Part shown: positions 1 to 64,000 of the stretch, one piece after another
Layout of the letters: each line of letters opens with the position of its first letter
How positions within the stretch are numbered: position 1 is the first letter of the stretch
Origin: Climacium dendroides
Lineage: Eukaryota > Streptophyta > Bryopsida > Hypnales > Climaciaceae
DNA: 64,000 nt
Assembly: GCA_950106755.1 (NCBI GenBank)
Contig: OX467089.1
Location: 2,420,501-2,484,500 of the forward strand
Direction of reading: 5' to 3'
Position numbers and translations under genes: made by a program
The notes under the pieces: generated by a model
Database searches by the model: none
What the model was told of the DNA's origin: nothing
Seen by the model: only the letters and a program-made list of their open reading frames with translations

Positions 1-2
1 TG

Positions 3-389
3 AAGTCGTTGTATACATTCACATCAACAGCTGAAAAGGACGAAGCTATAAAGAGGAGGTGGTGGATGGATTCCAGTATTACTTATGTACATGGAAGAGA
101 TGCGGATGTGCAAAACATCCCTTCTCTTTCCATGCAATCCGAGCAATATGCTGTTGCTAAATTAGCTGAACGGATCAGTAGGCAGTGCATGTCGGAGGCG
201 TATCACAAGTTGCAGCGTGAATCAAGTAGCTCACATGTCAAGTACCTCCATCCACAATTTGCACAGGTGTTTGATACTTACTTGAAGCGCGTTCAGAACA
301 AAGAGAGTACTTTGGCACAAGTCATCTTCCGTTTTAGTACTTCATTCAACTGGCCTGTTCCAGATGAACACTTCTGTGGTTCATATTGA
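3..389 (+). CDS. C-terminal end of an unknown protein (5' end outside window)
   Basis: The frame is open from the window edge to a TGA at 387-389, giving about 128 residues. There is no credible ATG at the start, so this is the last exon or tail of a longer gene. The product is hydrophilic, rich in Ser, Gln and charged residues, with no membrane segment, zinc motif or catalytic signature that I recognise. The ending (WPVPDEHFCGSY) looks like a real C-terminus, and AT-rich sequence without coding potential follows at once. It could be the tail of a transposon protein, given the surroundings. Function unknown. Confidence 0.4.
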   Translation, partial: KSLYTFTSTAEKDEAIKRRWWMDSSITYVHGRDADVQNIPSLSMQSEQYAVAKLAERISRQCMSEAYHKLQRESSSSHVKYLHPQFAQVFDTYLKRVQNKESTLAQVIFRFSTSFNWPVPDEHFCGSY

Positions 390-1924
390 AGTTCAAAAAT
401 AGTTCATATAAGTATATAGGCTGGTAGTATGCATAGATGCCAAGTAGTAATGTAGTATGTATGCGAATTACATAGTTGCATAGCATATGTACACCATTTT
501 GATTTTTTAAGACCAATGAATGCCAATGTAGTTGGACTTTTATGTACCTTTGTAATTGACGAGGATATTTTAATTGATAATGATTTTTAAAGTGTGTGAA
601 TTGTCCCTATCTTTTGTCATTGTTGGTTTGTAATTTTGCATAGAAAAGTCTAAAACCCTGCAATTACGGAAATTGTGATTTTTTAAGTTGGTATTTACAA
701 GATTGGGAAGTTTTTGTTTTAAATTGTATGGTCTTCCAATTCTTCAATTTGCCATGTATGGTTGAAGATATTCAATTGGACAATGTATTATGTATAATTG
801 TAAATTGTCTTTTAGATTCTAGAAGCATGGTTTTTTGTTTGGTATCAATGGTGTGTTGTTAATTTTTTGAATGCAACGGGTTTGTCGGCTTCATTAAGAT
901 GTTAAAAAAAAATAGTAATTACCCCCTAAATGCTTGAGGACCCAAAATATTAAATATGGTGTTTGCAAAACTTAGAAGTTCAGTAAAACCTAACTATTTT
1001 TCATCATTTTAGTGAGGTAATAATTTTGGGAAATTCTTTTTGAAGTCTACTTTTGGCTCCAGAAGTCCGATCTTGCAATTAAAGGACAATGATTTTTCTG
1101 AAAGAGATATTATGCAAGGGTACCTTGTGCAATCTTGACTTTTCTTTTGTGTTAAGAGCTTTTGGAAATGAGCCTCAAATACAGTAGGTCTTGGAGGAAA
1201 ATTCATATTGGAAATTCATATTAAAAAATTATAGAGTAAATTTTGCAAAGCTGTAAATTGATTGGGCAAGTCTGGCCCATTAACCTCATATTCTTTGGGT
1301 CCCCAACATTTTAGATTTGCCTTGCCAAAAAGGCTTCAACTTTTTTTTGTGATTTTAACAGCATCATTGTCAAATGTTATAATCTTTCACTGTACAAGTG
1401 ATATTGTTGTGCTTTCTTTTCCTATGCAATCTCTAACAAGTCTAGTTTGAATTTGTATGGTTACAATTCCAAAAAAATTGATACATCTTACCAAAATGTG
1501 GGCTCTTTGTTCAATTTAGAGCAAATTAAAGGAAGTTTAAATTTGAAAATAAGGCTTCGGCATGTAGGGGTTACAACATCCTATGGTTATTTGGATGATT
1601 GAATTTGTTTGAACCATCAACCATTGTTTTCTTGGGCCAATTGAAGGCCCAAATGCCTAAAAAAAAATGGACTGCACCAAATCTATAGGTTAAATTTGAA
1701 GAAAAATTGGATGATAATGCCAAATTGCTCGAATTTGAAAGAAAAAAAATTGGATGAAATTGCGCACATCAAATATAACTCATCTAAATATGTCGATGAA
1801 AAGATAATTCTATCCAAAATATAAATGAATACTAAAAAATTTAGTAACATTATTTTGTCATATATTGCCACTTTAGCAATTCTCCAAAAATTGGAAAAAA
1901 AACCATGGTTTCATCCCTACACCG
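390..1924. other. AT-rich non-coding stretch with one dispersed repeat
   Basis: About 1.5 kb of AT-rich sequence with only short chance ORFs. It contains a copy of a dispersed repeat (1110-1310) found again at 21995-22190. I see no RNA gene or promoter I could defend. Confidence 0.6.
1110..1310. repeat. Dispersed repeat, copy 1
   Basis: This segment matches 21995-22190 in the same orientation with scattered substitutions. Both copies share the core GAGCTTTTGGAAATGAGCCT (with GAGG in the second copy), then a CAAATACA..TAG(G/A)TCTTGGAG block, then a TTGATTGGG block followed by a 'CCTCATATT' block. It has no coding potential. It is probably a decayed transposable-element fragment of unknown class. 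Confidence 0.7.
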
Positions 1925-2425
1925 AAGTTTACCCCATTTTCCGCCAGATGCCCCGATCGGACGACCCCACACCGACCCGTCTACCCTGTCCGCCTTCCCG
2001 TCCGCCTCCCCGTTCGCCTCCCCGTTCGCCTCCCCGTCCGCCTCCCCGTCCGCCTCCCGGTCCGCCCTCCCGTCCGCCTCTCGTCCGCCTCCCCGTCCGC
2101 CCTCCTCGTTCGCCCTCCCCGTCTAGCTCCCCGTCCGCCCTCCCCGTCCAGTTCCCGTCTAGCTCCCCGTCCGCCCTCCCGTCTAGCTCCCCGTCTGCCC
2201 TCCCCGTCCGCCCTACCGTCTAGCTCCCCGTCCACCCTCCCTGTCCGCCCTCCTCGTCCGCCCTCCCGTCTGGCTCCCCGTCCACCCTCCTGTCCGCCTC
2301 CCGTCCGCCCCGTCCGCCTCCCCGTCCACTGGACGGTCAAAACGTCCTATGTCGGCGGACGTTCGGGAACCGGCGGACGTAGACGTTGGACGTCTGAACG
2401 TCCGGACGTCCATGTAACCCTGACT
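1925..2425. repeat. GC-rich CCGTCCGCC minisatellite
   Basis: Imperfect tandem units built from CGTCCGCCTCCC and variants such as GTCTAGCTCCC fill about 1955-2330, followed by a related CGGACGT-rich tail to about 2416. The block gives proline-rich or arginine-rich ORFs in several frames, which are artefacts of the repeat. It directly abuts the broken end of ORFX copy X1, so it marks the point where the retroelement is truncated. Confidence 0.85.
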
Positions 2426-2426
2426 T

Positions 2427-2660
2427 TCCTACTACAAAACGGTCCGTCCTTGATGCTAAACCGTTCCCATTCTTCCGGAACTGATAGATGTCCGCCCAGA
2501 TGTCCTCGGTCCACGTGATTGGCCGTCCTCTCAAAGTGAGCTCATACTGATTCGGAACACCGTGAAGTAGCTCTTGAATCATCTCTTCACTCTTGAGGTT
2601 CCATGGTCGGTGTAGTAAACCGACACATCCTAACCTAGTCAAGTCCTCCTCTAACTGCTT
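2427..2660 (-). pseudogene. ORFX copy X1 (N-terminal fragment of retroelement ORF)
   Basis: On the minus strand this encodes the N-terminal part of the ORFX family: a GC.GLLHRPWNLKSE block, then MIQELLHGVPNQYELTLRGR and a W.EDIWADIYQFRK block. It is nearly identical to X2 (10343-12175) and X7 (54545-56396). Homology stops at about 2427, where the GC-rich minisatellite begins, so more than 80% of the ORF is missing. It lies downstream of pol (3391-7476), which shows that ORFX sits between pol and the 3' LTR in this element family. The upstream codons run into the MITE at 2662-2812. Confidence 0.85.
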
Positions 2661-2661
2661 G

Positions 2662-2812
2662 CACTATTAGAAAATTTCATTTTTCTGTTGTTTTGGTCGT
2701 GTTGATCCGGTCAAAATCTGATAGAAATCTGTTGAAACCAACAGATTTCTGTCAAATTTTGACCGGATCAACGCGACCAAAACAACAGAAATACGAAATT
2801 TTCTAGTAGTGT
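2662..2812. mobile_element. CACTA-type foldback MITE, 151 bp, TSD TTG
   Basis: The termini are CACTATTAGAAAATTTC and the inverted GAAATTTTCTAGTAGTG(T). The two halves are near-perfect inverted repeats of about 70 bp, so the element folds into one hairpin. It is flanked by TTG at 2659-2661 and 2813-2815. The same site is empty in the homologous retroelement spacer at 12204-12206 (GCTTGTGTAG), which proves insertion and confirms the 3-bp target duplication. A CACTA start plus a 3-bp TSD is the hallmark of CACTA (En/Spm) transposons. Confidence 0.93.
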
Positions 2813-3390
2813 TTGTGTAGTTCCGGGCTATCCGGAATGGCCGGAGAGATAACCCGGGCAAATACCGCTATCTTCCGTACTGGTCCGGATGCCATAAGAT
2901 CTAAGTGAGAGCGAAGGAAAAGTAGTTCTACCTCAGTCGCTAACTCACCACTCTTTCTCTCAACTACTCACACAAACAATCTCAGGAACACAGAACAGAA
3001 GAGTGAAGAGGAAACTCTAGGAAGACGGCTTAAGTACTAAACCGTCTTTCTACGGTCTTAAGGACAACGGCTATAGGTCCGTTGTCTCAACGGTATCCTA
3101 CTTCCGTAGCTACGAGGCCTATACGGTAGGTTCCTGTGTTCCGGATGAGTCCGGATTCCGGATCCGGATAAGTTCTAGTTACGGGTGGTGCCGGAACGCT
3201 TATTTCCTAATTCAAGCTATCTAGTCCAAAAATCACACTCTAACTATAATTTTTTTATTTTTTATTTTATTTTTTGCACCTACTTCTTGCATTATTGATC
3301 CATTTCCGGATTCCGGATTCCCACATTACCCCTTTTTCAATTGTGAGAGTCCCCGCGAACATCCTCATCTTCGTCTTGGGAATCCGACTC
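2813..3390 (-). other. Retroelement spacer between pol and ORFX
   Basis: This non-coding segment is colinear with 12176-12708 (about 95% by eye, including the T-rich tract near 3250 and the GCACCTACTTCTTGCATTAT block). It is the leader region of ORFX in this subfamily. In the other copy similarity ends at about 12708, where pol is missing. Confidence 0.85.
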
Positions 3391-6300
3391 CTACGCGTAC
3401 GTCTTGACCCGGGATTTATTCACCCTTGTGTCCATCCACACCCCTTGAAGATCTTCCAGTTGAATGGATCCATTAGAGAATAACTGTTGCACTCTATATG
3501 GGCCCATCCATCTGGTGTGAAGTTTTCCTAGAAAAATCCGGTAACGGCTATCATACAATAGAACTAACTCCCCTTCCTTGATCTCATGATTGGTTGGTAA
3601 TTTCTTGTCATGATCTACCTTTCTTTTTTCCTGTATTCTCTTCGTGTGATCGAGGGCCACCAATCTTGCCTCCTCCAAATCTTCGATGGCCATCAGCCGG
3701 ATGTCTGGATCGCTGGTCCGGATAGCATTCCGGGTCGACATGACTCGGTGTGATTCCACCTCTAATTCAATCCCATGGGTGGTCTCCTGTCCAAATACCA
3801 GAAAGAATGGACTTCTCCCAGTGGTAGTCTTCTGTAAGGTGTTGTATGCATGGACTGCCGATGGAAGTTTCAAATCCCAATCCGTCTTGTGCTTAGAGAT
3901 GGTTTTATTCAAAACCTTTTCTACTACTCCATTGGCTCGTTCCGTCAAACCGTTGGCCCTTGGGTTATAAGGAATGGTCTTCCGGTGGATGATCAGATAT
4001 CTCTTGGTAATATTCTGAATGGTATCATTCAGGAAATGGAGTCCTCGATCACTTACTAACTCTAGTGGGTGTCCAAACCTCATCAGAATTTCTGTGAACA
4101 GGAACGATGCTGCAGTCTGGGCGGAACTATTTCGGCTAGACCGTGCTTCCACCCATTTGGTGGCATAATCTGTCGCCAAGATGATATACTTCTTTCTTCT
4201 AGCTGTAATTGGAGAAATGGGACCTATGAAATCTATTCCCCACTTCTCAAAGGGGGCGATAGGCATGATTGGAACGAGTGGCCAATGGTTCCGAAAGGAA
4301 GGAGCCCCCATTCGTTGACATTGGTCACAGCTCCCCACATGCTTCTTGACGTCCCGGATCAGATATGGCCACCAATATCCGGTTGCTCGGATCCGGTTCA
4401 CAATGGTGATAGCTGCAAAATGTCCTCCAAAAGGTCCGGAATGCAAGGCTCGCATTATCTTCTTTTGTTCCTTTGTTTCCACGCATCGCCTTAGCTGATC
4501 ATTCGCTCCCATTTTGAATAAGGTTCCCTTAATCAGTGAGTAAGGGCCAACCTTATGGTAGAACATAATTTTCTCCTCACTGTTTAACCCTTCCGGATAT
4601 CTCCCATCTACAAGGAAATTGATGATGTCCTGGTAATCCGATCAAGTTCCTGCTTGTAGGTGGAACACGGATTCTTCCGGAATTTCCGGAAAGTCATCTG
4701 GGAATTCTGTGGAAATGTCTTCAAGTGAAGTCGGTCCCCTAATTCTAGAGAGGTAGTCCGCATTTGCATTTGACTTTCCGGACTTCACTTTTACTTCATA
4801 ATTGAATTCTTGGAGCAATAACACCCATCTTGCTATTCTTCCGGAAAGGTCAAGTTTGTTTACTAGATACTTGAGTGAATCATGATCCATGTGGAATATT
4901 ACTCGATACCCAAGCAGGTAATGCCGGAACTTCTTGCATGCATAGACCACTGCCAACGCTTCCCGCTTTGTGGTGGTGTACTTCCTTTCTGCCAAGCTCA
5001 TTTGTTTGCTGGAGTAGTAAATGGGGCATTCTCTCTGGTGACTGTCGTGTTGCTAGAGAATTGCTCCTAAACACCATCCGAAAGCGTCTAGGGTAACATG
5101 AAATTCCTTAGTCCAATCCAGTGAAGACAAAATAGGGGCCTTGACTAACGCTGATTTCAACATCTCAAAAGCTTCTTGCCGTTCCGCATTCCACACATAC
5201 TCAGTATCCCTTCTTAGCAGTTCCGTAAATGGAGTAGCCTTCCGGGCATATCCGTCTATAAATCTCCGATAATACCCTACACAACCAAGGAATCCTCGGA
5301 TTTCTCGTACACAGGTTGGAGCAGAAAGGGTGAGTATGGCTTTGACCTTGTCCAGGTCTACCTCTAACCCTTTCCGACTAACCACATGTCCTAAGAGGAT
5401 TCCGGATTCCATTCTGAAAAAGCATTTTCCAGGATGCAGTTTGAGATTTGTCTCTCTGCATCTCTGAAAGGTTTTCCGCAGGTATTCCAGGTGCGCTTCT
5501 TTGGAACTGTAGATAGCAAAGTCATCGATGAATACCTCTAAGAAGTGACGTAAAAAATCTTGGAAGATGTCCATCATGAGTCGTTGGAAAGTTCCGGGGG
5601 CATTGCATAATCTGAAGGGCATCCGGGTGAATGCAAAGGTTCCCCATTCCGTCATGAAGGTGGTCTTCAGTTGGTCTAATAACCGGATGAAAACCTGGTT
5701 GTATCCGGAGAAGCCATCAAGGAAGCTGTAACACTCATTTCCGGATACTTGATCAAGAATGATGTCCGTAAAAGGAAGCGGAAAGTAGTCTTTCCGGGTT
5801 GCACCATTTAATTTCCGGAAGTCTTGGCATACCCGAATCTTGATCTTTCCTCCTGGGCCTGGTTTCTTTGGAATGACAACAATGGGTGAAACCCATTCTG
5901 AGTTGAGGATTGGGTAAATAAACCCGGCTTCTAACAAGGCGTCAATTTCCTCCTTCACCATCAAAGAGTATCTTGGGTTTAACCGGTGTTGTCGCTGGCG
6001 TACTGGAACCGCTCCTTCGACAAGGTCGATTCGGTGTTCTCCTAGTTCTGCTGGTATCCCACTGAGGTCGGAGGGTGCCCAAGCAAAGACATCGAGATAT
6101 TCTTCTAGAAGCTTCTTGTATTTAGCTTTCTCTAGAGCAAACATTGCTTTGTTAACAAAGAAATTTTTTCCCGTGGTAACACTCACCTCCTCATACTCCA
6201 CTGGGCTTACTATAGGTTTCCTCCTTTCCGGCTCTAGTCCATCTTCCTCGTTCCGTAACTCGCTCCAGACGGATCCTTGATTTGTTCGATCTAGTCTTAC

Positions 6301-7476
6301 CGTTGGGAGATTCTCTTCGTTGAACTGTCGTTTGATCCATTCATATGATAACGGAACGCTCATCTCTCCTAATGACCGATCTTCCGGTATTGTTGGTGTC
6401 GGGGTTTCTGTTTCTTCCGTTGCAATTTCCAGGATGGGTTCTGGAAACTCAAAATCTGGTTTCGTAACAGACGTGAAGTAACTAGTCACGGAATCAGAGT
6501 TCTCCTGATCAGACCAGTCCGTAGTATATCCATCAGATTCACTAGTCTCTCCCAAGTGATCAACATGTTTCCAAGGTATTCGTATGGCAAGTTTCCCTAC
6601 CACGAATTCCTTGGCTCTCCAGTCAACCAGCACCCTTGCTGCATATAACCATGGTCTTCCTAATAGCATGGGGAAAGGCCTTCCCTTAGATACCCTGATG
6701 ACTACATAATTTAGCAGATAAGTCTCTTTTCCGATCCGGGTTGGAATCCGGGCCAGCCTTTCTACCAGATACACTCCTGATTGATCTGCCATCCTCAAGA
6801 CTTGGTCGGTTTCTTGGAAGGTCGTGTACCCTAGATCAAAGGCGGTGTCTTCTAGCATTAAGTTGACTCCTGATCCGCCATCAACTGGAACCCGGGTGAC
6901 CGTACAACCCCCTACTTCGACCTCCAATTCTGGTGCTCCAAAGTCTTTGATCTGGGAGAAGTTGACTGCGACTGATGGAAGTTTGAATCGCCTGGTTCTT
7001 TTCTTTGTCCAAGCGTCTCGGATCAATTTCTGATAATTTGCATTATCATGGAGGAGTTGCCCAAAGGTGACACTAGCTTTCTGATCTTTGATATCTTGCA
7101 CGATGTCGTACGTATCTGAGTTTGGTACCGGATTGATCAGAACCGGAACATCCTCAAACGTAACCTTCTTCTTTTTGGGATCCGGAATCACACTGATGTT
7201 GTCTAGATTCTGTCGGACTTCCGAACTAATGTCAATGGGAATCGGAAGAGGTCCGACCCCTTTTTCTACTTCTACTGTGGGTCTAATAGGGTCCGTTCCT
7301 TCCGTGTAATCAGAATCACTCGGATCGGATTCTGGAATGGGAGTGCTCACCTGAGGCTTCTCTTTCTGTCTCTGCCTTCTAGTTCTATGCCTACCCCTTT
7401 GGTCTTTGGTGGAACTTCGAGTTGACACTCGATGAACAAGTCTTTCTACAACTTTTGGAAGTTCCACCTTTGGTTG
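3391..7476 (-). pseudogene. pol: Ty3-type pol polyprotein (protease, RT, RNase H, integrase), two in-frame stops
   Basis: One continuous minus-strand frame carries a full pol, broken by TAG at 5055-5053 and TGA at 4644-4642. Numbering from 7467, an aspartic protease motif PVDGGSGVNLM lies near residue 193, and RT spans about 480-660 with the catalytic box FIDDF near 645. RNase H starts at FHVTLDAFGWCLG just before the first stop and continues past it (KREALAVVYAC, HMDHDSLKYL). The integrase part (from 4566) has an HHCC finger (H42, H49, C80, C83) and the triad D112, D173, E209, with 35 residues between the last two. There is no chromodomain. Pol makes cDNA from element RNA and inserts it into the genome. 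It lies in the same frame as gag. The lack of frameshifts and intact active sites suggest recent decay. The two stops and the DGGS protease variant are the odd points. Confidence 0.95.
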
Positions 7477-9066
7477 TCATTTTTCCGTATTTTCAATTCC
7501 GACAGTGGATTCGTAATTGAGTCCGGTTTGGTCACGAGGTGGGACTTCTACATGTTTGTAAATAGTACGGATCTGTTGCGGCCTGGGACACTCAATCATT
7601 CCATGTCCATATTCTAAACAATTATGGCATGGTAATGCTAGAGGGGCCCCTTGCCCCTGCCCTTTATGGGGATAGCTATTGGCATAATGTTGGGGACTTC
7701 CACATACGAAACAACACCCGGGTGGGAATCTAGAAGTAGAATAAGTACCTTGACTAGATCCAGTCGGATGATGCGTATGAAAATTGGTGCGGATCAACTG
7801 CTGAGGTGCTTTCCCTCTTCCGTATCCGGTTTGGATCTGGAATACTGGATTCACCGGATCTTCACCCCCTTCCGGTTCTGGAAGTGTGTAATACACTCCT
7901 TCTTCATCCACAAAATGGATCTGCTTCTGATGTCCCTGGGGGCATTCGCTTGCATAATGACCGAGTCTTCCACATCTTGCGCACCATACATTAGCTTGGG
8001 AAGTCGGTATAATCCGTCGGGGCATCCGATTATCAGCTAGGTTGACCTTGATTGCCTCCAAAGATTCTTGGATGCTTTTCATAAGTTTCTTGGAATCGTC
8101 CTCCTCCACCTTTACCTTGACGGTTCTTCTATTAACCTTTTCATTTTTTCCTCGCACCACTCGTTTGCTGCTGGAAGTCTCTGCCTCACTACTCGAACTG
8201 TCGGCGCTGTCGGATGATTCATCCGATCCGGTTTCGGAATCCGAATACCTCCCTCTTCGCTTCATCCTCTTCTCGTACTTTTTGCTCTTCCCTTTCTCTC
8301 TTTTCTCGCTCTTCTTAATGGATCGTCGCAGTGATTGAGCTGAGTTCTCGTAATTTTGGGCTGACTCCATGGCTTTTCTTAGCGTTGCGGGTCGGGATTG
8401 TCGGATCTGAAAACCCATCTCCTCCGGAAAACTTGCCACATACCATTCCACTTGTATACTCGGGGCTACGTCCGTGGTTAGTTTTTTTATCAGGTCTTTC
8501 ACCCTCTGACCGTATTTTCGGACTGACTCATTAGGTCTCATGGAGACTTTACTAAGTCTTCCCAAAGCTCTAGCTTCTTGTCCTACTTCTCTAAAGGTCC
8601 GCAGGAAGAGTTCCGTCAGACGGTCCCAGTTGTTCCGGATACCTTCCGGAACATCCTGATACCATCTAAGGGCTTCACCTTTTAGTAGTCCCTGAAAAAT
8701 TCTCTGTCTGGAAGCAGCATCTTCTTGATTAGCTACAGTGGTAGCTTCAAATTCTCCCATCCAATCATCTACATCCTTACTACCATCTCCCCGAAACCTA
8801 TTGTAACGGAGACGTGTCGTGGTCACTATGATATCTAGTTCGTCAGAGAATCGTTCCTCCTCAGAAGTAACTGGTTTCGCTTCTGGTTCCTCAACCGCTT
8901 CAGGACTTTGAAAACGTTCCGGAAGTACTTCCGGCCTAGGAGGAATTATAACCAGATCCTCTACGGACTGTGACATTAGTAACCCGTGCACCACTATTCG
9001 CCTATTTTCTTCTTCTTGACGTTCCATCCGACGTAAAGCTGTATTTCTTCTTTGAGGCCTACTCAT
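7477..9066 (-). CDS. gag: Retrotransposon gag with three zinc knuckles
   Basis: A 529-residue ORF starting at ATG 9066. A Retrotrans_gag-type domain spans roughly residues 95-240 (RWYQDVPEG and WDRLTELFLRTF blocks), followed by a Lys/Ser/Asp-rich linker. There are then three CCHC knuckles near residues 361, 451 and 478. The first (CARCGRLGHYASEC) and third (CHNCLEYGHGMIEC) are intact CX2CX4HX4C. The second ends in Tyr instead of Cys, so it may not bind zinc. Gag forms the particle that packages element RNA. The frame ends at TGA 7479-7477 and is followed in the same frame by pol, so Gag-Pol could be made only by stop read-through, or the stop is a decay mutation. The primer site lies 144 bp upstream. 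Confidence 0.93.
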   Translation of the reverse strand: MSRPQRRNTALRRMERQEEENRRIVVHGLLMSQSVEDLVIIPPRPEVLPERFQSPEAVEEPEAKPVTSEEERFSDELDIIVTTTRLRYNRFRGDGSKDVDDWMGEFEATTVANQEDAASRQRIFQGLLKGEALRWYQDVPEGIRNNWDRLTELFLRTFREVGQEARALGRLSKVSMRPNESVRKYGQRVKDLIKKLTTDVAPSIQVEWYVASFPEEMGFQIRQSRPATLRKAMESAQNYENSAQSLRRSIKKSEKREKGKSKKYEKRMKRRGRYSDSETGSDESSDSADSSSSEAETSSSKRVVRGKNEKVNRRTVKVKVEEDDSKKLMKSIQESLEAIKVNLADNRMPRRIIPTSQANVWCARCGRLGHYASECPQGHQKQIHFVDEEGVYYTLPEPEGGEDPVNPVFQIQTGYGRGKAPQQLIRTNFHTHHPTGSSQGTYSTSRFPPGCCFVCGSPQHYANSYPHKGQGQGAPLALPCHNCLEYGHGMIECPRPQQIRTIYKHVEVPPRDQTGLNYESTVGIENTEK

Positions 9067-9209
9067 GAAGTTAGAATCAGATTCTCATTCACTGGACCCT
9101 CATTTACTTAGTCTACAATCCGGCGAATGGCTGAGTCCTAGCTTACCGTCCTGAACTACCCTTTTTTTTTCTTTGATCTTCTACTCTATCGATAAGTTTT
9201 TCAGTAGTT

Positions 9210-9226
9210 CCCCGGCAACGGCGCCA
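9210..9226 (-). promoter_or_regulatory. Primer-binding site for tRNA-Asp
   Basis: On the minus strand the site reads TGGCGCCGTTGCCGGGG, a 17-base match to the 3' end (including CCA) of plant tRNA-Asp(GUC) as I know it. It starts 4 bp inside the LTR boundary at 9231. This site primes minus-strand cDNA synthesis and is typical of Athila/Tat-lineage elements. Confidence 0.92.
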
Positions 9227-9230
9227 AAAG

Positions 9231-10325
9231 TGTCGTACGCGCAGTTAGCCGTAAGTATCCTTACAACAACAAATGGTTGCAAGATGACACGAATTATCGT
9301 TCCAGGGAACTCTAGTATGATATCGATTGAATTAGAAGTATCCGGATTGTGACTACTCACTTAATCTCCCTTATTTCACTTACCCTATCTCGTTCCGGAA
9401 ACTTAGTACATTCCGGATTCCGTTCCGGATCCGGACACACCCGGATCTGAGTTCCGTCTCTCTTCCGTCACTAGTTTTTGTTGCCTCTGTTTTACCCTCA
9501 GAGGGTTCGCCCTTGATCTAGAAAGGGGTGGGGACTCTAGGAGGAGGAGGAAGGAGTATCCTCTCACAGTTTCCGGATTAGTCAATCCGGAATCAGGTCA
9601 CACAGAACAATTCTAACACCTCTCTTTACTACAACGACGGATCCGAACTCATAGATCCAAAGGAATAGAGTCTTAAGGGGAGAACAATGTACCAAGGGGG
9701 AGGTTGGTAGACTTTCCGAAGTAGCGGGAGTTCCTTTCCTTTGGCGGTTGCTTATCTCCGCATAGAACCCTCCTGGTTCTGAACTCGTAGGGCCCTCTAC
9801 CTTCTTACCCGGATTGCCGTTCCGGCAATTTAAAAGCACGTCACACTTTCACTCCCTTACTCAGTCCGCATTCCCCCCACTCAACTCAATACCAAGAGAT
9901 CAGTAGCCCAAGATCCGGATTCCTCCTCTCTCTCCCTTCTCTTTCTCCAGTACCAGGTCACACCCCCATGCATACACTTAGCCAAAAGACCCTGTCTAAG
10001 CAAAAGTGCAGCTAGAAGCACCCTGGCTGACTTAGATTAAGAAAAGAGAATTGTAATACATACGTGAAAGCACTAAAATCCAGTGGAGTAGGATGGAATG
10101 GCAAACAACTAACTTACCTGCCCTTAAAATACTAACACAAAAACCCAAAGTCACCTCCTAAAAGCTTGAAAAGGAAACCCGGAAATCCAGGTCACCAATC
10201 CCTGAACCTCCCGAGATATCCGGAAAGATTGCTAATTGCCGTCCGAGATAACTGGATTTCCTTACTATCCGCCTAAAATTTCGGAAACCGGTTCCAAGCT
10301 CGGAACCCCATCCCGGATCCTATAC
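9231..10325 (-). repeat. LTR shared by two retroelement copies
   Basis: The LTR ends (element sense) in GTACGACA at 9231 next to the primer site. Its other edge is about 10325, after a purine-rich tract (AGGAGAAGAAG) that follows ORFX X2; the exact start is not certain. It is homologous to the LTR at about 56415-57573. A TATA-like TATTTTAAGGG lies at about 10122-10132. On one side is gag-pol and on the other a second element's ORFX, so it acts as 5' LTR of one and 3' LTR of the other, the pattern left by LTR-LTR recombination of tandem copies. Confidence 0.8.
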
Positions 10326-10342
10326 TTCTTCTCCTACCAACC

Positions 10343-12175
10343 CTAAAGTCTTGGCTTCCGTCCTTTCTTTGAACGGCTCCCCGCTTGGCTAGTAGGCGTC
10401 CCCTTCGTATTCTTTGCTGGCGTAGTTTTTGCTGTGGCCCGCGTCTGAATATGGCGCATTGCGGGAGACGGATCGCTGTCGCCTTCGGTTCCGGAAGTGG
10501 AGTGGGCACTCTCCTCGTCAGAATCTTCAATGACTTGAATCTCCTTCTCTGGTGTTGTATCCTCTAATGTTGTGGGTTCGCTTCCTTTCTCCGGCGTGGT
10601 CTCTTGCATGTGCACAAATCCTTTCGGATTAGTCCGAGTCGGATTGGTCATCCCACCGATCCGGTTGATGAGATCTCCCCTAACCTACTGTCCCGGAACC
10701 TTGAATGATCCGGTCATCAAATTCGGCATTGTTTGTACCTTGGGAACTTCCGAAGTTGAGAACTTAGATGGCACCGGAACCGTTTTTGCGCTAGACTCCG
10801 ATTCCGGTTCCGAGGCTGGCCTCAAATTCAACTCCGTCATCCGTATCTTACTAGCGAAAGGCTCGACTGGTGTGAGTATCCCCCTTAGGCCCTCCATCCG
10901 GGTTGCAGGATCCGCCACTGGTTTCCCTGGGGTACCTGCGACAAAAGGAAGTTCCGGAAAGGTGGAGAAATCCATCGCATGGTTTGGGTCGAGGGCCGCC
11001 AGTAACTTCTAGATCTCCTTGAAAACTTGCTCTATCCTCGCGGTGAAGTCTACGAGGATGGTAACTACCTTGGTTCCGGTAATGTGGCCTTCCGATATCA
11101 TCTTCGAGTCAAACAAAGCAGCTTTCGTGATGATGTTGGCTTTGATGTTGACTGCCCCGGTTAGATTCTTGACCAAAGCGAGAGCCTCTTTCTCTTTCTC
11201 CTTCGCAGCTACCATTTCCCCTTCCACCCAATTCACCCGGGTCTGGAGTAGGTTCCGTTCCGCCTCCAACTCCTGGATCCGATCTTCCCTCTTCTTTAGA
11301 TCCTCCGGCTTGGGCAATCGCTTGATAGCTTCCACGATCTGATCCGGATCCACCTTCAACACTTCCGCGGTATCTATCACCAAATCTGACAATCCGTCGT
11401 GAAGTACCTTGGCTTCACGCATCCACTCAAGCCCTGCATTGAAAAATGCGGATTCTGTTTCCATTTCAGGTCCTTTGCTGGACTCCCCCCTCTCCATTGT
11501 TGGTGGCTTGATTCTCGACCCCGGATCCGTTGACTTCCTCTTCTTGGTCCTTGGATCTATCAAACGTTCCTCGGGAAGTTCCTCCGGTTCAGACTCGACC
11601 GGATCTTCCGCTTCCTCCCCAGAAAGTCCGTATGATAGGAGCGTCTTTCCGGTGTCATACTGAATTATTTCCGCCGCACTCAAAAGTTCCTGTTGATGGT
11701 ACAGATGAAACAAATAGGTGCTAACTGGACTCGCCTTCGCTCGAGTCACGTGATCCGCTAATTTAGCCACTATCCCGGCTATGACCCTACCCCAGTGCAC
11801 TACCCAGTTCTCCATAGCCCCAAAGATAGTATTGGCCACCGTAATGGTAACCCGCGTTGGCTTTCCCGGATACAAGATCGGAATCAGAAACTCTAGTATC
11901 CGCCTCTGTCTCTCGTCCTTGCACTCGCTGATAGTAAATCCGTCCTTAGGGTTTGCAGACCCGGTGAACTTCCCTGCTACAAAACGGTCCGTCCTTGAAG
12001 CTAAACCGTTCCCACTCTTCCGGAACTGATAGACGTCCGCCCAGATGTCCTCGGTCCACGCGACTGGCCGTCCTCTCAAAGTGAGCTCATACTGATTCGG
12101 AATACCGTAAAGTAGCTCTTGAATCATCTTTTCACTCTTGAGGTTCCATGGTCAGTGTAGTAAACCGACACATCC
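10343..12175 (-). pseudogene. ORFX copy X2, near full length, three in-frame stops
   Basis: One uninterrupted minus-strand frame of about 610 codons runs from the GC.GLLH block to the end at KKGRKPRL. It is broken only by TGA 12154-12152, TAG 11011-11009 and TAG 10687-10685. Other copies carry sense codons there: CGA in X1 at the first stop and CAG in X7 at the second. The N-terminal half holds conserved blocks (ELTLRGRPVAW, PTRVTITVANTIFGAMEN, HWGRVIAGIVAKL, YLFHLYHQQELL). A Pro/Glu linker with KKRK follows, then a long coiled coil (DLKKREDRIQELEAERNLLQ) and a Ser/Thr/Lys-rich tail. No signal peptide or membrane segment is visible, so it is not a classical Env despite its position. The middle block recalls the 'putative plant transposon protein' domain of Tat/Ogre-type elements, but that is an impression. 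Function unknown. Confidence 0.85.
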
Positions 12176-12708
12176 TAACCTAGTCAAGTCCTCCTCTAAT
12201 TGCTTGTGTAGTTACGGGCTATCCGGAATGGCCGGAGAGATAACCCGGGCAGATACCGCTATCTTCCGTACTGGTCCGGATGCCATAAGATCTAAGTGAG
12301 AACGAAGGAAAAGTAGTTCTACCTCAGTCGCTAACTCACCACTCTTTCTCTCAACTACTCACACAAACAGTCTCAGGAACACAGAATAGAAGAGTGAAGA
12401 GGAAACTCTAGGAAGACGGCTTAAGTACTAAACCGTCTTTCTACGGTCTTAAGGACAACGGCTACAGGTCCGTTGTCTCAATGGTATCCTACTTCCGTAG
12501 CTACGAGGCCTATACGGTAGGTTCCTGTATTCCGGATGAGTCCGAATTCTGGATCCGGATAAGTTCCAGTTACGAGTGGTGCCGGAACACTTATTTCCTA
12601 ATTCAAGCTATCTGGTCCAAAAATCACACTCTAACTATTATTTTTTTTTTTTTATTTTTTTTTTTCGCACCTACTTCTTGCATTATTGATCCGTTTCCGG
12701 ATTTCCAC
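12176..12708 (-). other. ORFX leader/spacer, second copy (empty MITE site)
   Basis: This is colinear with 2813-3310 and contains the intact target site at 12204 that is occupied by a MITE in the other copy. Similarity ends abruptly at about 12708 within a TTTCCGGATT motif, where unrelated sequence begins, so this element has lost its gag-pol. Confidence 0.85.
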
Positions 12709-13182
12709 AACTTGCCTCACCTTGTGACCCTTGTCCAATGGCCTCCCCCTCCGACCCCTGCAGAGCTGCCTCACCCTCCGACCCTAGTTCGGTGGGCTCA
12801 CCCTCCGATCCCTGTTCGCCAGATGAGACTGCATGAACCTTGGCATCAAGCAAGAGGTGAAAATGAGAAATGCGTAGCAACCACAGGCTTACAAGAATGA
12901 AAAAACTTGGCGGGACATGTGAAGAAATTCCAAAAATAATGCAGGCCAGTACATACCTCCGGAGGTGACGTAAACTCTACATCAACTGCGCCTCCCTGTC
13001 GTCCTTCCTCCTCACCCTGTGCGACTGCTGATGCTTTCTTCAACTTCACCATCATCACAGAACACTTGACTGGCCCTGGTGGCGTGTCGACGTACCTAAA
13101 CCAGTTCCGATATGCTATCGCCTCGCCAAATCGAAACATTCGTTCGTAGTAGAAGTACTTGTCCGGGTAATGGTAGCCGTCC
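12709..13182 (-). pseudogene. Exons of an unknown gene, cut off by the retroelement
   Basis: On the minus strand a well-formed acceptor (TTTCATTTCAG) at 13183 opens an exon that ends at a GAG/gtatgt donor near 12957. It encodes about 75 residues including YFYYERMFRFGEAIAYRNWF and a basic/acidic tail. After a short intron, a possible second exon (acceptor near 12825) encodes repeats of GSEGE, matching the CTCACCCTCCGAC repeats on the plus strand. The frame then runs into the retroelement junction at 12708. I do not recognise the protein. Upstream exons may lie in 13200-13880, where only shadow ORFs are seen. Confidence 0.4.
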
Positions 13183-13882
13183 CTGAAATGAAAATAAAAG
13201 AAAATAAACACTCAATGACATTTCTGCCGTTCGTAGCCCATTTGAAAACTGCCTAAACAATGCGAGGTAATAAACCCTCAGTCGAATTTACCACAACATG
13301 TGGTCGGTTGACCTCACTTCGTGCTGCAAGATAATAACAAAGCCGGGGAGCGAACGGCATCCCCTGCACGGGACAATGATGCGAGAACAAACCTCGGCGT
13401 TCTTCTTCTCAAATGAGTTTCACTTCAGCAGCGCCTATCCCGTCCACAGCACAGAGGAGACGTTGAAGCGAGAAGCTGCGCGAAGTTGTAGGCGGCCGTT
13501 GAATCCTCATCATAGCAACATCAAAGTTCCTCACCACAGTGGTGGGACTACTTGAGACATCTTCAAGTGCCTACGTCAACCCTGCGCCCCGCGCCAAACA
13601 GCCCATGTCTTTTGGCAGTCCTTGCAAATTTGTCACCCCGCTCCCAAACCCTAAAAACAACACGAAAAACGACTGGAATCGTAGGAAGCTCAACACTTGC
13701 AATGGACAACGTACTTCGACGACGCTCCAGAGCAAAACACTGCGCAGAAAACAAAAACCACGCGCGCACAGCCCAGGTGCACATGCGTACGCGTGACGCA
13801 CTGTCACCTGGCCAAAGAAGATTCCAGACCCAGAGGAGGTTCGGGCAGCTGAGCCTGAACCGAAGCTGAAGCCAAACCAAGC

Positions 13883-15059
13883 GTCAGTGAAACACCGTAC
13901 ATGCGTTTAGGACTTTAGGTTGCTTGTCCAAACAAATTTCAATTTGAATTATTTGGCAAGTTATTGGACTAGTGTGATTACTTTGGGGTTGAATACAAGT
14001 CTTTTTTGAAGAAATGTAATTAATGTAAAAGTAGTGTTTAGTTTGATAGTTTAATTTGTTTTGGCTTCTTTGTTGAAATGAAAACGCTGCACCAATCCAG
14101 GGACATCTAATCCTTAGAAGGAGTTAATAATTCCGGAAAATTACTCCTGACCGAAAATGAGAACAAATAAAGCATTTCATGGAACTACTGATTTTGTTTC
14201 ATATTACCATTTTGTAATTCTAAGATAAAAATTAAAGTTGAAATGGTTACCTAATAAGTGCCATTAAGTGTTTTCTTTCCCTAGATTGTAATGAATGTCA
14301 ATAAGTATGTAGACACTAATTTCATGTATAACCCGGTCGGAGACTTCAAGCCCTTAACAAAATTAGTGTACCGTGATCATTCAAATGTGAACCCATCTCA
14401 ACATTTCGATGGGGTCATTTTTGTTTTGATGTTGTTAACCCTTGAACAACAAGTAATCTACGGACAATGATGAATGAAATTGGAATGGTGCATGTCAATA
14501 ATGACCCCATGCCATTTACGAACAAATCCCTCTGTATAGTGCATTCTCCGTAAGGCACTCCAATTTGTCAATGAAAGCCCTTATTCAATAGAAAGCTTCC
14601 AAAAATTGTCCCACCAAAGGTTCAAAATATTTTCCTCCATGTCTGCATTTTCCCCCCTTTACCATTTATGCCCTGACAGTACTCCACTGAAGGCCCCCCC
14701 TCCAAGGTAAACAATATATAACTACTTGAAACCCATGGTTCCACAACTTCTTTGAATGGAAATGTACTAACTTCCCAAACCCCAAAATTCTCTCATCTTC
14801 ACGCTAAACCCTAAACCGAATTGCGAGGCTATAAAACATTCACTTCATAAAATTCATTGTCATGAAGACAAACTCATCTTCTTAACCCTCTAAATATTTC
14901 TGGTAAAAAATTTCCCTGAATTACAATAAAATACTGTAGAGACCATCAATGTCCACGACATGTTCAAAAAACACATTGAATAGCTTATTCCATATTCCCA
15001 TCATGTATTGGCACAACCCTATTAAATTCATACTACCTTCTAGCAGTTTAATTCCCCCC
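13883..15059. other. AT-rich intergenic stretch
   Basis: No ORF, RNA gene or repeat here that I can support. It includes a short plant telomere-like motif (CTAAACCCTAAACC) near 14805. Confidence 0.5.
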
Positions 15060-16145
15060 GTACTAGCCACCTTTCTTGTGAAGGAGTGGTCCACTCGCTT
15101 GGGGTCGACTCCTTCATGTGTTTCACGTGGATGAATGGGTAGGGAGATTCCTCCACCCTTGGTAGCATTTTTTTTCGTGAAGGAGTCGCCCACTCGCTTG
15201 GAGTCGACTCCTTCACGTGTTTCACGTGGATGTATAGGTAGGGAGATTCTTCCACCCTAAATAGCCTTTCTTTTTCGTGAAGGAGTGGCCCGCTTGATTG
15301 GGGTCGACTCCTTCACGTGTTTCACGTGGATGTATGGGTAGGGAGATTCCTCCACCCTAGGTAGCATTTTTTTTTGTGAAGGATTGGCCCACTCGATTGG
15401 GGTCAACTCCTTCATGTGTTTCACATGGATGTATGGGTAGGGAGATTCCTCCACCCTAAATAGCATTTTTTTGTGAAGGAGTGGCCCGCTCGATTGGGGT
15501 CGACTCCTTCACGTGTTTCACGTGGATGTATGGGTAGGGAGATTCCTCCACCCTTGGTAGCATTTCTTTTTTGTGAAGGAGTGGCCCACTCGATTGGGGT
15601 CGATTCTTTCACGTGTTTCACGTGGATGTATAGGTAGGGAGATTCCTCCACCCTTGGTAGCATTTTTTTTTCGTGAAGGAGTCGCCCGCTCGATTGGGGT
15701 CGACTCCTTCACGTGTTTCATGTGGATGTGTAGGTAGGGAGATTCCTTCACCCTAAATAGCGTTTTTTTTTCGTGAAGGAGTGGCCCACTGGATTAGGCT
15801 CGTCCTTCACGTGTTTCACGTGGATGTATGGGTAGGGAGATTCCTCCACCCTAGGTAGCATTTTTTTTTGTGAAGGAGTGGCCCACTCGATTGGGGTCGA
15901 CTCCTTCACGTGTTTCACGTGGATGTATAGGTAGGGATAATCCTCCACCCTATATAGCATTTTTTTTTCGTGAAGGAGTCGCCCGCTCGATTGCGGTCGA
16001 CTCCTTCACGTGTTTCATGTGGACGTATGGTAGGGAGATTCCTCCACCCTTGGTAGCATTTTTTTTCATGAAGGAGTCCCTCACTTGATAGGGCTCGTCC
16101 TTCACATGTTCCATGTGGATGGAATGGTTGTGAGATTCGTCCAAG
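15060..16145. repeat. Satellite of about eleven ~99-bp units
   Basis: The anchor GTCGACTCCTTCA (or a close variant) recurs at 15104, 15203, 15303, 15402, 15499, 15599, 15699, 15798, 15896, 15996 and 16093. Each unit has a T-tract, GTGAAGGAGTGGCCC, the anchor, CACGTGTTTCACGTGG and GGGAGATTCCTCCACCC. Inside a unit GAAGGAGT and ACTCCTTC form an inverted repeat. Because 99 is a multiple of three, minus-strand frames stay open and give a 33-residue repeat (SPYPYIHVKHVKESTP core). T-tract length changes throw the frame off every few units, so it is probably not translated. Confidence 0.92.
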
Positions 16146-17384
16146 TTTAGTGTATCAGTATAATTTTTTGAAGTAGTGTCTCCGAATTGGGTTATTGAAT
16201 GAAAAAGTTATGAAGATAAGGGAGCATAAAGTTTCCTATGTTGCTTTGACATTTTTTCTCTCAAAATATACAACCGTAATAATTAGGCTATTTCTTTATT
16301 CACTTATCGTTTTCTATGTTTTCTATATTTTGTTACAGGAACACTAACCAAATCAATTGGGCTACTGCTTTATACACATCCATTGATGGAGTGTTACGGA
16401 GTTTATGCTTAATACTACACATTTTTCCTGAAGTCACTCCTTGAACCCCTCGCACCATGACTCCTAAACCCTAAACCACCATAAACAATATTGGTAGCAG
16501 ATTATAGAATTTTCTTATGTCTTTCCACTTTTTCTTACATGTGCTTGTATAGCCCAAGCACTATATTCTTTGAACATTGGGCTTTATGAAGTGCGTAGGA
16601 GGGAAGGTAACGTATTTGTACGCCCCATCCCTAGTTTTTTCTTCGAAGATGAGAGCGAACCCCCAGTATGAAACCACTGTCAACACAGTACTTTACGAAC
16701 TTATGTCGAAGGAAATATGGGGAGCGTCCCTTCTATTATCATTTTTGGGTTTAAGCCCTTTCGTAAACCTAACCATCTGAAAGCATTGTAAGATACTGTA
16801 GTTGAAGCAACTTCTGGTAGGACAAGTTCAACATTTCTCCTTTCATTTCCTTGCTTCAAAGGCTAACATAATCTCAGGATTCTTGTTGTTCATCATTAAC
16901 CTCCATGAATATTTTGGTGTAAATGTTCAAGGAAGAACCCTAAACCCTTTCCATTTTCTTTTCCAATGTTTTTTGCTGAGTAAAACAATTCCGCCTTTCC
17001 ACTCAAACCTTTGAGAACTTGAGTGCAATGAAGCCCCTGTAATGCAACTATAGGTTTCATTCCTAATATAGAATAAACACTTCTGGGTCAGTGTATGATG
17101 AATTTAGCTGGAATTGCGTGCTTCATTTCCCTTATATTCATTTTTCAATTGAAAAGTACATTAACAAATGAATGGTAATGCCTATAATGAAGGATATAGC
17201 ATAATACAATACTTGCAAGAAGCCATGTCTACTTTCTAGGAAGCTTGTCCAGCCCTAAATTTTGAACTAGAAATCCCTAGCCTTGAAACCCAAAAAATAG
17301 CCAAAATTTGTTAGAATCCTTCCAATGCAGACCTTGAAGAGGAAGAGAAGTGTGACAATTCATATTTTTGATTTTTATTTGTTT
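16146..17384. other. AT-rich intergenic stretch
   Basis: Contains only short ORFs and short telomere-like motifs (CCCTAAACCCTAAACC near 16465). I see no supported gene. Confidence 0.45.
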
Positions 17385-17629
17385 ACCTTTTTGAGCGAAC
17401 CGGAAATTTGAAATAGGTATCCGGATTCATCTAGAGAGAAAAATAAAATCCAAAAATAGTCACAAAAGGACCTTACAGAACTAATCCAGTTTTAGGTAGA
17501 AGCGGAACGGATTAGATGTACAACCGGATAAGTATTTCCGACCGGAATCTTGTTGACTGGATTAGAGATAACCGGATGTCAAGAACCGGACCGGATATCC
17601 GACCGGTCATAAAGACAGTCTAGGGCGTC

Positions 17630-17645
17630 AGGACTATATAAAGCC
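17630..17645 (+). promoter_or_regulatory. TATA box upstream of ORFX copy X3
   Basis: GGACTATATAAAGCC lies about 320 bp before the ORFX start at 17955. Similar TATA-like motifs precede other ORFX copies: TATTTAAA near 32010 before X6, TATACAAAA near 30160 before X4 (minus) and TATAAG at 59680-59675 before X8 (minus). This suggests ORFX has its own promoter, distinct from the LTR TATA box. Confidence 0.55.
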
Positions 17646-17954
17646 TAGCCCTGCCCATTTTTAGGTCTCTGGATTTCCACGTGTTGTCGTGTCCTGATTT
17701 AGCGCTTGACGTTTCTATCGTTGACCACGGCAAGGGAGAGGAAGTACAAGAGGGTACGGAAGTGAGTGAGGGGTGTGAGACGGAGAGATCTCCTCCGGAC
17801 ATGAGTGGGTGAGACCTTGAGTGCGAGCGGATACGTGAGAAGCTAAGAGTGTGAGCACGCCAGTAGGTTAGTTTACAGGCGGAGCGGAACATCTGAGTGT
17901 CGCGCGCTTCCTTTTTAGGACTGTAGAAAGTGAAAATCGGGTAGAGCTACCCTC

Positions 17955-19631
17955 ATGCCGCGGCTGAACCGGAAGAGAGGTTCTAATACCCCGCCCCCGA
18001 GTGAAGTAAAGCTTAGAAAAGTGGTTCCGATCATGCCGACCAAGGAACCGGAATAGGGAGAGCTCAGAGAGGATTTGTTGTTGATGGGTTGTCAGGGGTT
18101 AGCTTTGAAACCTTGGGGTTTCAAAGATGAGAGGATGGTTAGAGAAATCCTGAGTGGCATATCGAATTAGTTCGATAACACCCTGAGAGGGAATCCGATC
18201 CAATGGACCGAGGCTTTGTGGCGGGACGTATACGGATTCCGGTCAGGAGGACTCGGGCTTGCCAACCGGAAGGATGATTTCGTCCAGGGCAAGTTCGGAA
18301 GCGTAGTAAACCTGAAGGACGGCTACGCGGTAGAAGACTGCCTCGATGACCGGGAGCGTCGCTTGCTCCAGTTCCTGGTTCCGGTTTTGCATCCGGAAAA
18401 GCCCACCAGGGTGACTATCACCTTGGCTAACACGATTTTCGGAGCGCTGAGCGGAACCCGGAAAGTAGACTGGGGCCGAATCTTCTTTGATCTGGTGTCT
18501 CAGCTTACTACAAGAGTGGGGAGAAGTAGGGCTACCCCACTGTGCCCTTATGTGTACCACCTCTACCAACAACAGGAACTGCTGACGGAAGTGGAGCTGA
18601 AGGTGTGGAAGGCCCAGGAGCGGACCATGAAGTACGGCGAATCCAAGTCCGACCAAGAAGCAGATTCCGGAAACGAAACCAAGGAGGAGGAAGAAGAAGA
18701 AGAGGAAGAGGAGGAACCGTATGTTCCCGCCAAGAGGCAGAAAACCACTCCAACTCGGAATCGAGGAACGCCCCCGGGACATCCGCGTCCGCGCAGAGGG
18801 GAGACTCCAACCGGACCGGATGTGGCATCCGGATCCGGGACCGTAGATCCGTTCGACGAGTTGGTTGGGATCCTCTGCGGAATCCGGGTGGATTGGGAAG
18901 TTAAGAAGCGGGCGCTCGGGGAGATCGCGGAATTAATCGGAGCGGAACCGGACAGTCAATTGCCACGGAAGGTGGCTGAAAGTGTTATCAATCTGGAAGA
19001 GCTCCGGAAGATGAAGGAGGACAGCAAGCGGCAGCACAATGAGGTGGACACCCTCAAGGCCGAACTATTCGCGTTGCTTGAGAATGCCACCGCGACAAAG
19101 GAGATGGCGGAGGAAATGAAGAAGTTGGCTGCGGAAGTGAAGGACGTGCTTGGAGGACCTGGAGCCGCAGTCACCAAGGCGCACCTGTTCGAAGAGGAGG
19201 TGCATAAGGACAAGAAGATATCCGGAACTAGGGTGGTGCACATCCTCACTGATTTTGAGGAGCAGATGGAGAAGCTCCTATCCAAGGCACGGGAGTCAGC
19301 GGACCGGATCGTGGAGAGTAGCCAGAAGTTGACAGAGATTCCGGTCCGGCTCTCAGAAATTTCTCTTCCAGACTTGTTTCCGGAAGACGTAGCTCAGGAG
19401 CCGGGAAAGAACAAGACACCTCAGTCAAGCAGGGCAAAGAAGGAGACGCCCTTGATCGGACATCAGCCGATAGATTTGGACTCCCTGGAAGCTGAGGAAG
19501 AACATCCGGTTCTACCTACGGATGGAGAACGGAACCGGAATCTAAATGAGGTCTTCGAGCAGTTGGAGAGACCTGATGAGAGCCCTACCATTGGATCTCG
19601 AGTGTATGAGACGGAACAGGAAGGATTGTAA
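17955..19631 (+). pseudogene. ORFX copy X3 (subfamily 2), nearly intact
   Basis: The frame runs from ATG 17955 (MPRLNRKRGSNTPPP) to TAA 19629-19631, 558 codons, broken by TAG at 18054 and 18168 only. The N-terminal half carries the family blocks (LKPWGFKDERMVREI, RRLLQFLVPVLHPEKPTRVT, NTIFGALSG, VDWGRIFFDL, YVYHLYQQQELL). Next comes an unbroken run of glutamates with a KRQK nuclear-localisation-like motif, then a Pro-rich linker. A coiled coil follows (roughly residues 330-480) with the conserved HLFEEEVHKDKKISGTRVV segment, and the tail has the acidic box ERNRNLNEVFE. A TATA box lies upstream and an LTR directly downstream. It is more GC-rich than its surroundings. Likely a nucleic-acid or chromatin-associated accessory protein of the retroelement; that is inference. 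Confidence 0.85.
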
Positions 19632-20781
19632 AAATAGGACTTATAGATAGGAACCGGAATAGAATCCGGTTAGGATAAGGTAGGACCGGATTGTCAACGC
19701 CTTCAGAGGCGGAAATCATGTATTCACTTTTTGTTTTTTGTTTTTTGTATATAAAACAGTCTCTGAGCTGGAGACGGGGGAGAGAGTTCTTTTGGCATTT
19801 CCTTGTGTACTTTCCTTTAAACTAACTTTTGTGTATTTTTCCCGAGTATTGGCAAGAGTGCACTAAGTCAGAATAGGAAGGTGAGTACGGAGGTGTTGGT
19901 AGAGTTTCTCCCCTTGATGTATGTTTCCGGTTCTAGGTACATGTGAGTAGGTTATGAAGAGTTAGGAGTGGATTCCAGTGCCTCAGCAGCTACAGAAGTT
20001 TAGCATTCCGGGTGAGAGATCCGTTGATCAAGCTAGGCGGATAGGGAGGGATTCCTTAGCTGCGCTAGAACTCCTGGGTGGGAAATCCGGTCGAGTATCC
20101 TGACTCCTGTGAGGTCTTGCCACCGTTGTGGGTGAACGGAAGAACTTTCGTGGATGTTGGAACGGACAGATTCACTTGTAGCCACCGAACTTCGTGCGGA
20201 ACGGATCAGTGTCAAGGTCGTTGTAGTATGAGAGGATCGTACGGGGGGTCTTTGTGTGACCTGTGATTCGGATTGCTATCCGGATTACTGTGAAGGATCA
20301 AACCGGATCCGTGTTAGTTAGGAGATCTGTGGATAGGAAAGTGGGTCTTCAACCACTATAAGTCACGGAAGGAGTGGTGGGCCTACCACTTCCAAAAGCA
20401 AGCGGCGAACCCTCTGATGGTAAAACAGAGGTAAAACTAAACCGGATACAGAAGGAGGGACCGGATCGGATCCGCCCAGGAGGTTACATAGGACCGGAAG
20501 TAGCAGGGTCCAGAATTGAGAAGTTAGTCCAGAAATCGGGGAACTAGTATAACCAGAAGTAGGAAACAGTCCGGTCGAAGCTTTCCGGTTGGTTTTGGAT
20601 GTTCCGGTCGTTAGAGGTAGAACCGGAAAAGTGGAATTAAGGGGTTTAATTGAGTTCATCTCCTTGTTAGAGTTAGCTACTTCACAGGATCTCGTGGGTT
20701 CGATCTTTAGGGTCATTTTGTTATGCTCTAGAGTGATTTTTGTGAATATAATAGGGAAATTGCTTACTCTGTGCTGCGACA
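19632..20781 (+). repeat. LTR of ORFX subfamily 2 (element with X3)
   Basis: It starts somewhere just after the X3 stop and ends at CTGTGCTGCGACA (20781). A clear TATA box TATATAAAA at 19748-19756 marks the U3/R region. It is homologous to 33897-34729 and, on the other strand, to 27157-28335. Shared blocks include GGATCGTACGGGGGGTCTTT, GGGCCTACCACT and the GAACCCTCTGAT segment. No primer site or gag follows, so this is a 3' LTR. Confidence 0.82.
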
Positions 20782-22978
20782 AGAAGACCTTCTTTCCAAG
20801 AAGGCTATATAGACATTGCTGAATTAAACTTCAAAAATACATCACCTTGCAAATCATCTCCATTGTAGGAGAAAACAAATTGTGCATTTTTATTGTGTTG
20901 CACAATCCCTTTGCCCACTCTTATTCATGCCTTACATAATCATCCTTATATGAGAATTACCATTTTTAATGGTAGCCTTTAGGAAGGCAAAGTAATTAGG
21001 TGGACAAATATTTCCAAAATTTTGGAAAATGGAGGCAATTATCGGACTTACAAGGACCTCATTCACCCCTTAGCCCTACATTGAAATCCTAAAGTGTCAA
21101 AGTTCAAGAAGAAGTGGATTGTGGACACCCTCAAAAATATTTTCAAAAATAACAATAACTCCCTATTGCTTTACGCAAAGACAATGACAATACTCACTTC
21201 CAATATTGACAGGAACATTAAAAAATTATATGAATAACTGTAAGATTACACCAATTTAAACTTCCGCCTAAACCTCTTGCTGCTTTAACCCTAGCCGTCA
21301 ACACACTAGACAATAAAACCCTAGTCGCCACAATAATAGCCAAGAAAACCCTAACCGTCACAGGCTGAATGCTGTGGCGAAACACTACATCAACATTGTC
21401 ATGTACATATGCATGCAGCATAGGGCGTCCATGATCCATGTCGCATGCGACCATGCCAGTATGCGACATGCATCATTCATGCACCATGATGGATGCATGC
21501 ATGGGGATCATGGCAGAAACACTACAAGTAATACACTGCTGAATTACCCTGCAGAATTTACCACAAGTAACTACAATTGTGCACCTGTATGACAGTGCAG
21601 GAATTAATTTACGTAAGAGCACGCGAAAATAAATCTCTGCCCGGGACAGGTGCAGCCAGTAACTCACTGAACCAGCCAGGCTCATAATGAGCCGCAAAAA
21701 GGAGGGTTAGAAATAGTGTGCACCTAATTTTGACGTAGTACGAACATACCCTATTAAATACAATTCCTTGGATTTAATTCTCTTGCCCCTAAATTACATG
21801 TACCTAAAAATTAATGGACCATATTTTTTGGCTACCTACATTTCTTATAAAGAACTTGTCACTTTACATGTCCCCTACTTTATATGTAATTTTTTTATAA
21901 ATATTTATAAATATTACCCAAAATGAATTAATTTCCCCTATGTTCCATTGCATGTGTGTTTCTAAAATGCGGGAAGTGTCCCCCCCGAGGCTCATCACAA
22001 TCTTGACTTTCATAGTGTTGAGGGCTTTTGGAAATGAGCCTCAAATACACTAGATCTTGGAGAAAAATTCACATTGAAGATTCATTTAAAAAAATTGTAG
22101 AGTAGATTTTGAGAAGCTATAAGTTGATTGGGGTTATGCATGTTAGACCCTTTATCCTCATATTTTTTTGGTGACCCAATTTGTTTCATATTTTTTAAAT
22201 CTTTGTACGATTAATTATGAATTTTTAAAAGTTAAAAAGCAACGATTACTAAAAGTGACTATGTCCTAAAATGTGCTAGTACATTCAATAAAGCAAAATG
22301 TACCTCTCCGTCATGATCGCTTTTAAAGCATGAGTGTTTTTAGAGCAAACTAACTCATGCATTTATTTTTTTAATTTTAAAATAAAATCATCATCTAAAT
22401 GACTACAATGAAGTACCTATGTTTTAGCATTAAACATGTTGATTACAAATGCATATTTTATACAAGAGGAGAATCAGAAAATTAAATTAAAATTTTTTTT
22501 CAAGTAAATAAATAATTAAACTTCTTTATTTATTTTAGAAATAAAATATTTAGGAACAAAAATGAAAAAAAAATGAAAAAGAAAAAAAATCTTTCTTTTT
22601 AATTAAAAATAAAAGAAGAGAAAGATAAACATGCATGTTTTTATATTTTTTTTAATTGAGCATTGAGAAATCCAAAAGCACTTGAATTGAAAATTTAACC
22701 CGTGAATCCAGCCCAAGGGATTTACATTAACTTAGGTTGGATTGAAGGCCAGATTGAAGGCCAATCCAGCCAGCCTTCCATCCGGCCTTAGGCCCAGTAT
22801 AAACCCACCCTTAGTTTGGAGAAGCCAAGAAATACAAAATTAACCGACCCCAAAATAGATGCCAAATTTTTACTTCTATCCCCGGGCAATGACTGGGTCA
22901 GTTCTCCCAGGCGGACCAAAGAATTAGGGCACGGAGAGCGCAGCCCTAACTCCGGCTGACGATCTCTCATAAGAGGAG
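20782..22978. other. AT-rich intergenic stretch
   Basis: It holds the second copy of the dispersed repeat (21995-22190), a GCATGC-rich patch around 21410-21500, and a poly-A-rich run near 22550. No gene is supported. NHP2 begins just after, and a TATA box for it is not obvious. Confidence 0.5.
21995..22190. repeat. Dispersed repeat, copy 2
   Basis: Partner of 1110-1310 in the same orientation. The most conserved block is GGCTTTTGGAAATGAGCCTC followed by AAATACACTAGATCTTGGAG. No coding potential. Confidence 0.7.
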
Positions 22979-23131
22979 GTGCCCATACGGGAGAGCTCGC
23001 GGTTGCTGCATCGATTACTGGCTTCAGGGTTCAAGTTAGTCCCTCGCCTCATTACCCTGTGTTCCCTGCTTCCTACTTCTGCCTCTCCTGAACTATCTTC
23101 TCGCTTCCCGTTCCGACGCCCTCTTTTCTCC

Positions 23132-24245
23132 ATGGCGAGTGATGGCGAAGACGATCGTCACGACAAGGAGAAGGACCGACGCAAACGCCTGGCTGTCTCT
23201 CCCATAGCCAAGCCTCTTGCCGGCAAAAAGCTCACCAAGAAGACGCTCAAGGTCGTCAAGAAAGGTGTGTAGTACTTCTCGACCCCCTATCCATTGTCCC
23301 CATCATTCGACAGCTTTCTGTATTCCTCGCAATTGAATGCTTCCGACTTCACGCTCCGTATCTTATCTTCTCTCCTCTGTGAGTTGGCATGGATATTTCT
23401 GTTTCCGGGACTTAAATCCTTTCAAAGAGGGATATCGGTCAACTTACCCGGATTGCCCTGTAACCCATTGGTTGCTCTGCAAGTTGAGGACTCGTCTTGT
23501 TTATGCCTCCCTAGCGACGCTCCAACAGAGTGCCTCTGGCATTGTGGTAATTTGTTTGTTCGACTTCATGCAGCTGCTTCATCAAAGCAGTTAAAACGGG
23601 GAGTTAAGGAAGTTGTGAAGGCTATCAGGAAAGGACAGAAGGGGTAAATGCATTTTCCTCTAATCATTGCTCTAGTTTTAGATATGATATAAGGGTATGT
23701 ACTGGTATCCGTGCTTGTGGATATGCTTCTGGTGCTTTTCTCTTCCAACATGTGCACTTGTGAAAGACTTTGGAAATGATGAAAATAGCTGCTTAGATAT
23801 TTTTTGTGACCTATTACTACTTCTCTTTGGTCTTATGTTGATAATTCTTGCAGGTTGGTTATCATAGCTGGGGATATTTCACCAATTGATGTGATAACGC
23901 ATGTTCCTATCTTGTGTGAAGATGCCAATATTCCCTACCTCTATGTGCCATCTAAGGAGGTAATTGTCTGTCGTGTTCCTACTTTCCCAAACTCTGTTTA
24001 CTCGAATTTATTATAGTACCGTTTTCTCATATGTCCCTCCGAGGAATGCTGAACGTTTCTAATCCAACTTCTATATGCAGGATTTGGGTGGAGCTGGTTC
24101 TACGAAGAGGCCTACTAGCTGTTTGCTAGTGTTACCAGTTCCTCCTAAAGGTGGAGTTAGTGAAGAGGATAGTGCTAAGTTCGAAGTAAGTCTTGATGAG
24201 GTAGTGAAAGAAGTGAGGATCTTGTCACAGGCCATTTATGGGTGA
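23132..24245 (+). CDS. NHP2: H/ACA ribonucleoprotein subunit 2 (NHP2), four exons
   Basis: The exons are 23132-23264, 23574-23643, 23854-23959 and 24081-24245, all with GT-AG introns and matching phases. Together they encode 157 residues, the usual NHP2 size. Exon 1 gives a charged N-terminal tail. Exons 2-4 give the L7Ae/NHP2 RNA-binding fold, with the family signatures LKRGVKEVVKAIRKGQKG, VIIAGDISPIDVITHVPILC and the YVPSKEDLGGAGSTKRPTS block. NHP2 binds H/ACA snoRNAs in the nucleolus with dyskerin, NOP10 and GAR1, for rRNA pseudouridylation. I chose the ATG at 23132 and not the in-frame codon at 22979 because the family has a short acidic/basic N-terminus. The gene looks intact and ends in TGA. 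It is the only confident host housekeeping gene in the window. Confidence 0.95.
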
Positions 24246-25503
24246 CTGGATTTGGTTAGATTTTGTTTATTTCATTTTCTCTGCTTTTTAGGGCTCTAAA
24301 AGTAGCGAGCTGTCTGGATGGGGGACGCTGAAGTGGTTTGTTTGCCTGCGTGATGCAAAATTCTTCCGCTGGTTGACTGTAAATTCAAAGGGGTTGATTA
24401 GATTTGATTCCTTGAACTTTGTCACGGCGTCCCAATTTTGTCATACACAACGTGGGAATACGTAATCGCAACACTTTCTCTGGACCCACTATCTCAATGG
24501 TTGAACAACCCTTCAGGTTTTATGAGATTATTATGAGCAAACTGAAGAGAACTGCAACTGAAATGGTTTATTAATTTTCTACTAACTTTGAATGGACATG
24601 AAATGTCTCTACTTTGATTGGTTGCTTCCAAAAAGTCTCACCTGTGTTACACTCGTGAACGCCCCATGTGACCAAAAGTGTTCTGCTGGCATAGTTTCAA
24701 CTCCAAGTCCAATTCAAAGAGATGTAACTTTTGCATCTGATATCCAAATGCAAGAAAACTTGTTGGCAATTTTGCACTCTCAAATCATTCCAAGATACAC
24801 TGATTTTTTTGAAAGCCAATAGGCCTTTATGTGGTCCCAAATCATTACACTAACCCTAGATGATGGAAAGAGTGAGGTTGGATTTGGAGTTGGATTGCTA
24901 ATCCATCAATCTAGACCTAGATAATGTAAAGTGGTGAGGCTGGATTTGAACATTTATTGTACATGTTATTTCTAGTATTATAATCTTTCCTTATCATATT
25001 CTTTTTTCAAATATTTGCAATTAGAATTGGTAAAAATACACATCATTTCAAAAATGTGAGTCTAGTATATCTTTAACAATGACTTCCATTTACAAATTTG
25101 TGTATATACTAAAATTTTAATTATTAAGCATGTAACTTACCAAAATTTGTATTTGTCCTACAACATGTAATTTGTCTTTGTACCAAAAAATCAACATGTT
25201 ATATTCAATTAATAACAATTCTACCAAATAAAAATGTACCAAATACCAAATAAAAATCAGCATGTCATGTTTAGTCAAATATAAACAATTGCACCAAATA
25301 AACATCAGTCATATTCAATTAAGAACAATTTAGTTACAGAATATCTGATCAAGAAAGAATGTTTATTATTTTACTATATAATATACTACCTCAATGCTCC
25401 CAAACTCAAACCCAATGCTTCTAAATTAAAAAAAATACCAATGTTTTAAAAATTTAGTAATGCAAATGGGAGGAAGTTTTTAGAGCTCATATTTAGTAAG
25501 CAT
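24246..25503. other. AT-rich intergenic stretch after NHP2
   Basis: Contains the presumed NHP2 3' UTR and AT-rich sequence with small chance ORFs. No repeat or gene that I can name. Confidence 0.5.
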
Positions 25504-25907
25504 GCACCCAAAAAGAAAACAAAAGACCTTGCAATAGTGGATGGTAGAGATTTGTACAATCCAATGGAGGAGTCCAATCACTAGTAGAAAAATACAGTGA
25601 CCAAATTAACGAAAATCAACAGAAAAATGTTGATTTTTTTTGTTGATTTGGACGTGTTGATTTGAGCACTTTTGGACAGAAAAGTGTTGATTTTTGAACA
25701 AAAATGCACCCAAAAAGAAAACAAAAGACCTTGCAATAGTGGATGGTAGAGATTTGTACAATCCAATGGAGGAGTCCAATCACTAGTAGAAAAATACAGT
25801 GACCAAATTAACAAAAATCAACAGAAAAATGTTGATTTTTTTTGTTGATTTGGACGTGTTGATTTGGGCACTTTTGGATAGAAAAGTGTTGATTTTTGAA
25901 CAAAAAT
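25504..25907. repeat. Tandem duplication of ~202 bp covering the CACTA left end
   Basis: The block beginning GCACCCAAAAAGAAAACAAA at 25504 is repeated almost exactly from about 25707. It includes flanking DNA (GGTAGAGATTTGTACAATCC) and the transposon start CACTAGTAGAAAAA (25579 and 25781). Because host flank is included, the duplication arose after insertion. Confidence 0.9.
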
Positions 25908-26870
25908 GTGTTGTTTAAGAACAAAAAAGTGTTAAATTTCTAACATAAAAGTGTTGTTTTAGAACAAAAAAGTGTTAATTTTTTTGTTACCAACTAGCTA
26001 CATGGCATGCCATCCAAGTTAATTGAATGCCATGTGGATAATCCAAATGCCACATTGGCAATTCACATGGAAAATATTGCCAACAAGGTTTGAACCTTGA
26101 ACCTTGTGGTTGAGGCCCAAGACTCAAACCAATGCACCACTTATACATATACATGTTTAAATGGTATATAAAATCTTATTTGTTTAGTTTTTCATTCTTT
26201 TCCCATTGTTTTTTAAAGTCAGCATACTTCAGGGACGGTTTTGACTTAGTAAATGACCTTTTTTTAAGAAACTTTGAACTAATAAAAGTTGTAAAATCAA
26301 GCCAACTTTCACCTCCAACAATCCGTTTGAGATTTCGATCCTCCAATCAAAAGTTATGGACAAAAATCAGAGAGGGGTTTTAAAAATGTAAAAAAAATGA
26401 TTCATTTTCACCCCTCTGATTTTTGTCCATAAATTTTGATTGGAGGATCTAAATCTCAAATAGATTGTTGGAGGTGAAATTTGGCTTGATTTTACAACTT
26501 TTATTAGTTCAAAGTTTCTTGAAAAAAGGTCATTCATTAAGTCAAAACCGGCCTTGAAGTATGATGACTTTAAGAAATACCGAATTGTTAATGTTTAGTT
26601 TTAAAACTACATTGTACAATTAAAGATTCCAAGAGATTCCAAGAGATTCCAGGAGATTCTAAAAGATTCCAAAAGATTCCAAAAAGATTTAAAGAAATTT
26701 AACAAAATTTTGTTAATTTTAGTTGCAATATCCAAATCAACAAAAATAATGTGACCATTTTATTAATTTGGGCAAAATCAATAAAAGATTGTAAAAATGG
26801 ACAATACAATACCCAAGTTAACAAAAAATTGTTGACTATTGCTGATTTGCTCATTGATTTTCTACTAGTG
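25579..26870. mobile_element. Non-autonomous CACTA transposon with internal hairpin, TSD AAT
   Basis: The left end CACTAGTAGAAAA (25579, repeated at 25781) and the right end TTTTCTACTAGTG (26870) are perfect inverted termini. AAT flanks both sides (25778-25780 or 25576-25578, and 26871-26873). Repeated GTGTTGATTT/AAAAGTGTT motifs near the left end resemble CACTA subterminal repeats. The middle contains a long foldback (26213-26572). No transposase is encoded, so it depends on an autonomous relative. A short GATTCCAAGA-type tandem run lies at about 26625-26690. Confidence 0.9.
26213..26572. repeat. Long inverted repeat (arms ~170 bp) inside the CACTA element
   Basis: The arm at 26213-26385 (from TTAAAGTCAGCATACTTCA to the AATCAGAGAGGGG block) is reverse-complemented at about 26400-26572 with few mismatches and a loop of only about 15 bp. 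A transcript would form a long near-perfect hairpin, a good substrate for Dicer-type small-RNA production. Confidence 0.9.
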
Positions 26871-27044
26871 AATCTAGCTGCAATCCACCCCTAGATGAGA
26901 AATTGGACCACCTAAAACCTTGTTTTGATTGCTCCTTTGGAGCTGGATGGTTTAGTACCAAAACTATGTCATTTAAGGTGACACGTAGGATGAGTGATGA
27001 TTTCAATCTGGCCCTAGTATAAAGGTCTATCCTCTAGAATTCCA

Positions 27045-27156
27045 AACAAAGTGTTTGCCATGGTGACCGTAATCCTAATGGGCTTTTCCGGATATAGAAT
27101 AGGGATGAGGAATTCTAGCACCCGCCTTTGCCTAGTGTCTTTGCAGTCATTAATGG
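27045..27156 (-). pseudogene. ORFX fragment interrupted by an LTR insertion
   Basis: On the minus strand this reads a block equivalent to RRVLEFLIPILYPEKPIRIT and MANTLF in ORFX. At 27157 it meets the terminus of the next element's LTR exactly, so that element inserted into an older ORFX copy. The other side ends at about 27045 in unrelated DNA. Confidence 0.8.
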
Positions 27157-28335
27157 TGTCGAAGCATAGGGTAAGTGAAATTCCCTATTATGCTCACAAA
27201 AACCACTTTAAAGCACAACAAAGTGACTCTAAAAATTGAACCCAAGAGACTCTGTGAAGTGTTTTGTGTTGCTAGTAGGTAGTTTGGGGGTAAATATCAA
27301 TACAAATCCTTTCCTTCTTCTCCGACTTTCCTTTTCCCCAAAATCGGATAACTCCCTTGACCAATGATCCCTAATCCGGACTATATTTCTACCTGATCCA
27401 AACCGAGATCTGGTCACTCAATCAACTCAAGACCAACTGGACCCAACACATCCGTCCGGATTTTACTACTACGTCCGAGGATCTGTTCTTTCTCAGTTTC
27501 CGTTCCTTTTTCCGTTCTTGTTTTGCTTATCCTCTGTTGGCACTTCAGAGGGATCCGCCACTTGGTTTTAGAGGGGTAGGCCCAGTACTCCTTCCGGAAC
27601 TTATAGTGATGGAAGACTCACTTGACTAATCTAATCTACTACTCTCCTACTCTAACAGGACCCGGTTTGATCTTTTACAATGGACCAGAAATGAATCCGG
27701 CCTGTAGGTCACACAAAAATCCCCCGTACGATCCTCTTCAACTACAACGACCTTAATACCTCCTCTAATCTGTGCAAAACTAAAGTGGCTACAAGTGTAT
27801 CCGTCCGTACCAGCGTAATCTAGAATTCTTCCGTTTACTATTTCAAATGGCAAGACCTCTCAAGCGATCGGATGCTAAACCAGATATCCCATCTGGTAGC
27901 TCTAGCACAGTTAAGAATCCCTTCCCTAATTGCCTAGCCTAACACTGGTTATCTCACCTGGAATAATAAACCCTAAATCTATTGAGGTGCAATGACTCAC
28001 TCCCAACACTTACAACCCGTTCACATGCACATGCAATCAAAGGAAAACACTAAGGAGAGAAATTCCTCTCACGATTTGCTCATCCGTATTCAATCTCTCA
28101 TTATTCACCCAGCCATTCTTTGGGAAGGCAAGAAAACAATAGACAATACAAAAGTATACAGAATATACAAGGGAAAGACTCCTCATCTCAGTTTTGAGAC
28201 TTGAATTATATACAAGATTTACAAAAAGTGTTCTAGAAAATCCGGCACTGATCCGGCCGAGATTTTCGGATTTGAACTTTTTCTAATTTTCCGGGATAAG
28301 GTCCGGCCTAACAAAATTTTCTACTTCTAAATTCC
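27157..28335 (-). repeat. LTR of the element carrying ORFX copy X4
   Basis: It ends (element sense) in CCCTATGCTTCGACA at 27157. A TATA-like TGTATATAATTC lies near 28207. It shares blocks with the LTRs at 19632-20781 and 33897-34729 (GATCGTACGGGGGATTTTTG, CCCTCTGAAGTGCC region). No primer site follows, so it is a 3' LTR. Confidence 0.8.
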
Positions 28336-28338
28336 TAA

Positions 28339-29784
28339 CTACCTACTCATCCAAGGGGGTCCACTACTATCTGGAGTAGCAAAGTGCGATAATTCACTAA
28401 GGTTCTTATTCCTGTCTCCCCTTTCTGGAACGCATTCCGATTCCACAGGGAAGTTTTTCCCTGTCCTTGCCATTAGAGCTCTTGACGTGGAAGTTCCTCC
28501 TTCCTTCTCTTTTGAGACCGGAGTCTCAAACTTCCCCTCCAAGATCTCAAGGTCATTCAATTCATTCGGGATCAAAATCCCGGATAGAGAGATCGGATCA
28601 CTTTGGAGCTTCCAGATGCTATCCTCTATCCTTCTAGTATCCTTCTGGAACTTCTTCATGGTGTCCTCTATCTCCTCGACGAAGTCAGCGAAGATGCGGG
28701 CAATCTGGGTTCCGGAAAGCTTTTGGTCTTTCTGCACTCCCTCATCAAACAACTTAGTTTTCGCCATCACATCACCGGATGCTCCCACCACTAGAGTCAT
28801 CTGCTCGATTGCTGCCCTAGTCTCCTCCTACAATGACCTTGCAGCCCTCATCTACTCTTGGCTAGTCTCTAGGTCCTTCCGGAAGGCTTGAATCTCCCCT
28901 CGCAACCGGAGCGCCAACTCGTCCATCTCTTGCAGGTTAATATTCTGCTTCAGCACCCGATCCTCCAACTCTTGGATTACATCCGGGTTGTTGATGTAGT
29001 TCGCCATTGCTTCCGGCAGCGCACTACTCACCTTACCACCCACCAAGTCCGCTTCTTCACGGAGCATGGTGTTCTTGACTTCCCAATCCGCTTTCACTAC
29101 ACTAAGAATCCGGATCAAGTCATTGAACGGACTCGTAAGATTTGTCAATTGAGTTAACGGAGCAGCCTTCGGCTTGACCACCTCCACTGGCTCCACCTTC
29201 CTTGGAATGGCCGGTTCCACTCTAACCACCAGTTCTAATTCTTGTATAGGTGGAAAAGGTAGGGGTATACCGAAGTAGCCCTACTCTTTCCTATATTGAC
29301 CACCAGGGCGTTCACTAGTCTGTAGATGAAACCCGTCCAATCCATCTTCATCTCCCCGCTCAAGGCTCCGAAGATGGCATTCCTGATCGTGGACGTAACT
29401 TATGTGGGTTTTTCCGGATGCAGAATCGGCACCAGGAACTCTAGTAATTGGCGGTGTCGTCCGTCAACGCAATCCTCTATGGCAAATCCGTCCTTGGGCC
29501 GCGTCTTTGAATTTCCCCCTTACAAAGTCCCCCTTTCGGCTGGTTTGTGCCGTGCCGCCTTCTTCAAATTCGTATACACCTCTCCATACTTTCTTTGTCC
29601 ACATAGGCGGAATTGGCTGGAAGGTGTTATCGAATTGGTTAGGGGCTCCTTCTATGAGCTCCCTAACTATGGCTTCATTCTTAAAGCCCCAGGATTTCCT
29701 ATAGAAACCCGCACATCCCATGGCGGAGAGTTCCTCCATCAACTCCACTCTCTCCCGGTCCCCACTAGGTTCTAAAGGCGCCAC
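28339..29784 (-). pseudogene. ORFX copy X4 (subfamily 2), frameshifted
   Basis: Three overlapping minus-strand pieces cover the ORFX protein: an N-terminal part (GCAGFYRKSWGFKNEAIVRE, then PMWTKKVWRGVYEFEEGG), a middle part (SPFNDLIRILSVVKADWEVK and coiled coil) and a C-terminal part (TKLFDEGVQKDQKLSGTQIA, tail RGDRNKNLSE). The central PTRVTI block is present but out of frame, near 29410. It is more damaged than the other copies. The upstream frame continues past 29784 with a VEIKVRKV segment like X3 and X6, so the true start lies beyond 29784. Confidence 0.8.
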
Positions 29785-30389
29785 CTTTCTGACTTTGATT
29801 TCTACTTTTGGTACGCTCGCTTGTCCCTAAGCTCTAGAACGCTTTAGCTACAACATCCGTCTCTTCACCAATTTGTTACCTCACTTCTCTCCTAGCTGCA
29901 CGTTCCGTTTCCTCTCGTCGGTTTCAACCGAGTTACCACCTGTACCAATCCTCACACAGACTCTCGCGATGCTCGTCCAATCCCAACAGGTCACACTCTC
30001 TCAGATGCACACTGCTAACTCTTTCCTTAATCTAATCTCTATTCAACGCAAAGGAAATGCACAAACACGCACACGGAAGTGTTCAAACAGTTGAGAGCAA
30101 GGACAAGCTAGAGCTCTCAGATGCAAATGGGAGGTCCAAATCCTAAAGGAAACCTTTTGTATACTGGAATCCTAATCATTATTTTTTTCTGTTTTTCTCG
30201 GCACAGATCCCGGATCCGTTCCTGATATTCGCTCCATCCCAATTCCGGTTGGTGACTGCTTGTTTCCCTAATCATTCTAACTTTTAGTTCTTCCCTTCTT
30301 CCTCCACTAATCTGGGCATACTATTTCCGGATTCCATGTTCTAAAACATGATAGAGAGAAAAATTAAAAAGTCGGGTTGTGACAAATGG

Positions 30390-30650
30390 CATACCTTCCC
30401 TTTGAGTGAGCCGGACCTCAGAACTTTCTAGGGACGTATTTGTCCACCCGGGAAGCAAATCTATATTCTGTCTTGTCGAACCCATAAACTTCCACTTACA
30501 TGTCTATTATCCAAGTTACAGGTCGCCCCCTCATTGTCCTCTCGTACTAATTCGGAACCCCATCAATGAGTTCCTGAACCATTACATCGCTCTTGAGACT
30601 CCATGGCCTTTGTATAAAACCTAAACAAACCCATCCTAGCCAGATCTTTG
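30390..30650 (-). pseudogene. ORFX copy X5, short N-terminal fragment
   Basis: On the minus strand, LARMGLFRFYTKAMES followed after a frameshift by blocks like RGRPVTW and ASR.DK.V.RKF matches the ORFX N-terminus. Both ends are abrupt. The right end touches the unrelated ORF at 30648-31391. Confidence 0.7.
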
Positions 30651-31391
30651 TCAAAGAGTTTTTGGTCATCTAGATCAGATTTGATATCCACATCAAATGG
30701 AACAACCGTGATTGAGAGAAGTATTGTTCCATATGAAGAGAACCTTGAAAAAGAATGTGGGCCATATTTTTTCACAATAGAAGAGATCGAAGAGGGAAAA
30801 GTAGCAAGGGCAAATGCAAAAATTAATGATCTCTTAGATACAAATGCTCTCGATTTTTTGGAGCAAAATTTGCTAAATTCGTCTTTACCAATGACGTCGA
30901 CCCCTACATTCCACCAAAGTAGTGAAGTGCTTTCTCCACAAAAAAGTGGAAAAGAAGTGGAGGATATGAAAATAATTTTAGGCATCGATGGGGCAAAGAT
31001 TAAAGAAACATATCCGCTTTTGTCAAATATGAATATGTCAAATTTGCAATTTTTGAATGAAATGCCCAATGCGAAGGTATTGGAAGACATGTTGTGGGTT
31101 GGTTTTCGGTGGAGTATTTTCATGAAAGAGAGATGGGAATCAAGGGCTCAGAACGAGGTAGACAATTCTAGTCCCCCCAAATGTGGATCAAATGCAATTG
31201 ATTTTGTTAATACTGCTTCTACATTGACATTATCAATAGGTCTATTATTGGAAATGGCCCCAAAATTTTTGGCAATGGCAATGGAAATGTCCAAAATGTC
31301 GCCTACATTGTTGAGTGGTGCCTTGGCTTTTTTGAAGTTCATCCCGTATGTGGATGAGCTTTTGAATGAGAAGGGGGATTATTTAAGATGA
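30648..31391 (+). CDS. Unknown 247-residue ORF trapped between retroelement fragments
   Basis: The ORF has an ATG start and ends at TGA; the frame continues after that stop with a strongly charged coiled coil (KCDKLEKELETWK) to about 31506. The body is AT-rich compared with the retroelements around it. It carries an acidic N-terminal region, a Met/Leu-rich hydrophobic stretch (about residues 195-235, possibly helical) and no motif that I know. It sits between an ORFX fragment (30390-30650) and a pol RNase H fragment (31498-31730). It may be host DNA caught between insertions, or a captured gene carried by an element. The stop at 31389-31391 may be a decayed CGA. Confidence 0.45.
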   Translation: MSKSFWSSRSDLISTSNGTTVIERSIVPYEENLEKECGPYFFTIEEIEEGKVARANAKINDLLDTNALDFLEQNLLNSSLPMTSTPTFHQSSEVLSPQKSGKEVEDMKIILGIDGAKIKETYPLLSNMNMSNLQFLNEMPNAKVLEDMLWVGFRWSIFMKERWESRAQNEVDNSSPPKCGSNAIDFVNTASTLTLSIGLLLEMAPKFLAMAMEMSKMSPTLLSGALAFLKFIPYVDELLNEKGDYLR

Positions 31392-31497
31392 TTCATGGAA
31401 TACAAGGAAGAATGGCCCAAGATGAGAATGAAGTGTGACAAATTGGAGAAGGAGTTGGAGACATGGAAGACGAACTTTAAATGCAAGCACGCTACAG

Positions 31498-31730
31498 AGA
31501 TTCATTGAAGGGTATGCCCGGCTAGCCAGTCCGTTGACTGAGTTACTTAAGAAACAAACAAATTATGAATGGACGGAAGCCAGACAACATTCGTTTGAGG
31601 AGTTAAAAAAGAGGTTAGTCTCAGCTCTGATTCTATCTCCACCGGATTGGAACAAGGAATTCCATGTTACATTGGATGCTTCCGGTTGGTGCCTAGGGGA
31701 AATTCTGTGGCAGCCGGACGAGAAGAATTG
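31498..31730 (+). pseudogene. pol fragment (RT end and RNase H start)
   Basis: It begins RFIEGYARLASPLTELL and reads into FHVTLDASGWCLGEIL, matching the RT/RNase H junction of the pol at 3391-7476. Only about 75 codons remain. It joins directly to the coiled-coil reading frame of the ORF before it, so the junction is inside an overlapping sequence. Confidence 0.85.
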
Positions 31731-32235
31731 TCGCAACGTAAATTTTTGGTTTTGTTTAGCTTATCTAGAATTCAGAGCAGAAACTAGTAAAGAGGAACCG
31801 GAACTGAGTACAAGTGGTAGGGAAATCGGATATATACACGCGAAAAATGAAATAGTAGGTAGACCGGATTCCATTCAGTTGGAAATTTCAAATTGGTCGA
31901 GATTGGAAACCCATCCGAAATTAGGGTAGATACCGGATTAGGGTTGGACTGGATGTTAAGCCGTCAAACCGGAACATAGTCATTATGACCACGGCGGAGT
32001 CCTGGGACTATTTAAAGACCAACTCTGCCAGTTTTACCCCTTTCATTTCCTCGCGAGATTGGGCGCTCCTCATATTGTTTACAGCATTTGGTACCCTCGT
32101 ATCAGGATAGTGTGATTCAGTATAATTTTAGTACTTCCGGTTGAGATCAGAGAGGGAAGTAAGGAACGGGACGTGCGACTAGGAGCGGGTGAGGTAGAAT
32201 CGGTGAGGAAATCCGTGTGAGAGGCGATCCACTCT

Positions 32236-33896
32236 ATGCCACTAATACGTCGAAAGAAAACAAGGTCGTTAGGATCCGGTCCGATTGAGGTGAAACTTCG
32301 GAAGATATTTCCGGCGATTCCCTTAGACGACTAGGAGAAGGACCAACTCATAGAAGACTTAGCTTCTATGGATTGCCCAGGGTTCATTGAGAAACCTTGG
32401 GGATTCCGGGAGGAGAGAATGGTAAAGGAACTCTTGGGCAAATTGTCCAATGAGTTTGATAACACCTTGAGAGGAAATCCGTCCCTTTGGACTGAGGAAG
32501 TTTGGAGAGGAGTGTATGATTTCCGGATAGGGGGTCTTGGGATGGCTGGCCGGAAGGATGAATTCATCCGAGGGAAGTTCCATGGCGTTCCCAACCCTAA
32601 GGACAGATATGTAGTGGACGACTACATAAACGACCGACACCGTCGTCTTCTGAGATTTCTCATTCCGATCTTTCATCCGGAGAAACCGACGAGGGTGACA
32701 ATCACCTTAGGGAATACCATCTTCGGTTCCCTGAGCGGACCCGAAACGTGGATTAGGCGCGGATCCTTTTTGATCTGGTAACCCAGCTCATCGGGAGGGT
32801 AGGGAAGAGTAGGGCTACACCCATATGCCTATACTTGTACCACCTGTACCACAACCATCAACTCCTGACGGTTCATGAGGAGAAGGAGTGGAAAGCTCAT
32901 GGAGCTCTCCTAAAGTACGGCGAATCGGAAGAAGACGATGAAGCGGAATCGGTTCCGGATTTGGATCCGGAAATGGAAGAGGATGAGGAGGAGGTAATGC
33001 CGCCGATCAAGCGACAGAAGACAACTCCTCCCCATGGACGAGGGACACCTCCAGGACATGGCCCGTCAACCCCAGAGGAAAAACGAAAGGGTGTCATGGA
33101 GGAAGAAGTGGATCCACGGGATCCATTCAATAATTTGATTGGCATTCTTTCCAGTGTCCAAGCAGATTGGGAGGTGAAGCATCTGACCTTGTAGGCGATC
33201 GGAAGACTGGTGGATGTACCGCCAGATAGTCAACTACCATCGAAGGTAGCTAACTGTATCACCGATCCGGCTGAGTACCGGAGGCGGATGGAAGAAGTAA
33301 TCCAACTGCAGACAGAGGCGAATACCCTGAAGGCGGAAAATCTCGTCCTGAGAGAGGATGTAGCCGCCACGTTGGAGATAGTAGAGGAAATATGGCAGGT
33401 AGCGGATCAGGTGAAGGACATTTTTGGAGTACCTGGGGCGGCCGCCACCAAGGCCAAGCTATTCGATGACAAAGTCCATAAGGAGAAGAAGCTATCCGGT
33501 GCTAGGATAGTAAGGATTCTCACGGACTACGCGGAGTGGGTTGAGATGGCGTTGAAGGAGGTGCGGATTTCAGTGGATCGAATTGAAGAGAGCAGTCGGA
33601 AGCTGATAGGAGCTAAGGAGGTCCCTCTGTCGGAACTCTCCCTACCGGAAGAGTTTCCGGATGTGGCAGTTGCTGAAGAAGAGAAGAATAAGACTCCCAA
33701 GCCTAAGATGACTATATCGGCATCTAAACCAGCAAACACCCCAGAATCCGCCATCGACCTGGAATCCACACCCGATTCCGGTTAGGCCGATCCAGTTCCG
33801 AAACCTGTGGATGGGGAACGGAACCGGAACCTGACTGAAATCTTCGAGGGGATGGAAGCCGAGCCGAAGAGTCCTACCTTAAGGTTAGGATTGTAG
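32236..33896 (+). pseudogene. ORFX copy X6 (subfamily 2), stops plus one frameshift
   Basis: It starts at ATG 32236 (MPLIRRKKTRSLGSG). The frame has TAG at 32332, reads the family N-terminal blocks (GFIEKPWGFREERMVKEL, PTRVTITLGNTIFGSLSG), shifts frame near 32740, and continues from about 32835 with MYHLYHNHQLL. Further TAG stops lie at 33192 and 33783, and the frame ends at TAG 33894. An acidic region with IKRQK, the coiled coil, and the VHKEKKLSGARIVRILTDY block are all preserved. The first TAG is at almost the same place as the first TAG of X3. Its LTR lies directly downstream. Confidence 0.85.
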
Positions 33897-34729
33897 ATAG
33901 TAAGAGTTTTTGTACATACTAGAGGAGTTGATCGGAACCGGATTCTATCTGGTGGTTGGTAGATAGGTAGGATCGGAAGTTTAGCCGGAAAATGCGACTG
34001 GATTCCGTGACACTTTTTGCCTTTTTGCGCTTTTGTGGTGTTGTATATAAATCTGCCCTGAGAACGGAAGAGGCAAAAAAAAAGTCTTCTTTTGCAAAAT
34101 TCTTTGGTGTCTTCTGTTTTTGCTGTTGTATGTCTGTGCCATGAGAGTTGTGTGCCTGCTGTATGACCGGAAGTGAGGAGAGCAAAGAGAGAAAGCTAAG
34201 AGTTGACATCTTCTCCCCTTGGTATATTTTATTCTTTAAGTTTTAGTGCATGTGAGTAGGTATTAAAAGAGTTGGGAGTGCGCTTCAGTTCCTCAACGTG
34301 TCTAGAGTTTGAGATTCCGGGTGAGAAAACCGTTGTTAGGCTAGGTGGATAGGGAGGGATTCCCTACTTGCGCTAGAACTCCTGGGTGGGAAATCCGGTT
34401 GAGTGTCTGATCTTCTGTGAGGTCTTGCTGCCATACTTGGTAAACGGAATAGCTCTAGTAAGTGTTGGAATGGACGGGTTCACTTGTAACCACCTAACTT
34501 CGCACAGATAGGACAGAGTGCCCAAGGTCGTTGTAGTATCAGAGGATCGTACGGGGGGTCTTTGTGTGACCTGCAATCCGAATTAATATCCAGGTTGTTG
34601 TGAGAGATCAAATCGGATCCGTAGTAAGTAAGAGAATAGAAGATAGAAGAGTGGGATCTTCCGCCACTATAAATTACGGAAGGAGTGGTGGGCCTACCAC
34701 TCTAAAAACTAAGGGGCGAACCCTCTGAT
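33897..34729 (+). repeat. LTR of the X6 element, truncated
   Basis: Homologous to 19632-20781, with a TATA box TATATAA at 34044-34050. It stops inside the GAACCCTCTGAT block at 34729. In the other copies the next bases are GGTAAAACAGAGG, but here the 27-bp terminal repeat of the large element begins instead. Confidence 0.85.
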
Positions 34730-35174
34730 AAGGCCTTATTCGTTAAATTGAGACAAAATGGTCATTTTGAGACATTGAAAACCGGAGTGCGAAGCTCAAT
34801 TGATTGAATAGTTGTAAATGAACCCTCAACTCACAACAACAATAAAGATCTCTAAGGCTACATTCTAGAAAATAATTAGCAAAGAATAAATAGATGCATA
34901 GAAAAGTGAGTTGAATTGCATTCAGTAAGCTCAAATTACTTGAGAGTTTAATTACACAAAGAACTTTCAAGCCTCTATCACGATGTCACTGAACGTAAAT
35001 GGCTATTGAGCACTAGGTACTCTGAATTTGTGTAGAAACGGAGAGGCTAACTGTACACGTAAACCTCAACTTTTCTAAGTAATTTTTTTTCTGTATTCTA
35101 TTCAGCATGCTATTTATAGGGTTTAGGCAATTTGACGCCCATGGTGTCCAAAATTGAATTGGCTTGACCAAATG

Positions 35175-36110
35175 TCATTTGTGGCCTATACAATTGTTCT
35201 TGGCCGCCTCCAGCGCCTCCAACGCCTTCAGCCTTGCCATGCCTCTATAGATATCCTCACATCGTGAGGACTGGTACGATGCACTTGGATATTGCGCGCC
35301 ACTGCTAAGGTCCATACTTGGAGAGGTACTATCCTTGCGCTTTGCTTGACGCTTGCGTGGAGGTAATTCGGAGGAAGACATGGACCTCGATCCTCGAGGT
35401 GTCGGACGTAGCATATCGACATTGTTTATGTATGGACGTGTATTTCCAATTGATTTAGAACTCGTTGACCGCTGCTGTTTTCTTGCCATCGTCCGCCGAA
35501 ACAGAATGTGCGAGGGAAGTAATGTTCGCTGTCCAACACTACGCGGGGACGGGGGCCCACTATCCTCAAGTCGAGGCAAATGAGGTGCACTGTGAGTCCC
35601 CACCTGTGCCCCCCTTGCTTGATTCGGCAAGCCAACTAGCTCCTTAACGACCTCCGTCTCCGTAGCTAGACCTACAGAATCTGTCGGGACACCATCTTTG
35701 AGGCGAGGATGATTTGTACCGTCGCTGACAGGGAGAACAAGCTTCCGATTCGTGACGACATTGGCCCATGGCGGGGGCGAGAAGGGGCATCCTCGACTCG
35801 AGGATGCTCGCTTGGGCGGAGACGGGGAGTAGACGGGGGTTTTGATGGGTCCTCGACTCGGAGGACTGTCCACCACGCCATCTTCAACATCGGCCTTCGA
35901 GAAGTCAATGGCCGCAGACGTTGCGTCCTCCGCCGTGCGCATCATGTAGGGCCCTGAAAACATGGACGGTTTGGTACTACCTCCGGTAGAGCTTGACGCT
36001 TGGGAGAGCGACTTCTTCGACCCGGAAAGGAGGCTCCTGGCCCCCCGGTGATGTTTGCCTGTTTCAGTTCCATTTGGAAAACCAACCTGCAGGAAGCCCA
36101 GATTACACAA
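35175..36110 (-). CDS. Ser/Pro-rich disordered protein of the large element
   Basis: A 311-codon minus-strand frame, very rich in Ser, Pro and Arg, with no folded domain that I recognise. The C-terminal part has a basic patch (PPRKRQAKRKD) that could direct it to the nucleus and a short helix near the end (MARLKALEALEAAKNN). At least four copies of the region-specific palindrome lie inside this frame, read as PRLED, SSRGCP or SRGP depending on phase. It may be a terminal exon of the adjoining leftward gene and not a separate gene. Confidence 0.4.
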   Translation of the reverse strand: MCNLGFLQVGFPNGTETGKHHRGARSLLSGSKKSLSQASSSTGGSTKPSMFSGPYMMRTAEDATSAAIDFSKADVEDGVVDSPPSRGPIKTPVYSPSPPKRASSSRGCPFSPPPWANVVTNRKLVLPVSDGTNHPRLKDGVPTDSVGLATETEVVKELVGLPNQARGAQVGTHSAPHLPRLEDSGPPSPRSVGQRTLLPSHILFRRTMARKQQRSTSSKSIGNTRPYINNVDMLRPTPRGSRSMSSSELPPRKRQAKRKDSTSPSMDLSSGAQYPSASYQSSRCEDIYRGMARLKALEALEAAKNNCIGHK

Positions 36111-36351
36111 GTTCTGCCCACATTATACTGCTGATGAAATGGTCACTAGCAAAGGAAACGCATATTCACTTGGACAGACAATTGGAACGCTCGATACAAC
36201 AGCGGAACATCTGTGCCAAAATCTTTGCTCTCAAAATTATATACAATTGAATAAATGTACAATATTACAAAAATACAAAACGTGAGTTCCTATCCAATCC
36301 AAACCTACGAGGCCGTCCGAAGGAACCCTAAACAAACGACTGTAGGGATGA

Positions 36352-37158
36352 CTAGGGATCGCGTCTCTCCGGGCCTATCACTAGCTGGAGGCTTAGAAGC
36401 TCAAAACGATATCCCAGATTCTTGGCAGACATCCTCATCCCCTCCACGAGGAATTGTACTTGGTAGTCGTTCTTCGTGAGGGGTTCCAAGCCAATCCTGT
36501 TCGCCCCTACAAACTCACGCAGACGCCCCGGATCGCGCACCGACTCTAAGCGCGCAAGCCAAGGAAGGAGTTCTGACATGAGGAAGTTGTCTGTCAAGTG
36601 CGCACGAGTCCAGGTATTAAAGAACACAGCATTCCACAACTCATTGCAAATGCTCTTTTCGGGAGAGTCATCAATGAGCAGGGTGTTGTTCATGTTGAAA
36701 GTCGTGCGCACGCCCTTGTGGTTGAACATGCGCTCAGATAGGACTTTCAAGAATACCGGCTTAGAATCGCGCGTGGGAAACTTTTCCTTCGAGGTCTCTA
36801 TCCTCCTGCATTTCTCCTGACCTACGACGTCATACGGGGCTTTTATTCCCCTAAACAAATGCTCGACGACCAACTCCGTAGTGGGCTGCACCATGGAGGA
36901 CCATATGACAATCCTGTCCGCGATCTGGGACACCTCATGTAGGAACTGTCGGACGTTCTGTCGCGCGAACACGGTCTTTGGCCCGACGATAGTCGGGTTC
37001 AGGTGGCACAACACATTGTCTTCCATCCGATACGGCTTGAAACTATTAGCGACTGACCTCGGCAAGCACTGACAGAGAATGCCGTTCAGATCGAAGACAA
37101 TGTTGAGCCACTTGACCAGGGTGAGGGCTCTACGATATCCGTCACGTTCTCTCTGCCC
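36352..37158 (-). CDS. FCP1-like HAD-superfamily protein (putative phosphatase)
   Basis: The minus-strand frame opens after a splice acceptor (GCACAG) near 37158, upstream of the first internal Met at 37065. It carries HAD motif I as IVFDLNGILCQ, then an FCP1-type block ARQNVRQFLHEVSQIADRIV IWSS, and motif III NNTLLIDDSPEKS. FCP1/NIF-type enzymes dephosphorylate proteins such as the RNA polymerase II tail. In motif I the second catalytic Asp is Asn (DLNG in place of DxDG), so activity is doubtful; I believe similar DLNG forms exist in plant FCP1-like families. It lies in the leftward gene block of the large element. The 5' exons are not resolved. Confidence 0.7.
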   Translation of the reverse strand, partial: GQRERDGYRRALTLVKWLNIVFDLNGILCQCLPRSVANSFKPYRMEDNVLCHLNPTIVGPKTVFARQNVRQFLHEVSQIADRIVIWSSMVQPTTELVVEHLFRGIKAPYDVVGQEKCRRIETSKEKFPTRDSKPVFLKVLSERMFNHKGVRTTFNMNNTLLIDDSPEKSICNELWNAVFFNTWTRAHLTDNFLMSELLPWLARLESVRDPGRLREFVGANRIGLEPLTKNDYQVQFLVEGMRMSAKNLGYRFELLSLQLVIGPERRDP

Positions 37159-37643
37159 CTGTGCAATTCTACCTAATGAAAGCAGAACAACAAAGAAATG
37201 GAGTTACCTATTTGAATGCAGAATCAGGTGAGCTAGACAACGGGACGAAGCACAGAATTCCACTAATGGATTGCATGTTCCAGTATGAAAGCAATTTCAG
37301 TGTCCTCGGATGGTGCAAGCGTTTAAGAATTATAGGCTGAGCAAACAAAGCATCGACAAAGATTGAAATTAGAAGCCTGTGAGAACAGGAATTTTATTTA
37401 CATTTTCTTTACAAAGATTACATGTTACACTTCGCGCGAAATTAAATGAAGCACAGATTCACGCGAACACTCTATACTACACTATTCTACACGTAGGCAG
37501 GCCTAGAGGTCTGCATCAATGCCTAGCAATCATAAATGTGATTTCCTGCCAACAAAACTTCATTCAGTACAGGGAATCCACATCAAAAGAGCAGCCTCTT
37601 TTACAAGCCAAGCAAGACATGAATCATTACACATCGCAGATAC

Positions 37644-39201
37644 TTAGATAAACGCATATGGATTAGCCAAGTGTACCTCTGATGCATCGCCTTGTGACCC
37701 CTCGCCCTCACCAACTGCGGTCACCTCCGCCCGAACTTCCCCTTCCTCGAGAATGTTCTCGAGGATGTCTTCTTCGGCCTCCCTGTAATCAAGAAGCTCC
37801 TCCTCCAGATCATCGACACGAAGATCTTCTCCACCCGCTTCTTGGGAAGTTGTGCATAAAGCAACCTCTGCTTCGTCGACTACTTTCGGAGGCCTTGAGG
37901 GTCCTGCCGACGAAGACGCAGGAACTCTAGCAATATCCTCGACTCGAGGATGTGCTGCAGGAGTGACGCCCGCAGATTCGGGGATGAGCGCAGACTGCCC
38001 GTCGTGACGTGTGAGACTAGACACGGGTAACTGAGACGCTGGAGTCGCTACAACGTAGTCGTCCCCGGAGGAACGAACCTCGTCAGTCTTATCCTCGACT
38101 CGAGGATGAGAAGGATTGGCAGCATCGTGGGACGCGGATGCTACAGGCAAGGAAGAGTGGACTGGAGGTGGAACTGGAATTTGGCTCGGGATAGTCTACG
38201 ATAGAGATCTAGCAAAAAGTTCCACCACCATTTCCTCCAGCTTGGCGCACCTCAGGTTGGTCTCTTGACTCGAGGCCACAGCTTCTCTGATCTGCTTGTC
38301 CTTGAGGTCAAGCTCGTCCTGTCGTACCTTCTCTCCTGGCCTTCTGCTCATTTACCATGTCCCAATATCCGGGATCATCCTTCACTTTCGCGGAAGGCTT
38401 AGCCGCCGACTCAGAGATTGCCGGTGTCGACACGACAGCCTCTTTTTCGAGCTCACTCTCTTCGTCGTCGTCGTCAGAGGAGTGAGGGAAGTCCTCTAAA
38501 TCAAAATCACTTAGATCCACAACCTCGTGAGTGATTACGGACTTCATTTTTTGGCATTCGACAGGAAGGACGACTTCACCGGCTCTACCTTCAACCTCAT
38601 GCGCTTGGGAACCACCCATCGTGGCATCCGAAATCTCATCCTCAGCGTGGTTTTGTGTAGCTTCTAACTGCTGAGGAGGAGGCAGCTCAGGTGACCGCTA
38701 CACAGGTGATTGCTGACGAGGTGGTTGTCCCCGATCTCCCCACTGCTCTTGCGTCCGCTTTGTCCTCAGTTCAGCTTGCCGTTGGTCCCACTCCGTATCT
38801 GTCTCAACGTCTTCGTCTGCTGAAGACCCTGCCTCGGTACTCCGCACAGGCTTCAAAGTGGGCACCATACTCCCATATTTGTCAATGCAAAGCAGGTCCT
38901 CATCAGGAACTGCTTCTGAGGAACGCGGTGTCACCACACGTCTGTTTCCAGAACCAGAGTCTTCATCTGATGACTCTCGCTCTGATGCTGACCGAGGTGA
39001 TTCCAGATCGTCGCCATGCGGCGGAGACACGGACAATAGAAGCGGAGACCCAACGTACAACGGCCGCACGTATTTCACAGAATACGGGGAATTGATATGA
39101 AGAAAATCATTCATATCCAATGAGTCAGCCAACGTTGCCACTACTCGATGTCTTGCCGTTAGATCTTTGTCTACAATGCCGTAGAAGTATGCTCCGAACA
39201 T
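37644..39201 (-). pseudogene. Acidic, disordered C-terminal exon of the leftward multi-exon gene
   Basis: The exon starts after an acceptor (TTGTCTAG) at 39202 with MFGAYFYGIVDKDLTARHRV and a globular 70-residue part, then becomes Ser/Asp/Glu-rich. It has TAG at 38700-38698 and a frameshift near 38300, after which a coiled coil (LKDKQIREAVASSQETN) and an acidic tail (EEDILENILEEGEVRAEV) run to TAA at 37644. Two palindromes lie in frame in the tail and are read as HPRVED (centres 38099 and 37943). It follows the exon 39439-40762 across a short intron that itself contains three palindromes. Function unknown. Confidence 0.5.
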
Positions 39202-39438
39202 CTAGACAAGCCAACAATGGAGCCAAATCTTAGTCACTATGATTATAGAGTTTGTATCCTCGAGTCGAGGATAATTTCCTAAACACCATAGTCACTAATA
39301 TATTATGCCATTATGAATAGAATCAACTATATCTTCGAGTCGAGGATAATTCAAGGATCATAAAAACATCTAAAAACAAAGCCTATGCTAGAAAATTGAA
39401 CAAAAGCAATAAACTATCCTCGAGTCGAGCATAAGCAT

Positions 39439-40762
39439 ACCTTTGCAGCCAGCACACACTTCGATCCTACGTAGATGCCCAAGACATTTTCGCCGGAAAC
39501 CGCGAAGCTTTGGAGGATCTCGAAATAGAACTCCATTCGAAGTTCCATCGTGTACAACCTCCACTTCGCTTCATTATTCATGAAGGATTCCAGGTAGTAC
39601 GGAATATCGGGGGTGCCGTATTCCGTTTTCATTCTCCGCCGCACCAGAGAAGCGTGCTCGTCACCCTTCTTGAACAGAAAGAGCAGCGGCACTGGAGGAG
39701 CCGATGACTGGTTTGTTATATTGTTCAGCCGCTCCATTTGGATGGAAATGTATCTTGACTGAATGCAGTCAAACTCTGTGAGTTGAGTTTTGGCAAATTG
39801 TGCAGTAGTTTGCCGTTCAACTAGGTCGCCCAGGATCCACAACCATACACTCGCCTCCGTAGCTGCTGGCTGCAGCTTCGTGGCGAGGAACTCCAGAAAT
39901 GGTTGCAGAGATGGTGTTTTGTCCGTCTCCTTGGGCTTCCAGAGTTGACGGACATCAAGAATGGCGAGGTTGAGAGGCCGGGGCTCATAATTGTAACTCC
40001 CGCTAACGACGAGAACCCTTTCTTAAACGTCCAGTCCCCTCAACGCCACTCCTCCAGAAATAGAAGGCAATCTATACTTCAACTTCATGAACCTTTGAAA
40101 AAGAGTTTGTTCGTCCTCGAACTTCTCTCCAAGATCTTTTGCCCTCCGATTCTTGGCTTCATTCGTCAACCTCTTCTTAAAAAATTCTCCTCGAGGGTGT
40201 AACAGAAGGAAGTCCCATGTTGACGCAGAAAATCGGTGCCTCGCTTTCCATGCCCTCCAGACGTTGTCCAAGACGTCTCCATTGTCGTGTCGTAAGTCCA
40301 ACAAGGGCTTGATAGCTATGAGTTCTTCAAGGACAATCTTCTTCCGCTTCCTGTGTTCAACCCAATCTGCGCCAGTGTAGTTGTCGGGCACCAAAATCTT
40401 CGTCCTCTGCACGGACACTTTCGGGTAAGACCCATTCCGGAAAGGTGTCTTGTTCAACAAATGCAACGCATATGCAGCCAAGTCCTTGTTTGTGAAGTGG
40501 CCGAGGTGCTTGAAAAACTCTCGTTTCAAGGAAAAAGCTTTTCGATTGAAGCCCTTGAGCTCTTTAAACTTCAGCCCTATGATTGGCTCGTCTAACTCGC
40601 CCTTAGAATGCATCATCAGAAATTCATTCCAGTACTTGAAAAGATTGTCCCGAAGCGTGATAATCTTCATCTCACACTTCAAGTCAGTTGCTGTCTTGAT
40701 AGTCGCTCCGTCCTTTTCCGGATTGATATTTTTGAAGCGACTGACCATAAGCATACAAAATT
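39439..40762 (-). pseudogene. Middle exon of the leftward multi-exon gene (unknown domain)
   Basis: A long minus-strand exon between a TCTTGCAG acceptor (near 40762) and an AAG/gtatgc donor (near 39439), continuous except for a TAA at 40025-40023. It encodes about 440 residues: a basic first half (KFKELKGFNRKAFSLKREFF) and a second half with VLVVSGSYNYEPRPLNLAIL and LWILGDLVERQTTAQFAK. The second half vaguely recalls the non-catalytic part of DNA-methylase-like proteins, but this is weak. No catalytic motif is seen. The introns on both sides carry palindromes. Confidence 0.5.
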
Positions 40763-40921
40763 TCTGCAAGACACGAGTAGGTTGGGTCAATGCACAACTA
40801 CATCTTGCACTTATCTTCGAATCGATGATAATTAATTACTACTAACATGTGTTGCAAACAATGTCTACTATTGGAAATCTATCCTCGACTCGAAGATAAT
40901 GAAGATCATTCAAGACTTACC

Positions 40922-42399
40922 TGGTACTAGGTACTACTTAAGACGGCTCCATTTCTTCTCAAATTTGCCTCCTTTGAATCATTTGTCGGGCGGAGACAGT
41001 GGATCCAGATGTTTCGACAACTAACAATCTAGTTCCCCCAGGTTGGCTACGCGTGATCGAGGTGGTTGGTGGAGTTGTAGAAGGCGGAGATGTTCGTCAA
41101 CATCTCTGGGTCTAGGGTCCACACAACGTAAGCCTCCCACGTCTGAAGTTCTCGCCTTCGCGTTTCACCACAGTCCTCAACCTGCAACTCCTGAGAGGCG
41201 GTGACACTGTGTTGGCCATTGATTATCATGAATCCGTCGTCCTTAATGTCATCCCGTTTCAGGGGAGGGGACTTCAAAAGTCGTTTCTTGGCATCCACGG
41301 GAGTGATGCAAATATGCTGCCTTTACTTGATATCGCCCAATTGGATGAGCTCCTTCTTCACGTCCTCAACAATGCCTCTCTCGAGCTTCCGAATAATATA
41401 CTCGTCTCTCGCAAGAAAGCATTGTTTGATCGACACTACGACAGGGTCTTGGCCCAACACAAAGCAGGCGGCGTGAGTCTTCCAAAAATTCTTCTGAATT
41501 TCAGCAAACTTCTCGAAATCCTTTTTCTCCTTGTTGACTGCTTCCACAGTCGTAAGAGGTGACCCAGAACTACCAGCCACTGTTGATTTGGATGTAGTGC
41601 CTCTCCGCGGTCGCTTTGGCTTGGAACTCGATGGACCTTTGGATTGAGTCTCCGGACGACTGCGTGGCTCCGAACGCACTTGTCTTGGACTAGTTGCAAC
41701 ACTACCCGAAGTAGTCGCTGTCTAGCTTGGGTCAGTTGATTTCCTTTTCTTTCGATTTTGAGGCGCACCAATTGCAGGGACTTGCTGCACATGCCTGATT
41801 GCATATCGATCTAACGCTCCCCAGATATTATTGAGTCTTCTACAAATGACAGACGCTGTACCATCAATCCAAGGCAGATATTTTGATGCCTCAAACGTCC
41901 TCACCAATTCCGTAATCTGAGACGCCTCCAAAGTAGCGACGAGATACGCCATGTCGAACCGTGCGTGATCACTTCTTATGTCTAGGACAAGAGAGTGGTA
42001 GTGATCACCAACACACCCGTCTTCCCCAACGTCCCGGAGCACAATAACGACATAGTGTTGGTGGTGCTCTTTGATTACTGAAACTTTCTCGTTTTGCTTC
42101 AGTGGTAAAATGGTCGTCTGATCCTTGGCGCGGTAGAGAAGGTAGACGTAATCCTTGTACTTATTCATGCCGAATGACCACGTGGCAATGTTGTCTTTGA
42201 ATCGCCAGAGCTTCCCATAAGTCTCTGGCAATTCAGCTATGAACGGCTCGTTCACAAACGGGTTCTTGAACGGCTCCATCAGTAGTAGTGCAGTCGAGTA
42301 GTCGTAACTGCCTTCCGCCTCCGTATCTGCACTTACCCACATATTGATCAGGTTACGACTTCCACTGAGGATATCTTCGAGTCGAGGATGTGTTTCCAT
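40922..42399 (-). pseudogene. N-terminal exon with ParB-like motif (leftward gene)
   Basis: A minus-strand frame from METHPRLEDILSG, with stops at TAG 41724-41722, TAA 41325-41323 and TAG near 41049, and a donor (CAG/gtaagt) near 40922. The first 225 residues are unrecognised. A Ser/Lys-rich linker follows, then GFMIINGQHSVTASQEL, which looks like the ParB/Srx-type DGxHR motif, and a downstream ISAFYNSTNHLDHA block followed by a PTWGN segment. In ParB-like folds this motif lies in a nucleotide-binding or DNA-acting domain. The HPRLED near the start is encoded by a copy of the local palindrome (centre 42381). The assignment rests on motif resemblance only. Confidence 0.45.
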
Positions 42400-43889
42400 T
42401 ATTTCTAGGCTTGACTCCTGGAATGATATTACTTCTACTCATGGCGTGATGTCAATGTTGATAGCTAGATACGATGGCGACCATGAATATGGTCTATCCT
42501 CTCAGACAAGAGGAAGCAATGTATCTTCGAATCGAAGATAAATGACCGTCATCATTGTGGACCTAGCTGGAGTAATGGTTCCTTCACTTTAGTCTTCTGA
42601 TGCAATTGAATTATATGTGTTTCATTGATACGGGATTCCATCATCTTCAGTGTCATTATGTTGTTCTCTTGTGTCTCTGACATACCTGAATAGGCCTTTG
42701 GCAGGCTTTAATTTTTTCTTATCTTAGCATTTTTAATTTGTATTGATGAACACAATTATCTTCGCATTGACGATAATAGTAGCACGGACATTCTAGGACT
42801 GCGCGTAGACATCGAAACACTCAAATTTATTGTGAATTAAAACTCATCTAATGGAATGTACAATGCTGGTCTTACGATAATTAACTTGGTTTTCCAACGC
42901 TTCAGCTATCATTTCTGCAAGGACATCGGATTATTATTCTTTTTGTTGTGCGCAATTTATCCTCGACTCAAGGATAAATTGCACCATGAATACACGAGGT
43001 TATCCTCGCCCCGAGGATAATTATCCTCGAGGCAAGAATAGATTTGAGACCCCTCGAATTTGTTATCGTCGAGTCGAGGATAATTATCCTCTCTAGAATG
43101 ACTAGACCCTGAAAATGAAATCGTGCTGGACTAAGGGAAAATACAATTATCTTCGGGTCGAAGATAACTGCAGCATGTTCGTTCGGGAAATGGACGTGTA
43201 GGCATAAACCCTAAAACTTATGTTCAAATGAAGTTCCTTGAATCCCATATTGTATTACTAAACCCTAAATCATTCGTCCAGATAGGAACTATGAATGTAA
43301 CAACTGAACACTAATGAACTCAAACCTTGTTACAGGCAACTATGAACTAATCAAAAGGAAAAGCAACAAATCAAACTGCAAGTGCAATGCAAGAAGGTAG
43401 AAATTGAAATTCAAGAACAAGAACTGAATACATACCTGACAATAACAGCAATACACAAGCGTTGAAACCCAAAAAATTCGTCGACGCTCCACTCCAACTC
43501 CAATACATGCACCGTGGGAAAGGACGATTCTAAACGACTTGGAAATGAAAATGAAGGTGTGCGTAGAGCTTCAAACTACCATTCACAAACCCAAACACAA
43601 AAACTTGCGCAAATAACTCTTACACAAAGATCACGCACACAGAATTCAATTGAATTCACTGAACTACACGCACTCACAAGAAACAACTCACTCAACTACA
43701 CTGGCCGCAAAGAATCACGCACAATTATGCACAACAACTATACACACGTACAGACACTAAACAAACTCACAGCTCAAAAAACAAATGCGCGTACGCGCGT
43801 TGGCGAGAGGGAGATGACCTACCAAGGCAGTGCCGAACCTAAACGGCGGCAGGCTCGGCAATACAAATTGGCGGCGCCAGACCACGCGG

Positions 43890-46150
43890 TGTAGGCTCCG
43901 CCCGCTAGGCTCAGCGACAGCAGGTCTGGGTAGTAGGCTCGGCAGTCTGGGGAGGAGTCAGGCTCGGTTTAAAGGTTTAGGGTTTAGGCAGTTCCTCTTT
44001 GTCCTATACAGAATGTCTTAGGGTTTAGTAATTCGATTCCTCGTTTAATGTTCAGTTATAGGGTTATTACATACACGTCCGCTCCACGAACCAGTTATCA
44101 TCGACTCGAAGATAATTGCAATTACCAATAGTCCAGCATGACTAAATATTTAGGCCATAGACATTTACGCGAGGATGATTATTGTCGACTCGACGATAAA
44201 AAGTTCCTAGGGTCCCAAATGTTTTCGTGCTTCGTAGATACTTATCCTCGAGTCGAGGATATTTATTCTGAAGGCGAGGATAATTTAGTAGACCTATGGT
44301 CCTTTTTATTCTTGAGGCGAGGATATTGAGTCCATTGAATGATTTGCTATTCATGTCTAAGAGTTTCCTAACATCTTAAGCAAGCTGTAATCAAAGTATT
44401 GTGTAGGGTTCATGCAATCATAAGGGATTTTTTGAATTTAGGGTTAACTTTTGTAGAAAAATTTCAATTTATTCAATTCAAATTCTTTCGCTATTCATTT
44501 CATCGGAGTCTACAGATTTTTATGAAATCTATAAATAATTTGTTAGTGGGTCTGTTACATTCATTTGAATCTTATAGGGTCTTATTGAGGAGTTTGAAAG
44601 CAACCCTACCCTGAACAAGATTAATTGGAAAAAGATCATATACATTGAAAATAGATGTAGTTCTTACGATTTTTTTGGACCTAAATAAATGCAACACCTA
44701 TGAATAAGAAAATTTTTGTAGAAAAAATGTTATGGTAAATAATTTATATTGCTAGAATTCAAAATATTTCCTCAAAATATGTATATTTTAAGAAAAAAAT
44801 TATAATTTCACTATGTATTATATATGCTTTGCATATTATTATTTTAGGCTAGAAGCAATAATTGTGAGTGATTTAGCAAAAGAGGTTTTATATTTATACA
44901 AGATCAAATAATACTCTAAAATTATTCTTATCCAAATTAAATTCAAATTTTTTCATTACAATAAAAAACATTTGTATCCAAACATATGATGAATTTTATT
45001 ATACAATTTTTGACTACATAGATTGCAAGATATAATTGAAGTTCAGTGTAGTAATAAATATTTTCGAGGCACCTTCCGTTATCGTAATAGCTTAATGAAC
45101 CTTGAATTCTCTTCATTTGAAATTCCTACATTATTTGTAGAAGAAGGTTTTATTGCTCTCCATGATACTGGTGATACAAGATTGAAGCTTTGGAGGCCTT
45201 GTTTCCAAGCTAGGAGACCTCGTCAATTGTGAAATTGTTCTAGTAAGTAGTCTAGAATTTTTTAATACAAAAATTGTAATTACTATCTAAATTGCACAAG
45301 CTTCATTTGAAGGATTGTATGTTCAAATTAATTTCTAGTATGTTCCATGATACATTGGAAGGATATTAGTAGACATTCTAAGCTCTTAACAAATTGGTTC
45401 CATTATCTAATTAAAAATAATAATGAAGAAGCTCTAATAGTTCTTATTTTATCACTCTTTCCTTTCTTTAAACATACTTTCTTTTTATCCATTTCTATCC
45501 TGGTCGAAAAATGAAATATTGAAATTCTTCCAAAGGGCTCTCAACCCATTGTATTTTGGAGAGGGAGTACAAGTAAAATACTTGAAATAAACTTTTCCAA
45601 AATACAAATGAAATGTTCAAAAATTATTATTGCATGTGAATTTTTAAAGTTCCTACAACTTAGTATTAAAGTTTTTATAGTTTTGTTGTCAAACAAAATT
45701 TCACTATGTTTTAATGCACCTATTCTATTAAATTAATGTCGGAGACTTGCCTTAAGATCATCTACAATATTTTAAGAAAATTCTGCACCCCATCCTATTT
45801 TGAAATTGACTGCATTAAACTAATATAGCACTTTATTTTGAAACTTATAGCATTCAACTAAAAGGGCCTATTGTTGTACTTACTAAATGACGTCAGACAA
45901 AGCTATACATGATTGTGGAAGATATTGATTATAAGATACTTTTAAAATTTCATGCAATCACTTCAAGTATTTTGATGTCACTAGAATTTGCATAAATTTC
46001 CATATAAATTTGAAATGGGCTCAATACAAATCTATAAAATTAAGAAATAGAATAATGAAAAATCTAAAACAATTAAGAGATAGAATTAAATATACTTCAT
46101 CTACCCATGGCTATACTAATTAATAAGAACACCCCCCTTGTGATGGATCA
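43890..46150. other. Spacer between the leftward and rightward genes of the large element
   Basis: The part up to about 44340 still has palindromes. From 44400 to 46150 it is very AT-rich, with no palindrome and no supported gene (a few small ORFs only). Short telomere-like repeats occur at 43975-43990 and at 46151. Confidence 0.5.
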
Positions 46151-46182
46151 CTAAACCCTAAACCCTAAACCCTAAACCCTAA
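46151..46182 (+). repeat. Interstitial plant-type telomere repeat (CCCTAAA)n
   Basis: About four and a half perfect CCCTAAA units in the middle of the large element. Plant-type telomeric motif; too short to be a chromosome end. It may be a double-strand-break repair scar. Confidence 0.9.
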
Positions 46183-47832
46183 CGTTGAATCGATCGTCCA
46201 ATCTTAGAAGTGATAAATTCCCTGGCCGTAAATGCTATCCGGAAACTCCTGGAGAAGTGACTTAAATTCCGCTGCAATGATCTAAACTTGGAGCAAGTTG
46301 ACTACCAAAAATACTTGAGCGGCGCCATGAATTTGTGGACCGAATGTAAATTAAGGATTCCTCTTAAAATATCACCTTCCGATAAAGCTGTCAAGAAAGA
46401 AAGCCGGAATTTGTGTCCTTTCTTAAAAGTCGGGTTTTTTGAATTGGAACTTGCTAGCACCGTGCCGCTATCCTTGCCGCGCTGTTATCCTTTCAGAACT
46501 GTTCAACTTTCTCTCCCACGAACCTTATTGTATTTTGTTTTGGCCTTGCTGCACAGTTCTCATGCATGCAACAATTTCTTTTGCGCTGCTGTTCTGCCGT
46601 CGCCGCCCGTTTTTTTGGTTGCACATTGTTGCTTACGTGTGTATTGTCCTACTGTTTTGAGCGTGAATGGATTTGAAATCAGGAGCTTCTTAGTGAGGTG
46701 AGGTCTCTTCAAGTTCTCCTAATTTTGAAGTATTTTTTGCTATCATCGTCTTGCATGTTGTTGTTGTTGTTGATGCCGATGTGCTTTGTCATTGAGATGT
46801 AAGGCATATTTGTACACCGTATTCTGTGTGTTATGAATCAACTGGTTGCAAGTGGTTTTGTGCATTGCTGTTCAATTGCTATTCAATGTTGTAGTATGTT
46901 TGGAGTCCAGAAATTGCGGCGCAAATGTAGGAATCACTTAAACCCTGGAATGAATTTATCCTCGAGTCGATGATAATGCATTTGTTTGTTTGTTGTTGGG
47001 TACGCTTATCTTCAAGTTGACGATGATTCATTTCTTGAAGGCATTTGATTGTATCATTATCTTCGAGTCGACGATAACTGATATTTTCATTTGTGACATT
47101 TCTGGGTATAGTTATCTTCGAGTCGATGATAAGTGATAGTCACCTTTGTGGATATTCTGGGTACACATATGTTTGATTGAACGTTAACTGATTCATACCT
47201 TTGTGGTAATTATGTGTACACTTATCTTCGACTCGACGATAATTAATTGATTGTTACCTTTATTTCAATGTCGGGTACACTTATCTTCGAGTCGACGATT
47301 GTTGATTACTAGCCTAACGGAATATTGTGTATATATTATAAATTTACTTTGAATGAATTATCTCTATGTCTAGGATAAAATCGATAGATCACTATAGCTT
47401 ATATTCATTTTGTATTGAATATTTCTTTTGGATTGATCTTTAGATGGATGGGTCTTTACAAGATAAGAGGACCTGAAGTCTTTAGATTTCTTTATCAATC
47501 AGAGAGTGTGATGTATTGATTTATCTTCGAGTCGAGGATAATTTTATTAAAATATTTGAAGTGAATCTCCGTTGGATGAGTTCATTCTAATTTTCTGATA
47601 CACCTGTAGGTGTTATTTGGGGTTACTGCATGAAACTCAGTAATGTGAGGAACTTATAAGTGGCGTACAAAGTAAACCTCATTCTGAAGCTATTCTTCGT
47701 TGTTTGTGGTTGGATTAGAATTGTTTTGATTTTTTATCGTCGATATGAAGATTATTAATGGAAATTCTAGTTTGAATCAGTAATAGTTGTGTCATTTCAT
47801 CCACATAGGATTTGATTTTTATGAGCGGTGAA

Positions 47833-48249
47833 TTTTGAATTCTTCGTACATATGGATAGCGTTTAGTTTTTTTTGTATCTGATATCAGTTGCTTTTGTCT
47901 GATGGTTTGATATATGTTCAATTATCCTCGAGTCGAGGATAATTGTGGATAATAGTTTTCTGTCATGGTGACTTTTGAATTCTTCGTACATATGGATAGC
48001 GTTTAGTTTCGTTTGTAATTGATATCAGTTGCATTTGTCTGATGGTTTGATATATGTTCAATTGTCCTCAAGTCGAGGATAGTTGTGGATAATAGTTTTC
48101 TGACATGGTGGCTTTTGAATTCTTCGTACATATGGATAGCGTTTAGTTTGGTTTGTAATTGATATCTGTTGCTTTTGTCTAATGGTTTGATATATGTTTA
48201 ATTATCCTCGAGTCGAGGATAATTGTGGGTAATAGTTTTCTGTCATTCG
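47833..48249. repeat. Triplicated 140-bp unit, each with one palindrome
   Basis: TTTTGAATTCTTCGTACATA recurs at 47833, 47973 and 48113, a period of exactly 140 bp. Each unit carries one palindrome (centres 47932, 48072, 48212). The array ends about 90 bp before the transposase start codon at 48336, a position where a promoter would lie. Confidence 0.93.
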
Positions 48250-48335
48250 ATTCTATAGTCTTGATATTTGAACTTGTAGTTGTACTATGTCGTTGAACAC
48301 CTTATTTTTCTAACCGTGGACTACTGTTTTGTAGT

Positions 48336-51300
48336 ATGGATATTCATGGGCCTGATGATTTCGTCAATCCGGTCCCCACTTTACCCGCTGGTATTGCAGT
48401 GTGTGATGGGGTCCCACGGGCTTCTTGGATCACAAAGGGTGTTACTTTGAGGAACGACGCAGGAGATGATGTTGCAAGAGGAGTATGTCATAGCGTGGAT
48501 GCGGAGGACGTCATCGATGCGGATGGTAAACCTCTTGGTGATGATCGGGTGGCCGTTCAAATTGTAGAGTCCTTATGCGAGGAGGAGGTGCCGTCTGTTT
48601 GGATGTGGTCTATGCGTTCTTGGCACATAAAACTCGTGTTTTTGAATGGCGTGAGTTTATATGACCATGACCAGACACACATATACAAGGCAGCAATGAA
48701 TGCCATTGGTCGTCGTGTTCGTGTTGGTGTTCGTTCCTATGAAAGCTGCCAGGAGAGAAGAGAAGCAGACCATCCACTCAAAAAGGACTCCCTTCTTACT
48801 ATAGAAGCAATTACAGAAGTGTCTACGAAGACATGTTGCCCAAGCAATTGCCTGCAACCGTTTCCTCGCGGAGATATTCAAGCTCTATGATCTGGACTTC
48901 ATGTGCATGGTGGGGTGTATGTTCGCAAACGGTGTCTCATTGAGGTGCACAGGCAAATCCACAAAGATTCTGCTGGGAAGGAGTGGATAACCTTGAGGGG
49001 TCGGGAAGTGTGTCCTATGGCTTGGTGGACAATTCATGGTATTTCAAAAGCTACATTCTATAGGTACAAATAGATGGCTAAGAATGGGCAAGAGGCTGAG
49101 GGGCACGGGAACTTAGGGACTAAAAAACCGCGCGCGCAAACTCTACAAGCTACTGCCACACTTCGCATGTTGATTGAGAATGATGCTGACAAAATGCCAC
49201 ACAAAACAAGGACATTGGAAACTGGGGAGAAAGTGTCGGCAATGGTGTTGCCATCATCTTTTCGTTGGAGTGACCAATTACCAGCAATGAATGAAGCAAA
49301 TACGGCATTTAATTTGCCACCAATTTCTTTTAGTGGCTTGAGCAATATTCGACGTGCTTCTTTTCTAGAGTTCGCAGCGAAAGCCCGTGGAGATAGTTTT
49401 TCAAGGTGTGGCCTCTGCGATAGGTACAAGCAATTGAGGAGTGCTTGCATTCCGCTTTCTACTTCAGTGAACAAGTGGGCGTACCTTTTGGGTACTCATC
49501 GATCGGGGCAACAGGCACATAGACTACTTTATTATGGGAATCGGCATATGTTAGAGACGTACCCCGAGAAGATGTTGTGCGTTATTCATGACAAAATGGA
49601 TCACTCGAAGACAGCTTCTCCACACTACTCTCATAAAACCAAAGTGACGGACTCTTTCATAAAGATGTCCTTTGCTGTTACAGAAATGATTGCTCATGGT
49701 CATGGCGACTTTCAGTATGCGCACTATGGGCTCGATATTTTTCCAACGGATTCAAATCATACCATTGGCTCCATTGCAAAATTGTTGCGTGACTTGGAAG
49801 GACCGCCTACGAATTCATCGCGCCAACTATTCTCTGTAGAGGAGGGTCAATCTACCTTGACAAAGGCAATACTAGAAGGATCAAACATTTGCCTTGATTC
49901 CCTCTTACCTCCTCCACAAGAGCCTATTCCACCTAAACCTTTGCCACCAATACTTACTTTGCAGTTGGACAATGCATCTGGGGACAACAAAAACAGATGG
50001 GTGTTTGCCTTTTGCTCTCTTCTTGTTTTTAAAGGCATTTTTCGAGAGATTTACATCAACTTCCTCATTGTTGGGCATACTCATGAAGACATTGATGCTC
50101 TTTTTGGGAGATGGAGTACAATGTTGAAGACAAATAGCTACTCGACTATTCCGAGGCTGATGAAATCCTTTATGGATTGTGAGAAGTATCCAGTGATTCT
50201 TCATTTAATAGAGGAAGTTCTTGATTTCAAGAGGTTTGTCCACGGGTACTTGGGTACAGCTGGGGACTTCTTAGAAGGTCATTCGGCTTGCCAACAATTC
50301 AAATTCTTTATGGATTCCAATGGTTGGCCCCTGATGGCAGTATAAGAAAACCTTGTTTTAGGTGACATTCAAAAAAACAGCTAACGTCAAAGGGAACGAA
50401 TTTTAGGTGACGTTGAAAAAAACAACCTATATTTTTCATGTCAATAATGATGTCCAATGGAACATTAATGGAGATAATTGTTGACAGAAAAACATAGGTT
50501 GTTTTCTTCAATGTCACCTAAAATCCGTTCCCTTAGACATCGAAAATTTTGATTTCTTCTAGTGTGGAGTACAAATATTTGTGTACGGATCCAAATTGGT
50601 TGCCAGAACATGGTCGAGGGATTCGTTTGTGGTTTGAGACTGAAGATGGGCGTCCAAAAGTGCCAAATGGTAGTCCACCGCCTTTGGCTCCGGAGGAAAT
50701 GAAAGCGTCAGAGGAGATCAAAAAGGGTTTGGATGGTTTTATTTCATATTGGACAGAAATGGCCAATGAAGACCATTCAGGAGAGTTTTGGAGGAAGAAT
50801 GATCCGATAAGAAATTATTGGAAAGGTGTGAGAGCCGCTCTAGATGCACCCCTTTTGGTGCGTAATACATTGCAGTATGGATTTTGGCTTGCTTCTAGAA
50901 TCAACAACGAAGTGGAAGACCGAATGGAAGACGATGGCACACTACGTGAAGAATATGCAGAAGATGCGCCTTTTGTTGGACGTAGACGTGATCGTCCACG
51001 GCCATCGTTCCGTGTTGGTCGTGATGTATACGCAGGTTATTTTGTTGTTGTGCGTCTCGCTGATGGTGACCCGAAGCCATTTTGGCTAGCTAGGGCGATT
51101 ACAAATCCAAATCCGGATCCAGGGCATATTTACTTGATTCAAATTCAATATTGGACGCTTGTTTCAAGTCGTCACATCAACATGGACACATACGCTGGAT
51201 GGAATACAAAGGCAGGAAATGTATGGTGTGAAGATTGAGCTATCCCTCCAAGTTGGTCAAATACTGATTGTATTATGACAGCTTGGAAGCCATGCGGAAA

Positions 51301-51400
51301 GAAGGGGGCTATTGATGTACCTCAAGTTCTTACAAAAGTTTCTATCCCTAAACCGCAAATCAGCATCATTAAATCATCCGTAGAAGCCTTTGTGGTTTAA
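48336..51400 (+). pseudogene. DUF7869-like candidate DDE transposase, broken by stops and a MITE
   Basis: One frame runs from ATG 48336 to about 51400 with in-frame TGA 48888, TAG 49071 and TGA 51236, and a CACTA MITE at 50338-50564. Removing the MITE and one TSD copy leaves the frame continuous. Order of blocks: acidic N-terminus; REVCPMAWWTIHGISKATFY, helix-turn-helix-like; a CXXC-like RCGLCDRYKQL; CVIHDKMDHSKTASPH; LQLDNASGDNKNRWVFAF; NFLIVGHTHEDIDALFGRWS; C-terminal TDPNWLPEHGRGIRLW. As I recall, the D..D, DN and HEDID signatures typify the widespread DUF7869 family with an RNase H-like fold, so acidic residues in these three blocks could form a DDE triad. It reads toward the right TIR. 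I infer that it mobilised the 17-kb element. Confidence 0.7.
50338..50564. mobile_element. CACTA-type foldback MITE inside the transposase, TSD TGG
   Basis: The left end CAGTATAAGAAAA and right end ATTTCTTCTAGTG are inverted, CACTA-like termini with two mismatches. TGG flanks both sides (50335-50337, 50565-50567). Internal arms of about 60 bp (AAGGGAACGAATTTTAGGTG block and its inverse AATCCGTTCCCTTAG) make a hairpin. The coding frame is restored across the site if the insert is ignored, so it landed in a once-intact gene. Confidence 0.9.
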
Positions 51401-51928
51401 GACGTAGTGTGCCATCGTCTTCCATTACGGATCATCCTTGGCGGTTTAAGAAGAATAGTTACTTTGATTTTATTGTCTATATAATTTATTAGTATTTTAT
51501 TATTAGAAGGATAGAAGCTGAATGCACATTTTCATTTTAGATATTTGCAAGTATCAATTATGTTGTTTTGAATATGATATTGACTGTGGTTATATGCCAA
51601 TATTAATTTCTATTAATAGTATGAAATTGTTATGTTTCTTATAGATGTGATTTGAACCTTCAATGCGCGCATTTGCAATGCTTTTCAAATCTTTGAGATG
51701 TAGAAGTAGTTCTTGCAAATTTTTTGTAATTCAAGTTTGCAAATCACTTTTCTAGTCCCCCTAAACCCTAAACCCCAAAAAAATTTCATTTTGTAATGCC
51801 TTGTTGCATTCAATCAACATATTTATGTTCACAAGATTCACCACAAATTATATAAAATATAATTTGACATGAGAAATGAACAATTATTTTAGTGTAATTA
51901 TAGATTGGATTTAAAATGAGACTCTTAA
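51401..51928. other. AT-rich region between transposase and right TIR
   Basis: No gene. Contains a short CCCTAAACCCTAAACCCC motif near 51767. Ends at the right terminal inverted repeat (51929-51955). Confidence 0.6.
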
Positions 51929-52022
51929 TTGTCTCAATTTAACGAATAAGGCCTTGTATGTTGTAGAGATTCCATGATCATCATTTACATTCTCCTGAAT
52001 GCAAAATCATGCTTGTGTTGTA

Positions 52023-54180
52023 GATATTTCAAATTCGAGCTCGAAGGAAAAGGAGCCTTTAATCGCTCAGACCTTCCCCCCTTCCTATCATCATATCTGG
52101 ATCGCACATCCTATTCTTGTATGTTCACCGCACACCAACTCCGCACCTACACCACAGCTCATCTCAGCGGTGGAGGATGGTACCTGGATTGTCTCCTCGA
52201 GTTCACTCCTCCTTCCGAGGTTGAATTCAGGAGATCTTTGGACGGGAAAGGGGTCCTGGACTTAGAGATCAATGAGTTTACAGGCCTGGATGACAAAGCG
52301 AGAAAGAAGGCCATTGCAAGGAGGGATTTTCTGGACCGGAAGAAAGAGGCGCGGGTCCAAGTCCACCTTGAAGCGAAGGAGATGAAGGCGTCCGAGCTCA
52401 TTGACAAAAAGGTGGCAAAAGAAAAGGAAGAGAAGGGTAAAGGCAAGGAAAAGGGAAAGAAGAAAGAGGAAGCGGGAGGTGAGGTGGTACCATCTTCCAC
52501 CGCAAATGAAGATTCACAGGCGCAAAGTGCAGTACAGAAGAAGGCTACTCTCCTACAGCTCATCGAGGAAGTTATCACTCGTATGACACAAGCCATGGTC
52601 ATTACAGAAGGTGATGTTTCCAAGACGGAGGATTTGATCCTCAACATCTCCATCAAAGTCCTGGCAAAAGACATGGTCGAGGAGAAGCCCACGTGGTACA
52701 ACGAGGTGCTGCAAAAGGTATGCATATGCATCTTTGTACTCAAAAGCGAATTTTGTGCTTTTATGTCTCATGAATGTTTTCTGTGCTTATTTTTAACTTC
52801 ACCATGTTCTACATGTTTGCAGATGTCGGCCGGAAAGACTCGCATGTTCGAGGGAGTGCCAAATGCTCGACCGGGGGTGGATGTCATATTCATTGACTGT
52901 TCAGAGAACTTACCCGTGCCTGGGCTCTCTACACCGGCCCATGAGGTGCCAATGTAGAATGCAGATGCTGATGATGAGGCTCTCCAGTTGCCATGTAGCT
53001 TCGCCGCAGAGCATCTACAAGATGATGGGTGCATCATTCTATTTCACTCCTACAGCATCAAATCCAAAGAGAACATTGCTGGGGTATGTGAGGCGTATGA
53101 CTTGCTGATGAAGAAGGACTGGATGGGGATGAACCGCATGCACATCACCTCGGCTATAAACAACACAAAGACGGTAATTTTCATAGAATTTTGTTGACTT
53201 TTATGAACAAGTTGCAATGCACTCCATTCAATGCATTCTTACGTACATTTGCTATGGACGTTGCAGACACAGAAGTTTGGAATCACCCTCCTCGTGAAGG
53301 ACCTCGGCTCCAAAGGAAAATCCAAATTTTCCTTCAAAAAGACTAACACCACAATGAAGGCTGGTGTGGACTTGGCTATCGATGACATGCTGATCAATTA
53401 CACCCATGCAGATGACGTGGCTATGAATGGAAACAAACCTTGGCGAGGCGGACGCAAAAAAGATCCAAGGTTCTTCACTATCCTCCTGGAGGCAACAAGC
53501 GTTCCAGGAGACTTGATTTTGGATTGTACCGCATCTACAGGTAATGATTCCATTCAGAAGTTTACTCCTCCAAATGTGTTCTTCCAATTCTTTCATGGAA
53601 TTAAGTCATTTTGATTTCACTGCCTCTAGGTGCATGTATTACGGCTTGCTGTGGCACCGGCCACCACATTGTGACTTTGGAAGGGAATAAAGACATTTAT
53701 GATGCCATTCTGAAACCCACGAGGAAGTCACCAACACCCGTAGTGGTGACACCAATTGTGCCACCGATAGTTCACCTTTCACAAGATTTGGAGGATATGC
53801 CAGCGGTGCCTCGCAAATTCGTTCGCAAGGGAAAATCCAGTAAGTAAGTTGGCATTTTCTTTCATCTTTGCTTGGATGAAGACTTTCATGTTCTACAATA
53901 TTGACAATATGTCTTCTTCCATTGCAGAGATGGGAGATTGATGGCAAGGAATGCCACCCTACCCCAACTAAGTCTTCTCATCAGTCCGGAGAAGTCTTTT
54001 GAGCTCCCAATCTATGCCGAGCAAATGGCGAGTGCCTTCGCGGAGTTTGGTTGCTCTAAACCCAAACGCCGTAAAGACACTTACGCTCTAAATGTCTTAC
54101 AGTATATAGATGTTTCAGCATCCGAAGGTAGAGAGTCCTCGGAGTCATCTCCGAGTTCTGATTCTTTGATAGAGTCCTAA
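52023..54180 (+). pseudogene. N4/N6 DNA-methyltransferase-like gene, five exons, degenerate
   Basis: Probable exons are 52023-52717, 52823-53173, 53267-53540, 53630-53839 and 53930-54180, with GT-AG junctions that keep one frame. The first exon may extend upstream. It encodes a charged N-terminus with a Lys/Glu helix, then VDVIFIDCSENL, where class-beta methylases carry DPPY, then LQDDGCIILFHSYSIKS, WRGGRKKDP, and a late ILDCTAST/GACITACCGTGHHI block resembling the AdoMet-binding DPF.G.GST motif followed by VTLEGNKDI. The motif order (catalytic before AdoMet) fits a permuted class. DCSE in place of DPPY and an in-frame TAG at 52955-52957 argue against activity. It lies just outside the right TIR. 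N4C/N6A methylases are known to be captured by eukaryotic mobile elements; whether that applies here is inference. Confidence 0.6.
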
Positions 54181-54544
54181 ACAACTTAGATTCATGAGAT
54201 TGACAAATCTCTTTAATGGGTCAAACTATTATGTGTTGATTTTCATTGTAGTTGGATTTGTGTGTTTTATGGATACTTCTTCCATGTGTTCAATTTTCTT
54301 GCATGTTTTCTACTTGCTTCATTTTCTTCAATTGATAGTATTTTGTCTTTGCCTATAAGAAAGATTGAAAAATAAAAATAGGACACTAAACCGACTCTCA
54401 AAAACAGATCTCATATTAACCACTCTGTACACGGCACAATACCCATGGTCATAGGTCAACTCTACAAGATTCTAAATTTTTTCAATTCATTTTTTTCACA
54501 TCCACAAGCTCGCAGGCTCATAGGCTCGCCAAATAGCAACCCTG
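54181..54544. other. Short AT-rich spacer before ORFX X7
   Basis: No ORF or known repeat. The junction with the retroelement lies at about 54545, where ORFX homology begins without its leader, so X7 is 5'-truncated. Confidence 0.5.
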
Positions 54545-56396
54545 CTTAACTAAGTTAGGATGTGTCGGTCTACTACACCAACCATGGAACCTCAAGAGTG
54601 AAGATATGATTCAAAAGCTACTTCATGGTGTTCCGAATCAGTATGAGCTCACTTTGAGAGGGCGGCCAGTCACGTGGATCGAGGACATTTGGGCGGACGT
54701 CTATCAGTTCCGGAAGAATGGGAACGGAATAGCATCAAGGACGGATCGTTTTGTAGCTAAGAAATTCACAGGGTCTACAAACCCTAAAGATGGATTCGCG
54801 ATTAGCGAATGCAAGGACGAGAGACATAGGCCGATACTAGAGCTTCTGATTCCTATCTTGTATCCGGAAAAGCCAACACGGGTTACCATTACGGTAGCCA
54901 ATACTATTTTGGGGGCTATGGAGAACCGGGTAGTACACTGGGGTAGAGTCATAGCCAGGATAGTGGCTAAATTAGTGGATCATGTGACGTGAGTGAAGGC
55001 AAGCCCAGTTAGCACCTACCTGTTCCATCTATACCATCAGTAGGAACTTTTGAGTGCAATGGAAATAATCCAGTATGACACCGGAAAGGCGATTCTGTCA
55101 TATGGACTTTCCGGAGAGGAGGCGGAAGATCCGGTTGAGTCGGGTCCGGAGGAACTTCCCGAGGAACGCTTGACTGATCGTAGGAACAAGAAGAGGAAGT
55201 CAACCAATCCAGGGTCACGATCCAAGCCACCGGCGATGGAGAAGGGGGAGTCCAACAAAGGACCGGAAGTGGAAACGGAATCAACATTTTTCAATGCTGG
55301 GTTCGAGTGGATACGCGAGGCCAAGGTACTCCACAACAGCTTGGCGGATTTGGTAATAGATACCATGGAAGTGTTGAAGGTGGAGCCGGATCAGATTGTG
55401 GAAGCTGTTAAGCGACTGTCCAAACCAGAAGATCTGAAGAAAAGGGAGGAGCGGATTCAGGAGTTAGAGGCGGAACGGAACCAACTCCAGGCCCGAGTGA
55501 ATTGGGCGGAAGGGGAAATGGCAGCTGCAAAGGAGAAAGAGAAGGAAGCTCTCGCTTTGGTCAAGAATCTATCTGAAGTAGTCAACATCAAAGCCGACAT
55601 CATCACGAAAGCTGCCTTGTTTGACTCGAAGATGATATCGGAAGGCCACATTACCGGAACCAAGGTAGTAACCATCCTCGTAGACTTCACTGTGAGGATT
55701 GAGCGAGTTTTGAAGGAGAACCAGCAGCTATTAGCGACCATCGATCCAAATCAGGTGATGGATTTCTTCACCTTTCCGGAACTTCCTTTTGTCTCAGGTA
55801 CTCCAGGGAGACCGGTGACGGATCGTGCAACTCGAATGGAAGGGTTGCGGGAGATATTCACACTAGTCGAGCCTTCCGCCAACAAGATGCGGATGACGAA
55901 GCTGAATTTGAGGCCAACGTTGGAACCGGAACCTGAGTCCAGCGTGAGATCGGTTCTGGTACCACCCAAATTCTCAACTCCAGAAGTTCCCTAGGCACAA
56001 ACAATGCCAAATTTGATGACCGGATCATTCAAGGTTCCGGAACAACAAGTCAGAGGAGACCTCATTAGCCGGATCGGTGGAATGACCAATCCGGCTCGGA
56101 CTAATCCGCAAGGGTTTTCACACATGCAAGAGACCACTCCAGAGAAGAGAAGCGAACCCGCAACATTGGAGGATACACCGCCAGAGAAGGAGAAGGAAGT
56201 TCAAGTCATCGAAGATTCTGAGGAGGAGAGTGCCCATTCCACTTCCGGAACCGAAGACGACAACGATCCGTCTCCCGCAACGCGCCATATCCAGACTCGG
56301 GCGACAGCGAAAACCACGCCAACGAAGAATACGAAGGGGACGCCTACCAGCCAAGCGAGGAGCCGCTCAAGGAAAGGACGGAAGCCAAAACATTAG
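54545..56396 (+). pseudogene. ORFX copy X7 (subfamily 1), near full length, three in-frame stops
   Basis: It is the plus-strand equivalent of X2 and about 85-90% identical by eye. The frame is continuous from the LTKLGCVGLLHQPWN block to TAG 56394-56396, with TGA 54990, TAG 55041 and TAG 55992 inside. X2 has CGA and CAG at the first two positions, and X7 has sense codons at X2's stops, so the ancestral protein was a single polypeptide of about 610 residues. It carries the N-terminal family blocks, the KKRK linker, the coiled coil (KREERIQELEAERNQLQ) and a Ser/Thr tail with acidic EEESAHSTSGTEDD. An LTR follows directly. Confidence 0.88.
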
Positions 56397-56414
56397 AATT
56401 CGTAGGAGAAGAAG

Positions 56415-57573
56415 TATAGAATCCGGATCGGGTTTCCGAGCATGGACCCGATTTCCGGAATCTTAGGCGGATAGTCAGGAAACCAGGTTATCTCGGACGA
56501 TAGTTATTAGCCTTTCCGGATATCCTGGGGTGTTCAGTGATTGGTTGCCTGGATTTCCGGGTTTCCTTTTCAGGCTTTTAGGAGTTGACTTTGGGTTTTT
56601 GTGTTAGTATTTTAAGGGCAGGCAAGTTAGTTGTCTGCCATTCCATTCTACTCCATTCCGTTTTAGCGCTTTCACGTATGTATTACAATTTTCTTTTCTT
56701 AATCTAAGTCAGCCAGTATACCTTTAGCTGCACTTTGCTTAGACAGGGTCTTTTGGTTGAGTGTATGCATGTGTGTGTATCCTTGTATTGGAGAAAGAGA
56801 AAGGAGGGAGAGGAGGAATCCGGATCTTGAGCTATGGATCTCTTGGGGGTGGAGCTAGTTAGAAGGGATGCAAGCTGAGTAAGGGAGTGTGAGTGTTACA
56901 TGCCTTTAAATTGCCGGAACGGCAACCCGGATAAGAAGGTAGAGGTCCCTGCGAGTCCAGAACCAGGAGGGGTCTGTGCGGAGATAAGCAACTGCCAAAG
57001 GAAAGGAACTCCCGCTAACTCCAGAAGGTCTACCAACCTCCCCTTGGTACATTGTCTTCTCCTTGAAACTTTATACCCTTAGGTTTATGAGTTCAGATCC
57101 GTCGTTGTAGTAAGAGAGGTGTGAGAATTTCTTTGTGTGACCTGCTTTCGGATCGGCCAATCTGGAAACTGTGAGAGAATACTCCTCCCTCCTCCTATAG
57201 CTGTGTTGTCTTAGGTGTGTTGTTTAGTAGATTTAGAGTATAGAAAGGATAATGGTACAAGTGGTGAGTCCCCACCCCTTTCTAGATCAAGGGCGGACCC
57301 TCTGAGGGTAAAACAGAGGCAACAAAAACCAGTGACGGAAGAGAGACGGAACTAAGTTCCGGAGGTGTCCGGATCTGGAATGGAATCCGGAATGTATCGA
57401 GTTTCCGGAATGAGGTAGGGTAAGTGAAAGAAGGAGGATTAAGTGAGTAGTCACAATCCGGATGCTTCTAATTCAATCGATATCATACTAGAAGTTCCCT
57501 AGAACGATAATTCGTGTCATCTTGCAACAATTTGTTGTTGTAAGGATAGTTATAGCTAACTACGCATACGACA
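56415..57573 (+). repeat. 3' LTR of the X7 element
   Basis: It follows a purine-rich tract (GTAGGAGAAGAAG) and ends at CGCATACGACA (57573). It is homologous to the LTR at 9231-10325 (inverted). A TATA-like TATTTTAAGGG lies near 56611. No primer site follows; the next base belongs to ORFX X8 in antisense, so the element inserted into X8. Confidence 0.85.
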
Positions 57574-59477
57574 GTCTTTTTATGACGCGGAGAAGACTGT
57601 ACCGTTCGTCTGGCGTGAACTTCCGGAGAAGTACCCGTCAGGTCGATGGTTGGAGTTACCGGAAGTAGGTCTTCGCTTCCCTGAGGTACCGCGGCTCCCC
57701 AGTCCACTCCTTCTGGCCTTCCGGCTGGTGGTGAAAGTTCCGGATTCACCGGTACCACTAGTGATACCTCCGTAACCGTAGGTTCCGGGTTGTTGCCTTC
57801 TGAAACTACCAATATTTGCGCTGACGAGGGAGACTGAGGCGCCGGATCCGACTTAGTGGGAGTCAAATACTCCATCATCTCCCTCATCACGGCCCGGGAT
57901 GCATCCATCCGTTTCGCCTGCTCTAACAAGCACTTGACGATAGGAACCCGGCTTGAGCTGGCGGCTGCATCGAGGTTGGCTTCAAACAACCGGGCTTTGT
58001 TGATATAATCCGCCGGTATGTCCAAAGAGCTACAGAGCTGAACTACACCTTGGCACAATGCCGCTATCTGCCGGCGATGGTCCTCTTCTGTGAGCCATGC
58101 CGTCTTCTAGGTTGTGCGGAGAGTGCTCTCCAAATCCACACAACTAGATTCTGAGTCCCGGACTTGGTCTTGCAACGTCCGGTTCTCTACGCGCAACGTC
58201 CCCAGCTCCGTCACCAACTTTTTTCGTTCTTCTATGAGGAGGCCGTTTTGCTGCTCCGTTGCCACCAACGCATCCATCCTCCGGAAGATGGCATTCCGGT
58301 TGGTTAGTGTCATCTTCCAACACACCCGTTTGAGAGCTCCATCGTAGTTCTCGCAGATCTGGGTGAGGTCATCTGCCCGCCACACCAAGTGCTAAGCCAT
58401 CTCCTGGATGTCTTCTAAGGGCGTCCCTTCTAGTCGCATGGTGGTCCTGTCTCCCTCCTCTACCTCTATCATCCTGGTTTGGGAAGGTCCGGCCTCGGCT
58501 TGAGTGGCAACGGTGTGCGGTCGTACCGGCCCAACCAGTTGCATGGAAGGTCAGACTTCTTCCGGAGCTGGTCCGGTCTCCGTCTTCTGCTCCTGAACTT
58601 CCTCTTGTGGTTCCGGTGCAGGAGGCTCCTCTACCGGATTTACTAGCGGCGTCCTATTCCGTCGTGGCCTCTTCTTTAGAGGAAAGGGCGGTTGCTCGTC
58701 CTCCGTCTCCTCATCGTCCGGTCCATCTCGAGGCGAGGGCTCTTTTCCCCCGTACTACTGGAGCTCGACTAGGTCTTGATACGCACTCTCCTCGTTTGCC
58801 TTGAGCAGAGAGTGATGAGCGTATAGATGAGACAGATACGCCGGAAGAGGACTCTGACTCTTCTTTCCGGTCTGGAGGGAACGCACCAGGTCCCCGACTA
58901 ACTCATAGATGATGGCTGCCCAATCCATCATCATTTTTCCTTGGAGGCTCCCCAAGATGGCAGAGTCCACCTTCGCTACTACTTGCCGCGGCTTGGTGGA
59001 ATGGAGGATAGGGTTATGAAACGCTATCACATCCCGGTACTCCGAATTCACCAGGTCGGAAACTTGGTGACCTTCCTTCGGGTTGGTGGGCGCCCGGAAT
59101 TCGCCCTCCATCACTTCCTGGTTCTTCTCCATAACCTTGTCCGATGCCTCCCGGAACTTGTAGACGGCCCTTCATGTGTTCACTGTCCACAGGTTTGGCT
59201 TCGCCTGGATGGTGGTATCCAAGATGCCACTTTCCGGATGAAGTATGTCAAAAACCAGACTCTCCTTCCGGATCCCCCACGGCACCTCCAGGAGTCCGTC
59301 ACACCCTATGTTGTGGAGGCTCTCCCGTAGGCGCATCAGTCGGTCCTCCACTATCGGAACCTCTGGAACCACCTTCATCACCGGAATGGTCCTCAACCGG
59401 GGCACCGGTGGCAGCATCTCGTCCTCCAAGTCCTCAAGCAAATCCTTCAACTTCCGCCGTCTTGCCCTAGAAGTCAT
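57574..59477 (-). pseudogene. ORFX copy X8 (third, divergent subfamily), five in-frame stops
   Basis: A minus-strand frame from ATG 59477 (MTSRARRRKLKDLLEDLEDE) runs to the LTR junction at 57574. It has no frameshift but five stops: TGA 59174, TAG 58757, TGA near 58551, TAG near 58393 and TAG 58109. The family blocks are recognisable but diverged (GCDGLLEVPWGIRKESLVFD, PILHSTKPRQVVAKVDSAIL, MDWAAIIYELVGDL, YLSHLYAHHSLL). A KKRPRRNR basic patch, coiled coil (QDQVRDSESSCVDLES) and Pro/Ser tail follow. The C-terminus is cut by the X7 element's LTR. A TATAAG motif lies about 200 bp upstream, and no primer site is found between. Confidence 0.8.
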
Positions 59478-60597
59478 TGTGCTCACGAATAACCCTCACA
59501 CAATTCTCTCCCTAACTCTCTAGTCACAAACTTTCACTCCGGTAACCCATGCACGATCGCAACTCACACAGTCCCTCAATCTACCGGAATTCTAACAAAG
59601 CTAGGAAGACGGAATACGCCGGCGGGAGAACAAACAAAGAGATACGCGTATCCACTGCTGGCTATAGTCCCCCTCTTATACTGGTCCGATGTACAGAACA
59701 AATTTTGGCAGCAAAACCCTATCCCTAGTACGGATCCGGTTTCCGATTTTTAGAGTTGGCGCCGTCATCCGATTTCCGGAACTTTCTAGGGTTCCGGAAT
59801 TAGGTTTTTAGCCCTAATGAAATTTTACCGGATCCGGAAATCCGGTTTTCCTAAATTGCCCTAACTTCCTAGGAGAACTCAAAAACTTTCCTTTTGAAGG
59901 AGACAATTTTTGGATTTTTCCGTCATATGCTAGTATTATGGGTCTAGCATGTGGGATCACATTCCCACATTTACTTACCTTGTACTGCGACAAGTTCCTA
60001 TACCGTCATTCAGTAGTAGAGAGGTAGTTTAGCCATAGTCATTCCTCCGTGTTCTGGTGAGGCTAGAGTTGAAGCTCAGTGAAGTATCCATTTAGATACA
60101 GTCATTCATTTTAAATTAGTGCTAATTCAGTTGGACCTTAGTGAAGTGGTAGAGGTTTCGTAGTCATTCTTGTATGCTTCAGTGCTATTGCAGTGAGACC
60201 TCAGTTGCATGCGAGTCATATTTCACTACTATGGTTCACATTGTAATGTACCTAAAAAGCCGTTCCTATACCTTACCATTTCCTTTCATAAACCTCATAG
60301 GGAAGTAATAGGCAACAAACATGACAATTCATAAGAAGCAAAAGTGATGTACAAGCAATGGAAACTTGGAATTGCAAAATGAAAGACTACACAAGCATGT
60401 AGTCAATGTCTATATTCATGAGCATCATAGTTTGAAGAATTAAACAACCAAAGGGTCATGAATTTCAGCTAGTAAGCACTTCTAACCTTGTTCGCATGCC
60501 CACTTGCTCCTGAACTAGGGCAACCAACTACTATACATGGTTGTGATGAAGATGCCCCAAAAGTGTACACTATACTTACAACTACAGCCAAGTTGTA
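59478..60597. other. X8 leader and intergenic sequence
   Basis: 59478-59690 is the X8 leader with TATAAG at 59680-59675 (minus). A TTACCTTGTACTGCGACA at 59992 matches the terminal bases of the subfamily-2 LTRs, but I could not confirm a full LTR behind it. The rest shows no gene. Confidence 0.45.
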
Positions 60598-60990
60598 TCA
60601 TGGGTTGAACCTTATGTACTTGGAATCCCAAATTACATTTTCTCCTTGTACATCGTGAAGAACGAGCTGCTCAGCCTCTGGCTTGGGAAACATCAATGGC
60701 AAGTTAGTAGCCATCACCTGCCGTACGTCTACTCTGAACCAAGTATCCGAAATAACCATACCGTGGAACTTATCAGTCCCTCCTATACCACTTATTCTTC
60801 CCAGAGCTACCTTCTGCCGAATGGACCGCGGATTCACAAGGTACATGTCGTCACACAAGGTGAACTGCAAAAAATACATGACAAATTAGTGATAAGAATT
60901 ACTCTTACCCGTGGGACCTTCTGAACGTATCGGTCTTTATAAAAACAGTCATCGTCACGGCTAATGACTGATTCTTCACTGACAACAACC
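60598..60990 (-). CDS. Two terminal exons with a BAH-like domain
   Basis: On the minus strand, an exon ending FYKDRYVQKVPR at a CGG/gtaaga donor (near 60918) is followed after a short intron by an acceptor (TTTTTTGCAG, near 60866) and a terminal exon to TGA 60600-60598. Together they read a pattern like the BAH (bromo-adjacent homology) domain: a 'DDMYLVNPRSI' start, ALGRISGIGGTD, a WFRVDVRQV strand, and EQLVLHDVQGENVIWDSKYI at the end. BAH domains act in chromatin and DNA-methylation proteins. The exons upstream are not resolved. Could belong to the same gene as the HAD-like ORF at 61192-62868. Identification rests on motif pattern only. Confidence 0.45.
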
Positions 60991-61191
60991 CTTCTTGACT
61001 CGCATATGACTCCAATGAGAGTACTATGGAAGTACTAAATGACTACATAGTCATTCAACAATCATAGAACTCAGATAGCCTAGATCATAGGCTCCTGCTT
61101 CCTTAAAAAAAAATGTAATGAAGTTACACTTTCAGAATTCTTCATCTCACCTTCTTCTTCGACGACTCCCGCTTCTTCTCCTCCGCCGCTA

Positions 61192-62868
61192 TCATCTTTG
61201 ACCTCGTGTCCCTCTTCCCTGCCGCCTTCTGCAAACACATACACATTTCATGTTAAAATGGAAAACGAATGGAAGGTGAGGGGACACAACTGAGCTTGAA
61301 CCACGTGGTCCATAAGTTCCCTCACCTTCCCTTGTCTCTACACAATCATCCGGATCTAAATTCCGTATCAACGCATGCTCTTGGATTGCGTTGTTCTGCA
61401 CATAAGTAGCATTCTTTGTATGAAATTCCGTTACATCTGTGGCGACATAAAGAGCTTCCAAAAGTGGCCACAAAGTGGCCTTCAAATAGTTGTTGTCATC
61501 GGCCAATTTAGCCAAATCAGCAACATAGAAGGCTTTTGTGATGACCACATTTGAATCCGGGTTGCAAGACACTCTTGAAGCATTGTTGTCAAGGACAATA
61601 GTGTTGGATGCGCTAAATCGAGGCCATTCATTGTAAACCGCGGACAAAGCTTTACCCCAAGCTACTAGTTTATCCCCATCAAATTTGGTAGCAGTACATT
61701 TTTTTCCCCCCCCAAACAAAAAGAGGGCTAAACTGAAGGCCTCTTTGGTGCCTTCCTGTAATTGTTGGCATAATGTCATCCATGTAAGATTGACTTTTAC
61801 TGCCCCAAAATCCCATTGTGAAATTAAAGAAGCACCTGGATAGAAAGGGCTGCAACCATGGCCTTAAAAAGACCCTCCTCGTCTTCGTTTTCAAGGTGGG
61901 TCTAATTTTAGAGTTTGGATTCCTCTTTGAAGCTAGACTACAATCTAGCAAGGTCCTATGAATGTTGAAAATCAGCAATTTCCGTTTTGCATTTTTAAAG
62001 GGTGGAATGCGCAAATTCAAAGCAGCTCTCATCTGACCTAACGTAGAATCAGGGAGTGTTGCCTTGGCATTTACCTTGTTGGCCACTTTCGTGACTTTCT
62101 TTTGCTTCTTAGAGGAAGACTTCGTAGGAGTAGTATTTGCTTCCACTTTTTTCCTAGAGTCCTCCAAGGTGTTGGAGCCCTCCTCAGCCAAGCAGTACGG
62201 CTTACCTGCATGAGCACCAACGCTATTCTTTCCAGAGTCTCCTTTGCTTGTCCCGCCATGTACAACCTCCGGAACTTGCACCTTCACGGTAGTTGATCCA
62301 AGAACTATGGTAGCAAGGTCCTGTGTGTCATCAGGCACGATTTCAACAACATCCACCACCTTCGGAATGGCCTCCTCCAAAATTGGAACGCTGTCCTTTA
62401 CATTGTCCACAGAAATGTTAGTTGGGACACTAGGGGGAGTAGGGGCGGATTTCCCTTTATTTCCAATGCCGCCTGCCTTCTGCACTACGGGACTTGCAGA
62501 GGGTGATTGAACTTTGGAGTTCAAGGTTTCTTCAGCTGCACTAGTCGTCTGTAATGGAGCGGGAGGGGGAAGTACCGGAGAGCCGGCTAGTTTCAACAGA
62601 CGGGGATTAGGGATTAAGTCCACTGCATCAACCTCCAGAAGCATGTTGGATGTCTGAATCTCCAAAGGGGACTTAGATGCCGATGGGCTATTGTGAGCAC
62701 GATCCTTCATTTTCCCCATAAACGTACTGAACATTATCTTGAGGTCCTCCACTACGTTGTTGGTGGCTGCTGTACTCACCAAAACTTTCGAGAACTCGCC
62801 CTTCAAGTCCGCCTGGGACTTCTTTATAGCACATATTCTAGCTGAATCCCCTGCATTGAGACCCTATA
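61192..62868 (-). pseudogene. Second FCP1-like HAD protein, frameshifted at a homopolymer
   Basis: The minus-strand frame begins upstream of 62806 (a TAG lies near 62868). A 240-residue Ser/Pro/Lys-rich N-terminus leads to a HAD/FCP1-like domain: KRKLLIFNIHRTLLDCS (motif I), RRVFLRPWLQPFLSRCF, GFWGSKSQSYMDDI, then PLFVWGGKK. The frame is lost in a T/C homopolymer tract near 61700 and continues in another frame with CTATKFDGDKLVAWGKAL and the motif III region SNTIVLDNNASRVSCNP. Motif I has Asn and His in place of both catalytic Asp residues, and motif III has DNN in place of DD, so it is catalytically dead as read. It may be an inactive paralogue of the protein at 36352-37158. Confidence 0.6.
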
Positions 62869-63494
62869 GCTCTCGGACGTCATCCAAACAAGAGAAACTC
62901 AATAGTTAGTTGATAATCATGTCCCCATTAGGGAGGCAACTATCAAATGACTGGCCTACTACTCAATGACTACAATACAACTCATACAGCAATGCACGAC
63001 AGAAGACGCCACTTGGTGACAACTGTGGAACAACTACTGTATGACTTCGTTATGACTATAGATTCCCTATTGAAATATTCAGCAACTCTTATGTGAGTCT
63101 ATAGCCCAATGCCTGTGCTTGTGTTCACTAACATATGAGAAGCACAATGTCTCCACCTACAATGTAAAAATGTTAAATATTCATGTGTTGTTCACATAAT
63201 AGAGGGATTGCTATGTAGGAGCTAATTGAGTTGCAATATGACATCTAGGATATGTTAATACATGAATGCAATTTGGAGTGTACAATACAAGACCAACTGC
63301 AACCCTAATTATACCTTACCATTTAGCATTACTTGCATTACGATACAGACAAGGACATAAGAAAGCCTATACCATTACTCTTCTTCTCTCTATTAATAAA
63401 GAATGATGCAATTCAAAACAAGAGCAAATTGATAGCATATTCGTTTTTCAGCGACAATCAAATATACCGTATCACAAAATGACAGAGAGCTTAC

Positions 63495-64000
63495 TGACCC
63501 ACATCCAACATGGCTGGAAGATCCTTGCATTGCATCTGCAATGTCCATTAACCCCACGCCAGTAGGCCTTCCCTCCTTTTGCAACCAGTATACATAGAAT
63601 CGTGAATTACGTGATATTCTACACCAAATAAACCTCACAAACAAGATTTGGCACCCAGAATCTTGAATTGCGTGAGATTCCTCTCCATAGCAAGCTTCAA
63701 AATGACAGCAAACAAGCAAAAAGAGGGACAAGACTATCCTGCGTGTTGTAATGAAATTTAATGAACTTTGAACTCACCAACTCTGCCTCCTTCCTTGCTT
63801 TTCCTTTCCTGCCCACCGTAGAAAAGTTTTTCACCTGTCTCCTTGCGTGGGCCATTGTTGCCAATTTCTTCAATTGAATCTCTGTACCCCAATAGTCAAT
63901 CAATCTACTCCATTGATCCAGATTCGCATGGGATGGGCACTCATCCTCCCCCCTGCTCAAGAAAAGAGACTTCAATTTGAAGCGCTCTGTCTTCAAGTAC
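63495..64000 (-). CDS. Ptta/En/Spm-type (CACTA accessory) protein, partial
   Basis: The minus-strand frame enters from the window edge and reads LDQWSRLIDYWGTEIQLKKL, then ARRQVKNFSTVGRKGKARKE, a donor near 63777, and a second exon (about 63579-63495) reading KEGRPTGVGLMDIADAMQGS. This W..L..YW...,  (N/H)..GRKG.AR.E pattern with a following 'GR.P..V.L' segment matches the Ptta/En/Spm plant transposase family (Transposase_24) as I know it, an accessory protein of CACTA elements. It is the only sign here of an autonomous CACTA system that could have mobilised the three MITE-like elements in this window. Incomplete at the edge. Confidence 0.55.

Follow-up and report, generated by a model that had tools for sequence, protein, structure and literature searches.

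Organisation of the locus

Within the window (the whole stretch of DNA that was analysed, 64,000 nt), an inverted repeat encloses a block with a rightward DUF7869 gene, a leftward gene termed ORF2 and a dense set of palindromes, as listed here by position and strand.

34730..34756, + strand: left terminal inverted repeat (TIR), 27 bp (window and genome matches; left-flank homology ends at 34728-34729)
35175..36122, - strand: 315-aa open frame with 3 palindrome sites, a third gene or part of ORF2 (no Pfam match)
36352..37203, - strand: ORF2 C-terminal exon, FCP1/NIF-like HAD, with D-L-N replacing D-x-D
37644..39201, - strand: ORF2 exons, largely disordered (by eye), few coding palindromes at 37808-38108
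39202..39441, - strand: ORF2 intron, 3 palindromes
39442..40766, - strand: ORF2 exon 2, amino-methyltransferase-like fold, one in-frame stop in the window copy
40767..40920, - strand: ORF2 intron, 2 palindromes
40921..42399, - strand: ORF2 exon 1, N-terminal region, ParB-like motif (by eye), five in-frame stops in the window copy
42400..48336, no strand: divergent intergenic region, 23 palindrome sites (up to 4 mismatches)
47057..47299, + strand: tandem array of about 55-bp units containing palindromes
47827..48246, + strand: tandem array, 140 bp x 3, each unit with one palindrome
48337..51400, + strand: DUF7869 gene (Pfam), presumed transposase, three in-frame stops in the window copy
50338..50564, no strand: CACTA-like MITE (by its ends) nested in the DUF7869 gene, with a TGG duplication (from sequence)
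51929..51955, - strand: right TIR, 27 bp (window and genome matches)

The gene reading to the right end had been described as DUF7869-like in the initial annotation, and Pfam agrees (PF25273, E 4.8e-41). The leftward block is multi-exon, as was also proposed, but it is mostly one gene, ORF2, and not several cargo genes. ORF2 is made up of a ParB-like motif (by eye), an amino-methyltransferase-like fold, a disordered part and an FCP1-like HAD. The FCP1-like HAD that had been noticed in this block is the C-terminus of ORF2 (PF03031, E 6.2e-10), while the ParB-like motif can be made out by eye and is given no match by Pfam. When the structure of ORF2 exon 2 was used as a query, the best 50 of 369 matches were methyltransferases or their complexes (best E 4.3e-4). 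Both genes are broken in the window copy, the DUF7869 gene by its in-frame stops and by the nested MITE, which is missing from 9 other copies that align across its site.

In Pfam scans of the element proteins, DUF7869 and NIF were above the cut-off and a Mutator domain was absent. The predicted structure of DUF7869 was poor (pLDDT 61) and a fold search with this poor model returned nothing significant; a PDB sequence search with the DUF7869 and ORF2 alignments gave no match. DUF7869 was also not found in the literature searched, a limited search which carries no wider claim.

The two flanks were said to be different kinds of DNA, and they are: the left flank, up to base 34729, matches 19906-20418 (78%) and 28030-27545 (72%), whereas the right flank (51956-54540) has no match elsewhere in the 64,000-nt window. 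By eye, the left flank is retroelement-like. The claim that the content of the block is unlike everything outside it does not wholly hold: the right flank has another FCP1-like gene at 61.2-62.9 kb, and at 52.0-54.2 kb a gene that looks methyltransferase-like by eye and has no Pfam match.

Terminal repeats and copies in the genome

The analysis identifies the block as a copy of a giant, high-copy TIR DNA transposon with hundreds of ends. The 27-bp inverted repeat (34730-34756 and 51929-51955) is perfect and, with up to 3 mismatches allowed, has only these two matches in the window, none being found in 100 shuffles. In the host genome (413 Mb) it has 829 matches, 412 forward and 417 reverse. 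Pairing was based on 100 exact places listed of these 829, ends with mismatches being outside this list; among these 100, the genome-wide search suggested by the initial annotation found 16 inward pairs, 16.6-35.6 kb apart. By comparison, neighbouring places within 40 kb were outward in 5 cases and on the same strand in none. The target duplication was sought in other copies, and an exact 4-bp duplication was present in 15 of the 19 TIR pairs examined, compared to a mean of 0.12 and a maximum of 2 in shuffled TIR pairs. Seven further copies are colinear with the window copy at about 93-98%, and each of the 10 copies examined, of which the window copy is one, has the palindromes and the same layout of two divergent genes, DUF7869 and ORF2.

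Inward terminal inverted repeats round a conserved interior and a target duplication of fixed length, two features of a TIR DNA transposon, are both present. For a third, a DDE/RNase H-like transposase, the candidate is DUF7869, which is present in all 10 copies and whose weak model has no fold match. The proposal that the TIRs, the transposase-like gene and the element's own palindromes form one mobile unit is borne out by the TIR counts, inward pairs, 4-bp duplications and colinear copies. A chance arrangement in which unrelated DNA is flanked by ends of a short, common MITE would fit the missing duplication and unlike flanks of the window copy, but it is next to impossible given these same pairs, duplications and colinear copies. 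MITE ends would be less than about 1 kb apart, and among the 100 listed exact places (of 829 matches) no inward pair is shorter than 16,627 bp.

The window copy itself has no target duplication, as had been noted, its flanking tetranucleotides being TGAT and GTAT. An exchange of flanks with the neighbouring copy c38a was considered as the cause and was rejected, the flank tetranucleotides having no cross-match. It was also considered that AAGGCCTT at the outer end could be an 8-bp palindromic target duplication, with a TIR of 19 bp; this was rejected because the full 27-bp pattern has its 412 + 417 matches and the true 4-bp duplications are located outside it. In viral contigs, no relative of the DUF7869 protein, its alignment or the 19-mer was found. 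A single palindrome site occurs in each of two viral contigs.

The DUF7869 protein is very likely the transposase, which would cut and paste the element at its TIRs and leave the 4-bp target duplications.

Position and spelling of the palindromes

The palindrome TATCNTCGASTCGANGATA is found in introns and between genes, away from the conserved domains and the element ends. The palindromes had been described as seen nowhere else in the window. With up to 3 mismatches allowed, TATCYTCGASTCGARGATA occurs 29 times in it, and every one of these sites is indeed within the block, at 35561-48221, with 0.01 expected. Exact half-sites, TATCNTCGA, number 41 inside the block and 0 outside it within the window; with one mismatch, there are 77 inside and 36 outside. 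In the window copy, the density is 5 sites per 394 bp of intron and 23 per 5.9 kb of intergenic DNA, with 0 in the DUF7869 gene, ORF2 exon 2, exon 3 and the HAD exon. In ORF2 homologues that are seemingly read into introns, the motif is encoded 14 times, in 10 of 42 proteins (about 0.36 expected). Frame-2 motif peptides occur 3 times in DUF7869 homologues (0.3 expected) and once in ORF2 homologues, in conserved or single places, which makes them uninformative.

Purifying selection on the palindromes was looked for within the W family and none was seen: the palindromes show no excess conservation over their flanks (pairwise divergence 0.0455 vs 0.0426), and CpG decay in them resembles that of other CpGs.

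The fifth base of the palindrome differs between subfamilies, being either Y or R. It is Y in 349 of 440 half-sites in 8 W-family copies and in 2 of 206 in 8 other loci of the same genome (42/52 vs 0/44 for W against c1a alone), a contrast whose significance is overstated because the copies are related. L013, which comes from another genome and has Y in 10 of 10, was excluded from these sums. Distant elements keep the core TCGASTCGA and have changed outer bases, with TTCAGCTCGASTCGAGCTGAA in L011 and L012 and TATCCTCGASTCGAGGATA in L013; 0 of 21 palindrome sites are in conserved exons. In L001, whose own repeats supplied the pattern, TTTAGCTCGASTCGAGCTAAA is matched at 10 sites when up to 6 mismatches are allowed (0.08 expected).

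Discussion

By analogy with VANC, the palindromes may provide a self-address through which silencing would be countered, with ORF2 as the probable reader, its binding being predicted. That they are an address for the element's own ORF2 protein, and not end-recognition sites, is a tentative reading to which we give a little less than an even chance. The best explanation as a whole, a giant transposon driven by DUF7869 with a palindromic address read by ORF2, appears to us evenly balanced.

In this explanation, ORF2 would combine a ParB-like region with a methyltransferase-like domain, whose catalytic motif is altered, and with an FCP1-like HAD, whose motif is altered too. Its dimers would bind the half-sites located in the element's own introns and promoters, and the bound protein could maintain expression of the element's genes despite host silencing, as VANC does for VANDAL. 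Spelling and reader would evolve jointly in each subfamily, the spelling changing at the fifth base or, in distant elements, at other outer bases; tandem duplication of units that carry palindromes would contribute to this. It is possible, although more doubtful, that a lineage of giant plant transposons encodes an evolving palindromic address that is private to it, and a reader composed of ParB-like, inactive methyltransferase-like and inactive FCP1-like HAD parts. This reader would recruit or shield transcription on element DNA only, and a single base of the address would insulate the subfamilies of one genome from each other.

Another explanation is that the DUF7869 transposase itself binds the palindromes, in the manner of subterminal repeats, for complex assembly or for repression of the transposase promoter. 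Many sites are directly upstream of the DUF7869 gene (7-13 with up to 2 mismatches in the 2.3 kb upstream at 6 of 6 further DUF7869 loci sampled), and L001 too has a palindrome code beside DUF7869. However, in the 8 copies with both ends, the outermost sites (up to 2 mismatches) are 0.8-4.7 kb away from the left end and 3.4-3.8 kb away from the right end, and the ORF2 introns, far from the ends, also hold sites, which makes this explanation unlikely.

A host transcription factor, or a hairpin function of the RNA or DNA, could also drive the element promoters with no element-encoded reader, and the clusters of palindromes in introns and between divergent genes would be in line with this. The changes of subfamily spelling within one genome would, however, be unexpected for a single host factor, and we regard this as improbable.

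Marginally less probable again is that ORF2 is an active DNA methyltransferase marking the element's palindromes. The usual catalytic motif of amino-methyltransferases is (D/N)PP(Y/W), which has a known expected place. At this position D-x-R is found in 34 of 40 ORF2 homologues and the usual motif in 0 of 38 readable ones, and Pfam N6_N4_Mtase gives a match in 1 of 40, a weak one (E 0.0035), which argues against an active enzyme. The amino-methyltransferase fold of ORF2, with its matches to methyltransferases, favours self-modification, which has been proposed for the ParB-methyltransferase genes of algal transposons (PMC12477816).

If the palindromes are instead an address read by ORF2, the element would offer a second system for testing the coevolution of reader and site. 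To our knowledge, the molecular detail of how a transposon discriminates its own DNA from that of its host while it evades silencing comes chiefly from VANC in Arabidopsis. Here, the same motif layout is seen in a giant element with other genes, whose sites are palindromic and differ between subfamilies and one of whose genes is a candidate for the reader. Physcomitrium, a genetic model, encodes homologues of both the DUF7869 and ORF2 proteins. The many DUF7869 proteins would also gain a likely function.

Comparison with known systems

The initial annotation could not name the type of this element; by analogy with published elements, it is probably Sola1-like. Sola1 leaves target duplications of 4 bp, and those found here have this length. 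The same length is given for Sola2 in PMC3627910. Giant size is common to our element and Sola1 (Physcomitrella Sola1; Ectocarpus Sola1-1_Ec32, 21.5 kb), Sola1 being named in Physcomitrella in PMC9033089. Ectocarpus has already been reported to hold giant Sola-1 elements that carry a ParB-methyltransferase gene, on the strand opposite the transposase (PMC12477816), and here too a gene with a methyltransferase-like fold and a candidate ParB-like region opposes the strand of the presumed transposase. The likeness to Sola1 is one of size, duplication length, gene content and layout. As described in the same paper, such accessory proteins also occur in green and red algal transposons (PMC12477816, citing Iyer et al. 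2011 and Petroll et al. 2025), and by this description ORF2 is of the same class of accessory gene; it has the methyltransferase fold of this class, a ParB-like motif by eye with no Pfam match, and lacks an intact amino-methyltransferase catalytic motif. ORF2 differs from the Ectocarpus Sola1 gene in its FCP1-like HAD and altered methyltransferase motif, and a word search of the main text of that paper (PMC12477816) found no mention of palindromes. What appears to be new is the palindrome code with its spelling by subfamily, together with the fusion of an FCP1-like HAD in ORF2.

VANDAL elements are Mutator-like, and the element proteins here differ from theirs as far as Pfam shows. Motifs are in one orientation in VANDAL, whereas here they are palindromes. 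VANDAL motifs are short and dense in the element only (PMC5735166 and PMC10398659), and the VANC target motifs are intronic and intergenic, have spread through tandem repeats and are subfamily-specific (PMC5735166). The palindrome layout here parallels these target motifs of VANDAL21 and VANDAL6, a likeness of motif layout taken from the sequence, from which binding and demethylation are predicted.

Results

The 27-bp perfect inverted repeat enclosing the element at 34730..51955, which the initial annotation reported at two places only, is indeed unique within the window. Across the 412.6-Mb assembly (123 contigs), the 27-bp pattern was matched 412 times forward and 417 times in reverse at ≤3 mismatches; the reversed control gave 0 + 0. 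The genome search for inverted pairs that had been proposed was successful: among the 100 places listed for pairing, all exact matches, neighbours less than 40 kb apart formed 16 inward pairs, spanning 16,627 to 35,614 bp, 5 outward pairs and no same-strand pair. Target duplications were sought in 19 pairs: to the 16 inward ones, three wider pairs of about 54, 87 and 109 kb were added. An exact 4-bp duplication was present in 15/19, every word different, compared with a mean of 0.12 and a maximum of 2 in shuffled pairings. The family is therefore a TIR transposon making 4-bp duplications, and the single mobile unit originally proposed stands.

Two of the 15 duplication-bearing pairs, the copies c1a and c1b, lie on one contig and have the same flanks, oppositely oriented; they probably arose by duplication of a single locus, an apparent inverted segmental duplication. 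Four pairs had no 4-bp duplication. Two of these belong to the three wide ones; the others are the window copy and the neighbouring c38a. The window copy, correctly described before as lacking a target duplication (flanks TGAT and GTAT), was probably rearranged at one side. Its left TIR breaks into DNA common to two other places in the window, the homology extending to base 34729. The shared tail and the minor features of the window are:

34211-34729: retroelement-like tail (by eye), with CCCTCTGAT/CCTCTGAA; the copy truncated by the left TIR
19906-20418 and 28030-27545: the two other copies of this tail
15078-16143: tandem array, unit about 100 bp, 10.8 copies; the unit holds GTGAAGGAGT and ACTCCTTCAC in inverted orientation
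46151-46182: short (CTAAACC)n array of plant telomere type inside the element; together with the named hits, which are from Physcomitrium, it makes a moss host likely
52000-54190 (+): gene-like exons, methyltransferase-type by eye, without a Pfam match above cut-off; they start some tens of bases beyond the right TIR and may belong to another giant element
61192-62863 (-): second FCP1/NIF-like HAD (PF03031, E 2.4e-6), in an apparently disordered protein; no tblastn match with the Physcomitrium homologue of ORF2, the leftward gene of the element

Nine further copies were fetched, each with an exact TIR pair, two of them without one end in the fetched stretch. Nested insertions and gaps aside, seven of them align colinearly with the window copy (about 93-98% identity), while the DNA of c1a and c1b aligns with it almost solely over the DUF7869 gene, the presumed transposase (about 72%). 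All ten copies carry DUF7869 and ORF2 on opposite strands. The host genome holds 1878 candidate DUF7869 protein matches; among the 99 scored, identities (query aside) cluster near 89-96% and near 74-78%, and 13 have an open frame of at least 951 aa with no stop within the match, pointing to intact-looking genes elsewhere in the genome. The window copy is broken, with in-frame stops in DUF7869 and ORF2 and a CACTA-like MITE inside the DUF7869 gene (50338-50564, 3-bp TGG duplication). The MITE is probably a later insertion, because the nine other copies align across the site without it.

The leftward cargo block of the initial annotation was confirmed as a block, but its several genes are mainly one, ORF2, which a single Physcomitrium protein of 1551 aa matches colinearly (residues 31-430, 449-885 and 1311-1549). 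Exon 2 has 40 homologues (E up to 0.001). With a good AlphaFold model of one of them (pLDDT 84, pTM 0.77), Foldseek led to amino-methyltransferases: M1.HpyAVI (E 4.3e-4), PvuII (1.3e-3), then MboIIA, MTA1 and METTL3. Two matches had E below 0.001, and the best 50 of 369 were all methyltransferases or complexes of these. D-x-R occupies the expected place of the catalytic motif in 34/40 homologues. In the C-terminal HAD, D-L-N-G was read in all 10 alignments covering that motif, the eleventh (c1b) being cut there, while the DDSP-type motif is largely retained. Measured against what we take to be the catalytic requirements of both families, including the place of the usual methyltransferase motif, this suggests that both parts have lost catalysis, and with that loss reader or scaffold roles could be predicted for the ORF2 domains.

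The palindromes had been described as restricted to the block, and the counts agree. All 29 window sites of TATCYTCGASTCGARGATA at ≤3 mismatches fall within 35561-48221 (0.01 expected), and 35/36 sites of the looser TATCNTCGASTCGANGATA (≤4 mismatches) lie inside the element; the exact half-site TATCNTCGA occurs 41 times inside the element and 0 times elsewhere in the window. Counted at ≤4 mismatches, five sites lie in 394 bp of ORF2 introns, 23 in the 5.9-kb divergent intergenic region, and seven are spread over the beginning of exon 1, the disordered coding part and a 315-aa frame; exons 2 and 3, the HAD exon and the DUF7869 gene hold none. The outermost 0.8 kb on the left and 3.4 kb on the right hold no site at ≤2 mismatches in the eight copies fetched with both ends. 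Some palindromes are within tandem arrays (units about 55 and 140 bp), and at four further DUF7869 loci, 75-76% identical, they repeat at about 207 bp as spaced by eye (L062-L065). In the W family, to which the window copy belongs, palindromes decay at the same pace as their surroundings and extra conservation was not found, as expected if most copies are dead.

The spelling differs between subfamilies. The fifth half-site base was Y in 349/440 cases in eight W-family copies and in 2/206 at eight other DUF7869 loci of the same genome (c1a, c1b and six more), a difference with few evolutionary events behind it because the copies are related; W against c1a alone gave 42/52 and 0/44. The TIR stayed constant despite the changed code, being exact in c1a and c1b and with one mismatch at L068, the sole other end inspected.

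Plant-type DUF7869 and ORF2 genes were also seen on contigs L001 and L011-L013, which a prokaryote genome collection files under the cyanobacterial MAG AVDCRST_MAG81; these contigs look like plant contamination. L001, with DUF7869 in an open 963-aa frame, has the code TTTAGCTCGASTCGAGCTAAA, a pattern derived from L001 itself (10 sites at ≤6 mismatches against 0.08 expected from 200 Markov resamples). The ORF2 contigs L011 and L012 have TTCAGCTCGASTCGAGCTGAA, and L013 has TATCCTCGASTCGAGGATA, with fifth base Y in 10/10; L013 is from another genome and does not enter the sums above. None of 21 sites on L011-L013 fell in conserved exons (chance about 5e-6 under even placement). In ORF2-family predicted proteins that apparently continue from exon into intron, one frame yields the motif 11 times (expectation 0.33) and a second frame 3 times (expectation 0.03), in 10/42 proteins overall; in the same two frames, none of the 120 DUF7869 proteins listed has it. 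Intronic palindromes thus seem to be retained across elements whose remaining noncoding DNA no longer aligns. Three contig sizes (80,586; 252,490; 1,444,176) are shared between the DUF7869 matches (120 listed of 485) and the 40 ORF2 exon-2 matches; these contigs presumably carry both genes.

Discussion

Ectocarpus Sola1-1 is described as a 21.5-kb element with a 1104-aa ParB and amino-methyltransferase gene opposite the transposase, and its authors propose that proteins of this type may bind the transposon that encodes them and modify it (PMC12477816). Sola1 in Physcomitrella is named in a review table (PMC9033089). By analogy, this kind of element is thus already known.

For the palindromes, no comparable code besides VANC was described in a limited literature search, most of the literature being beyond its reach. 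VANC proteins of the VANDAL elements bind short, tandem-arrayed, family-specific motifs in introns and intergenic regions (PMC5735166, PMC10398659). The present element differs in its genes and in having palindromic sites, but it closely matches the VANDAL layout, with motifs in introns, between genes and in tandem arrays that vary by family.
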